Source of the DNA: Lamellibrachia columna
Taxonomy: Eukaryota > Annelida > Polychaeta > Sabellida > Siboglinidae
Direction: 5' to 3'
Length of the DNA: 64,000 nt
Assembly (NCBI GenBank): GCA_963662155.1
Contig: OY759261.1
Coordinates: 40,918,996-40,982,995 of the forward strand
In this document: positions 1 through 64,000 of the stretch, piece by piece
How positions within the stretch are numbered: position 1 is the first letter of the stretch
Layout of the letters: each line of letters opens with the position of its first letter
Notes under the pieces: generated by a model
The model's database searches: none
The model's input: the letters and a program-made list of their open reading frames with translations, nothing else
Told to the model about the DNA's origin: nothing
Translations under genes and position numbers: made by a program

Positions 1-880
1 AGTGTTGTTATTAAACTGGATATTTGTTACATATACCGTGTTGTTCCCTATAGACGCGCAGTGAGCGAGTGCGAAGGCTTGGGTGCGCGTCTATTAGTTC
101 TCAAATCGGCCTCTAAATCAGACTGGTAGTTAATCCGTAGTGTGGCGCCACTATGAATTATGCGAAGAATCCGGGGCGCTTCTACGGAATGACTCGGAAC
201 CATTTCATTGATCACCGATCTATTTGATAACTAGCGCTTGTTTTGCGTGATGTATATTATCCAATCTACATGTGTTTCGAATAGTTTTGGTGATGCTACA
301 TACATTTAATGTAAGCTTACAACGAGGTATTGCTTTGTTTGTTTCGCACTCAGCGAAGATGCAGTTTCAGCGTATCTACCAAACCAAACGACACTCGATC
401 GACACACTACAAAAACGCACGAGACCGACAGTGAAAAAGCACGTTCGTTCGCGGTTTTTGTTATTCCAGACAAATAACGACAGCCGGCCACCACTCGATT
501 ATTTGAGCATCATTAAATAGACAATTCAAACACGCATGCTTTGTTGACGGCGAGTGAGCGATAAAATAAATAAAAACTAGTCTTAGTATTTCCACAGATA
601 TCTGGCGAAAGTCGCCAGTACTGATAACAATGTGCTGCCACGTTACGGCAAAGCACACACGCAAACACTATGAATTATTTATAAGGAGTCCGCAAGGTGA
701 CACCAGCCGCAGCAGTACTGCTGTCATTTGCGTTTACAATGTTTACAAATTAACCTAACGATTTAGTCCGCTCGGTGACGTGGAATACGGAATATCGTTG
801 CCACCTCGCCTGTTAGTACAGTCCAGTCATCACACAACACTCGTAGCCAGGTAACACGGTTGAACGGGAAGACCATATCG
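1..880. other. No gene recognised; short hairpin at 50-94
   Basis: No coding signal was recognised here. An 11-bp perfect inverted repeat (50-60 with 84-94, loop about 23 nt) could form a small hairpin. It shows no tRNA features. Confidence 0.3.
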
Positions 881-884
881 ATCA

Positions 885-1830
885 ATTAGATGAAAATGTA
901 AAAGTACTGCAACCTTTGGGCTCCATTGAATATAACCAGATCCATTTTAATATAAAAGTAAAACCAGAGAATACATATCAAAACAATGGTGGGTGAACTT
1001 AAACTAAGGCAAATATAAAGAAATGAGGATAGATATTCGAATAATTTGCTGAATGAGAGGACAGAAGCATCATGCTGGACTTGTTTGAAAGAGGAGCTCG
1101 AGGGGTTTATTGAGAGTTTTATTCCATTAAGAAAACAAGGAAAACGTCAAAGAAGAAACACATCACACAAGAGGTAATTAGATAAACTGCTCACAAGCAG
1201 ATGATGTGGGCGTATGTAAATGTAGAAGACTACACAAACTACAAAGAGGCACTCATCCTAACTACAACTGAAACTGGAATTTCTAAGAAACTTTTGAACA
1301 CAAATTGGCATATAATATATAACAAATGACCGCAAGAGTTTCTATACTTATGTAAGAAGTAAACATAAAGTTCGAGATAAGGCCTGACCACTGGAAAGCA
1401 ACAGTGGACACAGATTTGAGACGGGTTTCAAATGGCAGTGGACTTGAATGTGTATTTCAGTTCAGTTTTTACCACTAAATATACCAGCTCATGTCCATTA
1501 CGTTGACTAAACGTTAGGGCGATAAATAAGATCATTTAGGACAGTTATTTTAACTACTGAAATGGGAGCAAGAAAATTAAGATCAAGAAAGATCATAAAT
1601 CACCTGGATTTGACGAGGTACCACCAAAACTGCATAACAAAATGGTAGAACAAATTAGTAGACCACTTGCAAAAAGTGTTTATCTTGTCACTACAAGAAG
1701 AAATTGTTCCTTCATGATGGAAAGGAGCAAACATTACGCCGCTATTTAAGAAGGGATCGAGGAACAAGTCAGAAAATTACAGAGTAGTGAGCATAATATC
1801 AGTTGTATGCGAATTAATCTAATTGCTACG
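885..1830 (+). mobile_element. Degenerate LINE-A copy (endonuclease end to early RT)
   Basis: The sequence runs co-linearly with the better copy at 36.9-37.9 kb. Matching blocks cover the endonuclease C-terminus (885-960 versus about 37000-37080), the linker encoding the basic region (about 1190-1320), and the N-terminal RT block ending at the 'ENYRPVS' region near 1790. Every frame is broken by indels and stops, so it is an old dead copy. Homology stops at about 1830. The family is CR1-like, judged from the better copies. Confidence 0.75.
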
Positions 1831-2189
1831 TTAGCCTTGAATAAGGCTGTTTTTGTGTTCAAAAACACTAATATACTTGCTAACTATCTCTTTTCTACTG
1901 AGCTCGCAAGAGTAAAAAAAAGCCTGCCACCTAGCGAATACGGAGAACACTGTGTAAACAAAACAACGAAGTCAGTGTAAACAAACTTACGTTAAAATCC
2001 TGCTGTTAATTTATTTTTACCGAAATCGTTTACTACAACTATGTGAGATATTACCTTATGTATGTAATTTATGTAAATGTATCACTTTATCTAATATATA
2101 TTTAACAATGTATACGATAGTTTGGTACACCAGTTTAATTTACGACCTGTAAACAAACTCCCAATTATCGCTCGATGAATTTGAATCTG

Positions 2190-2525
2190 GGAAAAATACT
2201 GCCTCAGTTAACCAGAACACTTTCTTAATATATGTCTATAAGAAGTTTATGTATATAGTATATGTGTAATAGTAATACTTATTCTAACCAATATTCCACT
2301 GTTTCTGACTATTCACTATGCTATCTAAATTTTCGAATGGTAAACAACACTATTAACGCTCACTGACTTCCCTATCGGAGTCCGGAACTAACTTACTCTA
2401 AAATCCTGCCTCTGACTAATAATTAACAAAAACTGTTTTCTAATATATATCTATAATATGTTTATGTATAATATATATGCAATAGTAATACTTATTCTAT
2501 TCGATATTCCACTTTTTTCTGTCAA
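2190..2525. repeat. Imperfect tandem duplication, about 205-bp spacing
   Basis: The block at 2190-2320 is repeated with divergence at 2400-2525; both contain the 'gcaatagtaatacttattct' type segment followed by a 'gatattccact' type segment. The region is AT-rich and non-coding. Confidence 0.5.
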
Positions 2526-2584
2526 TTCTCTATACCAATTTTAAGTCGCTGCTGCACCACGATTCCGGAAGTCGCGACCTAAAT

Positions 2585-3265
2585 TATATCAAGTTGAACA
2601 CGCATATTTTCAAGACACATTGTACCGTTTGGTATGGACACTGGCCGTCTGTCACCGAGGTTAGAGTAAATTGCGTGTAAAACCTATGTTTCGGTCTACC
2701 TGACAGGGCACAGATAACAAACAGCATACGGCGAATATAATGGAAGCTCGACCCGACTGGTGCGTCTATGTAGGTTGTAGCGGTGACCCGTGGGGGGGGC
2801 ACACCCAAATAATAGTTGTCATTGAGTACGCGTCGCACTGATGGGTGTTTACCCTTTAAGATACTTATTTCCAAATAACAAGGTGATATTTTGAACACCC
2901 GACTTATTGATATGTGCCCTATTTATGGGGTAAACTGGTCACCGTTGAACGTATGGAATCGAAGCTTGGATCCAAGAACTTTGACGTTTATTACGTAATT
3001 ATACACACGTATACAAATAAATAAACCGTCGCAGATACCTCTTTGATAATATGGGCCCAAACCAGACACAAATTAGGCACAAGTGACAACATAGGTTCGG
3101 ATGGCCGTCACCGGGGCGGGGGGGGGCACACCCAAATAATACATAGTTTAACGAGATCCAACAATTAAGGTTTAGCCTATATGTGGCCGGCCCTTGTCAG
3201 ATATATGTCTGTATACATAATATAGATACTACTGACATGACGTACACAATATCTAATTTATTTCA
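2585..3265. repeat. Dispersed repeat, copy 1 (partner at 25215-25870)
   Basis: About 680 bp is similar over its length to 25215-25870 in the same orientation. Both copies contain two internal 'gggggcacacccaaataat'-like segments about 360 bp apart and end with 'acaatatctaatttatttcatcc'-like sequence. The class is unknown; no reliable ORF or terminal repeats were seen. Confidence 0.65.
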
Positions 3266-3369
3266 TCCCTTTACTGCCTTCATTAGCCCATGAGTTAGCT
3301 TAAACTTTGTGATACCTATCCCAGCAAGCTTACGATAATCGGACAATTCTAAACCAGTGGCGTCTAGTA

Positions 3370-4470
3370 TTGATCACGATAATTCATATGCGCGGTCTAA
3401 AATCTAAAGCCTCCAATTACTGGCCCATATCTGTGACGCGCCTGTGTTGTAAAACAATGGAACATATTATCATTAGTCATGTCGCTAAACATCAAAAAAA
3501 TACGCTTGACATAATGTTATTGAGCAACACGGATTCGGGGACTGTCTTCCCACTGTGACGCAACTTATAAACTCAACTCATGACTGGTCAGAAACACCCA
3601 ATCAAAAAGGACTGACATAAGTAATGTTACTTGATTTTTCCCAATCCTTTGATAAAGTCATCCATCACCACATATCAGACAAGTTAAGCATCTCAAATAA
3701 CACCCATGGTTGGATTAACAGCTTCCTTTCCCAATGTAAACAATCAGTTTTAGCTAAGTGCACCCATTCTTCCTGGGCTACTACTACATCGGGTGTCCTC
3801 CAGGATTCTTCCAGGATTTTTCCTGGGTTACTACTACATCGGGCGTCCTCCAGGATTCTTCCAGGATTTTTCCTGGGCTACTACTAAATCGAGTGCCCGC
3901 CAGGATTCGTCCTGGAATTTTCCTGGGCTACTACTACATCGGGTGTCATCCAGAATTCTTCTCTTCATCAACGATATCAAATATCATATACAGTCAACCG
4001 TTACGCTCTTTGCGGATGATAGCATTTTCTACAGGACTATAAATAATTGTGCAGGAGATCTTACAAAATTATTTAAAAACCCTTAATAAATTGTCTAAAA
4101 GTTGGCTAATGGATTTCATTGTGAAGAAATATGCAGTACTCACCATCACGCCCAAACACAATCCTAAACTTCATCAATATACAATGCAGGGAGAACCATT
4201 AAACACGGTCAAAATCCTGCTTACTTACGAGTCACCATAACACAATATTCTGGAATGATCAATGTTCGTAAATTATCGTACACTTGGTCTCCTAAGGGGA
4301 ACGCTATCACCCTACCCACAACATGTCAAAGAAAATGCTTACCCAACTCTTATCCGTCCCCAAATTGAGCATACCAGCAAAGTAACACAACTTAGCCTAT
4401 TAGAACAAATACAATGAAACTCTGCCAGATTTTTTTTCTGACTACAGAAAAGAAACCCATGTCGCTCCTC
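3370..4470 (+). mobile_element. L2/CR1-like LINE reverse transcriptase remnant
   Basis: Translated fragments in three frames reconstruct the order of a non-LTR RT: an N-terminal 'ASNYWPISVT' motif (about 3415), the motif A region 'LLDFSQSFDKVIHHH' (about 3627), a 'TTSGV' motif B start (about 3785), 'FINDI' then 'LFADDSIFYR' with the catalytic DD (about 3965-4035), and the thumb-side 'LHQYTMQGEPL' segment (about 4171). Decayed C-terminal sequence continues to about 4470. Frameshifts, stops and an internal minisatellite make it non-functional. Confidence 0.8.
3772..3960. repeat. 50-bp minisatellite inside RT motif B
   Basis: About 3.7 copies of a 50-bp unit, with 'ctactacatc' at 3781, 3831, 3881 (one change) and 3931. 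The unit contains the sequence coding for the TTSGV part of RT motif B, so a piece of the LINE was tandemly amplified in place. Confidence 0.85.
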
Positions 4471-4537
4471 TCGTTATAGACTGGGAGCCCAGAGCTTTTA
4501 TTTATATAAACGACGCCAAAAGGTTTGACACCATGGA

Positions 4538-5260
4538 TTGAAGGGACCACCCCCGACATCCCAAAAATGCGTTGCTGCCGGGTTTGGGCTGGGGGTAGCC
4601 CCTGACACCAGCCGTCAAAAGGGGCAAAAAGTACATTTATTTATGAGAATGGCGTCAATGCCTAAAACAGTGTCAAATGTTCCCATGCGGTTCCCTGACT
4701 ATGGAATGAGTAATTCCAGCAATTTTAGGAGGGGGTTCCCCCTGCCTGCAGCCCCCAAAGTGTTGGAAAAGGGGCATTCATTTAATGGAATAATGCTATG
4801 GATAAAAACAGTGATTAATGGCGGCATCCTCGTACATGAACCCGAACAAATCCCCTTGGTACTCGACAAGTAAATTTCACCCTTAATCAGATTCGGAGCG
4901 AAAGCTGCGTCGACCAGAGTATCATCATCGTCGACCAGGGTATCATCATCGTCGACCAGGGTATCATCATCGTCGACCAGGGTATCATCATCGTCGACCA
5001 GGGTATCATCATCGTCGACCAGGGTATCATCGTTGGACCTGATCAGCGGAAGAGTGGTACAGAGCTCCTAAAACATAAAGCATTCAGGGAGGAGTTCCCC
5101 GTTTCCTCATAGAGAAATGAAATAAGCCGCACTACTGGCCAATCATATGACAGTATACACATCACGTAACATAACAGCAACATTCTTACCCCATTTATGA
5201 AATTCGAATATTGAAATGAAGTAAACTAAGGCATGAAATACAACATTGTTAATTTAGACT
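4538..5260. repeat. Unassigned stretch with a 21-bp minisatellite at 4909-5034
   Basis: Six 21-bp units (cgtcgaccagggtatcatcat) run from 4909 to 5034 and are almost identical. An open frame at 4538-4873 has no recognisable domain and is not called a gene. The rest has no recognised content until the duplicated gene block begins near 5185. Confidence 0.7.
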
Positions 5261-5473
5261 AAATTTGAAGTCGAACATAATTAGAGAACTGGGGCATTAT
5301 AATTATGCGAAACTCCCAACTAACTCCGTATCAGTCAGCCAATACAAATACGTATCAGTCAGCCAATACAACCCATTTAAGTCGTCGTGTGTACGCCACG
5401 CCATTGCAACCCATGTTCATGTTCATATTTACTATTCGTGAAAATGTACACTTAGTTGGTAGATAATATATGA

Positions 5474-5564
5474 ATCACGATTTTCTTCTAACCAAATCTA
5501 TTGATTTACTTCACTCAACGTTGAGTGAGTATATCAATAGTTGTAGTTAGAAGAAACCCGTGAT
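5474..5564. promoter_or_regulatory. Palindrome upstream of transmembrane exon, copy 1
   Basis: A near-perfect inverted repeat is centred on the dyad at 5520/5521, with arms of about 44 nt from atcacg to cgtgat. The same palindrome occurs at 20232-20320 and 27858-27948, each time just before the acceptor of the paralogous transmembrane exon. It may be an ancestral foldback element or an intronic RNA hairpin near the branch point. Confidence 0.8.
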
Positions 5565-5590
5565 TTATATTCACTATTTGTCTTTCAGGC

Positions 5591-6296
5591 TTGTATTGTC
5601 TGGGACAGAAGAGGCATTAGTCTACAGACCAAGCTGAAGGTGTACAGGGCAATAGTGCTCTCCACGCTGCTCTACGCATGTGAAACATGGACAGTGTACC
5701 AACGCCATGCCAAGAAGCTGAACCACTTCCACACAACGTGCCTCAGGAAACTCCTCAACATCAAGTGGCAGGACAGGATTCCAGACACTGAGGTACTTGC
5801 CCAAGCAGACCTGCCCAGCATCTATACCATCCTAATGCAGTCCCAGCTATGCTGGGCAGGACATGTAGCACGCATGCCAGACCATCGGCTCCCAAAAAGG
5901 CTCTTCTATAGCGAACTACAGCAAGGAAAGCGGTCCCATGGAGGCCAGAAGAAGCGCTTCAAGGACACTCTAAAAACATCCCTGAAAGCGTTTGCCATCA
6001 CCCCCGACTCCTGGTAACAAACCGCCATGGACCGGGCCAAGTGGAGTTCCGCCGTGCACATAGGCACCAAGATATGCGAGGCCAACAGGACCGCTGCAGC
6101 AGAGCAAAGGAGGCAAGCCAGGAAAGCCCGAGCCAGCAATCCTCAAGATGACGTCCCCCCATCCCCTGTCCCAACTGCCAACGTACCTTCCGTGCACGGA
6201 TTGGCCTTGTCAGCCATCTGCGCACTCACCAGATCCAGCCCCAACTACCCCCAGATGACTAGAGTGGACCTCGTCGACTCGACGGACGAACACATG
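5591..6296 (+). mobile_element. 5'-truncated LINE 3' end with C2H2 finger and 52-bp target duplication
   Basis: The 706-bp insert encodes the C-terminal part of a non-LTR ORF2: 'LLYACETW', 'LNIKWQDRIPDTEVL', 'GHVARMPDHRLPKRLFY' (5640-6017) and a basic tail. A stop follows 'TPDSW' near 6015. The C2H2 finger (CPNC...HLRTH, about 6168-6232) lies in a shifted frame, so the copy is dead. It is flanked by a 52-bp direct repeat (5539-5590 and 6297-6348, two mismatches), read as the target-site duplication. The repeat contains the intron's 3' end and splice acceptor. Confidence 0.85.
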
Positions 6297-6346
6297 AGTT
6301 GTAGTTAGAAGAAACTCGTGATTTATATTTACTATTTGTCTTTCAG

Positions 6347-6488
6347 GCGGAACAAAAAGAAGCGTCGGCATGAACGCTGTGTTCGTCGGCCTGCTTGTAT
6401 TGTTCGGCCTCGTAATCGCTGGCGCCATTTGCGTGGCTCTCGTCCGAATGTTTAATGTCCTTTATCGCCAGTGTGCCGAAAGGTCGAG
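6347..6488 (+). CDS. Transmembrane exon, copy 1 (LDLa/TM/PPxY membrane protein)
   Basis: This 142-nt exon follows a good acceptor (ttgtctttcag). Read in phase 1 it encodes a short basic stretch, then a hydrophobic helix (from MNAVFVGLLVLFG to about VALV) and a cytoplasmic start ending QCAERS. Two possible donors (after 6482 or 6488) both leave phase 2, matching the tail exon at 11825. The same exon occurs at 20345 and 27973, open in all three copies although their introns carry large indels, which suggests selection on the protein. The predicted role, a single-pass membrane segment, follows from hydrophobicity. The upstream LINE insertion left this acceptor intact. Confidence 0.7.
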
Positions 6489-6489
6489 G

Positions 6490-7260
6490 TTGGTACCCTT
6501 AGCAAAACAATCTATTGAATTGTTCATATATTTGTTCATATAAAATTCTATACCATTTTTGCGGACACAGATGTGCATAATTCAGAACAATTAATATTGT
6601 ATATAATTATTTTTTATAGAATATTCTATATTTTGTGGACATAGATATGCAATGTGTAGTATCTATAGTTTTCTATACCGTATTCGGCTATACTCTGTAG
6701 AATTCAATCAAATTCTATAAAGATAAATACAAAATTGAAGCAGACATAAATAATTTATGTGCAATCAATAATATTCTGTGTTTTTTTATACACAAATAAT
6801 ATATTATAATATGTACAATTATATAGATTTCTATACAATGCAAATTTTTTTATGTAGATTTCTGCGTGTTTTATGGTAAGGTTAATATAGGATATATAAT
6901 AATAGGATGAACGAAATACCTGCATGAAATCTTGACTTTGGACGAGGCCACATTCGGAACACATCGTGTGTCAGCGGAACAGTCTGGTTGTTCGTGCTTA
7001 TTTGATCAACTGGAGAAAAAAACTTCCCCTTTTAATAGACGATTCGTTGGCACGGTGTTTATGTCCCGAACTGTATCGTCTCCGTTCGTCACACACCCTC
7101 TATCGCACATGATGGGAATCTCATCTATCCCACTGTCTGTATAGTGTCGGTCGTTCAACATGCCAGAATTCCAAGGCGAGAAATCGAGTTGTCTGTCTGA
7201 GGGTTTGATACATCATCGCTAGCCAGGGGAGGTAATACTTATTACAGTACAGGCCGACCT
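6490..7260. repeat. Intronic duplicated block, copy 1 (partner 28116-28830)
   Basis: AT-rich intron sequence is co-linear with 28116-28830: the 'tttttgcggacaca' region, 'gtggacatag', 'cgcacatgatgggaatctcatc', the 'ggtcgttcaacatgcc' region and 'catcatcgctag'. The partner has an extra LINE-A fragment at 28590-28765 that is absent here. Confidence 0.75.
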
Positions 7261-7316
7261 GATAAAACGTGGATTTATCCCCCACAAAGTGTCGATGTCC
7301 GCTGAATCATCTGTAC

Positions 7317-7722
7317 TAATTCCCACTCCCTGTCTTGTACTTATTCCCACTCCCTGTCTTGTACTTATTCCCACTCCCTGTATTGTACTTATTCCCACTC
7401 CCTGTCTTGTACTTATTCCCACTCCCTGCCTTGTACTTATTCCCACTCCCTGTCTTGTACTTATTCCCACTCCCTGTCTTGTACTTATTCCCACTCCCTG
7501 CCTTGTACTTATTCCCACTCCCTGTCTTGTACTTATTCCCACTCCCTGTCTTGTACTTATTCCCACTCCCTGTCTTGTACTTATTCCCACTCCCTGTATT
7601 GTACTTATTCCCACTCCCTGTCTTGTACTTATTCCCACTCCCTGTCTTGTACTTATTCCCACTCCCTGTCTTGTACTTATTCCCACTCCCTGTCTTGTAC
7701 TTATTCCCACTCCCTGTCTTGG
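7317..7722. repeat. 24-bp minisatellite, about 17 copies
   Basis: Direct units of ttattcccactccctgtcttgtac abut without spacers. Because 24 is divisible by three and the unit has few stops, several frames on both strands stay open. These are repeat artefacts, not genes. It lies in the intron between the copy-1 transmembrane and tail exons. Confidence 0.95.
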
Positions 7723-8690
7723 TCGTCATGTTTCTGAGAACTAGACGCGTCGTCGCCCAAACTCTCAAAGAGCGTTCCCACGAAATGCTCATCGTTACCC
7801 GTCTTAACAGCGACGACGGCCCATGTAAAGTTAAGCTCCCGTAGCGAGCCTTGTGAACCTGAGCGAGCAGCATTATTGGTTTTCACATGTTTCGACAGGT
7901 CCATCTACCAGGGGTACTAACCGATGTAGTCAGAAGCCCCTGGTGGCGAGGATGGTTATTACAATGACACATGTGGTTTCCCAATACCTCAAATGGGAGC
8001 GATGTGGAAAGATTGCGGTTATCGACGTTTTCTCCACATGTTTTATTATATCGGAACTTTTTAGACAACTTTAGATTACAGAAATGGCGTGAGTATATTG
8101 AGTAATGGGCTGAGTTTTACGTGAAGCATCGTGAATGACAATCTTCACACTCACGATAGTCTCCCATGTCGGTAAAAGTGTTAAATGTTGGAAAACGTTC
8201 GTTTTACCTGGACAACGTCTTTGATATGTGATTGAATAATCATACATCGTCCTTGATTTTTCCTTATTCACGATGCTCAAGTCAATTTGAGCTAAAATAT
8301 TAGGACCAGATTAGAAGTTTAACATTATATATGGGTATATGGATGTATGGGTTATAAAACACTTGTAGAATTACACCAAGGAAACAATACTAGATTGCAA
8401 TTTTTAATCATAGAATATATGAAATACTAATGTATGTACGGATTTATATATTGATATTAACAAGACGTATTGGCCCTGACAGTAACATCACATACTTACA
8501 AACCAGGACATATAACGTCACAGTTGATGACCGGGGAAATGGCACTCAGTGCATTGCCAGTGAACCATCCTTGATCACTTATCTAACTGGTCTTCCGCAA
8601 GAAAAAGTGTTAGACTTCAGTAAAAAAAACACCCTTTTTAAACTGAATTAACTTACACAAGATTCACCTCAAGTGGAATTTGTCTGGACG
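7723..8690. other. Intronic sequence, nothing firmly recognised
   Basis: No repeat or domain was identified. An open frame around 8430-8651 encodes a polar peptide with NIT/NVT glycosylation-type sites and could hold an exon, but no splice pair or homologue supports it. Confidence 0.3.
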
Positions 8691-11520
8691 ATTGCAGTCT
8701 GGGCCCGAGGTTATAAACCGTACTCAAACTCAAGCTCAAGTCTGTGCTCAAGTCTGAGATTTCATGCTCACCAGAGTTTTCGTGCTCAACCGAGGTTATA
8801 AAACGTCTTGAGTACGTACTCAGCTGAGTACGAAACGACGCGGGTTTTTCAAATGCACAAGCGGCCAAGTGGAACTCTCTTTTTGAAAAAGATAACAAAC
8901 ATACTTCCGCATATAAACAGTGGTGGACGAAGAATTTTAGGCTGCAAGCGTCTCTTTTCGGGAAAAAGCGCCGGAGAAAAATCAACCCATCACCAATATC
9001 ACACGGTGTGTGGAAAGTCGAGCACACAGTGAACGATTTAACAGACAGAACGAGACGAATCACAAGATAAAACTGTCTAAAAATTAAAAATAGCAAAAAG
9101 TAATACCTCGCAGCCAGGCTAAAATTATGCCCCAACTAAGCGATTCGGCAGCCTAATTATGTTTGCCATGTTCATTTACGGCGTGGTAACTAGAACTTCT
9201 GGAAATGTACCGAGGAACACGATAAGTTGTGCTTTTTTAATGAATACATGTGTTAATATAACATCAATTTCGTTACAAAAATATATTATATTTATGTTGT
9301 CAAAGGTAAACAACAATAATGACATTACCTAAATCCGTGGTTCATTATAATATTTTGTTTTAATATTTCATTAGAATGTCCATTGTTTCCATAATCTATA
9401 CATGCGTGTAACAATCACACGTACTGGAAAGAGGAGTACAAAAATAAACATTTTGTGAGAGTTTTGATCATTCTATGTGTACTGAATATGTAAAAACTAC
9501 TCTGTTCAGATCATGATATACCTATGGCTATACACTTGAACTATAGTCTATACACTTGTCTGGTGGAACCATACTTCAGAGTCACGTAGAAGCCTCTGTG
9601 TGGTATACAGTGATGTATTCAGATTGTTGCGCAGTGAACCCAGAAACTGAAGTATTTGTCAAAACTAAGAAATAGCGGTGTTAACAACTAATTTTGTTTG
9701 CCCCCTTAGCCTAGGCTTAGTTTTGACGTCGGGTGTCACATGTTTGTGTCGCGGGGATTACCCACTGTTAGTAGTCTATAATTTTAGTCCAGACTAACTT
9801 TTATATGGGTGTAGTATTACAGAGTAAAATGATTGAAATTAATAGATGATATGCTAAAACGGATTTCATTGAATATCATAGAAAGGTTTGTATTACTCTT
9901 TAATGATTAATATTTTTTATAGATAATAAAACAAATATAGTACTAAAACAATATCAAACAGTAAAGTGTAAACTGAAAGAGTAAGCTATGTTATCATTGA
10001 TTTGTAGTGGTAATTATTAATAATAATAATTATGATGAGAGTGCCCAAGCGAATATATTATTTACACTTTTAATGTGCACACTATCTACTATATGGAATC
10101 ATTATTTCCATAACATATATTATTTTATTTATCATTAATTAAGTTATATTTGAAATAGGTTACTGCACAAGACAATATATGCAGCATATGTTACTATTAG
10201 TATTATATTACATACGCCCTGGGTATATGCACTACACATGTCGCTGTTTTCACTAACACCTTGCTTAGTTTAGTGTGGCATGCCTCTTAATCATTGTATA
10301 GCTATATTTGCCAGTACTTTATATTCTAATCACATACTTTTCCCAAAGTATGATGTTCTTCTTTGTCTATGAAAAGTCGAGATATCTTTGTATCTATTAT
10401 TTGAAAAATTTGCATTTACTATAAATTATAGGAAAGGTGTAAACACTATATTAGAGCTGTAGTTTGTCACATGCACTAGTTCGTTCTTAGATTTCCTGCG
10501 GCATTGGAGTAGTAAGGCTAGAACAGCATTATGTTTAACATCAATAACCTACAATTTTACTTTTTGCGGTAGCCTAAATATAGACATATGGAAGGTTTTT
10601 CTTACATATTGTTCAATTTGAACAATCTCTTAAAAAACTCAACAACACAAGTGTTACATTATCCTTGATATGTGTGTTGCATATTTTGCATGTGTATTCT
10701 ACTTCCAAAGGGCACCCACTATGTGAAGTCCTACCCCTAGGCTATAGCTGCCTTGGCGTGGGATAGCAATTTTTTTTATATTTCCTATACATATATCCTT
10801 CGCCCTGGCCTGGGGTCGGGCTGCATGAATAATATAAATATAGCATGGTATGTAAGCTTAATCCAGTTGATATAATATTTAGATTATTTTGCAGCACACA
10901 TACACTTCGCATATATCTTAATGTCCAGTATGGCATGTTATAAATCGTTCAACTAAACCACATAGTTTTAATATCTGTGGACACATTTCGTGTGAATCAT
11001 GACTCTGACTCGGCAGTTGAAATATAATGTTGTCGTCCTGCAGCAGCTGTAAATGAATGGTCCCCGTCGCCAAAAAAGCCGCAACTAAAAGTAAACTATC
11101 ACTTGTTTTGCAGTGTCTGTCGCTGCTGCGGTTACGTTTGGCAAATATTCGTTAAATAGTACAGTTTGAGCCATCAAACAAAATCTTTCACAAATGTCGT
11201 ATTCCATCAGGTCTTCATACGGATAAAACTCGGAAGTAGGCGGCCTGGACCCTAAAATCGGACAGCTTATCTTCTCAAAACGGACGAACTTTCAACGACT
11301 TCAATAAATTTATGCGTGAGCTGCCATTTTTATTTATGCTTGAGCACGGCGTTGAGCATGGTCTTGAGCATACTCAGGATTTCAGCATTTCGTGCTCAAC
11401 GCTGAGCTCAAGATGTTTTATAACCTCGCCTGAGTTTGAGCATAGTATGAAAGCGAGGCTTGAGCATGAAACCGTGCTCAATTGAGTTGAGTACGGTTTA
11501 TAACCTCGGGCCCTGGCAAT
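8691..11520. mobile_element. 2.8-kb TIR element, no transposase recognised
   Basis: The ends form a long inverted repeat. From 8691 inward the left end reads attgcagtct-gggcccgaggttataaacc; the reverse complement of the right end (to 11520) reads attgccagggcccgaggttataaacc. Each end repeats a 'gaggttataaaac(g/a)tcttgag' segment about 100 bp further in, with many 'gctcaag'-like subrepeats. The interior (about 8850-11320) is AT-rich and has no recognisable transposase, so the element looks non-autonomous. No clean target-site duplication was found. It is absent from the paralogous intron at 28.1-29.0 kb. Confidence 0.75.
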
Positions 11521-11824
11521 GTATTAAGTGGCTTCCAAATGAACTGATGAAATGTGAGGTGTGTGTCAGAAAGTGGAAGGTGGGAGATTGGTCCTAACAA
11601 AATGTTGAGAGGTTGGCATCAAAATGAAGTAGGAGATGTGAGGTGGACTCTCACGAATGGCGGAAGGTGGGATATTGGTCCCACACACAGGTGGGAGATG
11701 GGCGGTTAACCTACAAAACAGGTGGGAGACGGGAGCTTGAGTTCCCTGACACACCCCAAGTGTTAATGTCTTGGCACCGTTCAGTTACACGTAGTATATT
11801 ATTCCTGTGGTCTTTTGTTTTCAG
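11521..11824. repeat. Degenerate 'ggtgggaga' repeats before the tail exon
   Basis: Several imperfect 'aggtgggagattgg' units (11577-11735) lead into 'ccctgacacacc', which is shared with the paralogous intron at 28944-28985. A related cluster on the opposite strand lies at 47260-47350. Confidence 0.5.
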
Positions 11825-12014
11825 CTCGATTACATCAACTGAGCAGGAATCTCGACATGTAGATGATCACGTTCGTCCGCCTAGTTACTCAATGATGACG
11901 GTTATCGGTAAAGCGGAAAGCTATCACCGGACATTACCAGATTGTGTGCCGACCGTTCCCCAGGAGGCGCCACCGTCATACGCCTATGTTTGCGAAAGCG
12001 AAGGGTGGGTTTGA
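11825..12014 (+). CDS. PPxY tail exon (terminal), copy 1
   Basis: This terminal exon follows a strong acceptor (tcttttgttttcag), starts in phase 2 and ends at a TGA, encoding about 63 residues of cytoplasmic tail. Two PPxY motifs are visible (RPPSYS and APPSYA); PPxY motifs bind WW domains such as those of NEDD4-family ubiquitin ligases. The acidic end is ESEGWV. It pairs in phase with the transmembrane exon at 6347 across a 5.3-kb intron. The paralogue at 29046 is one proline longer in the second motif. Partner binding is inferred from family knowledge. Confidence 0.75.
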
Positions 12015-12259
12015 ACCATGCCTTGGTCAACCAACAATGAACGTCACTCCCAACAAACGGGCGGATCCAGATCCAGAAAAAGGGTTCCCAGTTTCCCCAA
12101 GAGACACTAGGCGACTGGACTTCTAACTATCCACCTGTCTACATGATGCGCACGCACACATGAACGCACGCATGCAAGTACGGAGTAAATTGTGAAATGT
12201 AATATTTTCCATTGGGGTGAAATTACTGCCGATTTTTATCAGCCATAAGCATTCTGTCT

Positions 12260-13606
12260 GACGATGTCACCATCGGATTAAGTGTTATCATATTTGATTT
12301 GCATGAGGCCCGTGTGTCTGATATAGGAGGTACATTACATGCTATGCATAATGTAGCGAATTCCCAGTTTAGGGTGCATAATTTGTTTTTGCGATAGTCG
12401 CTAGATGGCGACACTGCTATGTTTACATAATAGATCGCGCCTTTGTCGCATAACTTGTTTGAGACATATTATATTGTACGTGTTTGTATGCTATGCACTA
12501 ACCACTGTGGGGTGCCACCTTTTAATCTTACGGTTGTTTAATTAACATAATGTCCTACTTCATGCTGTACATTTTAGTACCAATTTATTTAATCGAACGA
12601 CATTGTTGGTTGCGCGATAGGCAAGCCCTGTTTGATATTATGTACAAACAAGGAAAGTAAGACCATCGTGGAAAGGGGCTGTACAAACAAGGAAAGTAAG
12701 ACCATCGTGGAAAAGGGCTGTACAAATAAGGAAAGTAAGACCATCGTGGAAATGATAGGCAAGCCCTGTTTGATATTATGCGCCGTATAATGCTGATATA
12801 TGCCTGGTGCAGGGATCAGTGAGCAATGCTTGTTCTGAAAGATCTATTCCACCCATGACTGAGGTTAGTGAAACGTTGCATTTCATAATGATTGTGTATT
12901 TGTGTCTTCAAGACTTTCATGTAGTGCAAGTTACATTCTTAGTGTTGTGTTTCATACTAGTGTGTAGATAAATAACTGTGTTGTATCTGCGTGAGCGATA
13001 TAATCTCTGCCGGTTCGTCTTGCTTCTATTGTATAGAATTTGTCATGATTCTCAAAACACTTTAAGCAACTCTTTTAAAGTGTTATCGTGTTTGATTTGT
13101 ATGATGCCCGTCTGGCTGAGTGAGGAGTATATTCTATGCAGTGCATAACGTAGCGAACTTCCTGTTTTGGGTCAGACGTTGTTTTCGCGATAGTCGCTAG
13201 ATGGCGACAATGCTAGGCAGCTTTTTATTTACAGTTTCCCAACTAACTTGTTTGTACCTTTAACTGAGTTATCTGTGGCCTAGTGTTTCACACCAGATTA
13301 TATTTTCTAAGCCACAGTCCAGTTAATGCTGCATTTAGATAATGATAGTGTATGCTGTTTTGTGCTTATCGTATATGTGTTGTTTGACATTCTGGTAATA
13401 TGTATGCAGGTATATCAGCACCAGCGGACCATGCAGGGCCGTCCTATTTAGTACCGGTTGTTATTGTTGTGATGGTTGTTGTTTACTACCAATTGTTGTT
13501 TTTCGTTGTTTTTAATGTGATTCGTTATTGTGATAAACACTGGTTTTGAAACTTTTATTAATTGTTTTTAATCTTGAACTTCGTGCGTTGTCCTTGACAT
13601 ATAATA

Positions 13607-13643
<37 letters not shown>

Positions 13644-14600
13644 TTATTTTTTTGTTTTTTTCTATTTTTTTTTAAATTAATTTTCATATACAGCAATACA
13701 TTATTATAGTGGCCTATGTTAAGAACTCCTAAGTCAGGAAGGCTTACACATATAAAGAATACAATTAAGAGGATGATGCCGTATGGTCCCCGCACATGCG
13801 TTCACTCAGCAGTATCACTGTACAGAGCGTGGTGAAACTTTTTACAGACGACGGAAAAACGCTGACCACAGTTATTTTCCCACTGCGGCCATGTTAACGT
13901 TTTGCATGACTGTAAGAACATGAGACCATCAACTGAATATAAAACTTCATGACATCGACTGCCAATATGTTACCAACAGTTTCGTGAAAATCACTTAGGC
14001 AAACGCTCTTACCCTATAAAAATATAAGATTTCGCAAAATCTTAATATGTTTACGGTGTTTAGAGAATGTCACCACCAAAGTGCATATGCGCTTTTAAAT
14101 ACGCTTCATTCTGCAACATGTCATAGCCAAAAGATCCGATATTTAAAAGTTCCATCTCTCCTGGCTGAACACTGCCATCTCGTGTGCCAATAAAATCATT
14201 GACGTCGGCTAATTTACCTACGACAGTCTCAAGTTGATATGATAGACATGTTCTCCTATGAGGAAAAAGGGCAGATGGGCGTCAGATCGCGAAGCGAAAC
14301 ATCCGACTAAAATACAGGGAGGTGCCCGGGTACCTGATGGATACCATCTGGTTCACAAGATGTTTCCCGAGTCCCCTGTTTCCTGAGCCCCCTACGCAAC
14401 ATTTGGGGACGTTTTTTGGAACGTTATGAATTTTTTTAAGATGAATGTAATGTGTGAAAAATAAAAGCATAATAAAAATAATAGATAATTAGTAAATAAA
14501 GAATCGCTGTTGATTGTATTAGTACTTGGCATTAAACATGAAAATAAATGTTCCGAGAATGTTCTCCAAACGTCTGCGGATAACAAAGTTATGTCACCGT
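12260..14600. repeat. Duplicated 3' flank of copy 1 (partner about 29480-31900)
   Basis: This flank is co-linear, with small rearrangements, with the sequence after the second tail exon. It contains two copies of a ~170-bp module (12270-12420, 13040-13215) that recurs at 29490-29665 and 30310-30485, each ending in cgcgatagtcgctagatggc-like sequence. A TA/T-rich run lies at about 13610-13680. One unit of a 29-bp repeat (13801-13829) corresponds to the 19-unit array at 31020. It probably includes the 3' UTR. Confidence 0.75.
12617..12781. repeat. 39-bp repeat x3 flanked by a 26-27-bp direct duplication
   Basis: Units of tgtacaaacaaggaaagtaa plus 19 nt start at 12641, 12680 and 12719. The stretch gataggcaagccctgtttga continues for a further 6-7 nt and occurs on both sides (12617 and 12755). 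The paralogous site near 29855-29885 has one diverged copy of the flank and no 39-bp units. Confidence 0.8.
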
Positions 14601-16420
14601 GTTTGCAGGAAGTTCCGTGACAGTGAAATCAGTGACTATATACAATTTTTAGTAAAGCAACACTATAATCTACCAATATTTTTGTAGTTTTGCCTAAAGA
14701 AACAATTAAAGATAATTTGTCGATACACCAATAAGAAAGGTGTCTATTTCACTATATTTTTGATAGCTAATTAATGTTATTAACGTATATATTCGCTTTT
14801 GCTATACTACAAAATGTAGCATAATATATTAAATACATTCTACCAATAAAATAGTTCACCGGCAATAATTATTATTCTGGATAACATTAATGTTAAACAT
14901 ATTTGACCGGCCGACTCACAACACAAATTTAACAGGCACTGTCAATATGGTGTTACAAAAGAATCCTCTTATCCATATACGATAAGATAGAATACCTACA
15001 GCGGCGTATCTCGGATCTCTCAAAGGGGAAGGCCAACCTTAGTCACACATTAGTTTACCGTGCTACCGTGTACCATGCTCGTGATCGATACTCCTGTCTG
15101 CCTTTTCCAAGCAAACTATTCACTTTTCCTATCAACATGTGCCTTTGGGAATGGTTATTTCTTCTGTAAGCCACTTCGTAGTTAGGGTTAGCTAGGGAAG
15201 GGGTTAGCTAGGGATGGGGTTAGCTACGGTTAGGCTTGCATACCTTCAACTCCATGTGTCCGTTCAATTATAAAGAACTGCACACAACATGACGGCAATA
15301 ATTATTGAGACTTGGTGAATAGACATTATCGAAAAGTAACTTTGATTTCCCATGCATAAATGTGCTTATTTATGCTTTTAGCTTACCATACACGCTTTCG
15401 GGCAGTTTTAGCAGACGCAAATAAAAAAAATATGTTTCTTGACAACTAAATATCTTATTAAGCCTCAAATAGCTTAACATGTCAGCTGATGCCCATCAAA
15501 CGTTATAGCACAACATTAAAATGTACTTTTTTTTTAATATATAATAGATCAGTTACAGGATACATCCTAAATGAGACGGTTACAAGTTTAAACAATAGCG
15601 GCGCTTAAGAAGTAATGCTCTTGTTGACTAGATGGAATTAATACAATTTATACAATAATATAATATTAACCAGCCTGACGTAGACAATGTTCTAAGTCAA
15701 ACGCACGCAACATGAGGCAAGTTAGCAGCCGTTTTGATTTATTCGCGTGATTCTATGCTGGGGCATGTAACTGAGCCCATACACTGTCACTACACGACTG
15801 TGGCCCCATCTGAGTCGGCAATTAATAACTTCATATTTAACAATTCTTCCTTTTGTGCAGCTTGTCCACACTACACACTCATTGTTTGGTGACATACACA
15901 CGTTTTTATCAGTACATTTAAAAAAAATACTCCTCCATGTCTGTTAAATGGCTACCGCTTTTCCAATGCCAGGGTGCCTGTTTGGGTTCAGCCTACTGTT
16001 ACCTTTCCCATTGGTGACCATGTTAACGTATTGCACGGTTATAAGAAAATGGGACTATCAAAAATCCTGAAACTTCTTTCCTGCAGTTGTCATCATCTTA
16101 TTGATATGTTGATCGAGTGTTGTCGAAATCGCATAATTTTAACTCTTTTAAAATGGCTGAACGTGCCATACCCGTCAGTGTTTACAAATTTCTGCATAAA
16201 TTACACGTGCCTTGTGGCGAAACAAATTCCCAAAAATCCTTCCGCCTATTTAAATCATCTAAATGTCCACGTTTACACTGCTAACATGTTCTACCAGCAA
16301 GCTCGCCAATATGTGTGCTCAAATGCAGTTATGTCAAATTATATGATTGTTTTTTTAAATTACACATATCTAAAATTACTGTGCCCTACATTCGTCTGTA
16401 ACACACCAGGAAGTCTAATT
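14600..16420. other. AT-rich non-coding stretch
   Basis: No gene was recognised. A small triple repeat (ggttagctaggga) lies at 15185-15235. The segment 15975-16080 resembles 13888-13950 and, inverted, 24995-25070, so it is a dispersed repeat. The open frame across it has no domain. Confidence 0.4.
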
Positions 16421-18650
16421 GAGGCATGATTCCTTTGTATGTAAGTACAACCAGTTTGTTTTTAATCGACTGCGTGCAAAGGGCAGCAAGGGAAGTTCTT
16501 GTAACAGAGGTCTGTCACTGTTGCTACGTGGACGACGCGAAATCAATCTGGGTGTAGAAAACGGCTGATTTGATTGATGTGGCGGAGGTAGAATGAGCAC
16601 GCGCTGATGACTTGTGACACTTGCGTTTTCATATCTAAGTGCCTTTTAATGAAGACACCGAAGTTTCGAACACATCGCGAAGCTGTGATTGTAGAAACAC
16701 CAACTCGAATCACACTGCCGTCATCGATTGCAGTTGCATACCTGGGTGCAATTGGAAAATGCTCTCTCTTGCCGTCATTCATATACATATAATTCCATGC
16801 CATCAATTTGTTATGTTATCCAAACAATGCTCCATTTGCTACACGACAACCACTAAAGCGGATGGATTCAGGTCGAAATGTGAGTAGATCTATACGTCGT
16901 CAGCATAGTGGTGGAAGAATAGTCCATGGGCCCGAATAATGTCGCCAATAGGTTGGACGTACAGTGAAACGAGCAGTGGTCCAAGGAGCCTTGCGGGACA
17001 TCCGCCGGCAGAGCAGTTGTACAACAACAAAGCCGTAGCTCAAACGTAATCGCCTAATCAAGATGTCATGGTTGATTGTGTCGAAGACCGCACTAAAATC
17101 AACGAGAACCAAGGTTGTTTCTTGTTTATTGTCCAAGGCTGTTTTGATGGCACTTGTAATGTACAGTAAGGCGGTTTCAGTCGAATGTTTTTTCGATACG
17201 CCGAAAGAAAGAACTCAGCCATTTGCTAATCAGAAACGTGCGTCATTGTCCTAAGCGCGACTACTTTCTCAACCTTGGATAATTGTATGAGGTTATTCAC
17301 TGGTCTATAGTTGCTCAGGATGTCTTTGTCAAGTGATGGCGTCTTCAGCGATGGACGGAAAATTGCATGCTTAAGCGGCCTTGGCATGACTGCCTCATCC
17401 AGAGAGGCATTTGTAAGCAGTGTGATGACTGACACAATACGGATGATATTGTCCCTCAGCTGATTAACTGGCAGAGGACCCAATACGCACGTTTTGTCAG
17501 TAGTGCCACAAATCGCTGTGATCTCTGCGTTTGTATTTTGATCAAACACATGGATACAATCGGTGAAACAACGTTTTTCATCAGTTGACCTATCGATGTT
17601 GTTGAAGACCCGACAGGAGTTTGTCGATTTGTTCACATAAGAAATGTGAAAATAGTTCACATCATTGGGCCGTCGATTGCAATTCGGGATGTTGCTGTAT
17701 GCGCTGGCCATCAAGGGAACTCAATAGTCAGTGAGAAAGATGTTGTACATCGCCACCAATTCCTCTGCTTGTCGAGTATTTGCGCCCGCAGACAATGTCA
17801 TGGCAGCACACGCAGATTTGATATCGTTTCGGAGCGCACCAGTTTTAATGTTCCCGAAGTTCCGCTTTGCAATCATCGCAGTTTTGACTGCAGGCTTCAG
17901 TGCGCTAAGTGTGAGTTCAATGCGATGGTGGTCTGAGAGAGAGTTAGGATGAACAGAAACGGAAGTAATGAAGTTGTTGTCAGTATGACTGACCATTATA
18001 TTCAATATGTGTCCAGTTCGATGCGTCGGCGAATGTACGTGTAGGGTTAGATTGAACGATTCAAGTAAAGTGCGAAGTGGTTCTGATTTGATATCATCGC
18101 CAAAATGAACGTTGAAATCACCAACAATTACGGTAGTAATGAAAGAGATGGATGACTCGATGAATAGTTGCTCAAGTTAAACGTAAAAGTTCGATGTTGT
18201 TCCAGATGTCTTGCTTGATGAAGGCGGATGATAAGCGACCCAGACGTTGTGTGTCAACAAATACGGGTAGATGAATTGTGCAATGGTTGTGAACGGCAGC
18301 TTTGGAAGGATCTTAGTCTAGAATGCGTGCGGTGTACGATGGCAACTCCGCCGCCACGAACAGAGGCACGTGCTACGTGTTGGAAGGTGTAGCCAGGAGG
18401 CGTCGATTCCGCAACGACCGCTTAGTCTCCGGTCTTCTTGAGCCACGTCTCGGTGACAACCTACACATCCCATTCGTGATCTATGATGTCCTCGCTTATT
18501 TTGAGTATCTTATTTCTGACAGATCTTGCACTGATACATGCAGTGTTGGGGGAACGCTTATCCTAATCGTTGGCAACGGTTTGTAGTCCCCTTTGGGTTT
18601 GGAAATTTGTCGGTTTCAGTCTTAAAATGTTCATGTTGTTGACGCCGCGT
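16420..18650 (-). mobile_element. L2/CR1-like LINE, endonuclease plus RT, decayed
   Basis: Read on the minus strand from 18650 down: 'ETWL' with 'GGGVAIV' (about 18430-18330), 'NVWVAYHPP' (about 18250), a 'VGDFNVHFGDD' segment (about 18100-18130), endonuclease-end 'LSDHHRIELTLS' (about 17930), RT start with 'AVMPRPLKHAIFRP' and 'LSNYRPVNNL' (about 17400-17290), motif A 'VDFSAVFDTINHDIL' (about 17100-17060), then C-terminal fragments to 16420. This is an APE endonuclease followed by RT, as in L2/CR1-type elements. Numerous frameshifts and an internal deletion around the catalytic RT core make it non-functional. Confidence 0.8.
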
Positions 18651-18769
18651 TGGTGGTAAGTGGGTACAAAGTCGGGTCGACGACCAATCATTGGTTACCG
18701 CATTCTTTTTGTGCCTACTCCATGTAATCACCCATTAAAATTTGGCACCCTGGAAAAGAGTCCCCTCAA

Positions 18770-19926
18770 GCACAGATTGGTGCGGACGAGTAGTTTCCAC
18801 ATGAACAACTAATGAAAATAATAAACTTGACACCAGTCTCGAGGGGGTTGAGAAACTGCCAGGTCTTATGTCTTGACTGCAAGTGGGTTGGCCAATCATA
18901 TATTATGTAGCTGTGTGGCTTAACAGCATGAAGGAAGCTATTCATGGACTTCAACCTCTTTATTGTTGGATGGCGAGGGTCACTTCCCTGATTGATTCTC
19001 TGTTTGTGAGAAGGATGCCCTTCTGATCGATGGTAGAGCAATACCACATAGCAGATAAAGGTCGTCCACTCGCGTATCTTTCAGGCAGCCAGTAACAGCT
19101 CTACAGGCCATGTTGAAGAATAGGTCCATCTTCTTGGCATATATAGGGTGGACCCATATAGGACAGGCACATTCAGCTGCAGAGTAGCGCCAGGCAATGA
19201 CAATGCTTCGTATGGTCCACGGGTCTGTTCCTCATTTGGAGTTGGACAGCTTCCTCAGGATGCTATTCCATGGCTCCTACCTTTGCCTTTGTTTTGATGA
19301 CATGACATGACATGTTTGTAGCTGAGAGTGCGGTGCGGTCCAGTTTGCATCCCTGTTCTTAATATGGAAAGCACCGATTTGGGTCTTCTTTGGATTTGTC
19401 CGCAGATGGTTGACGGCATAGTAATTGGTTAATCAGTGAGGGACTGCTCCACTTTTACTCAAGCAGTTGTTGAACATGTCTAGTAGCCACCAAAAAGAGC
19501 TGCTAGTTCCAAATGTTTGAGGTGTTCTCAGAGGGTGTCGTCATGTCCGGCAGCTTTGTTCTGTTTCATCACTTTGCTGCCAAGTAGGAAGTTTACTCGA
19601 GGTGAAAGGTGTTGTGAAGTTAGAGTCGTCCTGGTCATCTTCAGCAGGCTTTGGAAGTTTAACTATGTTGGGACGATGCCCTAGGTTTCCTCGACTGTTC
19701 ACGAGGAGCTGGTGAGTAACTTGATCTGCTGTGACCTCATATCGTGTTGTGTTATTGTGTAGTTATTTCCCAACATATTTATGGTCTTCCATGCGTTTCT
19801 GCTGCTGTGGATCATGTTTGTAAACTCAATCAGTGCTTGTCACTCACTGCGTCGCTCCGCTGATATGGCGTTCTTATGTCTCTCTCCAGTGTCCAAGTTG
19901 TCATCCGCAAAGGGATGTGTTTGGTA
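18770..19926 (-). mobile_element. LINE RT/C-terminal part, 3' half of a split element
   Basis: Minus-strand fragments give an RT flank 'QTHPFADDNLDTGE' (about 19920), 'FTNMIHSSRNAWKTIN' (about 19810), 'QNKAAG' (about 19560), then 'RTALSATNMSCHV' and 'YSAAECACPIWVHPIYAKK' (about 19180-19120), ending near 18770. The catalytic RT core is deleted. It continues the endonuclease piece at 20522-21360; the two are separated by the transmembrane-exon block. Confidence 0.75.
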
Positions 19927-20231
19927 GAATTCCAGTTGTTTGGGAAACTTAAGTAAGTGTAGTGTTTTACGGTGCTGCACGTTAATGTTAAATATACTAT
20001 GGCAATAAAGATTAAGACATTCAATACAACATTGTTAATTTATTGCAACTTTGAAAAATTGAGAATTGGGGCAATTTATTTATATGAAACCCCAAGTAAC
20101 TCCGTATCACTCAGCAAATACAAATCGCTGTACATTCCATTTAGTATGTGCGCCACGCCATTGCAATCCAGTGTTCATGTTGATATTCACTGTTCGTGAA
20201 AATGTACATTTAGTTGGTAGATAATATATGA

Positions 20232-20320
20232 ATCACGTTTCTTCTAACCACATCTATTGATTTACTTCACTCAACGTTGAGTGAGTAAATCAATAGTTGT
20301 GGTTGGAAGAAACTCGTAGT
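20232..20320. promoter_or_regulatory. Palindrome upstream of transmembrane exon, copy 2
   Basis: The arms pair almost perfectly around acgt at 20274-20277. It ends about 24 nt before the acceptor AG at 20344, as in copy 3. Confidence 0.8.
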
Positions 20321-20344
20321 TCATATTTACTATTTGTCTGTCAG

Positions 20345-20486
20345 ACGGAACAAAAAGAAGCGTCGGCATGAACGCTGTGTTCGTCGGTCTGCTTGCATTG
20401 TTCGGCTTCCTAGTCGTTGGTTACATTGTTGTGGGTCTCGTCCGATCGTTGAATGTACTTTCTCATCATTGTGCCGAAAGGTCGAG
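20345..20486 (+). CDS. Transmembrane exon, copy 2 (orphan)
   Basis: This 142-nt exon has the same phases (1 in, 2 out) as its paralogues. It encodes MNAVFVGLLALFGFLVVG, then a polar turn and HHCAERS. It is open across the exon, but a stop follows at once downstream and no tail exon was found between here and 29 kb. Its acceptor (tttgtctgtcag) is slightly weaker. It may be an orphan exon, a pseudo-exon, or an alternative exon spliced to the 29046 tail. It lies within the inserted block. Confidence 0.5.
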
Positions 20487-20521
20487 GTTGGTACCCTAGC
20501 TTAGCAAAACAATCCATTGAA

Positions 20522-21360
20522 TTTACTTTACTTGTGTATTTCCTTAGCATCATATGCCATTCCCGGGATGTAGTTCATCCTACAGCCACTCGGGATATTG
20601 ATCTTAGAGGACTTTTTCATCCTCTTCACAAATGCATCGTAGTTAGCTGTTGAAGCTGGTAGGTCTTTGATTGAAGTATCTCTACTGAACATTTATCCCA
20701 GTTTTTCTTTTTTTAAGTTGAAACGATGGCGGCAGCGAACTTCACGAAGGGAAACCATTGTATGGATTTGTATTCCAAATGGTCGGTGCTGGCAGTATGG
20801 GTCCAGGCTAATTTTCTCGCATTGGTTAGCAATGCGGTTTGAGGAAAACATCAGGTCCGGATAATACCCACGTTTCTATCGGCTGTAATTGAAGGAGCTC
20901 AGAAGCATTGCATCGTGGATGAGGGATAGCTGACTTGAATCTGACCAACTTTCAACTAATTCCCCATCATCGTCTGCCTCTGAATATCCCAAAAGTACAC
21001 CATAAAGCTGCATGTTGACGACTTCAGTGTTTTTGAGTTCTGACATGGAGGATTTATCAACATCAACTCCGCTGCGGACAAAACGAACACTGCCATACTG
21101 AGTATGTGGTCTCTCTATGACGAATGTCATTCTCGGTATCCTTGGGCGGATACTTGAGGTTCCGCGGTGCGTCTATTGAAGGCAGACAATATCACATTTA
21201 ATTTTTCTCGTACATGTATCTGCCAGAAGCTGCTGCATGGTTTCTTAAATGTATTCAACATTGGCTGAGATGATGCACAATGCCGGCCATGAGAAGGTCT
21301 CACGCATACGACAGTATTGCTCGCCGACATATTGGTCTTTGTTGGAGAGTGCAGTCATCT
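20522..21360 (-). mobile_element. LINE endonuclease part, 5' half of the split element
   Basis: Minus-strand reading gives an endonuclease core 'KCDIVCLQ*THRGT' (about 21195-21155, with a stop where the family's catalytic Glu is expected), 'QYGSVRFVRSGVDVDK' (about 21090), 'SQLSLIHDAMLLSSFN' (about 20930-20890), then 'DPYCQHRPFGIQI' (about 20810) and 'NIPSGCRMNYIPG' (about 20600-20560). It is decayed and continues at 19926. Confidence 0.75.
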
Positions 21361-22100
21361 TCAGAATAGGTGGGTGTTGCGTGATAGAAGGATTCGCAGA
21401 CAGAAGCCTGACAGGAGTCGCGACGTGAACACTCTATGACCCCCTCAAACATCAATAAATAAGAAAACATTACTCTGCTACAATAATTAATTGGTGTATT
21501 TAATGGTTAGATATGTAGTATTATGACGTAATTATTATATTTATTAAAGGGTAATTAAATATTTTTTGAGAAACCATCATGCCCGGAGTGTGAACTGTCG
21601 ATCTCACATTCCCTACACATGGGGTGAATGAAGCCAGTGACATTTACAGTAGACCGACAGGGGTATATCCTGAAAATGCCTGTAGTAGGATATAATTAGT
21701 ACATATAATATGAGTAGAGGGAATGGGTGTAGACCAACTGGGGTTCAACCCTTACATCAATACGGTCAATTTGATTCTGATCGGGCCAAACAACCTTTAT
21801 GAATGTCGGGACTGTTTGCACTGCTTAAATTTAGGGTTTGGCTATGGGTACGGCATTTTACCGTAACGTTTCAGTTTGTTCTTTTTACAGATGAGATGCG
21901 AGATTTTGACGGACATTTATTTGATCACTCTAATTTAACCCTCGATACACGTGTAACTGGTTTTTGCTTTGCATAACTGGAAAATAAAAAATGATAACGG
22001 GTAAACTGGAAATGTTCACAATCCTGATTAAGGGCCTGTTACTACCAGGTAATCATATTTTGTTCACATATTTCAATGTATAGATTGTACTAGAAAATAC
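21360..22100. other. AT-rich stretch, nothing recognised
   Basis: No ORF, repeat partner or structure was recognised. Confidence 0.3.
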
Positions 22101-23289
22101 TATTGCAATTAAGGCCACTACAATTAATCTAAGTAGAGATTGTGGAAACAAACCTACACAATTTGGCTGGGCAGGTCAGGTGGTTGGTCAACACTACAAC
22201 AAGCAAACTAATATAATATTATGTGAAAAGGGATTAAAATGTAAGATTTCTAGATCATGGAATACATCACCAGAAGTGCACCAGCATTTTATGTTGAAAT
22301 TTCTAATTTTATTTCCGAAAAAGGATTTAACGAATTTAAAATATCATGCAAGAACCATGTAGATGTTACATTAATTCTCTTACATTATGTTTTAATTATA
22401 TTACTTCATTGGCTAGCCTTTATAGATTTTCTCAGGAAAATTACTTTAGAGCTGGCCATTTTGATATTAGAAACAAATCAGTAATAGTGTTCAACATAGT
22501 TTAAACAAAATGTTGTTCAGTATAGTATGCTGGGTACGACAACTGACCATGTGGTATTAAAGGGAAAGGTGGATAACTCAATAATAATCATTACGTACTA
22601 ATGATGGTGTTATAATAATATAAGTTTTATCAATCATAATTCATATTGAAATTTATGCTTTTAATGTAGATCTTTTTCTATATGTAATGTAATTTGATGA
22701 CAGGAACATTCCCAATTTGCTGCATTGTTTGGTTGATACTGTTGATGCTACAACAATCAAAATCATCATTATACATAATTGTTTGAAAAAGTATTTAGTT
22801 TCTGAAACATGAAAATAATTGTTACATTTTAATTACTGTTCTTTTTTAAATGATTATTAGGACTGAAATTTGAATGTGTTTTAAACAGTAATATTAGTTT
22901 AATTAAACATATTTTGTTCATTTAATTCAACGTAGAGATAATACTAGAATATATATTGAAACTAAGAAATTGTAGTGAATTGTTTACATTTAATGTAATT
23001 TGGGGGCGCAAACTTACAAAAAACTTGGCAAATTTTTTGGCTGATTACGTTGATACTATAACAATCAAAATCAGCATTATACTTATATGAAAACATATTG
23101 AATTCGTGAAACATGAGAATAATTACATTTTAATTACAATTCTTTTTATATTAAAGTGAACATTCATAATATGAATGTCTTTTTAAACAGTAATACTAGT
23201 TTTTTATTAATCATATTATGTTCATGTATTTCAATTTATGTCAGAACAACTCAACAAGGAATAGCGTTATATTTATGTATTATACATAT

Positions 23290-23660
23290 AAAACATGGCA
23301 ATAAATGGGACAACCCGGCCAGATCTCTCTGGGGCCTGCAGATGTTCACGTGACTGGACATGGTCCTTGGTCTGCTATTCGGTCATGATCACGTGACTGC
23401 GGCCACGTGACCAGACTATCCTGGGTCTGTATCCAGATAAATGCCGACGAGCCTATCATTCACGCTCCTGGAGCAAGGGTTAGTAGGTGACTGAACGTTT
23501 TATCTGCTCGTGCTGCATGACAAAGTCGTCATGTGCACGTTCACAATCAGCTATGTACAGCGCCCTCTGATTGGTCAGCCTCCATATCGCAGAGTATTGT
23601 GAGCCTCTAATGTTGATTGGCCAGGTATGTTGGTCAGTTGTTGGTTATAAGCTATTCAGT
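23290..23660. repeat. E-box-containing dispersed repeat (module G), copy 1
   Basis: It contains 'ccggccagatctctctgggg', 'gatcacgtgactgcggccac' and 'gtgaccagactatcctgggt'. Other copies lie at 39960, 40985, 41690, 43020 and 44210, and inverted at 53557. CACGTG palindromes recur. Class unknown. Confidence 0.7.
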
Positions 23661-23692
23661 GATACAACAATGCTTCAAATTAATTATATAGA

Positions 23693-24035
23693 TTATATAT
23701 GGAAATTTACATTCCAACATTTAATGTAGTTAATTGTTTGCATTTATTGTAATTTGAGGACATACATTTATCCAATTTGGTGCATTATTTGGTGAATTAT
23801 GTTGATGCTACAACAAATCAAAATCTTCATTATACTTGCATGAAAAAAAATAGTCAACTCGTGAAATGTGCAACATGACATTTTTTCATGCAAGTATAAT
23901 GAAGATTGTCAACAAATTCACAAAATAATGCACCAAATTGGATAAATGTCTGTCTTCAAATTACATTAAATGCAAACAATTCACTACATTAAATGTTGGA
24001 ATGTTAATTTCCATATATTATCTAGTATAATGTTT
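23693..24035. repeat. Large inverted duplication, about 160-bp arms
   Basis: 23693-23853 and 23878-24035 are reverse complements with a ~25-nt spacer and one ~15-nt deletion. Each arm contains a decayed mini-exon unit. Confidence 0.85.
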
Positions 24036-25214
24036 AATTGAAACGTGCAACTTATTAGAACATTGTTATTGCAATTCTTTTTGTATTAAAATTAATGTTC
24101 ATATTTATTGTGTAAGCAACATTGGACATAATAGTTGTACGTTGGTTGTGTCACAGCAATTGGAAGCATTGCGTAAATCAGTATTGTCAAATGATACCTC
24201 TTTATGGTGGCATATCCAAATCAAGCAGTACGCATTGAATCTTATTAACAAGTAGCATGAAAGCAGTCACATAAAAAAATTGGCAAGTCTGACACATTAG
24301 AAATCACTCAAAATCCTGTTAAATGTTACAGATTATCATCTTTCTGACAAAAGTATTCCATAATTGGTTAAACATCAAGCAATTATATCAATATTAATTT
24401 TAAAACTAAGTAATTTTAAAGAGACAGTAAACAATCTTCAATGGTTAGCAATGTTCTGGAAATGTATTGTACATGATATATGATTTATTTTCAGCTTATA
24501 TTACGGGCAATGCATCATATTAATTTGGCTGTCAAACAAACAATAATATGTATGATTATATATGCATTGTGCCGCAACTTAATTTGAGATAGGACGCTTT
24601 CTCAGATAAAATCTTCCGTATTTGAGGTGATACCTCAGTTAAACTTCGTGGTGTGTTACAGACGAATGTAGATCATAGCAAGTTTGGATAGATAGATATA
24701 CTCTGACATAAGTGAGTTTGAACAAGGATTTTGCCACATTTGCTGGTTGAAGCTCTTCATAGGAAAATGGTGGATTTCTAGATGATCTTAATAGGCAGAA
24801 GGATATTTGGAATGTTTTAATGATTAGACACGTGTTTGCCGTAACCCGTGCACATATTGGTAAACATTTACGGGTATCGCACATACAAGCATTTTACAAG
24901 AGCTAAACAATTTTTGTTTTGCCTAAAGTCGACCAACATGTCAACGGGATGGTGACAGCGCCAAGTGAAAAGTTTAAGAATTGTGGATGGTCACGTTATC
25001 TTATAATCATGTAAAACGTTACAATGACCATCAATGTGAACATCAACTGTAGGCTGAACCCTATATCTGCCCGCCCCCGCAAGGCAGGTGACCGTAACTC
25101 TGTCAGCACATCCTGTTTTGCTGCACAGTAATTTAGGAATTACAAGTGTAGTGCGTGCCCAACGTGATACGGCCGAGACGACAATGACGGTCAGCGCGTA
25201 GACACATTGCGAGC

Positions 25215-25870
25215 ATATCAAGTTGAACGCGTAAATGTTCAAGATACATTGTACATTTTGTTATGGACCATCTTTCACCGAGGTAAGTTTAATCTGCACT
25301 TAAAGCCTATGATTCGGGCTGCCTGACATGTCACAGTGGTGCGTCTTTATAGGTTGTAGCGATGACCCGGGGACCACACCCAAATAATTGTTGTCATTGA
25401 GCATGCGTCGCACTGATGGATGTTTACACTTTAGGAGACTTATTTTCAATTTCAGAATAATAAGGTGACATTTTTAATCACCAGCCTTAATTAAACGGTG
25501 ACACTTGTGCCCTAATTGTGGAGTAAACGGGTCAATGTTGAACGCAAGGAACCGAAGCTAGGATCCAACAACTTAGACGCATTAGACTACAACCTGATCC
25601 CTAACACACTCTATATACAAATAAAAACAGTCGCCAATACCTCTTTAATTATATGGGCCAAAACTAAAAAAAATTTAGGCACAGGTGAGAAAATATGTCC
25701 CGACAGCCGTTACTGGGGCGGGGGGGGCACACCTAAATAATTAATAGGTTAACGAGATCCTACAATGTTTAGCGGATGTGTGGCCGGCCCTTGTCAGATA
25801 ACTGTATTTATACATAATATTAATACTACTACCATGACGTACACAATAGATAATTTATTTCATCCTTTTA
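25215..25870. repeat. Dispersed repeat, copy 2 (partner 2585-3265)
   Basis: Same orientation and order of blocks as copy 1, including the paired 'cacacccaaataat' segments and the terminal 'aatttatttcatcc'. Confidence 0.65.
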
Positions 25871-25871
25871 T

Positions 25872-26015
25872 TGTCCTCGGTGAGAAAGAGTTAAATAGTT
25901 AATTTTATAGTTCGTTCTATATAATTTACGCTGTTCTTCTTATTCTAAAGCTACTTTGTGCTCTGGTTCTGTCATCTTTAGTAAATTTGAAGTAAAGACA
26001 TTTATCAATTATATT
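25872..26015 (-). mobile_element. LINE-A 3'-end fragment
   Basis: It matches the C-terminal ORF2 region of the minus-strand copy at 49033-49145: 'gagaaagagtt', then 'tttgtgctctggttctg' and a degraded 'agtttgaagaa' block. Only a fragment survives. Confidence 0.55.
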
Positions 26016-26268
26016 TTTCAATAACAATTGAATATCTGGTTTGTGTTGAATTTAAACCACCTACCAACTTTTGAAAAATTCCCCAATATTCTAGCCAATC
26101 TGTGAAATCCCCCAGTATTCTAATAATAAGGCGTTTCTGTATTTGTATACAAATACAGAAAATATTTACTTTTAGATGTGAAAACTTGCACCATGAGCTG
26201 GGATATTATGAAAATACCGCTGCTTTGTGTATATTTCGATTGTTGTCTCACTGTATGCTGTGCACAGT

Positions 26269-26271
<3 letters not shown>

Positions 26272-26311
<40 letters not shown>

Positions 26312-26344
26312 TATCCTACAGACTTGAGGTCAAATAACAATTCC

Positions 26345-26391
<47 letters not shown>

Positions 26392-26428
26392 ATCCTACAT
26401 ACTTGAGGTCAAATACCAATTCCAATTA
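26272..26428. repeat. Two (TA)n units with a duplicated 38-bp linker
   Basis: (TA)n runs alternate with 'acttgaggtcaaatancaat', present twice about 77 bp apart. Confidence 0.85.
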
Positions 26429-26756
26429 TAAATTCCATATCGAAATAACATAGACATACTCAACGCAAAAAATAATTTTGGGTTGCTTATTTAAATGCTG
26501 CTTATATAATGATTCAAATTGGCGAACAAATGTGACATACGCAACATATTATATTTTACTGATTACGTGTAGCGAATAATTTGAGTGAAAAAGTTAAATA
26601 ATGTAATTCAAAACCCCAATTCCACCGACATAATCGGTGCCACAAACTCTGTGGAATTCTATTCTATTTCAGTATAATATTTATATAATATTTTAGATTT
26701 TTTTAAAATGTAATCACGTATTTCGATTTATTTTCGATAATGCCAGGAATGGCACG

Positions 26757-26915
26757 ATGCAGACGACATATTTGTGGACGACTCTCCAACCCCCCACCCC
26801 TGTCTGCTTCTACTGCTACCGGCGAGGGGCCCTGCTCTGTCTGACACCCGGCCTGCTTTGTGACGGCGTATACGACTGCTCGGACAGATCTGACGAGCAC
26901 AACTGTGCCAATAAG
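26757..26915 (+). CDS. LDL-receptor class A domain exon
   Basis: The frame encodes an LDLa repeat with six cysteines; the second half is canonical (CDGVYDCSDRSDEHNC, with the Asp/Glu calcium cage), while the first two cysteines are unusually close (CFYC). LDLa repeats are extracellular ligand-binding modules. A donor after 26915 (ataag/gtaggg) gives phase 0; a stronger donor after 26953 gives phase 2. Neither matches the phase 1 acceptor of the next transmembrane exon, so an extra exon or another junction is needed. The 5' limit is uncertain: acceptor candidates lie at about 26751 and 26767. It probably belongs with the exons at 27973 and 29046. Confidence 0.7.
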
Positions 26916-27857
26916 GTAGGGCGGAGCACGGAGCCGCCCTTATTGGAGAAAGGTAACTATGACGTCATACGATTGTTGTGTGATTATAGTATGTAATACC
27001 AACACATTAGTGACGAATGTCAACAACAACAGTATGCAATAATCGTTAGTTAAATATATTGTCCAGAGGAGGCGTCTTGCCACAAGTTCCCGTGGGGCAT
27101 GAAGCCCTCGAGGCGTCTTGCCCCAAAACAGTAATAATCTTACCCCATTTATGAAGTACGAATATTGAAAAGAAATAAACCATTGCTACATGTGTAAATA
27201 TTAACATATACATTATAATTTATTCCAAACAGGCGACAAACCTGCATCATTTAGTTTCTCTCGGACTCGCTGTTATGGCAAATAAAACAACGTACTCCTG
27301 GCGTGCAACCATTACACAACTGACACCGTACTCACGCCTTCCGAGATCTGCAGTGAATGAAGGGCTCGCCGCCATTCGGCTTTGTTGACATTCGGCTTTG
27401 CTTCTGGTTTCTCGCTGATGCGTCGTTTCTCTGGCTTCTTCACTGCATCTATGGTTCCGTTATGTGTCCCTCGTCTAGTCGCCAGCGACATCCCTTTAGC
27501 CTAACCTTTACTGACTCATGATCAACGAGTTCAACTTGGGTATTATGAATTCCAGTTGATTGGGAAATTTAAATGAGTATAGTTTGTATGGTGCTGCATG
27601 TTAATACTAAATATACTATGGCAATAAAGATTAAGACATTAAATACAACATTGTTAATTTATTGCAACTTTGAGATCGAAAAAAGTTGAGAATTGGGGTA
27701 TTTTAATTATATGAAACCCCCAAGTAACTCCGTATCACTCAGCCAATACAAATCGTTGTAAGTTCCATCTAGTGTATGCCACGCCATTGCAACCCAACGT
27801 TCATGTTCATATTTACTTTTCGTGAACATGTACAATTAGTTGGTAGATAATATATGT

Positions 27858-27948
27858 ATCACGATTTTCTTCTAACCACATCTATTGATTCACTTCACTC
27901 AACGTCGAGTGAGTAAATCAATAGTTGTTGTTTGAAGAAACTCGTGGT
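27858..27948. promoter_or_regulatory. Palindrome upstream of transmembrane exon, copy 3
   Basis: Same inverted repeat as at 5474 and 20232, with some mismatches. It ends about 24 nt before the acceptor AG at 27972. Confidence 0.8.
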
Positions 27949-27972
27949 TCGTGTTTAATATTTGTCTTTCAG

Positions 27973-28114
27973 ACGGAACAAAAAGAAGCGTCAGCATGAA
28001 CGCTGTGTTCGTCGGTCTGCTTGTATTGTTCGGCTTCCTAGTCGTTGGTTCCATTGTCGTCGGTCTCGTCCGAATGTTCAATGTCCTTTCTCAACATTGT
28101 GCCGAAAGGTCGAG
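27973..28114 (+). CDS. Transmembrane exon, copy 3
   Basis: This 142-nt exon follows an acceptor ttgtctttcag, with phase 1 in and phase 2 out. It encodes a hydrophobic span (MNAVFVGLLVLFGFLVVG then SIVVGLV) and a cytoplasmic start SQHCAERS. The phase 2 donor (after 28108 or 28114) joins in frame to the tail exon at 29046. With the LDLa exon upstream this gives a type I membrane protein with a PPxY tail, an architecture shared with LDLRAD/PMEPA1-like proteins. Confidence 0.7.
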
Positions 28115-28115
28115 G

Positions 28116-28830
28116 TTGGTACCCTTAACAAAATAATATGTTGAACTTGTCATAGAATAATCTATATCATTTTTGCGGACACAACTGTGCAGAATTCAGA
28201 AAATATTCTATAGAATTATTTTCAGATAATATTCTATAGAATACATTTTTATAGAATATTATCTATTTTGTGGACATAGCTATGCAATGTTTAGTATCTA
28301 TAATTTGTTATACCATGTTCGGCTATGCTCTGTATAATTCAATAACATTCTATAAGAGTAAACATAAAATTGAAGCAGACATACAAAATTATGTACAGTC
28401 AATAGTATTATGTGGTTTTCTATACACAAATATGTTATACCCTGTAAAAATTTTCTTTCGCACATGATGGGAATCTCATCTACCCCACTGTCTGCTACGC
28501 AGGGCCTAGCCCATGATCGACCTCTACAGTATCGGTCGTTCAACATGCCGGAATTCCAAGAAGAGAAATATAGTCGTCTGTCTGTCAAATGATTGTGTTA
28601 ATGCTAGTAGTGTGAATATGTTTAAAAATAGAATTGACAGATATCTGATAAGGACGGGCTACACATAGATGAGAAAATTGTTGCACTCTGGACAAGCCAA
28701 TGGCTTCCTTGTCCACTTGCCATCTGGAACTTATTCTTTGGGATGGCAATCTTGTTAAATCTTGTCTGAGGGTGTGTTACATCATTGCTAGTCAGGGGTT
28801 GTAATACTAACTACAGTAGGGGAGAGTTGC
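28116..28830. repeat. Intronic duplicated block, copy 2 (partner 6490-7260)
   Basis: Co-linear with copy 1 but interrupted at 28590-28765 by a LINE-A fragment. Confidence 0.75.
28590..28765 (+). mobile_element. 5'-truncated LINE-A 3' end
   Basis: About 175 bp matches 39070-39250, including 'gccaatggcttccttgtcca' and the terminal repeat 'aatcttgttaaatcttgt'. Comparison with the empty paralogous site (7190-7205, 'gtctgtctgaggg') fixes the insertion point. At most a short 'tctg' target duplication is visible. Confidence 0.85.
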
Positions 28831-29045
28831 CGGGATTGGGACCCCTAACGATAAACTTGAATATAGACGTGAAAACAAATGGAATTGATGTAAACAATAT
28901 ATTGACATAGAGTTTATGTTGAATTTTCAACAAAAAACTAAACAGGTGGGAGATTGGACATTCAATACCCTGACACACCTCATGTGTTAATGTTTTGGCA
29001 CCGTTCAGTTACACATAGTATATTCCTGTGGTCCTTTGTTTTCAG

Positions 29046-29238
29046 CCCAATTACATCAACTGAGCAGGAATCTCCATATGTAGACGATCACCGTCGTCCG
29101 CCTAGTTACTCATTGACCACCGATATCGGTAATGCGGAAAGCGATTACCGGCCGTTACCAGATTGTGTGCCGGCCGTTCCCGAGGAGGCGCCACCACCGT
29201 CATACGCCGATGTTTGCGAAAGCGAAGGATGGGTTTGA
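29046..29238 (+). CDS. PPxY tail exon (terminal), copy 2
   Basis: This terminal exon follows a strong acceptor (ggtcctttgttttcag), starts in phase 2 and ends at TGA 29236-29238. It encodes about 64 residues with two PPxY motifs (RPPSYS, PPPSYADV), a central acidic stretch and the same ESEGWV end as the 11825 copy. WW-domain (NEDD4-family) binding is expected from the motifs. It is fully open, and differences from its paralogue are mostly substitutions rather than breaks. Confidence 0.75.
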
Positions 29239-29479
29239 ACTCCGAGTCTGGTCAACCAATGTGTTGCAATTAAGATGTGCTTTTAATTGCTTGTTCTGAA
29301 AGATAAATTCCACCCATGACTGAGGTTGGTGAAACGTTGCATTTGATAAGCGTTGTATATTTGTGTCTTTTATTTCGTGCGAGTTGCATTGTTAATGCTG
29401 TATTTCATGCAAGCTTTTAGTTGTGTTGTTTATGCGTGATCGATAATGTCAGCCAGTACATCTTGCTTATATCGTACAG

Positions 29480-31900
29480 AATTTGTCAAAGTTGTCAGAA
29501 CATTTTAGACAATTCTTTTTAAGTGTTATCATGTTTGCTTTGTATGACGCCCGTCTGGCTGATTTAGGAGGCACATCCCTTGGAAAGTATAATGTAGCGA
29601 ACTCCCTGTTTAGGGTGCATACTTTGTTTTCGCGATAGCCGCTAGATGGCAACACTGTTGGATTTATGCAGGTGGCGCATTTATCGTATAACTTGTTTGA
29701 TACATTATATTGTATTTGTCTGTATGTTATGCAATAACCTCTGTGGGGTTGCCATATTTTAATCTTACGGTTGTTTAATTAACACAATGTTCTACTTAAT
29801 GCTGTACATTATAGTACCAGTTTATTTCACCGTACGACTTTGTTGGTTGCGTGAGTGGTGAGTCCTGTGTGATTTGATGCGCCCTATAGTGCTGATATCT
29901 GCCTGGTGCAGGGATCAGTGGGCGGTCGTGGGCACGCTAGCTGTTTGTTGTTGATACTCCCACCATAATCGGTTTGCATTTCATGCAAGCTTTTAGGTAT
30001 TTTGCAGTGTTGTTTATGCGTGAGCGATTATCTCAAGTTTCAAGTGATTTACTCCAAACAGCCCAATCTTGGGCTAAAGCAGGAGTTTGTGGTAGTATGT
30101 GCGCATGCGCTGTGGGTGGTAATTGCAATAACTAAAATACTAGTATTTTTAATGTTAGTCAATGGGTTTCCAATTAATATTCTATTTTACTTTTATATTT
30201 TTGTATTTATTTTGGGCTGGTATATAGAATGTCAGTTGAAAATTTTGAGTAGGTTTAGTTAGGTGCATGGAAACTCTAGTGCGACTTGTTTATCATATAT
30301 AATTTGTCATGATTCTCAGACCACTTTAGTTAACTCTTTCAAAGTGTTATAATGTCTGATTTGTATGATGCCCGCCTGGCTTTTTAGGAGGTACATTATA
30401 TACAGTGCATAATGTATAGAACTACCAGGTATGGGTGCAGACGTTGTTTTCGCGATAGTCGCTAGATGGCGACACTGTTAGGCAGATTTATATTTACATT
30501 TTCCAAACTAAATTGTTTGTACGTTTAACTGTGTTACTGGTGGCCGAGTGTTCCATATCAGCGGATATTTTCAAATCCGCAATACATTGGATTATTTGTA
30601 CATTTGGATAATGGTAATGTATACAGTTTTGTATTTATCATACACGTGTTGTTTGATATTCTTGTAATGTGTATGCAGATGTATCAGCACCAGCGGATCA
30701 TGCAGGTCCATCCTGCTGAGTACTGGTAGTTATTGTTGTTGTGACGGTTGTTGTTTAGTACCAATTGTTGTTCTTGGTTGCTTTATGTGATTCGTCATTG
30801 TGATAAACACTGGTTTTGAAACTCTTTATTAAACTTTGTTAGTCTTGATCTTTGTGTGTTTTCCTTGACATATAATACAAATAATGTTTCATATGCTGCA
30901 ATACGTTATTACAGTGGCCTATTTTATGACCGTTTAATTTAGGAAGGCGTATACATATAAAGTATATAATTAAGAGGATGATGAAGTATGTCCTACATCT
31001 CGTGGTCCCCATACCTGCGGTCACTGAGCAGTATCACTGGACAGAGCGTTCACTTAGCAGTATCACTGTACAGAGCGTCCACCCAGCAGTATCACTGGAC
31101 AGAGCGTTCACTCAGCAGTGGCACTGTACAGAGCGTTCACTCAGCAGTATCACTGTACCGAGCGTTCACTTAGCAGTATAACTGTACAGAGTGTTCACTC
31201 AGCAGTATCACTGGACAGAGCGTTCACTCAGCCGTATCACTGTACAGAGCGTTCACTCAGCAGTATCACTGGACAGAGCGTTCACTTAGCAGTATCACTG
31301 AACAGAGCGTTCACTCAGCAGTAGCACTGTACAGAGCGTTCACTCAGCAGTATCACTGGACAGAGCGTTCACTCAGCAGTATCACTGTACAGAGCGTTCA
31401 CTCAGCAGTAGCACTGTACAGAGCATTCACCCAGCAGTAGCACTGTACAGAGCGTTCACTGAGCAGTATCACTGTACAGAGCGTTCACTCAGCAGTAGCA
31501 CTGTACAGAGCGTTCACTCAGCAGTATCACTGTACAGAGCGTTCACTTAGCAGTAGCACTGTACAGAGCGTGGTGAAACTTTCTACAGACGACGGAAAAG
31601 CGCTGACCACAGTTATTTTCCCTACGGGTGGCCATGTTAACGTTTTGCATGACTGTAAGAACATGAGACCATCAAATGAATATAAAGCTTCATGACATCG
31701 ACTGGCAATGTGTTGCCAATAAGTTAACCAGAGTCCTCTGTTATCAATGGTAAACGAAGCGTTTTTGGGACGTTGTGGGAGTGCTATGGTATTTTCTAAG
31801 TTGAATAAAATCCATGAAAAAATACCTAATAACAAAATAAATCATTAGTAAATAAAAGAAGCGTAGAACCCATCTTTGAACGTACAGCAGCTGAAACAAC
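29480..31900. repeat. Duplicated 3' flank of copy 2
   Basis: Partner of 12260-14600. The ~170-bp modules are at 29490-29665 and 30310-30485. A segment at about 30035-30285 is extra relative to the partner and has no recognisable content; its open frame is hydrophobic but unsupported. Confidence 0.75.
31020..31570. repeat. 29-bp minisatellite, 19 copies
   Basis: Units of the type ttcactcagcagtatcactg-tacagagcg abut directly for 551 bp, which is 19 x 29. Variants (gga/gta, tat/agc) are scattered. The paralogous locus has one unit (13801-13829) with matching flanks on both sides. Confidence 0.95.
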
Positions 31901-32427
31901 CGAGATAACCACTGTCCAGCAGATATCGGTCAACACCGTATTATGCATAATCAGACATGGGACAGACAGTTAAATGTACTACTGCTACAGCATCTGAAAA
32001 CATGCAGAAGCGGACAAATTGTGTACTGGGAGTATGCAGCATAATTGTTGCCTAAAATTAAGCGACATCATTATACATACGTACACTTGACAATCCATGT
32101 CCATAATGCGTAATTACTCGCAATATATACGTTTCCCCCAAACCAACCAGTATCATACATTCAGATTGTGTAATATATTAAACGTTACATTTATCAATAC
32201 AAATCAGTACAAGAATGTGCAATGTAATATATAAAAAACAAGATTACATTCCCATGTATATACCAAGCGTACAAGTAACATAACAATAAACGTCTTCTTT
32301 ATAATATACATTATTATATAAATAATCCCGTCTGCGGACACACATGCTCGTTATGGTTCAGTGTGTGTATATTCGTGCAACTACATATAACTTAATAACA
32401 GGGGTATATGTAATTTATATATATATA

Positions 32428-32510
<83 letters not shown>

Positions 32511-33000
32511 AATCTAAATAGTGTAGTAAACAATCACTAATCAAGTTTGCTGAATAAAATTTCAATCTGCCAACGTCCAATATTGTTCATCGACTCACTA
32601 TAAAATCACAGTTTACGTAATGACACAAAGTTTCTTACGAACTGGCTGACGAAGCGTCTAGCATAGACAGTTCCAGCGCGTGTGGTGCCAGTCTAGCAAC
32701 AGCGAATGCAATCGACGTGCCGCGTGGAGTGTCGATGGATGATCGAACATTGTTTCGCATTCCCATGTCTTGTAGACAATTGATCGATTCACATGGCGAT
32801 TCACTTTGTGAATAATCAAACGTTTCAGATGTCTGATTTATCTCAATTGTCTGCCCAAAATCTCAGGCGTCAACTGTGTTGTACTTCTCCTACAACCAAC
32901 AACACTTATCGAATGCAGACAACTGTATTCACAGCTCTAATTTAGCACAATCAACACACATTAATAATATATGAATACTTAACACATTTCTGGCTAAATC
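31900..33000. other. AT-rich stretch with a long (TA)n at about 32418-32508
   Basis: No gene was recognised. A more GC-rich patch at about 32625-32815 is open on both strands for roughly 45-60 codons without a domain match. Confidence 0.4.
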
Positions 33001-33945
33001 ATGTTGTTCATAAACATTACAATGCACGAGTTGTGCGATTTATAATGACAAATATGGTTTGCACGTGTAACACTTCAGTGCTTTAATCTGCATATAATAT
33101 ATTATGTATAAATAAAACCTGAAACAACAGCCACCCTCTACTGTACATTTCTGACATCTTATAAGAAGGTTTATATATCAGATTCGGTTTCTCAATTCCA
33201 GAATATCTGATAAACCAAACGAAGCTAAAACCAAACCAAAACTAAACCATTAAAAATGTTTCAGAGAGTTATGTTGAAAAGATAACTTGATCTGACTTTG
33301 TGAATTGCATTATCTGGGAGGTTTACTTATCTACAACCTGAAGACAGAGCATGCATCTTGCACTTACGACCACTCTGTGTGTCATGAGTTAGAAACTTAT
33401 CCAAAACATATTACTTCAAACACTGAACCAACAATTTGTTTGTAAATTCACAAGTGAAAATATATCATTATGGTTGATGTTCCATTGCGCTGGAAGGCTT
33501 ATTCATAAACATTACAATGCATGAGTCGTGTACATTATATTAATAAAGCTAGTGTAAACGTGGAACGCTTCAGTACTATAATGTAAACATACTATATAAA
33601 TATGTATAAATTAAAACCTGCAATAGCAGCCATATTCCTTTGTACATTTCTGACATCTTATCAGAAGATTTATGTCAGATTTGGTTTCTCAATTCTAGGG
33701 TACCTTATACACTAAGCCTTTAAAAATATTTCAGAGAGTTAAGTAGAAAGGACAACTTGATATGACTTTGGGAACTGCATTATCTGGGAGGTTTACTTAT
33801 TTACAACCATCTTGTACTTGTGTGTCATGGCAGCTAGAAAAGTATCCTAAACCTATTACTTCAAACATTGAATCAACTGTTTGTAAATGTAGATTCACAA
33901 GAGAGTAAATATCACTGTTGTGGTTGTAGTTCCGCAGCACTGGTT
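33000..33945. repeat. Tandem duplication, two units of about 450-490 bp
   Basis: 33000-33495 and 33496-33945 share block after block (cataaacattacaatgca, ttctgacatctta, tttcagagagtta, gcattatctgggaggtttac, attacttcaaacattga) with substitutions and small indels. Confidence 0.85.
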
Positions 33946-34024
33946 GTTTGGAGGTATTTCCTGCTGCAAAAAAACAACATCATTAAAATGGAACGCACAC
34001 GTGTTTGTGTGTGCCTGCGTGCTA

Positions 34025-34125
34025 GTGTGTTGGTGCATTCATGCATGCATACATGCATGCATGCATGCATGTATGTATGTGTGTATGTATATATGTATGC
34101 AATCATGCATGCATGCATAAGCAGA
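34025..34125. repeat. (CATG/TATG)n microsatellite
   Basis: Alternating gcatgcatgc and tatgtatgtg runs. The open frames here are artefacts. Confidence 0.9.
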
Positions 34126-34390
34126 AAGAGGTCAAAGTGCGAAGCAGTCAATGATGGAAGGCAGTGGTGCAACTGAGTTGACTTTCTATATTAACCAACA
34201 CAAGAAGAAAATTAAGTAAGTAAGCAGCATCATTTGTTGAATGGGGTATGTAATTAGGCCTGTGTGTTGTTCCACGATGTTCAATTACTCACCATGTTCA
34301 TGTTGTAGCTGTAGCGCGACGACTGCGACAAACAAGACAAAGTTATTTGATCCTGATACAACAAAACTCTGCTTCGTCTTCTTCCATCAC

Positions 34391-34450
34391 ATCTCATGAC
34401 TCCATATTACATCTCATGACTCCATATTACATCTCATGACTCCATATTAC
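34391..34450. repeat. 20-bp tandem repeat x3
   Basis: The unit atctcatgactccatattac starts at 34391, 34411 and 34431. No gene was recognised from 34200 to 35500. Confidence 0.9.
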
Positions 34451-35500
34451 CCACATATAAAATGTCACACTTTGGAAAACTAAAACGAACTAAGCAGGCC
34501 AATCTGTAACTTTATAGTAATTAGCTTGGGAATTGAGATGAGAATGTGATGGTGTGTGTGAATAAAAGGACATGAAACAGGTAAAACGCCGGTAGATGAA
34601 TATGAATGGATCAACTACCATACAAATAAACAATTAATCAAATAATTTATTGTAACCCTTCACAACAAGTATAATTAAACAGTAAATATTTATTTACATT
34701 GTGAAATATGTACACCATCAGATATGACTACATAAAATCCATGTACTCGATGTGATGTCACAATATGTTCTCGTTATCTTTCTGAGGACCAAAATTAATT
34801 ACCCTTCCAGTGTCACACGACCCTTTTGTTGATGGTCACATGACAACAGTTTCCTGACTATCCCAGACCAATATATGGTCTGCCACTAAAGGTGGTCTTG
34901 TTCCTAAAATAAGCTCAACCAGTGCACTGGCTCTCATCTAATAACACGGGGTCTCCTAATGCAAGTACTTGTACAGTTAGAACTATACAAAATAAATGTG
35001 CTGATAATAAAAACAGTAAACATACAGTAGAGTGCTTACCGCTTGCATGGGTGGCAGACTTGGATAACAGCATGGCGGTATGTACTGCAACAGTTCCAGA
35101 CACAATTAATTATGCATCAAGACATTAAACTATACAATGTATACATGCCCTATTATGCAAACACCCCCATTTTTCAAGGCCCAATGATGACATAAGATCG
35201 AACATTGTATATTATAATGGCTGATATCAGCAGACTTTGTAATGTTCTGGTGTCCTTTTGACCACATGTGGATGTATTATTAATGGCTGGTAGCCTTAAC
35301 CAAGTCCTTTCTTTGAATCTCTAGCCAATACATATTGATATATGACATGTCCTCCCCATATTTTTGTAAAGTACGTGGTTGATTACGACTACATGACATG
35401 TCCTTGTTTTAGAATGGATACAGCAAATTTGTCAGGTTGATAGATTCCTTCCCTTACCACTAGAACTGTTCTCCTATGTTTGACTCGTAAGTAGTTTTAA

Positions 35501-35700
35501 NNNNNNNNNNNNNNNNNNNNNNNNNNNNNNNNNNNNNNNNNNNNNNNNNNNNNNNNNNNNNNNNNNNNNNNNNNNNNNNNNNNNNNNNNNNNNNNNNNNN
35601 NNNNNNNNNNNNNNNNNNNNNNNNNNNNNNNNNNNNNNNNNNNNNNNNNNNNNNNNNNNNNNNNNNNNNNNNNNNNNNNNNNNNNNNNNNNNNNNNNNNN
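35501..35700. other. Assembly gap (200 N)
   Basis: Exactly 200 N, probably a placeholder of unknown true size. Structure across it, including any exons, is unknown. Confidence 0.99.
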
Positions 35701-36093
35701 ATATGTGGTAACCTCAAATGGTTTACCAAAATGTGCATTCCAACTCAGAGCGACAGACATGACACCGGACATCATTGCAGTGTTTACAACATAGTGTTGT
35801 TGGTGCTATGTGATGGCACATTAAAATGAGATTCTATCACCTGGTGGAACAATAGAGCGGTACCACCTGGCGGGAGTCAGGGTTTTTTACAAGACAGAGT
35901 TTGATCAAGCTAATTGGCACATAATTTGTGAAATTTTTCAGCATCTAAAAAAATAAAGAGACCTTGGCTATTTATAACACAGGTAAGTTGTAATAAACAT
36001 ACTACAAACAAAGCTACTAATGCAAATTATTTTGCAAGGTAACATTATGTTAATCAATAGTTTTAAGCATATCACATTTGCTATCACGCGGAT

Positions 36094-36195
36094 CCGTTGA
36101 AAAGTTAAAATACCACCATTTTAAAGAAAACAAAACGGTAATTTCCGTTGAAAAGTTAAAATACCACCATTTTAAAGAAAACAAAACGGTAATTT
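36094..36195. repeat. 51-bp tandem duplication
   Basis: Two near-identical 51-bp units starting ccgttgaaaagttaaaatac. The rest of 35701-36430 has no recognised content. Confidence 0.9.
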
Positions 36196-36429
36196 GTTAA
36201 ACTTTCAGTAGTCTATTTGTTAGAGGTTTGTGTGCACACGATTTATCTTATGCTGTTTTGGTAGTTCGACATATGAATATATGTTCTGGCTGTTACACAG
36301 GCTGTTAAACTGGCTGTTACACAGGCTGTTAATGGACTGTATTCATGTGGTAGTCATATTCTTTCCAAGGTTTAAATAACAAAATCAACATATCCTTTCG
36401 CAGGTATAGAGTCCTAAGCTTAACAAGAC

Positions 36430-39250
36430 TTAGTTTTTAAATGCAAGGAGCATAGTAAATAAGAAAAACGAATTAAACATTATGGTAGAAGATATTGACC
36501 CTCACATAATTGGTATAACTGAATCATGGGCCAACATAGATATAACAGATGCTGAATTAGGACTGACAGGATACGTAATGTTTAGGAAAGATCGAATAGG
36601 AAGAAGGGGCGGGGGAGTTATTTTATATGTTAAAGAATCTATTCAGGCTTATGAAATAAAACTAGAAAGGGAAGCAGATTGCGATGAAGCTTTTTGGTGC
36701 AAAATTGTTTCAGGAAATTCAAAATTAACTATTGGATTAGTTTACCGAAGTCCAAACATAAACGAAGAGGACAACACAAAAATAAAAACGCTATAAAGGA
36801 AGTTAGTAAAGGGGAATGTATCATAATGGGAGATTTTAACCATGGACACATACAATGGAATTCTCTAGAGAGCACAGGGATTGAGGATCAACAATTTCTA
36901 TGTTTAATCCAGGATAGCTTTCTTACTCAGCACGTACTAGAACCAACCAGGGGAGAAAATGTATTAGATATAGTGTTGTCATCACAAAAAGAATTAGTGG
37001 ACAATGTAAAAATATTTGAACCATTGGGTAATAGTGACCATAATCAAATACATTTTGACATCAATGTAAAATCGGAAAGTAAAAATAAGAAAACGTACAA
37101 GAGAAACTTCCACAAAGGTAACTACAAAGATATGAGAAAATACTTAGCACAGCTAGATTGGAATAACATGCTGATGAATAAGACTTCAATTGAATGTTGG
37201 AATATTTAAAAATATGAAATTGAGAGTATCATTGATAAATTTGTTCCCTTCCGAAAACAAGGAAAACGGTGTAGAAAGAAACACTTGTCAAAAGAGGCAA
37301 TTAGAAAAATAATGCTAAAACAAACTATGTGGAGGGTTTATAGGCGTACCAGAAAGGAAGAAGACTATGCAAAATACAAAGAGGCACTTAATGCAGCTAC
37401 AACTAAAATCAGACAATCTAAAAGAAGCTATGAGCAAAAACTGGCATGTAACATAAAAACTGACAGCAAGAGTTTTTATGCTTATGTCAGGAGTAAACAA
37501 AACGTACAAGACAAGGTTGGACCTCTAGAAGACAGTGCTGGAAATATAATATCACAGGGGTTTTTAATGGCGGAAGACCTAAATGGTTACTTCAGTTCAG
37601 TGTTTACAAAAGAAGATATTAGTTCATTACCAGTTGCTGATGCTAAATTTCGGGGGGCTAAATCTGACTATTTAGGACCGTTAGTTGTAACTCCAGAATT
37701 GGTAGCTAGGAAAATAAAGGCAATGAAGGATAACAAATCACCGGGAGTGGATGGGATTCCTCCAAAATTACTAATGGAAACAGTAGATCAAATCAGTATA
37801 CCACTTGCAAGAGTATTCAACTTGTCATTAAAAGAGGGAGTTGTTCCGTTTGAATGGAAAGAAGCAAACATCATACCATTATTTAAAAAGGGTTCGAGAA
37901 ATAAGTCAGAGAATTACAGACCAGTGAGTTTAACGTCAGTGATTTGTAAATTATTAGAAAGGTTAATTAAAGACCATATGGTGGACTTCCTCGTTAAGCA
38001 TAAATTATTAAATTCATCTCAACATGGATTCCTTAAAGCGAGGTCATGCTTAACAAATATGTTATGTTTTTTGGAAGAAATCACTAAGTGGATAGACGTG
38101 GGATCGCCAGTAGATATTATCTACTTAGATTTTCAGAAAGCTTTTGACAAAGTGCCACATCAAAGATTGCTACTTAAATTAAAAGCCCATGGTATCGGGG
38201 ATAGCATAACTGACTGGATAGAACAATGGCTGACTGACAGAAGACAACGAGTTGTAGTAGATGGCGAAGTTTCAAATTGGAAATCGGTTTTGAGTGGGGT
38301 ACCTCAAGGATCAGTATTAGGACCTATATTATTCTTAATTTATATCAATGACTTGGACGAGAGTATAACAAGTAACGTACTGAAATTTGCGGACGACACA
38401 AAACTGTTTAGAAAGGTTAATACTGATGGTGATAAACAACATTTACAAAACGATCTAGACAGATTAGTGAAATGGTCTGAGAAATGGCAGATGCTGTTCA
38501 ATTTTGGGAAATGTAAATGCTTACATACAGGACATGGGAACTTGAATGTAAACTATAAAATGGGAGCTACTGTTCTTGGTACTACTGTAAAAGAAAAGGA
38601 CTTAGGAGTTACAATAAGCGCTGATATGAAAGTTTCAGAGCAGTGTGGTATTGCAGCTTCAAAGGGTAATCAAATTCTTTGATTGATTAGAAGAAACATA
38701 ACATACAAGGGAAAAAAGTTAATTATACCTCTTTATAAAGCAATAGTTAGACCTCATTTAGAATACTGTATACAAGCATGGAGACCATATCGTAAGAAGG
38801 ATATAGATACGCTTGAACGCATACAAAGGAGAGCAACTAAAATGATTCCAGAACTTAGAGACCTTAGTTATGAAGAACGCCTGAAAGAATGTGGTTTAAC
38901 AACTCTAGAGACAAGGAGGTTAAGAGGAGATCAGATTGAAGTTTTTAAGATATTGAATGTGTATGAAAATATTAGTATATTATTAGTATAATATTAGTAA
39001 AGGATCAATGTAGGTTGGACATCAGGAAGCACTCGTTCTCACAGAGGACAATAAATGAATGGAACAAACTGTCTACAGATTGTGTAACTGCTAGCAGCGT
39101 GAATATGTTTAAAAACAAGGTTGACACATATATCAGGAGGGCGGGTTATAAGTAGGTGAACATTGTTGGACTCTCGATAAGCCAATGGCTTCCTTGTCCA
39201 CTTGCCATCTGGGCCTTTGGCTTGGATGGCAAATCTTGTTAAATCTTGTT
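36430..39250 (+). mobile_element. LINE-A (CR1-like), 2.8 kb, 5' truncated, target duplication aagac
   Basis: The element starts just before the endonuclease and ends with two copies of a 10-bp 3' repeat (aaatcttgtt). Flanking aagac at 36425-36429 and 39251-39255 fits a 5-bp target duplication. A related unoccupied site exists at 39736-39760. ORF1 is missing because of the 5' truncation. The element lies in the intron next to a minus-strand mini-exon: its 3' edge is about 17 bp from that exon's donor. Confidence 0.9.
36440..38991 (+). pseudogene. LINE-A ORF2: APE endonuclease and reverse transcriptase, broken
   Basis: Endonuclease: 'LNARSI' start, 'GITESWA' (catalytic Glu, about 36515), 'RRGGGVILYV', 'GLVYRSP', 'MGDFNHGHIQW' (about 36826) and 'LGNSDHNQIHF' (about 37026). 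RT: 'NKSPGVDGIP', 'ENYRPVSLTS', motif A 'YLDFQKAFDKVPH' (about 38119), motif B 'SGVPQGSVLGP', motif C 'FADDT' (about 38388), then 'VKEKDLGVTIS'. Lesions are a frameshift near 36785, a stop at about 37207, a TGA at about 38680, and a ~60-bp deletion near 38970 that removes conserved C-terminal sequence. All RT catalytic aspartates remain. Confidence 0.9.
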
Positions 39251-39268
39251 AAGACGATAGGAACTTAC

Positions 39269-39310
39269 TGGATATGGCTGTGGCCACGGTTGTGGGTTGG
39301 CATATGGAAC
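39269..39310 (-). CDS. Mini-exon, 42 nt: VPYANPQPWPQPYP
   Basis: Acceptor ttgttccttctgtttgcag and donor GTAAGTTCC on the minus strand; 14 codons in phase 0. It is a Pro-rich relative of the next exon upstream (39760), and the flanking introns are also duplicated (39255-39500 versus 39748-39960). Confidence 0.65.
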
Positions 39311-39759
39311 CTGCAAACAGAAGGAACAACATTACACGATACATCAGACACACCATATTATTTCAAAAACTACATGATGTGATGTGTGCTATCACAATGA
39401 AAGCTAATCTCAATAAATTTTAGATTTCTTGAAATGGGCATGACATTTCTTGGAATAAAAATATGGATAATTTAATTATATAATTCACCATTAAATTTTA
39501 ATGATATATGTTCGTGTCATTCTCAATGTTCTTACTAATCAGGCCTTTAGCCAGATATATATATATACATTTCTTTTAATATTAATATTCATGAATGTGT
39601 GTTAAACAGCAATACTATTTTTTATTAATAACATTTGTTTCATGGATTTCATAGTACAGATTATACTAAATAATATATCTTCAAGTGGTAATCATACTAC
39701 TTACAATGTTTAAGTAACAGGTATTGCATCCTAAGCTTAATAAAATGACAGGAACTTAC

Positions 39760-39801
39760 TACGTTTGGCTGTGCGCAGGGTTGTGGGTTTGGATATGGAC
39801 C
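39760..39801 (-). CDS. Mini-exon, 42 nt: GPYPNPQPCAQPNV
   Basis: Acceptor tgttccttgtgcttgcag, donor GTAAGTTCC, phase 0 in and out. It shares the PYxNPQP core with the exon at 39269. Confidence 0.65.
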
Positions 39802-39959
39802 CTGCAAGCACAAGGAACAACATAAAACATGCTTTCAAAAACTACATAATCTGCTGTAAAATGAAAGCTACCTTCAAAAAACTTATAAATTCTCGGGGCG
39901 TGACATTTCTTGGAATAAAACAATATAGATAATTTTATTATTTTATTCACCATTACACC

Positions 39960-40345
39960 AACATGACAATAAATGGGACAGCCCGGCCAGATCTCTCTGG
40001 GGCCAGCTGTGACCCCCAAGGTTAGGCTGTGAGACTCGGATGTTTAGGTGATTGGACATGGTTCTGGGTCTGCTACGTGGTCATTGTCAGATGACTGAGG
40101 CCACATTACCAGACCATCCTGGGTTCTGCAGCAATCTGTGTGCCAAGTCAACCCAAAAAGATTCCGGCCAGCCTATCATTGGTGCAAGACCCGGACGTTA
40201 AAGTGACCGGACATGGTCCTGTGTCAGTTACTCCCTCATGATCATGTGACTGCGGCCACGTGACCAGACTATCCTGGGCCTGCAGCCAGATAAATGTTGA
40301 TTGGCCAGGTATGTTGGTCAGTTGTTCTGTCAAACTATGCAGTGA
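39960..40345. repeat. Module G, copy 2
   Basis: GC-richer repeat with two 'gtgactg(c/a)ggccac(g/a)t' subunits and 'gaccagactatcctgggcct'. It lies between mini-exons. Confidence 0.7.
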
Positions 40346-40467
40346 TACCAATATGCTTCAAATTAGAGATTGTACTAGAATTATATATTATATATATTGA
40401 AAAAAAATTCCTACATTTATTGTAGTGAATTGTTTACATTTAATGTAATTTAAGGAAATAAACTTAC

Positions 40468-40494
40468 CCAATAGTTTGGTGGATTCGGTTGTTG
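40468..40494 (-). CDS. Mini-exon, 27 nt: QQPNPPNYW
   Basis: Flanked by ttgttgtag and GTAAGT; nine codons, phase 0. Confidence 0.65.
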
Positions 40495-40926
40495 CTACAA
40501 CAATATAAAGATCTTTATACTTGTATGACAAAATATTGTATTTGTGAAACATAAAAATAATTATAACATTTTCATTATAGCTCTTGTATTAAAATAAATA
40601 CTCATGAAAGAGATACAAGTCTTAAACAGTAATACGTTTTTATTAGAATTTAACCAATGGGTGTTGCACTGATTTCTAAAAAAAAAATTAGTTCTGTGAG
40701 AAGCATTTAGCTAAATTTTGAGCATTTTTGCTCCAGTAGATTTCGAGCTACGACATAATTCAATCTCATGAACTAATCAACCTATATAAAAATAATTGTG
40801 AAATTGTTCTTTGCAATGTATCTATCACATAACCATAATTAGAACATACATGCTGAGCATTAAGGTGAAAAAATCATTCTGATTTGGCCAGTTATTCTGT
40901 CATAAAATAAGCAGTGCTATAACAAT

Positions 40927-40947
40927 ACTTGATGGATTCTGTTGTTG
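40927..40947 (-). pseudogene. Truncated mini-exon, donor lost
   Basis: CAACAACAGAATCCATCAAG follows a good acceptor (gttgcag), but sequence homologous to the exon end and GTAAGT is missing. A similar truncation lies at 44017-44036. Confidence 0.5.
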
Positions 40948-40984
40948 CTGCAACACTCAAAATCATCATTATACTTCCAGGAAA

Positions 40985-41440
40985 AAATAACCGGACATAT
41001 TCCTGGGTCAGCTAATCGGCTATGATCACATGAATGTGAAAATGTGACGAGACTATACTGGGTTCTGCGGCAATATAACTGCAAAGTTGCCACCAAAAGA
41101 TTCCAGCCAGCCTATCATTGGCTGCAAGACCTGGACGTTTAAGGTCCTTGATTAGCCACTCGGTCATGATCATGTGACTGCTGCCACGTGACCAGACAAT
41201 CCTGGATCTGCAGCCAGAGAAATACCGAACAGCCTATTATTCATGCTACTGGAGCAGCAGGTTGGAAGACGTCTTCTCTGCTGGTGGTGCAAGACAAAGT
41301 GGCCATGCATGGCATTGCACGCACGTTCCCAGTCAGCTTTGTACTAGGGACAGCGCCCTATATTGGTCAGCCACCCTATCTAGCAGTATTATGAACCATG
41401 GAATGTTGGTTTGCCACATATGTTGGTAAGTTTTTCTGTC
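40985..41440. repeat. Module G, copy 3
   Basis: Two internal E-box-like subunits; includes the 'ccagtcagctttgtactagg' and 'tattggtcagccaccctatc' segments shared with 44210-44760. Confidence 0.7.
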
Positions 41441-41483
41441 ATAAACTATGCAGTGATATACTTCAACTTAGAGATTGTACTAG

Positions 41484-41489
41484 AATATA

Positions 41490-41545
<56 letters not shown>
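41484..41545. repeat. (TA)n microsatellite
   Basis: About 30 TA dinucleotides in the intron between mini-exons. Confidence 0.95.
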
Positions 41546-41546
<1 letters not shown>

Positions 41547-41604
41547 TGAAATTACAATGTGGTCAATTGTTTACATTTAATTTAATTTATGGACAGAAAC
41601 TTAC

Positions 41605-41640
41605 CCAAGTTGGTGCATTGTTTGGTGGATACTGCTGTTG
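41605..41640 (-). CDS. Mini-exon, 36 nt: QQQYPPNNAPTW
   Basis: Acceptor ttgattgttgtag, donor GTAAGT, phase 0. Confidence 0.65.
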
Positions 41641-41689
41641 CTACAACAATCAAAATCATCATTACATTTGCCTGAAAACATTTTTAGAC

Positions 41690-41970
41690 CCAGACGTTTA
41701 AGTGACCGCACGTGGTCCTAGGTTAGCTACTCGATCATGATCACATGACTGTTGCCAAGTGACCAGACGATCCTGGGCTTGCAGCCAGAGATATGCCAAC
41801 CAGTCTATGAGTCATGCTGATGGAGCAGGGAGTTGGTATGTGGGTAGACATCTTCTCTATTTTGTTGTAAGTAGCCATGTGACTTGCGCCCATCAGCTAC
41901 ACACTAGGGACACCTCCCTCTATTGGTCAGCCTCCCAATCCAGCATTACTACCTGTCTGTAATGTTGGTT
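41690..41970. repeat. Module G, copy 4 (partial)
   Basis: Shares 'gatcctgggcttgcagccag' and 'tattggtcagcctccc' with the other copies; the first half is missing. Confidence 0.65.
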
Positions 41971-42071
41971 AATATAATATATATATATATATATATCTAT
42001 TGAAATGAAAATTCCTACATTTATTGTGGTGAATTGTCTACAATTAATGTAATTTAAGGACATACACTTAC

Positions 42072-42098
42072 CCAATAGCTTGGTGGATTCTGTTGTTG
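42072..42098 (-). CDS. Mini-exon, 27 nt: QQQNPPSYW
   Basis: Acceptor ttgttgtag, donor GTAAGT, phase 0. Confidence 0.65.
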
Positions 42099-42355
42099 CT
42101 ACAACAATAAAAACATTTTCATACTTGCATGAAAAAGTATTGAATTAGTGAAACATGAAAATAACTGTAATATTTTAATCATAGTTCCTGTTGTATTAAA
42201 ATGAATACTCATGAATGTGATCTGAATTAGTTTTAAACAGTAATAGTTGTCTTTATTGGTGAATGTGAATTCAACCAATGGGTGTTGAAATAAATTTCCC
42301 ACATTTATTATGGTGAATTGTTAACATTTAACGTAATTTAAGGACAGAAACTTAC

Positions 42356-42391
42356 CCAATTTTGTTCATCGTGTGGTGGATTCTGTTGTTG
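42356..42391 (-). CDS. Mini-exon, 36 nt: QQQNPPHDEQNW
   Basis: Acceptor gactgttgtag, donor GTAAGT, phase 0. It is the only unit with acidic residues (DE). Confidence 0.65.
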
Positions 42392-42459
42392 CTACAACAG
42401 TCAAAATAATCACTATTATACTTGAATGAAAAATATTTAAATTGTGCATCACGAAAATT

Positions 42460-42460
42460 A

Positions 42461-42496
<36 letters not shown>

Positions 42497-43010
42497 TATA
42501 TATATACATATATACACACATATATACATACATGCATGCATGCATACATACATTTTGTTGTTGTTGCAAATACTAACGAATCATCATTATGTTGTTCAAC
42601 TATCATTTTGCCTCACGTTGTTATATTATGCTAGAATGATGGATTACAACCACTTGTAATTTTCTATATGCGTCACATTTACTATTATTAACATATTTTT
42701 GCATATACTAACGAATATTCACTATATTGTTCAATTAACAAGTCGTTAGATTGTACTAGATTGCTGGATCAAGACGCCAAGTTGTAATTTTTCATTTTCT
42801 TGATAGCTAGTATTATTAACATAATTGCCAATAATTGCAGCATTATTCCATGCATGACAAGATTACTATAAGTAATCATGGGTGGTTCTCGCAATAAGCC
42901 CCTTGGGGTTTCCAGAGAATCAATCAAATTATTTATGACCATACCTGTAACAACATTGTAAATGAGTAACCAAATAAACTCGCATTGATTGATTGATTGA
43001 TTGATTGATA
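42460..43010. repeat. Microsatellites and unassigned intron
   Basis: (TGTA)n and (CATG)n runs at about 42467-42552 and a (TTGA)n run at about 42984-43008. The DNA between them is AT-rich without recognised content. Confidence 0.8.
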
Positions 43011-43019
43011 CATAAATAC

Positions 43020-43520
43020 ATACATGGCAATAAATAGGATAGCCCAGCCAGACCGCTCTGGGGCCAGCTGTGACACCCAAGGACAGCCTGCAAGACTATG
43101 ATGTTCACTTGAGTGGACGTGTTCGTGGGTCAGCTAATTGGCCATGATCATATGACTGCGTAAACGTGATCAGACTATCCTGGGTTCTGCTGCAATCTAG
43201 AAGCAAAGTTTACCCCAAAAGATTCCATCCAGTCTATCACTGGCTGCAAGACCCAGACATTTAAGTGACCGGACGTGGTCCTAGGTTATATAGCTACTCG
43301 GTCATGATCACGTAACTGTTTCCACATGACCAGACTATCCTGGGCATGTAGCCAGAGAAATGACGACCACCCTATGAGTCATGCTGATGGAGCAGGGGTT
43401 GGTAGGTGGGTAAACGTCTTCTCTATCATGCTGTAAGACAAAGTGGCATGCTCCCGTCAGCAATGTATTGGAGACAGTTCCCTCTGTCGGTCAGCCTCCC
43501 TATCCAGCATTATTACGTTG
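43020..43520. repeat. Module G, copy 5
   Basis: Full-length-looking copy with two E-box subunits and 'gtcggtcagcctccctatcc'. It follows the (TTGA)n run directly. Confidence 0.7.
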
Positions 43521-43602
43521 TAATGCTGGTTACTATTAAAAATTCCTACGTTTATTGTGGTGAATTCTCTACAATTAATGTAATTTAAGGACATAAACAT
43601 AC

Positions 43603-43629
43603 CCAATAGTTTGGTGGATTCTGTTGTTG
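43603..43629 (-). CDS. Mini-exon, 27 nt: QQQNPPNYW
   Basis: Acceptor ttgttgtag, donor GTATGT, phase 0. Confidence 0.6.
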
Positions 43630-44209
43630 CTACAACAATAAAAAGCATAATTATACTTGTATGAACAAATATTGAACTCGCGAAACATGAAAATAAGATA
43701 TGAATTACATTTAAACAATAATACTTTTATTAGGGTCATTCCATGTGAATTCAACTAATGGGTGTTGTGCTGATTTCTTCAATGAAAAGCATGCAACCCA
43801 AATTTGAGCATTTTCGCTACAGTAGATTTCGAGCTACGACGTTATTTATATTTCATAGGTTAATATCTCATGAATTAATTGTTCTTTGCAATGTATATAT
43901 CACATAACCATAACTAGAATATACATGCTGTTGACAGTTAATGTGCATTAAGGTGAAACAAATCATTTGGATTTTGCCAGTTGTTCTGTAATAAACTATG
44001 CAGTGCTACCACAATACTTGGTGGATTCTGTTGTTGCTACTCAAAAATCATCATTATACTTCCATGAAAAATATTGAAATCATGAAACATGAAAATTATT
44101 GTAACATTTTAATTGCAGTTCTTGTATTAAAATGAATATTCATGACTGAAATATGAATATTTAAAAAAAGTAATACTAGTCTTTTATTCATCATATTTTG
44201 TTGATGTTG

Positions 44210-44770
44210 AATAAATTGGACAGCCCAGGAAGACATTTCTGGGGCCAGCTGTGACACCCAAGGATAGGCTGCGAGACCTGGATGTTCAAATGACCAGACA
44301 TCTTCCTGGGTCATCTAACTGGCCATGATCACGACTGCAAAAACATGACCAGAATATCCTGGGTTCAACGGCAGTCTAGCTGCAAACATAGATGACTCCA
44401 AAAGATTCCAGCCAGCCTATCACTGGCCGCAAGACGCAGACTGTTAAGTGAACGGATGTTTAATTGACCAAACGGGGTCCTATGTTAGCTACTCGGTCAT
44501 GATCACCTGACTACTGACACGTGACCAGACTATCCTGGGTCTGCAACAAGAGAAAGGCAGAACAGCCTATTATTCACTCTACTGGAGCAGGAGGTTGGTA
44601 GATGTCTTCTCTGCTGGTGGTGCAAGACAAAGTGGCCATGCATGCACGCTCCCAGTCAGCTATGTACTAGGGACAGCGCCTTCTATTGGTCAACCACCCT
44701 ATCCAGCAGTATTATGAGCCTGTAATGTTGGTTTGCCATGTATGTTTGTAATTTTTTGACCATAAACTAT
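44210..44770. repeat. Module G, copy 6
   Basis: Co-linear with 40985-41440 plus the upstream 'ccagctgtgacacccaagga' part. Confidence 0.7.
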
Positions 44771-44803
44771 GCAGTGATATACATCAGATTAGATATTGTA
44801 CTA

Positions 44804-44953
<150 letters not shown>

Positions 44954-45014
44954 AAATTACAATTCCTACATTTATGGTGAATTGTTTACATTTAATTTAA
45001 GGACATAAACTTAC

Positions 45015-45041
45015 CCAATAGTTTGATGGATTCTGTTGTTG
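45015..45041 (-). CDS. Mini-exon, 27 nt: QQQNPSNYW
   Basis: Acceptor ttgttgtag, donor GTAAGT, phase 0. Confidence 0.65.
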
Positions 45042-46302
45042 CTACAACAATAAAAACATAATTATACTTGAAGGAAAAAATATTGAATTCTTGAAACATG
45101 AGAATTATTATAACATTTTAATTATAGTTCTTATATTAAAATAAATACTCACGAATAAGATATGAATGACTTTTAAACAGTAGTACTTTTTTATTACTAT
45201 CATTCCGTGTGAATTCAATCAATAGGTTAAATAAAAAGCATGAAAAGCTTGTAACCCAAATTTGAGCGTTTTCGCTCCAGTAATGTTCGAGCTACAACAT
45301 TTTTTATATGTCATAGGTTAACGTCTCATGAACTAATCGACCCGTATAAATAAAATTTGGTGGAATTGTTATTTGCAATGTGCATATCACATAACCACAA
45401 TTAGAACATAAATGCTTCTAACAGTTAATGTGCATTAAGGTCAGAAAGCACGACTTGTTCAATAAATCATTAGTGAGAGGGGCTTCCAATTGTGTGCTAA
45501 ATACACATCTCTTAAGTGGTATATGTTTTGTATTTATCCATATCAGTGTTCATGTCAGAGCAACACGACATCTCTCTCTATTAATCTATACAGACACAAA
45601 GATGCTATATGTTGTTACATTTGTTTTATTAATATGCATAATGCGATGCAAACATACATGTAGCAGCGTATTTCAATCTATTCAAGAGAAACACTCTGGT
45701 GGATAGTTTAGAGAACACATTGAATATCGTGCCCGAATGTTCTGGCCAATTATAATAATATAATATATAATAAATAAAATAACTGGGGAACCAGGGTCTG
45801 GCCTCAAGTGTTCCTGTATCTGGTAAAATAACCGGGGAACCAGGGTCTGGCCTCAAGTTTTCCTGTATCTGGTCAAATAACCGGGGAACCAGGGTCTGGC
45901 CTCACGTTTTTCTGTATCTGGTGAAATAACTGGGGAACCAGTGTCTTTAAAAAATGGTTGAGGTCTAAAGGGTTAATATACTTTATTTAACTACGAGAGG
46001 TGTATTTAGCTCACAATTGATGTGTGAAAACCCTCTTGCAAAAAATACAAACTGCTGTAGCTCAAAAACTACTTGACCTAGGATGTTAAAATTTTGGCTA
46101 CTGGTACGTTTGTTTTACCAAGGGTTTTTCCCAAACTGATTCTTAAAAACATGAAGAGATCAATGCAACCAATGTCAGGCATTTTGGTTTACTTTACATG
46201 GAATAACCCATTAATCATATTTTGTTCATGTATTTCAAAATAGAGACTGTACCAGAATATATATTGAAATTTAATTAATTTAAGGATATCAACTAAACTT
46301 AC

Positions 46303-46338
46303 CAAATTGTGTCCACTGTTTGTTGGATTCAGTTGATG
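46303..46338 (-). CDS. Mini-exon, 36 nt: HQLNPTNSGHNL
   Basis: Acceptor cattgttgtag, donor GTAAGT, phase 0. The duplicate is at 52878. Confidence 0.6.
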
Positions 46339-47534
46339 CTACAACAATGAAAAGTATCATAATATTTGTATGAACAAATACTGAATTCATAGAACATGAA
46401 CAAATTATTATAATATTATTATAATATTATAATTATTAAAATTTTAATTAAAAAAATTTAGTATTAAAATGAATATTCATGAAAGGGATATGAATGTATT
46501 ATTAAACAGTGGAGTCGTTCCATGTTAAATCAACCTATGAATGAGTGGCTATACTTTCATGCACACTTATGTAAAATAACTAAACATTTACACCCAAATT
46601 GTGTATGTAATGCCCTATTATGCAAAATTATATGCAAAAAAAGACAGCGGGTGTACCAGGTGAAAAGAAATTGAATAATTTTTGTATATCCAAGTCATTT
46701 CAGCAGCCCATATTTCCTTGTTGCGATACAGGACAGTGTCCAAATTGCTATCCTGTATTATTATAAATACTTGTAATAATATTTTTATTTTAGTTGATAT
46801 CTATTTACTAGATTTTCAGAATAATTAACGATTATTTATCTTTATCAAGTCATATGACCACCAATTTTGTACTGTGCATAGTCCTTAGTTAATAAACAAC
46901 ATAATAAAATGTTTGATATTTTTGGCTGATTTGGAAGAAATATGGGAGAAAGCGCCATCAGGCAGAACAGTGATTTTTCAGCTTCAACATTAACTATGCC
47001 TGTTATGCAATTTATAGCACGGTGAAGTTGGCATTTATTTGTTGTCACCATTCCTTAAAATTCGCTTTATGATTTAAAAAATAAATAATTGTAACACAGC
47101 AATTTTAGCAGCATAATTTTTTTATTCACACATTAATTTCTATGTAAAATATAGTTAACTCCATGCAGCGGTCATCGAGATATCGTCGTTTTACTGCAAG
47201 AAATGCAGGACATGAAGCACAATTGGCAACCATCATGAAATCGCTGTGTGACGGGGTTCTCAACCTCCCACCTGCTTGCGGGACCAATCTCCCACCATTT
47301 TTGAGAACCCGCCTCCCACCTCCGACCAATTTTTAGCTCCAACCTCCCATCTCTCATTTCCTGCGACACCCCTCAAGTGTTAAGATAAACTAATTGCCAT
47401 GTTTTTAATGTTGCCCATGTGAAATCTCTCACTTGCACTACCCAGACAAGGTTTGGCAGGGCAACGCCAATAGCAGTGACAATTTCCTATCCTACAAATT
47501 ATCTACAACTGCCGGTTTCTCAAAGCGTTCGTAC

Positions 47535-47689
47535 CTTTTGATGTTGATCACGTAACTTGGAATTATCCCGGAAAACACGCGTAGCACTGCTAGCAACTGT
47601 ACGTAACTAAGAACTCCTACTCCTACAATGTAATATCCCCACCCCATGGAAATTTTGAAATGAACCATCCCCCAGACCCGTGGGCACGC
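47535..47689 (-). CDS. Candidate transmembrane exon, copy a
   Basis: On the minus strand an open stretch encodes a hydrophobic segment (MGWGYYIVGVGVLSY, then QLLAVL and FSGIIPSYVI) suited to a membrane helix. It is bounded by a weak acceptor (gttgtag) and a donor (aaaag/gtacga). The duplicate at 54200-54342 keeps the frame with several amino-acid changes. A stop follows shortly after the donor in this copy. Its exit phase (2) does not match the phase 0 mini-exons, so its place in the transcript is uncertain. Confidence 0.35.
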
Positions 47690-48171
47690 CTACAACATTT
47701 CAGCCCCTTATGTACAAAAATTACTCTAATATGATAGAACATATATTAGTCACAAACTATTTAATAATATAGACATCAATGGCCAGTCTCCATTTTCTAA
47801 ATAATGCTATGTTCACTTTAGCACATGGAAGTGAAAGGATATGCACACAGTGTCTGAAGATTTAGTAAAGCAAAAGATGACAAAAAGAAACTTCATTTTG
47901 AGAGTTGGTATTTTGATATACAAACAATAACAAATATTGTTAATCATATTCTAAAAACTATACAATGTGCTGTTAAAAGATGGGTGAATGATTTAATTAT
48001 TACACTAATCATTACATTTTACTGATATGTCAAGGAGTTATTAAATGTGAATTTAAGTAAATCTAAATTTTCTTATTTGTAATGTATTCACATATAAAAA
48101 AATACAAATTGTACTAGAACATAGATAATTCATTTACCATGAATTAATAGTGAATGATGAAAGAAACTCAC

Positions 48172-48207
48172 CCAACTTTGCTGAGTAGGTCCACTGGTCA
48201 GTTGTTG
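48172..48207 (-). CDS. Mini-exon, 36 nt: QQLTSGPTQQSW
   Basis: Acceptor ttgattggtgtag, donor GTGAGT, phase 0. The duplicate is at 55130. Confidence 0.6.
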
Positions 48208-48662
48208 CTACACCAATCAAAGCCAATATTACAGTTGTGTGACAACAAATGTAATCTTAGTTTTGGGAAACATTAAATAATTATAACATGTTAATTACAT
48301 TTCCCTGCAATAAATTAATAATAATAAATTAATATATACCATATTAGACCTATTAAGCATACATGCCCTAGTTAGCGTAAACCCCCTTTTTAATAAGGAG
48401 GATCCATAATTATTGTAATTTGACTAGTGTGGAACAACTTAACAGTGTTGAAATCTGGTGTTAAACAGTTTACTTTTCAGTTGTTCTACATTAGTCACCA
48501 AATGACACCACTAGTGTTAAACAGTTAATAGATTCCTTGACGTTTTTTCATGGCCCAATTTTTTCCAAGTGTATTGTACACATACTAGGTTAAATACGGT
48601 TTTACAGGTAAAACTTGTTGCAATTAAGCCTATTAAACTATAACTTGAGAACATAGACTTAC

Positions 48663-48692
48663 CCAAGTTGGCTCCAGATGTCCATTGATGGG
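48663..48692 (-). CDS. Mini-exon, 30 nt: PINGHLEPTW
   Basis: Acceptor gttttattaccag, donor GTAAGT, phase 0. It ends in Trp like most units but starts differently. Confidence 0.5.
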
Positions 48693-49828
48693 CTGGTAAT
48701 AAAACAAGAAAAAAACATGTATGATAAAGATTATGCTCTTGCATTAATTTTCCTGATTACTGAAATATGAGTTACACATCCACAATGTTTCATCGCTATT
48801 TGATGGACTTTTTAAAATATTTAATAATGTCAATAATAATATTTAAAAAAAATTAACAAGTTCCAGATGGCAAGTGGACAAGGAAGCCATTGGCTTATCA
48901 AGAGTCCAACAATTTTCACATCTATGTGTAGCCCGCCATTATCAAATAGCTGTCAATCCTATTTTTAAACATATTCACACTACTAGCATTAACACAATCA
49001 TTTGGCAGCTTGTTCCATTCATTTATCACCCTCTGTGAGAAAGAGTTCTTTGTCATGTCCAACCTACACCACTCCTTAACTAATGCAGCTTTGTGTCCTC
49101 TGGTTCTACTGCCTTCTTTAAGTTTGAAGAACATATTCCTATCAACATCCTCATAATCGTTCACTATTTTAAACACTACTATTTGGTCTCCTCTTAGTCT
49201 CCTGGTCTCTAGTGTTGTCAAATCACATTGTAATAAGCAGCTTTCGTAACTAAGGTCTCTCAATTCTGGAATCATTTTAGTTGCTCTACGTTGTATTTTT
49301 TCTAGCTTGTCTATGTCCTTTTTACGATATGGCCTCCATGCTTGAATACAATATTCTAAATGTGGTCTAACTATTGCTTTGTACAGGGGTACAATTAACT
49401 GTTTCTCCTTATATGTGATAGTTCTCCTAATTAGCCCTAGAACTTGATTTCCTTTCGAAGCAGCAATCAGACATTGCTCTGAAACTTTCATGGCAGTACT
49501 AAATGTTACTCATAAGTCCTTTTCTTGTGTGGTTCTACCTAGTAAAGCAGCCCCCATTTTATATTCTTCGTCCATGTTTCCATGTCTTATGTGTATGATT
49601 TACACTTCCCAAAATTTAATAACATTTGCCATTATTCTGACCATTTAACTAATAACTGTTTAATTAATCTAGATCACCCTGTAAACTTTGTTTATCTGTA
49701 ACATTAGTAACCTTTCTGAAAACGTTTGTGTCATCTGCAAATGTGAGTACTTTGCTAAATATGTCATCTTTCAAGTCATTTATGTATATTAAAAACAGCA
49801 TAGGGCATAATACTGATCCCTGTGGTAC

Positions 49829-51075
49829 AGGCCCTTAGCCAGAGACCCATCTGCCCATCTTGAAGACGATAAAATGTCTTACCACGACGGGTAATATAAA
49901 AATAAAAACCGGAGTTTTCTTTTTATAAGATGAGATTTTTTCATTTGATATTTACTAAGAGTTTCTACACCATGGAAGACATGAAGGCGTGGAAGGGCTT
50001 AGAGGCCTACAATCAGTTGACGTCTGGTTAGATCAGCGATGTGGCGGTTTTCATGGAAAAGGTGTGTGAAGAAAGATTTGGCAGGTTTGGGAAGTTGGGA
50101 GGAGAGTGGAGAACAACAGCGAGGGATAGAGGGAGTAGTCAAAAGTGGTGGATACGGTAGTGAAGGGGAAGTTGACACCCAGTATCGATGCCAACCTCAA
50201 CCAGACTTCAGAGGTAAAGAGGAAAGCAACAACATAATACGTACGTAACGTATAATAAATACTTTGTACATGTCATATGTGTGAACATGTAAGTGTGTGC
50301 ATATGAATTCTTTCAGATCTTTAGAAATTGGAATGAGCCAAATACAATAAAAAGTATATTCCAGTTTAATAGCTGAATAATAATAATAATACATTATTTG
50401 CATCAAACCAACCATGTTTCTCTTCTGAAGTTCATAATTATGTTTAATAGAAGTTCCAATCATACCGCTAGAAAATTACTTGCATAAACTAGCATACAGA
50501 ATGTGGTAAAAATTTGAATTCCGAAGAAAAAAGCCGGATTATCGCGCGTGCAGAAACCTGTCCCATTACCATAGGCCATGGCTACTCCCACCATTGTCCC
50601 AGGCTGATTTGTCCGTGGGTCGAGTAGTCCGAGCACCAAATTCTTATTGCTTTTTGTCCAATAGGCAATACTGAATCTGGATGGTTGCTGTTTTATCAAA
50701 GAAGTAATATTTCAATGTGTTACTTTCAAAACCAATTATAATACTGAGCGCTATATCTTTTATTGTTATGTGTTGTCTTGTTTTACACTTAGTGTCAAAC
50801 ATTTGATTTTGAGTCTGACTGTAAATTAATCATATTTGTTCATATTAGACATATTTGCACACATGTACTTTAAGATGCTTCAAATATTACTTATATGCTT
50901 ATATATTTAAAATAAAGTTTCAAGTTACTTTTTCATGAACCTTCATGTGTTGGCTCTTCTTCTATTCAGTAATACTGTGCAGGTGTTAACGCCAACCTCG
51001 CTGCACAGCTAGTAAGACTTGATTGGGCCAATCAATAATGGTTAAACCAGACTCGGCCTGCCATTGAAAAAAAAC
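49829..51075. mobile_element. 1.25-kb insertion in LINE-A, class unknown
   Basis: It starts aggcccttagccaga and ends with eight A before cccac. A 15-nt match to its start occurs at 39541. The A-run suggests retroposition, but no target duplication is evident. It contains the candidate exon at 50480-50687. Confidence 0.5.
50480..50687 (-). CDS. Candidate exon with a hydrophobic segment
   Basis: Minus-strand frame with an acceptor (ctttgataaaacag) and donor (gcaa/gtaatt). It encodes a polar part with GNGTGFCTRDN and a hydrophobic end (FFFGIQIFTTFCMLVYA). No family was recognised. It could be an exon of a four-helix-type membrane protein carried by the insertion, or a chance frame. Confidence 0.3.
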
Positions 51076-51519
51076 CCCACTCAGAACAGATTTCCAGTTT
51101 CAAATCTCACCATCTACTATTACTCTCTGTCTTCTGTGTGTAAGCCACTCTTCTATCCAGTTGATTACATCATTACCTATACCATGGGTTTTAGTTTAAG
51201 TAACAACCTTTGACGTGGCAGTTTATCGAAAGCTTTCTGAAAATCTAAGTAGACAACATCCACTGGAGACCCGTCACCTACCGACTTTGTAATTCCTTCC
51301 AAAAAACATAACATATTGGCTAGACACGAGCTTGCTTTTAGGAACCCGTGTTGAGATGTATTTATTAATTTATGTTATACAAGGAATTCCACCATGTGGT
51401 CTCTAATTAATGTTTCGAGTAATTTACATACAAATTATGTTTAACTCACTGGTCTGTAATTTCCTGGCTTGTTCCTCGATCCCTTCTTAATAGCGGTGTA
51501 ATGTTTGCTTCTTTCCATT

Positions 51520-52232
51520 ATTGCTTTGTAATGATTTATTTGTACCCTGGAGAGAGCACCCAGTGACTTCCTAACAGGGTCATTCCATTTGAAATCAACC
51601 AACACAATTCTTGAGCCCCTGTAATTTTAATGAAATTTGGTACACATATTGGAACTGTTGGGAAATGTACCTTCGCAACATTTCTGACTAGGGTAAAGTC
51701 TTGGCTTTATTTAAGACCAAACTAAGCACTCTATGACCATAGGTGTCAAGTTGTAATGCGACAATTGTGTGAAAATAGCCAAACACTCACTTAAAATTGT
51801 TTTATCTCAAATGGAATTGACCCTATTCTGAAATGGAATATCCATAATTTGAAATGGAATTGACCTTTTCTGGAAACAAATTTCTAAGTGGAATAATTTT
51901 TTTTTGCCTTTTTTAGAAATGGAAAATCACTGTCAGTAAAGGTATGGAATAAGACCAACTGCACTTGGCTGTTCACGATTCGCTTGATTCTGCACTCTAG
52001 TGTCTCAGGAAATTGTTTAACCCATCATGTTAATAAACTAACCTTCATAAATCAGTAAATAAAATACAATATAAATATTGAAAATTCCAATCAAACTATC
52101 ATCGTAGGATACTTAATTTAATTTAAAACAAATTAGCAGAGTAGTTAGCAGAAAGCAGTATTTGCAGTAGCACTGTTTTGGGAATTATTGTGTGGTTTTT
52201 CAAGTTCTGCTTAACAAAAATACCAATAATAA
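51520..52232. other. AT-rich stretch, no gene recognised
   Basis: Contains a fragment (51583-51650) of the 'gggtcattcca' repeat also seen at 43735 and 45200. Confidence 0.4.
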
Positions 52233-52877
52233 TAATATAATATATAATAAATAAAATAACTGGGCAACCAGGGCCTGGCCTAATATTTTCCTGTATCTGG
52301 TGAAATAACTGGGCAACCAGGGCCTGGCCTAATATTTTCCTGTATCTGGTGAAATAACTGGGCAACCAGGGCCTGGCCTAATGTTTTCCTATATCTGGTG
52401 AAATAACTGGCGAACCAGGGTCTGGCCTAATGTTTTCCTATATCTGGTGAAATAACCGGGGAACCAGGGTCTGGCCTCACGGTTTCCTGTATCTGGTGAA
52501 ATAACTGGCGAACCAGTGTCTTTTAAAAATGGTTGAGGTCTAAAGGGTTAATATACTTTATTTAACTACTAGAGGTGTATTTAGCTCACAATTGATGTGT
52601 GAAAACCCTCTTGGAAAATTCAAACTGCTTTAGCTCAAAAACTACTTGACCTAGGATGCTAAAATTCTGGCTACTGGTACATTTGTTTTACCAAGGGCTT
52701 TTACCAAACTGATTCTTAAAAAACATGAAGAGATCAATGCAACCAATGTCAGGCATTTTGGTTTACTTTATATGGAATAACTCATTAATCATATTTTGTT
52801 CATGTATTTAAAAATAGAGACTGTACCAGAATGTATATTGAAATTTAATGTAATTTAAGGATATCAACTAAACTTAC

Positions 52878-52913
52878 CCAATTTTGTCCATTGTTTGTTG
52901 GATTCTGTTGATG
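52878..52913 (-). CDS. Mini-exon, 36 nt: HQQNPTNNGQNW
   Basis: Acceptor cattgttgtag, donor GTAAGT, phase 0. Duplicate of 46303 with four residue changes and no break. Confidence 0.6.
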
Positions 52914-53556
52914 CTACAACAATGAAAAGTATCATAATACTTCTATGAACAAATACTGAATTCATAGAACATGAACAAATTATTATAATATTTTAATTAC
53001 AAAATTGTTTTGTATTAAAATGAATATTCATGAATGGAATATGAATGTATTATTAAACAGTAGAGTTGTTCCATGTTAAATCAGCCTGTGAATGAGTGGC
53101 TATTCTTTTTTGAACACATATGTAAAAGAACTAAGCATTTACACCCAAATTGTGTATGTAATGCCCTATTATGCAAAATGCTATGCAAAATTCAAGAATT
53201 ACAGGGAGAAGGACTTATTTCCTTGTTGCAATACAGGACAGTGTCCAAATTGCTACCCTGTATTGTCAGGAATACTTGTAATAATGTTTTTATTTTAGTT
53301 GATATCTATTTACTATATTTTCAGAATAATTCATGATTATTCATCTTTAAACTTTTAGCTGTTTGTATATTTTACGAATTTCAGGAAAATGAGAATGTGG
53401 GACAAGTCCTATGACCACCGTGTTTGTACTGTGCATAGTCCTTTGTTTGTAAACAACATATAAAAATGTTTGATTTTTTTTGCTGATTTGGGAGAAATAT
53501 AGGAGAAACCGCCATCAGGCAGAACAGTGATTTTTCAGCTTCAACATTAACTAGGG

Positions 53557-53800
53557 AGGGCTGGACAACCAGAGGGATGCAGGCCCAAGGATTGTCTAGT
53601 CACTTGGCGGCAGTCACGTGATCACGATCAAGTAGCTGGCCCAGAACCATGTCCGGTCACGTGAATATCCAGGCTTCGCAGTCAGCCCTCTCAGTGTCAC
53701 AGCTGGCCCCAGAGAAAATCGACCGGGCTGCCCCTTTTCGCCAAGTTTATAATAAATACTGCTCATTTCCTACCAATGTGTTTGTGTTGTTCTGTCATAA
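53557..53800 (-). repeat. Module G, inverted copy inside segmental duplication unit 2
   Basis: Reverse orientation of the other copies. Unit 1 is uninterrupted here (47000-47020), so this is a later insertion. 'aact' flanks both sides, possibly as microhomology. Confidence 0.7.
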
Positions 53801-54199
53801 ACTATGCCTTTTATACAATTTATAGCATTATGAAGTTATTTGTTGTCACCATTCCTTAAAGTTCGCTTTATGATTTAAACAATAAATAATTGTAACATAG
53901 CAAATTTAGCAGCATACTTTCTTCATTCACACATTCATTTCTGTATAAAATATAGTTAATTCCATGCAGCGGTCATTGAGATATCGTCATTTTACTGCAA
54001 GAAATGTAAGACTTGAAGCACCATTGGCAACCACCATGAAATCGCTGTGTGATTGGGTTCTCAACCTCCCATCTCCCACCTGTTTGCGGGACCAATCTCT
54101 TGCACTACCTAGACAAGGTTTTTTAGGGCAATGCCAAGCAGTGACAATTTCCTACCCCACAAATTGTCTACAACTGCCAGTTTCACAAAGCGTTTGTAC

Positions 54200-54342
54200 C
54201 GTTTGACATTGATCACATAACTCGGAATAATCCCGGAAAACACGCATAGCACTGCTAGCAATTGTGCGTAACTAAGAACTCCTACTCCTACAATGTAATA
54301 TCCCCACCCCATGGGAATTTTTAAATGAACCATCCCCCAGAC
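54200..54342 (-). CDS. Candidate transmembrane exon, copy b
   Basis: Paralogue of 47535-47689 with GWGYYIVGVGVLSYAQ and FSGIIPSYVINVKR. The frame stays open past the donor (caaacg/gtacaa). The acceptor (gttgtaag) is weak. Confidence 0.35.
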
Positions 54343-55129
54343 CTTACAACATTTCAGCCCCTTACATACAAAAATGACACTAATATGATAGAACATACAT
54401 TAGTCACAAACTACTTAATAATATAGACATCAATGGCCAGTCTCCATTTTCTAAATAATGTTATTTTCACTTTAGCACAGGGGAAGTGAAAGGATATACA
54501 CGTAGTGTCCGAAGATTTAGGACAGCAAAAGATGACAAAAGAAACTTCATTTTGAGGGTTGGCATTTTGATAATACAAACAATAACAACATTTTAATCAT
54601 ATTCTAAAAAGCTATACAATATCTGATAACATGCAATGTGCCATTAAAAGGATGAGTGAATGATTTAATTATTACACTAATCATTACATTTTCATTATCT
54701 GTCTAGGTGTTATTAAATATGAATTTAAATAAATAAAAATGTTCTAATTTGTATTGCATTCACATATTCCAAAATATAACACTAGAACATAGATACTTCA
54801 TTTACCGTGAATTGGTATTGAATGTATTAATTACTATATGCTGTATTCGACCTATTAAGTGTACATGCCCTAATTAGCATACACCCAGCAGCAGGATGCA
54901 TAGTTATTGTAAATTGACCAGTGTGGAACTTAAGTGTCGCCATCTGATGTTAAACAGTTTGCATAACTTTTCAGTTGTTCCACACTAGTCACCAAATGAC
55001 ACTTCTAGTGTGAAACAGTTACCTAACTGTCTAGATAATTTTTTTCAAAAATATAAATTGCACTAGAACATAGATAATTCATTTACCATGAATTAATATT
55101 GAATGTATAATCTCATGACAGAACCTTAC

Positions 55130-55165
55130 CCAACTTTGCTGAGTAGGTCCATTGGTCGGTTGTTG
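55130..55165 (-). CDS. Mini-exon, 36 nt: QQPTNGPTQQSW
   Basis: Acceptor ttgattggtgtag, donor GTAAGG, phase 0. Duplicate of 48172 with two residue changes. Confidence 0.55.
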
Positions 55166-55710
55166 CTACACCAATCAAACCAATATTACAGTTGTGTGAC
55201 AACAAATGCAATCTTAGTTTTTTTGAAACATTACCTTGCAATAAATTAATAATAATAAATTAATATATTATACAATATTCGACCTATTAAGCATACATGC
55301 CCTAATTAGCATACACCCATTTTTTAAGCAGCAGGATGCATAATTATTGTAATTTGACTAATGTGGAACTTAAGTGTCACCATCTGGCGTTAAACAGTTA
55401 GCATAACTTTTCCGTTGTTCTACATTAGTCACCAAATGACACCACTAGTGTTAAACAGTTACCTAACCTAGATAATTTGTTTTCGTGTACACTAGTAAGA
55501 ACAGAATCCTTGACATTTTTTCATGGCCACAATTTTTGTTCAAGTGTATTGTACGTTTATTAAGTCAAATATGGTATATACAGTAACTACACATATGAAT
55601 ATGTTAGTAAACATTAATGCTAGTTGCCAAACTCAATTGCCTTATTAAATGTAAAATTTTACACTTGTATGATAAAGATTATGCTCGTTCATTAATTGTT
55701 ATGATTAGGA

Positions 55711-56302
55711 CTTTACAAAAGTAGTCTCTGCTAACGGGCGGAAAAAATTAGATAGGGATTTATTATTTTTTAACAAGTATCATGACAAAATGTTCGTTTT
55801 TAAGATAAATTAACCATTTCTTCACAGATTGTAGTTGAAATGCTATATAACATTCCAGATTAATAAAAAAATTCATGTATTTGGTTATGTTATAAGATTT
55901 TTTTTTAATTTGTAAATGTGAAAAAATTTAGTAAAATGCACAATTATGTCAAATTTGTGTAATTTTGCCTACATTTAAGATGCGTCCATATGCCAAATTG
56001 AAGCTTAGTAAGTGTTGCATTTTTTCTAAAAAGTTAAATTGAGCATCATTTTTTGGTTACTGATAAAAACACAATATCAACAATTGCTTGTTTTGTTGTT
56101 GAAATTTATGGTTTTCATTGGCGTTTTACATGTTCCCTTAATTTGCCGCCACAGTGGCCCCTGAATCTGTATCTGTAACGTGTTTTTGTCTACAGTATCA
56201 GGTTACGCCAGCCATCTGACAAACACATGGCAGGGAGTATTTAGGGTCATTTTGATTAGTCCATTATCTTTGGGGTCACATCTATTTGGCAGTTTCCATA
56301 TT
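55711..56302. other. AT-rich stretch, nothing recognised
   Basis: No repeat partner or coding frame was identified. Confidence 0.35.
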
Positions 56303-58435
56303 TAACAAGATTTGCCATCCAAGCCAAAGGCCCATATGGCAAGTGGACAAGGAAGCCATTGGCTTATCGAGAGTCCAACAATGTTCATCTACTTATAACC
56401 CGCTCTCCTGAGATATGTGTCAACCTTGTTTTTAAACATATTCACGCTGCTAGCAGTTACACAATCTGTAGACAATTTGTTCCATTAATTTATTGTCCTC
56501 TGTGAGAACGAGTGCTTCCTGATGTCCAATCTACATTGATCCTTTACTAATTTTACCTCATGTCCTCTAGTTCTGCTATCCTTCTTGAGTGAGAAAAACA
56601 TATTTCTATCAATATTTTCATACCCATTCAATATCTTAAAAACGTCAATCTGATCTCCTCTTAACCTCCTTGTCTCTAGAGTTGTTAAACCACATTCTTT
56701 CAGGCGTTCTTCATAACTAAGGTCTCTCAGTTCTGGAATCATTTTAGTTGCTCTCCTTTGTATGCGTTCAAGCGTATCTATATCCTTCTTACGATATGGT
56801 CTCCATGCTTGTATACAGCATCCTAAATGAGGTCTAACTATTGCTTTATAAAGAGGTATAATTAACTTGTTTCCCTTGTATGTTATGTTTCTTCTAATCA
56901 ATCCAAGAATTTAATTACCCTTTGAAGCTGTTCTGAAACTTTCATCAGCGCTTATTGTAACTCCTAAGTCCTTTTCTTTTACAGTAGTACCCAGAACAGT
57001 ATCTCCCATTTCATAGTTTACATTCAAGTTCCTATGTCCTGTATGTAGGCATTTACATTTCCCAAAATTTAACAACATCTGCCATTTCTCAGACCATTTC
57101 ACTAATCTATCTAGATCGTTTTGTAAATGTTAATTATCACCAATAGTATTAACCTTTCTAAACAGTTTTGTGTCATCCGCAAATTTCAGTACGTTACTTG
57201 TTATACTGTTGTCCAAGTCATTGATATATATTAAGAATAATATAGGTCCTAATACTGATCCTTGAGGTACCCCACTCAAAACCGATTTCCAATTTGAAAC
57301 TTCTCCATCTACTACAACTCGTTGTCTTCTGTCAGTCAGCCATTGTTCTATCCAGTTAGTTATGCTATCCCCGATACCATGGGCTTTTAATTTAAGTAGT
57401 AATCTTTGATGTAACACTTTGTCAAAAGCTTTCTGAAAATCTAAGTAGATAATATCTACTGGCGATCCCACGTCTATCCACTTAGTGATTTCTTCCAAAA
57501 AACATAACATATTTGTTAAGCATGACCTCGCTTTAAGGAATCCATGTTGAGATGAATTTAATAATTTATGCTTAACGAGAAAGTCCACCGTATGGTCTTT
57601 AATTAACCTTTCTAATAATTTACAAATCACTGATGTTAAACTCACTGGTCTGTAATTCTCCGACTTATTTCTCGAACCATGTTTAAATAATGGTATGATG
57701 TTTGCTTCTCTCCATTCAAACGGAACAACTCCCTCTTTTAATGACAAGTTGAATACTCTTGCAAGTGGTATACTGATTTGTTCTACTGTTTCCATTAGTA
57801 ATTTTGGAGGAATCCCATCCACTCCCGGTGATTTGTTATCCTTCATTGCCTTTATTTTCTTAGCTACCAATTCTGGAGTTACAACTAACGGTCCTAAATA
57901 GTCAGATTTAGCCTCCTGAAATTTAGCATCAGCAACTGGTAAAGAACTAATATCTTCTTTGGTAAACACTGAACTGAAGTAACCATTTAGGTCTTCCGCC
58001 ATTAAAAACCCGTGATATTATATTTCCAGCACTGTCTTCTAGAGGTCCAATCTTGTCTTGTACGTTTTGTTTACTCCTGACATATGCATAAAAACTCTTG
58101 CTGTGATTTTTTATGTTACATGCTAGTTTTTGCTCATAGCTTCTTTTAGATTGTCTGATTTCAGTTGTAGCTGCATTAAGTGCCTCTTTGTAATTTGCAT
58201 AGTCTTCTTCCTTTCTGGTACGCCTATAAACCCTCCACATAGTTTGTTTTAACACTATTTTTCTAATAGCCTCTTTTGACAAGTGTTTCTTTCTACATCG
58301 TTTTCCTTGTTTTTGGAAGGGAACAAATATATCGATGATACTCTCAATTTAATATTTTAGAATATTCCAACATTCAATTGCAGTCTTATTCATCAGCATG
58401 TTATTCCAATCTAGCTTTGCTAAGTATTTTCTTTG
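56303..58435 (-). pseudogene. LINE-A ORF2, RT and C-terminus (3' part of nested copy)
   Basis: Co-linear with 37.1-39.25 kb. The main RT frame (57130-58002) keeps motif A 'YLDFQKAFDKVLH', motif B 'SGVPQGSVLGP' and 'FADDT'. C-terminal frames at 56485-56901 and 56911-57102 are separated by frameshifts and a stop. A further break near 58000 splits off the basic linker (57947-58282). The 3' end has one aaatcttgtt unit. The 5' half continues beyond the TIR insertion at 62696. Confidence 0.9.
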
Positions 58436-59003
58436 TACAGTCGCGCCTCGTTATAACGCGGTGGTCGGGGTCCACGATATCGGACCGCGCTGTAAGCGAG
58501 GCGCCTTAAGTGTTCCCATATCTGCCACCAGGGAGCTACTAAACAACAGCGATCGCTGCTCGCTGCACCAAGTACTTGAACGCTGTCGAAGCCCTATGTG
58601 CTTGCAACACTGTCCTATACGCCAACATGCAGTTTATAGAACTTGTTAAACTTTTTATGCTAGCATCAACGTGTATTATTTTTAAATGTCACACCCTGAT
58701 GATTATTGAACTGAATAAAACACATGTATGTATATAGTTATGCCTTATGGAATAGATCTACTACGATGATGATGTACTGGCCAAGGCAATAGGCCTACGA
58801 ATCGAAAATAATAACCTGGATCTGAGCAGCCGAAAACATATATGATTTGACAAACGTAGTATCAGGGTCCGTACACCATGACAGAAACCAAATTCAAGGC
58901 TATTTCAAGGCTATTTCAAGGCTAAGGAAAGAAAACTTCAAGACCATTTAAGGTAAAAAATTTAATACTGCAAACTGCACTCTAGAAACGGACAACGTAC
59001 AGT

Positions 59004-61120
59004 TTAACATCTGTCACCAGTTACAGTAATCACTGCAGGTCTTTCAGTGCTTGCGATTTGTTTGGATTTTGCCAGGAGTGTCAAGTCTGCTGTCAACTCA
59101 GCACTGGTTGCCAGTTCATCAGCTGACTTCAGCAGTGCTGCTATGTCCTGGTTGAGCCGCCTCTTCTTGGCCTCCATTTTCTCTGCTTCCTCACTCTCAT
59201 GCTTTCGCTTCGAGTTGAAGTTTTGCTCAATGTTCTGTTTCAGAACTTTCTCCTTCTCAGCCTCCAAGTACGCCATGTACCTTTGTCGTGCTCACTGTGC
59301 ATAGGAAAGCATTGATTTGGTTACTGGCATTTGGCACACACCACCAGCTGTTGTGATTGCATCGTGCACAATGCGCTGTGCGACAAGGGATTCCTCCTTC
59401 AGGTTCTCAACAGCCACGTGACTGTTGAGAAACCACGCTCGACAGTGGCTTGCCCATGAGAGAGGATGAGCAGTTTCTTTGTCACCATCCACAGCTTCTC
59501 ATACTGTGTGCATTTGAGGTAGACTGCAAGGAATGTATCCAATCTCTCGTTGTCTGGGTTGAAATCCTTGAATGTGGTGGAGTTGGCAGGAACCACCTCA
59601 TTCACAAAGGCTCTGAACTGCTGTTGGATGGCATCGCAATGCGCATCTAGGACTTCGTGCAGATCCGACAACTTGTGCAACACTCTGCCAAACTTCGCAA
59701 TGCAGTCGTCCTTCCTGCCAGCCATCAACCGAGGGTCGAGACACGTCAAGTTTCTCGTCATGGTGTATGTGATTGGGCATTTCTCTAGGAGTTTCTGTGT
59801 GGCACAGACAAGCCCTTTCTTGCACTCCATTCTAAATGCCATTCTCTCTCTTTCACTGAGCTTCTGCTTGACAGATGTGACAGCTGCCAACTCTTTCAGC
59901 TTCTTCGCTGCGCAGAATCCAGGGTCAATTTGGGAGTGAGGCAAATGTGAATCAACATCATCAATGTTGAGCTTTGCCAGCTGTGCTGTAGAGGTGGCCT
60001 CGTCTAAGACTGACTGCTTCATGAAGCGCTGGCATAATCCTCGCACAATCACGTCAAGGTCACCACAAAGGAAGGGGACCATTGGCTTGTCTGTCTGGTA
60101 TTTGACCAGAAACTGGTCAAACTGCCTCGCAACTGACTCGAAAAACATCAGGCGTGCAGGCATCAGTGAGTCAGCACAGCCTGACTTCACGGTCGTGAAT
60201 GCTTTTCCATCAGGGACATTGTACTTCTTTGGGTACTTGGTGATGGTATCAACGTACTTTCGTACATGACCAAGTACCAGCAATGCACGGGATGCCACTC
60301 GCGCATTCTCTACCCACCGGTGCATACAGAACTTCATGGGAAACACTGTTGTTCCCGTAATTGCGGTGAAGTCTTCTCGCCTGGCGGGTGTTTCGTGGAA
60401 AATCCAGTGCAGTGCACTGAGAAATGACTTCAGATCCCATCCAGTTGCTCCGAAACCAGCTCTGAATGCATTGTGGACCACATGCAGGCCACAACTGCCG
60501 ATGTCAATCAGTTTCTGTGAGCGGTCACCGTACACCTCAGACATCAGCTTTTGGTAGAAGGACCAATTCACATTTGGCCCATCCATGGACAGCTGGATCA
60601 TGTTCGATAGGTTCATTGTACCACACTTCTCAACAAACACATCAGCCATGTTTGCAGCTGTTGCATGGCCAAGAAAGGCACTGGTGAAGTATCGGATATG
60701 CACTGCATTTCTACCATCATCAAAGAACCTGATGTGTATGTCCATCTGTTTGTTCTGAGTGAAGTGGTTGAAGCTCAAAGAGGATGACAAAACTGTCAAG
60801 CAACCGCACCTGGTCCTTCAGTTGCTGGCTGAAATATGGAGCTAGTCCATGGCAGATGATATAGGCGCTCTTCTTCTCACCACAGCTGAACGACTTTGCG
60901 ATGGTGCTGTCTGGGAACATAAGCTGAAACAGTCTGTCTGTTTCCATGCAGCTAACGTATGAGTAGTGAGACGACACGACTTTCATTGCCCACAGCACTT
61001 CTGCACGCCAGTGATCGTCGGTTGTCACATGACTTGCGATGGATGCAGTGTTCCCCGATGACTGAAGACATGCAGGTGTTACAGGCATTGACATGGTGGC
61101 ACTTCCAGAAGGTGTAGGTT
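59004..61120 (-). pseudogene. hAT transposase, main exon, broken
   Basis: The exon starts after acceptor tactgtgttgtag at 61120 and joins in phase 1 to the zinc-finger exon at 61647. The RNase H-like fold segments include 'QLSMDGPNVNW' (second acidic residue region) and the hAT C-terminal dimerisation region 'LSHGQATVERGFS' (about 59445). A coiled-coil, lysine-rich tail follows (59004-59276). Lesions are a frameshift near 60770, at the first catalytic acidic position where Asp is replaced by Glu context; a frameshift near 59435; and an in-frame TGA near 59296. The 466-codon block between the frameshifts is intact, suggesting a fairly recent death. Confidence 0.85.
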
Positions 61121-61197
61121 CTACAACACAGTACAAACACTAGACAAATTGCTATCTCATTGAATATAATATTGTACACAGTATATACATGATTATC

Positions 61198-61198
<1 letters not shown>

Positions 61199-61265
<67 letters not shown>
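61199..61265. repeat. (TA)n inside the transposase intron
   Basis: Pure TA run within the intron 61121-61646. Confidence 0.95.
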
Positions 61266-61267
<2 letters not shown>

Positions 61268-61459
61268 CATATGTATACACCTATAAATAGTATAATTATG
61301 ACATGTCCAACAAAATATTATTTGTCAACCTATCCTTTCCGTATTATGTACATGAACCTAACTGATAATTGTTTTCTTGTCAATCATGGACACCAGCCTG
61401 CGTTGACGCGCATTAACAAACAGCTGGAACTATTCATGTAAAGTATGTATTGGCGCATT

Positions 61460-61475
61460 CGCTAGGTGGCGCCAC
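61460..61475. promoter_or_regulatory. CTCF-core-like motif
   Basis: cgctaggtggcgccac closely fits the metazoan CTCF core (YAGRKGGCRS). It lies in the transposase intron. Function is inferred only from the match. Confidence 0.3.
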
Positions 61476-61646
61476 ATATTCACCTGCGCCATCGACAGAA
61501 CGTCCGTCAACAACCGCATCGCAGCGAAATATCGCCCATTAACGTGGACAGTTACATGCAATTGTCTTTGCTTATTAATTAAGATAACTCTGTAATATCA
61601 TAAAACACATGTCTTATTATTATCACAAAGTATCATAGACGCATAC

Positions 61647-61908
61647 CTGTAGATTCCTGTGGTCTGGTATTGCCGAATAATGTCACTATTGAGGTTCCCG
61701 CGCAGCTCGTATTTTGAAGTTTCATATTATCAGCGTGTTTTTTGCCAGCGCTGTGGCTTCTAACGGCATATTCTCCCATAGCTTTCACATCAAACGAACG
61801 TTTGCATATCCGGCAATGTGCCAAAAAAACATTTGTCGGATTTCGCGCGAGCCATTTGCTATACTTAGGATGTTTTAGCCAGTCGTCTTGAAATCTCGAC
61901 TTCCCCAT
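61647..61908 (-). CDS. hAT transposase N-terminal zinc-finger (BED-like) exon
   Basis: Starts at ATG 61906-61908. It encodes about 87 residues with 'FQDDWLKHPKYSKWL', a C-x2-C pair (HCRICKRSF) and H-x5-H (HSAGKKH), a BED-like DNA-binding finger typical of hAT transposases. The donor ctacag/gtatgc leaves phase 1, which the acceptor at 61120 continues in frame. The finger itself is intact, but the downstream exon is broken. Confidence 0.8.
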
Positions 61909-62695
61909 TTCGAAAAAATATTCGAACTACGCTCGGTGAACAAAAGGTCAATATCTACCCGTACCAAGCATAATGTGGTCTGTTAATCTTTACTTCTGGC
62001 CTTGTCAAAATTCAAGGCTTTTCAAGGCTGCATGCCTGAATTCAAGGATTTCAAGGCCTTGATTTTGAGTTGGTGAAATTCAAGGATTTCAAGGCCCCGT
62101 ACGGACCCTGTAGTATGTAAGCTGATAAAACACAGAAAATGACAATAGGTAGAATTAATAATTGTTTCACTTCGTCTTTGAACCGATCTCGACCAAAGCG
62201 CAAATTTATTACGCACCACTTGACATCGATTCATCGTTTCATATGCGGATGACGAATTCGTATTTTTTGCGCACCGGTAGAGCCTTGGGTTAGGAATTTG
62301 GCATGTTGGTTTCGCGTCGCGAAAACGGTTAAATTTAGGATGTAATTGAAGCATGTCATTTCACCTAAGTGTTATGTTGGTATTGCATACTAAATGCATT
62401 TAAAACTGTTAATCTGATTCATACGCGAGGCGTATTTATGAATCTCGATTGCAATTTACAAACCGTCGACAGCGATTGATGTCGGCGACAGCGCAAGACA
62501 AACAACCCATTGATACTCATTCATTGACATTTGTTCGCCTAATGTTTCTTGAGAATTGTCAAAGCAATTCTAAGTAGGTTTAAGCAGGCCCATTTGGCAT
62601 TTTCCCCTGGCGGCAGAAAATCGGGGTCCACGACCGACCGCGTTATATCCGAATCCGCGTAATAACGGGGCGCATTATAACGAGGCGCGACTGTA

Positions 62696-63225
62696 GTTAC
62701 CTTTGTGGAAGTTTATCTTGAACGTTTTCTTATTTTTACTTTCTGATTTTACATTGATGTCAAAATGTATTTGATTATGGTCACTGTTACCCAATGGTTC
62801 AAATATGTTTACATTGTCCACTAATTCTTTTTGTGATGACAAAACTATATCTAATACATTTTCTCCCCTGGTTGGTTCTAGCACTAGCACGTGCTGAGTA
62901 AGAAAGCTATCCTGGATTAAAAATAGAAATTGTTGGTCCTCAATCCCTGTGCTCTCTATAGAATTCCATTGTATGTGTCCATGGTTAAAATCTCCCATTA
63001 TGATACATTCCCCTTTACTAACTTCCTTTATAGCGGTTTTTATTTTTGTGTTGTCCTCTTCGTTTATGTTTGGACTTCGGTAAACTAATCCAATAGTTAA
63101 TTTTGAATTTCCTGAAATTTTTTTGCACCAAACAGCTTCATCGCAATCTGCTTCCCTTTCTAGTTTTATTTCATAAGCCTGAATAGATTCTTTAACATAT
63201 AAAATAACTCCCCCGCCCCTGCTGC
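62696..63225 (-). pseudogene. LINE-A endonuclease fragment (5' part of nested copy)
   Basis: Contains 'MGDFNHGHIQW', 'LEPTRGENVLDIVLSS' and 'LGNSDHNQIHF', then the upstream 'GLVYRSP' and 'GGGVILYVKESIQ'. A VL duplication near 62880 and a frameshift near 63030 are visible. The endonuclease N-terminus, including the catalytic Glu segment, is missing because of a deletion that joins ORF1 to ORF2 at about 63220. Confidence 0.85.
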
Positions 63226-63972
63226 CCCCTTTCCACTTAGATGAAGCCCATCCTTCATGTACATATCAGCCCTCCCAACAAAACTTCCCCATAAATCCAC
63301 AAATCCAACTTCCTCTTCCCTACATAGCTTCTGGACTAACATGTTAATTGCCATCCCCCGACAATTTCGATATTTGTGACCCCTCCTGCCCATTAAAGGT
63401 AAAATCCCTGACAGTATTACCTGCTCAACCCGCATCTGTTTTAGTGTTCTGACCAACTGCCTATATTTCCTAACTATGGCAGTTGTACTCTCTACGTTAT
63501 TTTTCCCTACGTGTACTAAAACAGATGCACCCTTACCCGAACCTACGATGTTTTTTATCCTCTCAGTTATCGCCTCTATTTTGGCTCCAGGCAAGCAGAC
63601 CACCACATCATCTCCCTTGTTTAAGACTCTGTCGGTCTTCCTAACTATCGAATCCCCCACAAACACCTTCGCTCTCTTCCTCACCCCCTCTATCACTGCT
63701 GCAGAATAACTCTTCCGTTCGATCCCTTCCATCACATTCTGTCCTGACCCCTTCCCTCCTGTCTCCTTCGCTCCTGTCTCCCCCACTTCCCACTCCTTTG
63801 CTCTTATCTCTCCCACTCTCCTCTCCTTCACTCCGGTTGTTTTCCCTCCCGTCTCCCCCACTCCCTTCTTCCCTCTTGTCTCCCCTACTCCCCTCTCCTT
63901 CACTCCGGTTGTCTTCCCTCCCGTTCCTTTCCTTCCCGTCTCCTTACGTCCTGTCTCCCTACGACCTGTCAC
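63221..63972 (-). CDS. LINE-A ORF1 with SGNH/GDSL esterase domain, 3' truncated
   Basis: It runs off the window's right edge region. The N-terminal part is repetitive and rich in K/G/E/T (GETGGKTTGVKER repeats). The esterase-like domain follows: block I 'VFVGDSIVRKTD' (GDS, nucleophile Ser), a block II-like Gly in 'LPGAKIEA', block III 'VHVGKNNVE' and block V 'DGLHLSGKG' (Asp-His). CR1-type LINEs often carry such an esterase in ORF1, where it is thought to aid membrane or RNP interactions. The frame then runs by fusion into endonuclease DNA in the wrong frame and stops at 63166. Confidence 0.85.
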
Positions 63973-64000
63973 CTTCCCTCCTCTCAGCTTCCTCCCAGGC

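What the first reader, a model, noticed from the sequence alone, without database searches (positions are those of the whole stretch)
39269..55165. Exploded mini-exon array encoding Q/N/P-rich peptides on the minus strand
What looks like repetitive junk is an array of intron/mini-exon units. I find 13 units of 27, 30, 36 or 42 nt, each directly after an AG acceptor (mostly ttgttgtag) and before GTAAGT, GTGAGT, GTATGT or GTAAGG. All are open, phase 0 and multiples of three, with peptides like QQQNPPNYW, QQQYPPNNAPTW, HQQNPTNNGQNW and VPYANPQPWPQPYP. Lengths vary in whole codons while introns vary freely, as selection on a protein would produce. Symmetrical phase would let any subset be spliced in or out, so one gene could make many length variants of a low-complexity tail. 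I know of no described family that matches.
Basis: partly seen in the sequence, partly recalled or inferred. Interest (0 to 1): 0.92.

Follow-up and report, generated by a model that had tools for sequence, protein, structure and literature searches.

The report
Gene with seventeen in-frame mini-exons
This stretch of a (likely animal) genome holds a chain of tiny reading-frame pieces, each flanked by splice signals and each a whole number of codons long, that likely belong to one gene whose protein tail would be put together from up to seventeen small removable parts, a build known from blood-fluke secreted proteins, aphid gall proteins and milk caseins.

Summary
All 13 units exist at the stated coordinates. 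In a filtered scan, 11 of the 13 are among 14 open codon-multiple mini-exons found, against a mean of 1.07 and a maximum of 5 in 200 shuffles. They belong to a longer predicted gene: three more 3' exons end in a stop codon at 33,895, and four more upstream of the window match a paralogue 2.6 Mb away (locus A) in order and phase. Seventeen consecutive exons are phase 0 and codon-multiple.

Eight exon pairs shared by the two paralogues carry no frame-breaking indel where their flanking introns predict 11.5 (P about 1e-5), which supports a real reading frame. Amino-acid conservation is not shown: dN/dS is 0.65 between paralogues (not significant) and 1.8 among units. Units also decay, so the array turns over.

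A CARD domain lies about 3 kb upstream of the first of these exons, same strand; its splice link is unproven and its donors are weak.

In type this resembles schistosome micro-exon genes and caseins. No signal peptide was seen and one database search found no sequence relative. Expression and alternative splicing are untested; the genome-wide search answered once.

The parts
55130..55165 (-). mini-exon QQPTNGPTQQSW (36 nt)
   Evidence: homologous exon in paralogue A at 38341972
52878..52913 (-). mini-exon HQQNPTNNGQNW (36 nt)
51960..51989 (-). relic copy of the upstream NQ exon (NQANREQPSA, 30 nt) with weak donor GTTGGT, likely unused
48663..48692 (-). mini-exon PINGHLEPTW (30 nt)
48172..48207 (-). 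mini-exon QQLTSGPTQQSW (36 nt), block-duplicate of 55165
46303..46338 (-). mini-exon HQLNPTNSGHNL (36 nt), block-duplicate of 52913
45015..45041 (-). mini-exon QQQNPSNYW (27 nt)
44008..44034 (-). decayed unit, donor GTAGCA
43603..43629 (-). mini-exon QQQNPPNYW (27 nt, GTATGT donor)
42356..42391 (-). mini-exon QQQNPPHDEQNW (36 nt)
42072..42098 (-). mini-exon QQQNPPSYW (27 nt); a second GT 6 nt further on would add VS in frame
41605..41640 (-). mini-exon QQQYPPNNAPTW (36 nt)
40920..40946 (-). decayed unit, donor ATAGCA
40468..40494 (-). mini-exon QQPNPPNYW (27 nt)
39760..39801 (-). mini-exon GPYPNPQPCAQPNV (42 nt)
39269..39310 (-). mini-exon VPYANPQPWPQPYP (42 nt)
35040..35084 (-). mini-exon YIPPCCYPSLPPMQA (45 nt); in paralogue B a run of 12 copies of 45 nt
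34293..34322 (-). mini-exon SSRYSYNMNM (30 nt)
33895..33963 (-). terminal coding exon QEIPPNNQCCGTTTTTVIFTLL-stop (69 nt)
22138..23863 (-). relic array of 4 unit-like sites (the weakest at E 0.004), each broken by eye: lost donor, stop, or off-codon length; a close copy lies in paralogue B at 39.752-39.753 Mb

Best explanation
The window holds the 3' part of a likely protein-coding gene on the minus strand whose predicted coding sequence contains 17 consecutive phase-0, codon-multiple exons of 27-51 nt, 15 of them in the window, encoding a tail rich in Pro, Gln, Asn and Trp. The array likely grew by local duplication of exons together with stretches of their introns and by duplication of a block of several kilobases, and copies are lost as donor sites decay. 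Because each exon begins and ends between codons, a duplicated, lost or skipped unit would change the tail length without breaking the frame. That would be the mechanism: splicing and unit turnover would set the number of repeated motifs, three of which read PPxY, the WW-domain ligand motif (recalled). Shown from sequence: the exons, phases, splice signals, paralogues, frame conservation and decay. Inferred: transcription, use of each exon, exon skipping, and ligand binding.
For: 13 units plus three 3' exons ending in a stop. One open frame runs through the chosen exons from the first 32-nt exon to the stop. Paralogues A (38.33-38.36 Mb) and B (39.74-39.77 Mb) lie on the same contig. Eight A-D exon pairs, 340 nt: flanks predict 14.5 indels, 11.5 of them frame-breaking; one indel of 3 nt is seen, P about 1e-5. 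All eight are open in the predicted frame in both paralogues; each other frame has a stop in some of the eight in both. In B the 45-nt exon has expanded to 12 copies, a codon multiple. Shared intron tracts and block duplication. PPxY 3 observed, 0.44 expected, P 0.009, but the copies are not independent.
Against: No transcript or protein evidence. Purifying selection on amino acids is not shown: A-D dN/dS 0.65 over five exons (P 0.24) and 1.81 among 11 units. Over eight A-D exons, synonymous and nonsynonymous sites both diverge more than locally aligned flanks (P 0.012 and 0.041), though local alignment biases the flanks low. The no-stop test on the eight exons is weak (P 0.07). In B's 12-copy run the other two frames are open too. 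Paralogue A has one frame-broken 29-nt unit; of five CPY-type copies one has a GC donor and one none; its counterpart of the SSR exon lacks the D donor, with a weak in-frame one further on (by eye). Exons were picked in part because they look intact in both paralogues, which inflates the frame test. The 5' end is unresolved.
Confidence: 0.72

Rival explanations
1. The mini-exons are the tail of a CARD adaptor: the CARD exon at C1:40,992,064-40,991,768 (about 9 kb beyond the upstream edge of the window) would splice into the first 32-nt exon, giving a predicted 332-aa CARD protein with a modular tail.
For: CARD is clear (PF00619 E 6e-15; nearest solved relatives of the near-identical P0001 are RAIDD and Apaf-1), on the same strand and upstream. 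A remnant of the same exon start lies at the matching place in paralogue A. Two phase-2 donors exist and phase 2 is what the first 32-nt exon needs; that exon has an acceptor-like pyrimidine tract (by eye).
Against: Those two donors score -6.45 and -2.43, against +2.0 to +7.5 for the 11 donor types of the accepted exons that were scored. The CARD frame ends in its own stop after 99 aa, and P0001 is 99 aa too. No CARD was found in the stretch of paralogue A, which keeps the tail exons. An in-frame ATG 8 nt before the first 32-nt exon would give an independent start, for a 246-aa protein.
Confidence: 0.35
2. The array is a decaying relic: a once-used gene whose units still look like exons because they are recent duplicates, and which is no longer translated.
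For: dN/dS not distinguishable from 1 between A and D, several decayed units in D, A, B and the 22-24 kb copy. Retroelement ORFs sit between exons.
Against: No frame-breaking indel in 340 nt where 11.5 are predicted. The 16 in-window exons of the D model are open in one frame and carry AG and GT splice sites.
Confidence: 0.18
3. The units are a transposable element or a spliced non-coding RNA whose exons are open by chance.
For: Units share stretches of intron as well as exon.
Against: A 101-nt unit query found 16 places, all within 2.7 Mb of one contig, not dispersed (that search scores only the best candidates). The frame is kept against the indel rate. Seven exon types share the phase, six of which the unit profile does not hit.
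Confidence: 0.06

Closest known systems
Schistosoma micro-exon genes (MEG)
   Same: Most of the coding region is very small symmetrical exons, mostly multiples of three, between long introns; dN/dS above 1 for some mature regions (passages of PMC10526429 and PMC4350168). One VAL gene there (VAL-6) carries a MEG-like portion.
   Different: MEGs are secreted with a signal peptide and mostly 15-bp exons. Here the symmetrical exons are 27-51 nt, the tail is P/Q/N/W-rich, and neither predicted start shows a hydrophobic leader by eye. No direct sequence comparison with MEGs was made.
Alpha-s1 and alpha-s2 casein genes, CSN1S1 and CSN1S2 (SCPP family membership recalled)
   Same: Fragmented coding region with many small exons, several of 24 bp, formed by exon duplication, with exon skipping (passages of PMC12470106). 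P/Q-rich character and phase 0 are recalled.
   Different: Caseins have a signal-peptide exon; none was seen here. Sequence was not compared directly.
Aphid bicycle genes
   Same: Many unusually small internal exons, nearly all of one phase; fast evolution (passages of PMC9168663).
   Different: Bicycle internal exons are phase 2, many proteins with signal sequences and CYC motifs; here the exons are phase 0.
Titin PEVK region (recalled; only a search listing seen)
   Same: Strings of small in-frame exons that set the length of a disordered segment by splicing.
   Different: A giant muscle protein; no sequence relation tested.

Membership tests
Schistosoma MEG | most of the coding sequence in small symmetrical exons | tested here: met
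   17 consecutive phase-0 codon-multiple exons, 600 of 733 predicted coding nt
Schistosoma MEG | N-terminal signal peptide / secretion | tested here: inconclusive
   no hydrophobic leader seen by eye at either predicted start; the true 5' end is unresolved and no signal-peptide program was run
Schistosoma MEG | sequence homology to a MEG family | tested here: inconclusive
   concatenated tail: 51 candidates, none at E <= 0.001; no direct comparison with MEGs was made
SCPP / casein | signal-peptide exon followed by short phase-0 exons | tested here: inconclusive
   short phase-0 exons met; no signal-peptide exon seen by eye in the stretches read
bicycle genes | internal exons in phase 2 | tested here: not met
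   17 symmetrical exons in phase 0
bicycle genes | CYC motifs | not tested
   no motif search was run
CARD protein | CARD domain in the same protein | tested here: inconclusive
   CARD present upstream but the splice link is unproven
any of the above | spliced transcripts and alternative splicing | not testable with these tools
   no RNA data available

The most novel reading that the evidence does not exclude
A CARD innate-immunity or apoptosis adaptor carries a tail built from a turning-over array of phase-0 mini-exons, so that the animal tunes the number of PPxY/Trp motifs, and hence the valency for WW-domain partners, by exon skipping and by unit copy number. It would be another invention of the micro-exon strategy, inside the cell rather than at a host-parasite surface.
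Probability: 0.15. Interest if true: 0.85.

Novelty: new variant of a known kind. Interest (0 to 1): 0.58.

Why it matters
Genes made largely of symmetrical micro-exons are unusual, and their short exons are hard for automatic annotation (said for MEGs in PMC10526429). A family with intact, expanding and decaying copies in one 2.7-Mb stretch would let one watch how such genes arise. It would also test whether phase-0 symmetry is kept because it makes unit gain and loss harmless, or because skipping is used. If the CARD link holds, it would tie the strategy to innate signalling.

Tried and rejected
Chance motif matches: rejected for the array as a whole by shuffles, although 2 of the 14 hits there look like chance.

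Positive selection: a first count of exon against flank divergence looked like faster exons (59 of 298 against 117 of 785, P 0.053). Synonymous sites are raised too and local alignment lowers flank divergence, so I do not claim it. Among units nonsynonymous differences exceed synonymous ones (Fisher P 0.005), but that counts all pairs of 11 related units, so it is no real test; 8 of the 11 are from the window, 2 from A and 1 from B, and the QQPT, PING, GPY and VPY units were left out.

Further coding exons upstream of the CARD in the A-D collinear block: an alignment and a tblastx listing (cut at about 60 rows, with two repeat-rich ranges and rows with stops left out) gave repeats, retroelements and short matches, apart from the CARD start and the first 32-nt exon.

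More CARD copies within 184 kb around the window: none at E <= 1. The CARD ORF has one near-identical protein in the database, P0001, at 98%. The concatenated tail found none at E <= 0.001.

Organism: not identified. The searches for COX1 and SSU rRNA did not complete. That it is an animal is inferred from the CARD domain, the retroelements and the gene structure.

Literature: seven searches. 'CARD domain', 'glutamine-rich', 'mini-exons', 'invertebrate' (at least 3 of 4) gave 0 papers. Only passages were read, of PMC10526429, PMC4350168, PMC9168663 and PMC12470106.
Full report
What was checked. The window is C1:40,918,996-40,982,995 of an 880-Mb, 30-contig genome. The simple motif also turns up by chance there, so a filtered control was run. 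With a pyrimidine-tract requirement there are 14 open codon-multiple mini-exons on the minus strand of 39.2-55.3 kb out of 26 AG..GT pairs; the plus strand has 4 of 8; 200 dinucleotide shuffles give a mean of 1.07 and a maximum of 5. Listed one by one, the 14 are 11 of the 13 units, one alternative end of unit 42,098, and two chance-looking hits; the units at 55,165 and 48,207 fail the filter. The units are mostly homologous to one another, so this is not 13 independent coincidences; the point is that an array is there.

More of the gene. A profile of the units found further copies in the window (a relic array at 22.1-23.9 kb) and at two other places on the same contig: A at 38.33-38.36 Mb and B at 39.74-39.77 Mb. 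Comparing A with D (the window gene) exposed further collinear exons. Downstream they are YIPPCCYPSLPPMQA (45 nt, 35,084-35,040), SSRYSYNMNM (30 nt, 34,322-34,293) and a terminal exon QEIPPNNQCCGTTTTTVIFTLL-stop (33,963-33,895). Upstream, beyond the window, they are NQATRERIQPSV (36 nt at C1:40,986,960), MRPPPSAPQVTHEIPRQ (51 nt at 40,987,987) and two 32-nt exons (40,988,520 and 40,988,793). Read together they give one open frame to the stop. Seventeen exons in a row are phase 0 and codon-multiple, 600 of 733 nt; the two 32-nt exons are not. One intron of the model holds a run of N, so an exon there could have been missed.

Is the frame real? Eight exon pairs between A and D were compared (340 nt). 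In 1,124 aligned flank bases there are 48 gaps, 38 of them not a multiple of three. That rate predicts 14.5 indels and 11.5 frame-breaking ones in the exons. One indel of 3 nt is seen and no frame-breaking one (Poisson P about 1e-5). All eight are open in the predicted frame in both paralogues; each of the other two frames has stops in some of the eight. The stop test alone is weak (P 0.07). There is ascertainment: exons were chosen partly because they look intact. A ninth pair was left out of the test: the counterpart of the SSR exon in A lost the D donor (a weak in-frame donor lies further on, by eye). One A unit is 29 nt and so frame-broken. Of five CPY-type copies in A, three have GT donors, one GC and one none. 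In B the 45-nt exon is a run of 12 copies; the predicted frame is open through it, but so are the other two frames.

Selection. dN/dS is 0.65 for five A-D exons (13.5 synonymous and 31.5 nonsynonymous differences, Fisher P 0.24) and 1.81 over all pairs of 11 units, which are not independent. The two block duplicates have 6 nonsynonymous and 0 synonymous differences. Over eight A-D exons pN is 0.213, pS 0.269, and locally aligned flanks 0.160. So the frame and the splice signals look maintained while the amino-acid letters drift freely or nearly so. Positive selection is not claimed.

Turnover. Self-comparison shows shared intron tracts beside the exons, and a block of several kilobases duplicated in pieces (about 55.4-52.3 against 48.5-45.8 kb, 78-87% identical). 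Two units in the array have broken donors (GTAGCA, ATAGCA; scores -2.5 and -6.0 against +4.9 for the standard TGG|GTAAGT), and the 22-24 kb copy looks dead.

The CARD. About 3 kb upstream of the first 32-nt exon, on the same strand, lies a 99-codon frame with a CARD (Pfam 6e-15; PDB relatives of P0001 are RAIDD and Apaf-1). The start of that exon is recognisable at the matching place in A, where repeats follow in place of the rest. The first 32-nt exon needs an incoming phase of 2, and two GT sites near the end of the CARD frame supply it (one of them inside the stop codon), but both are poor donors. A nearby in-frame ATG allows an independent start. I put the CARD link at 0.35.

Mechanism. 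The most likely reading is a coding gene with a P/Q/N/W-rich, presumably disordered tail whose length is set by which mini-exons exist and are spliced. Phase-0 symmetry makes gain, loss or skipping of a unit frame-neutral; that much follows from the sequence. That the cell uses skipping is inferred. Three PPxY motifs in the D tail (0.44 expected, P 0.009, not independent) suggest WW-domain ligands; PPxY also occurs in A's predicted exons. PPxY as a WW ligand is recalled knowledge.

Known kinds. Schistosome micro-exon genes (PMC10526429, PMC4350168; passages) have the same architecture, and dN/dS above 1 for some mature regions. Caseins (PMC12470106; passages) have many small exons, several of 24 bp, with exon duplication. 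Bicycle genes (PMC9168663; passages) have uniform phase, but phase 2. The sequence here matched no protein at E <= 0.001 in one search, and a signal peptide, found in MEGs, caseins and many bicycle proteins, was not seen. Hence 'new variant of a known kind'.

Limits. No RNA data; species unknown; genome-wide copy number unknown because the genome search answered only once; no sister species; the donor scores use approximate recalled frequencies and cover 11 donor types of the accepted exons.

Noticed in passing
window 37,210-38,682 (+); 57,130-58,348 (-); 48,922-49,509 (-): Reverse-transcriptase-type ORFs of non-LTR (CR1-like, recalled) elements on both strands, some in introns of the mini-exon gene; only the first was scanned (RVT_1 E 4.7e-33), the others judged by likeness to it.
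   Followed up: partly
window 59,399-60,817 (-): 472-aa open frame whose C-terminus looks like a hAT transposase (recalled) but no Pfam match at E 0.001.
   Followed up: partly
L009, C1:40,992,064-40,991,768 (-): Intact 99-aa CARD-only frame; a 98% identical protein cluster P0001 lists three members on one 210-kb contig of another source, hinting at further CARD copies.
   Followed up: partly
C1:39,768,091-39,767,553 (-), locus L019: In paralogue B the 45-nt exon is a tandem run of 12 copies, many of whose junctions repeat an acceptor-like TTGTTGCAG.
   Followed up: partly
window 7,312-7,721 and 31,017-31,571: Minisatellites of 24 nt x17 (open in several frames) and 29 nt x19.
   Followed up: no
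window introns near 44.7-44.2, 43.5-43.0, 41.95-41.7, 41.5-41.0, 40.3-39.97 kb (-): A shared intron segment with an internal repeat travels with the units; whether it is a mobile element was not tested.
   Followed up: partly
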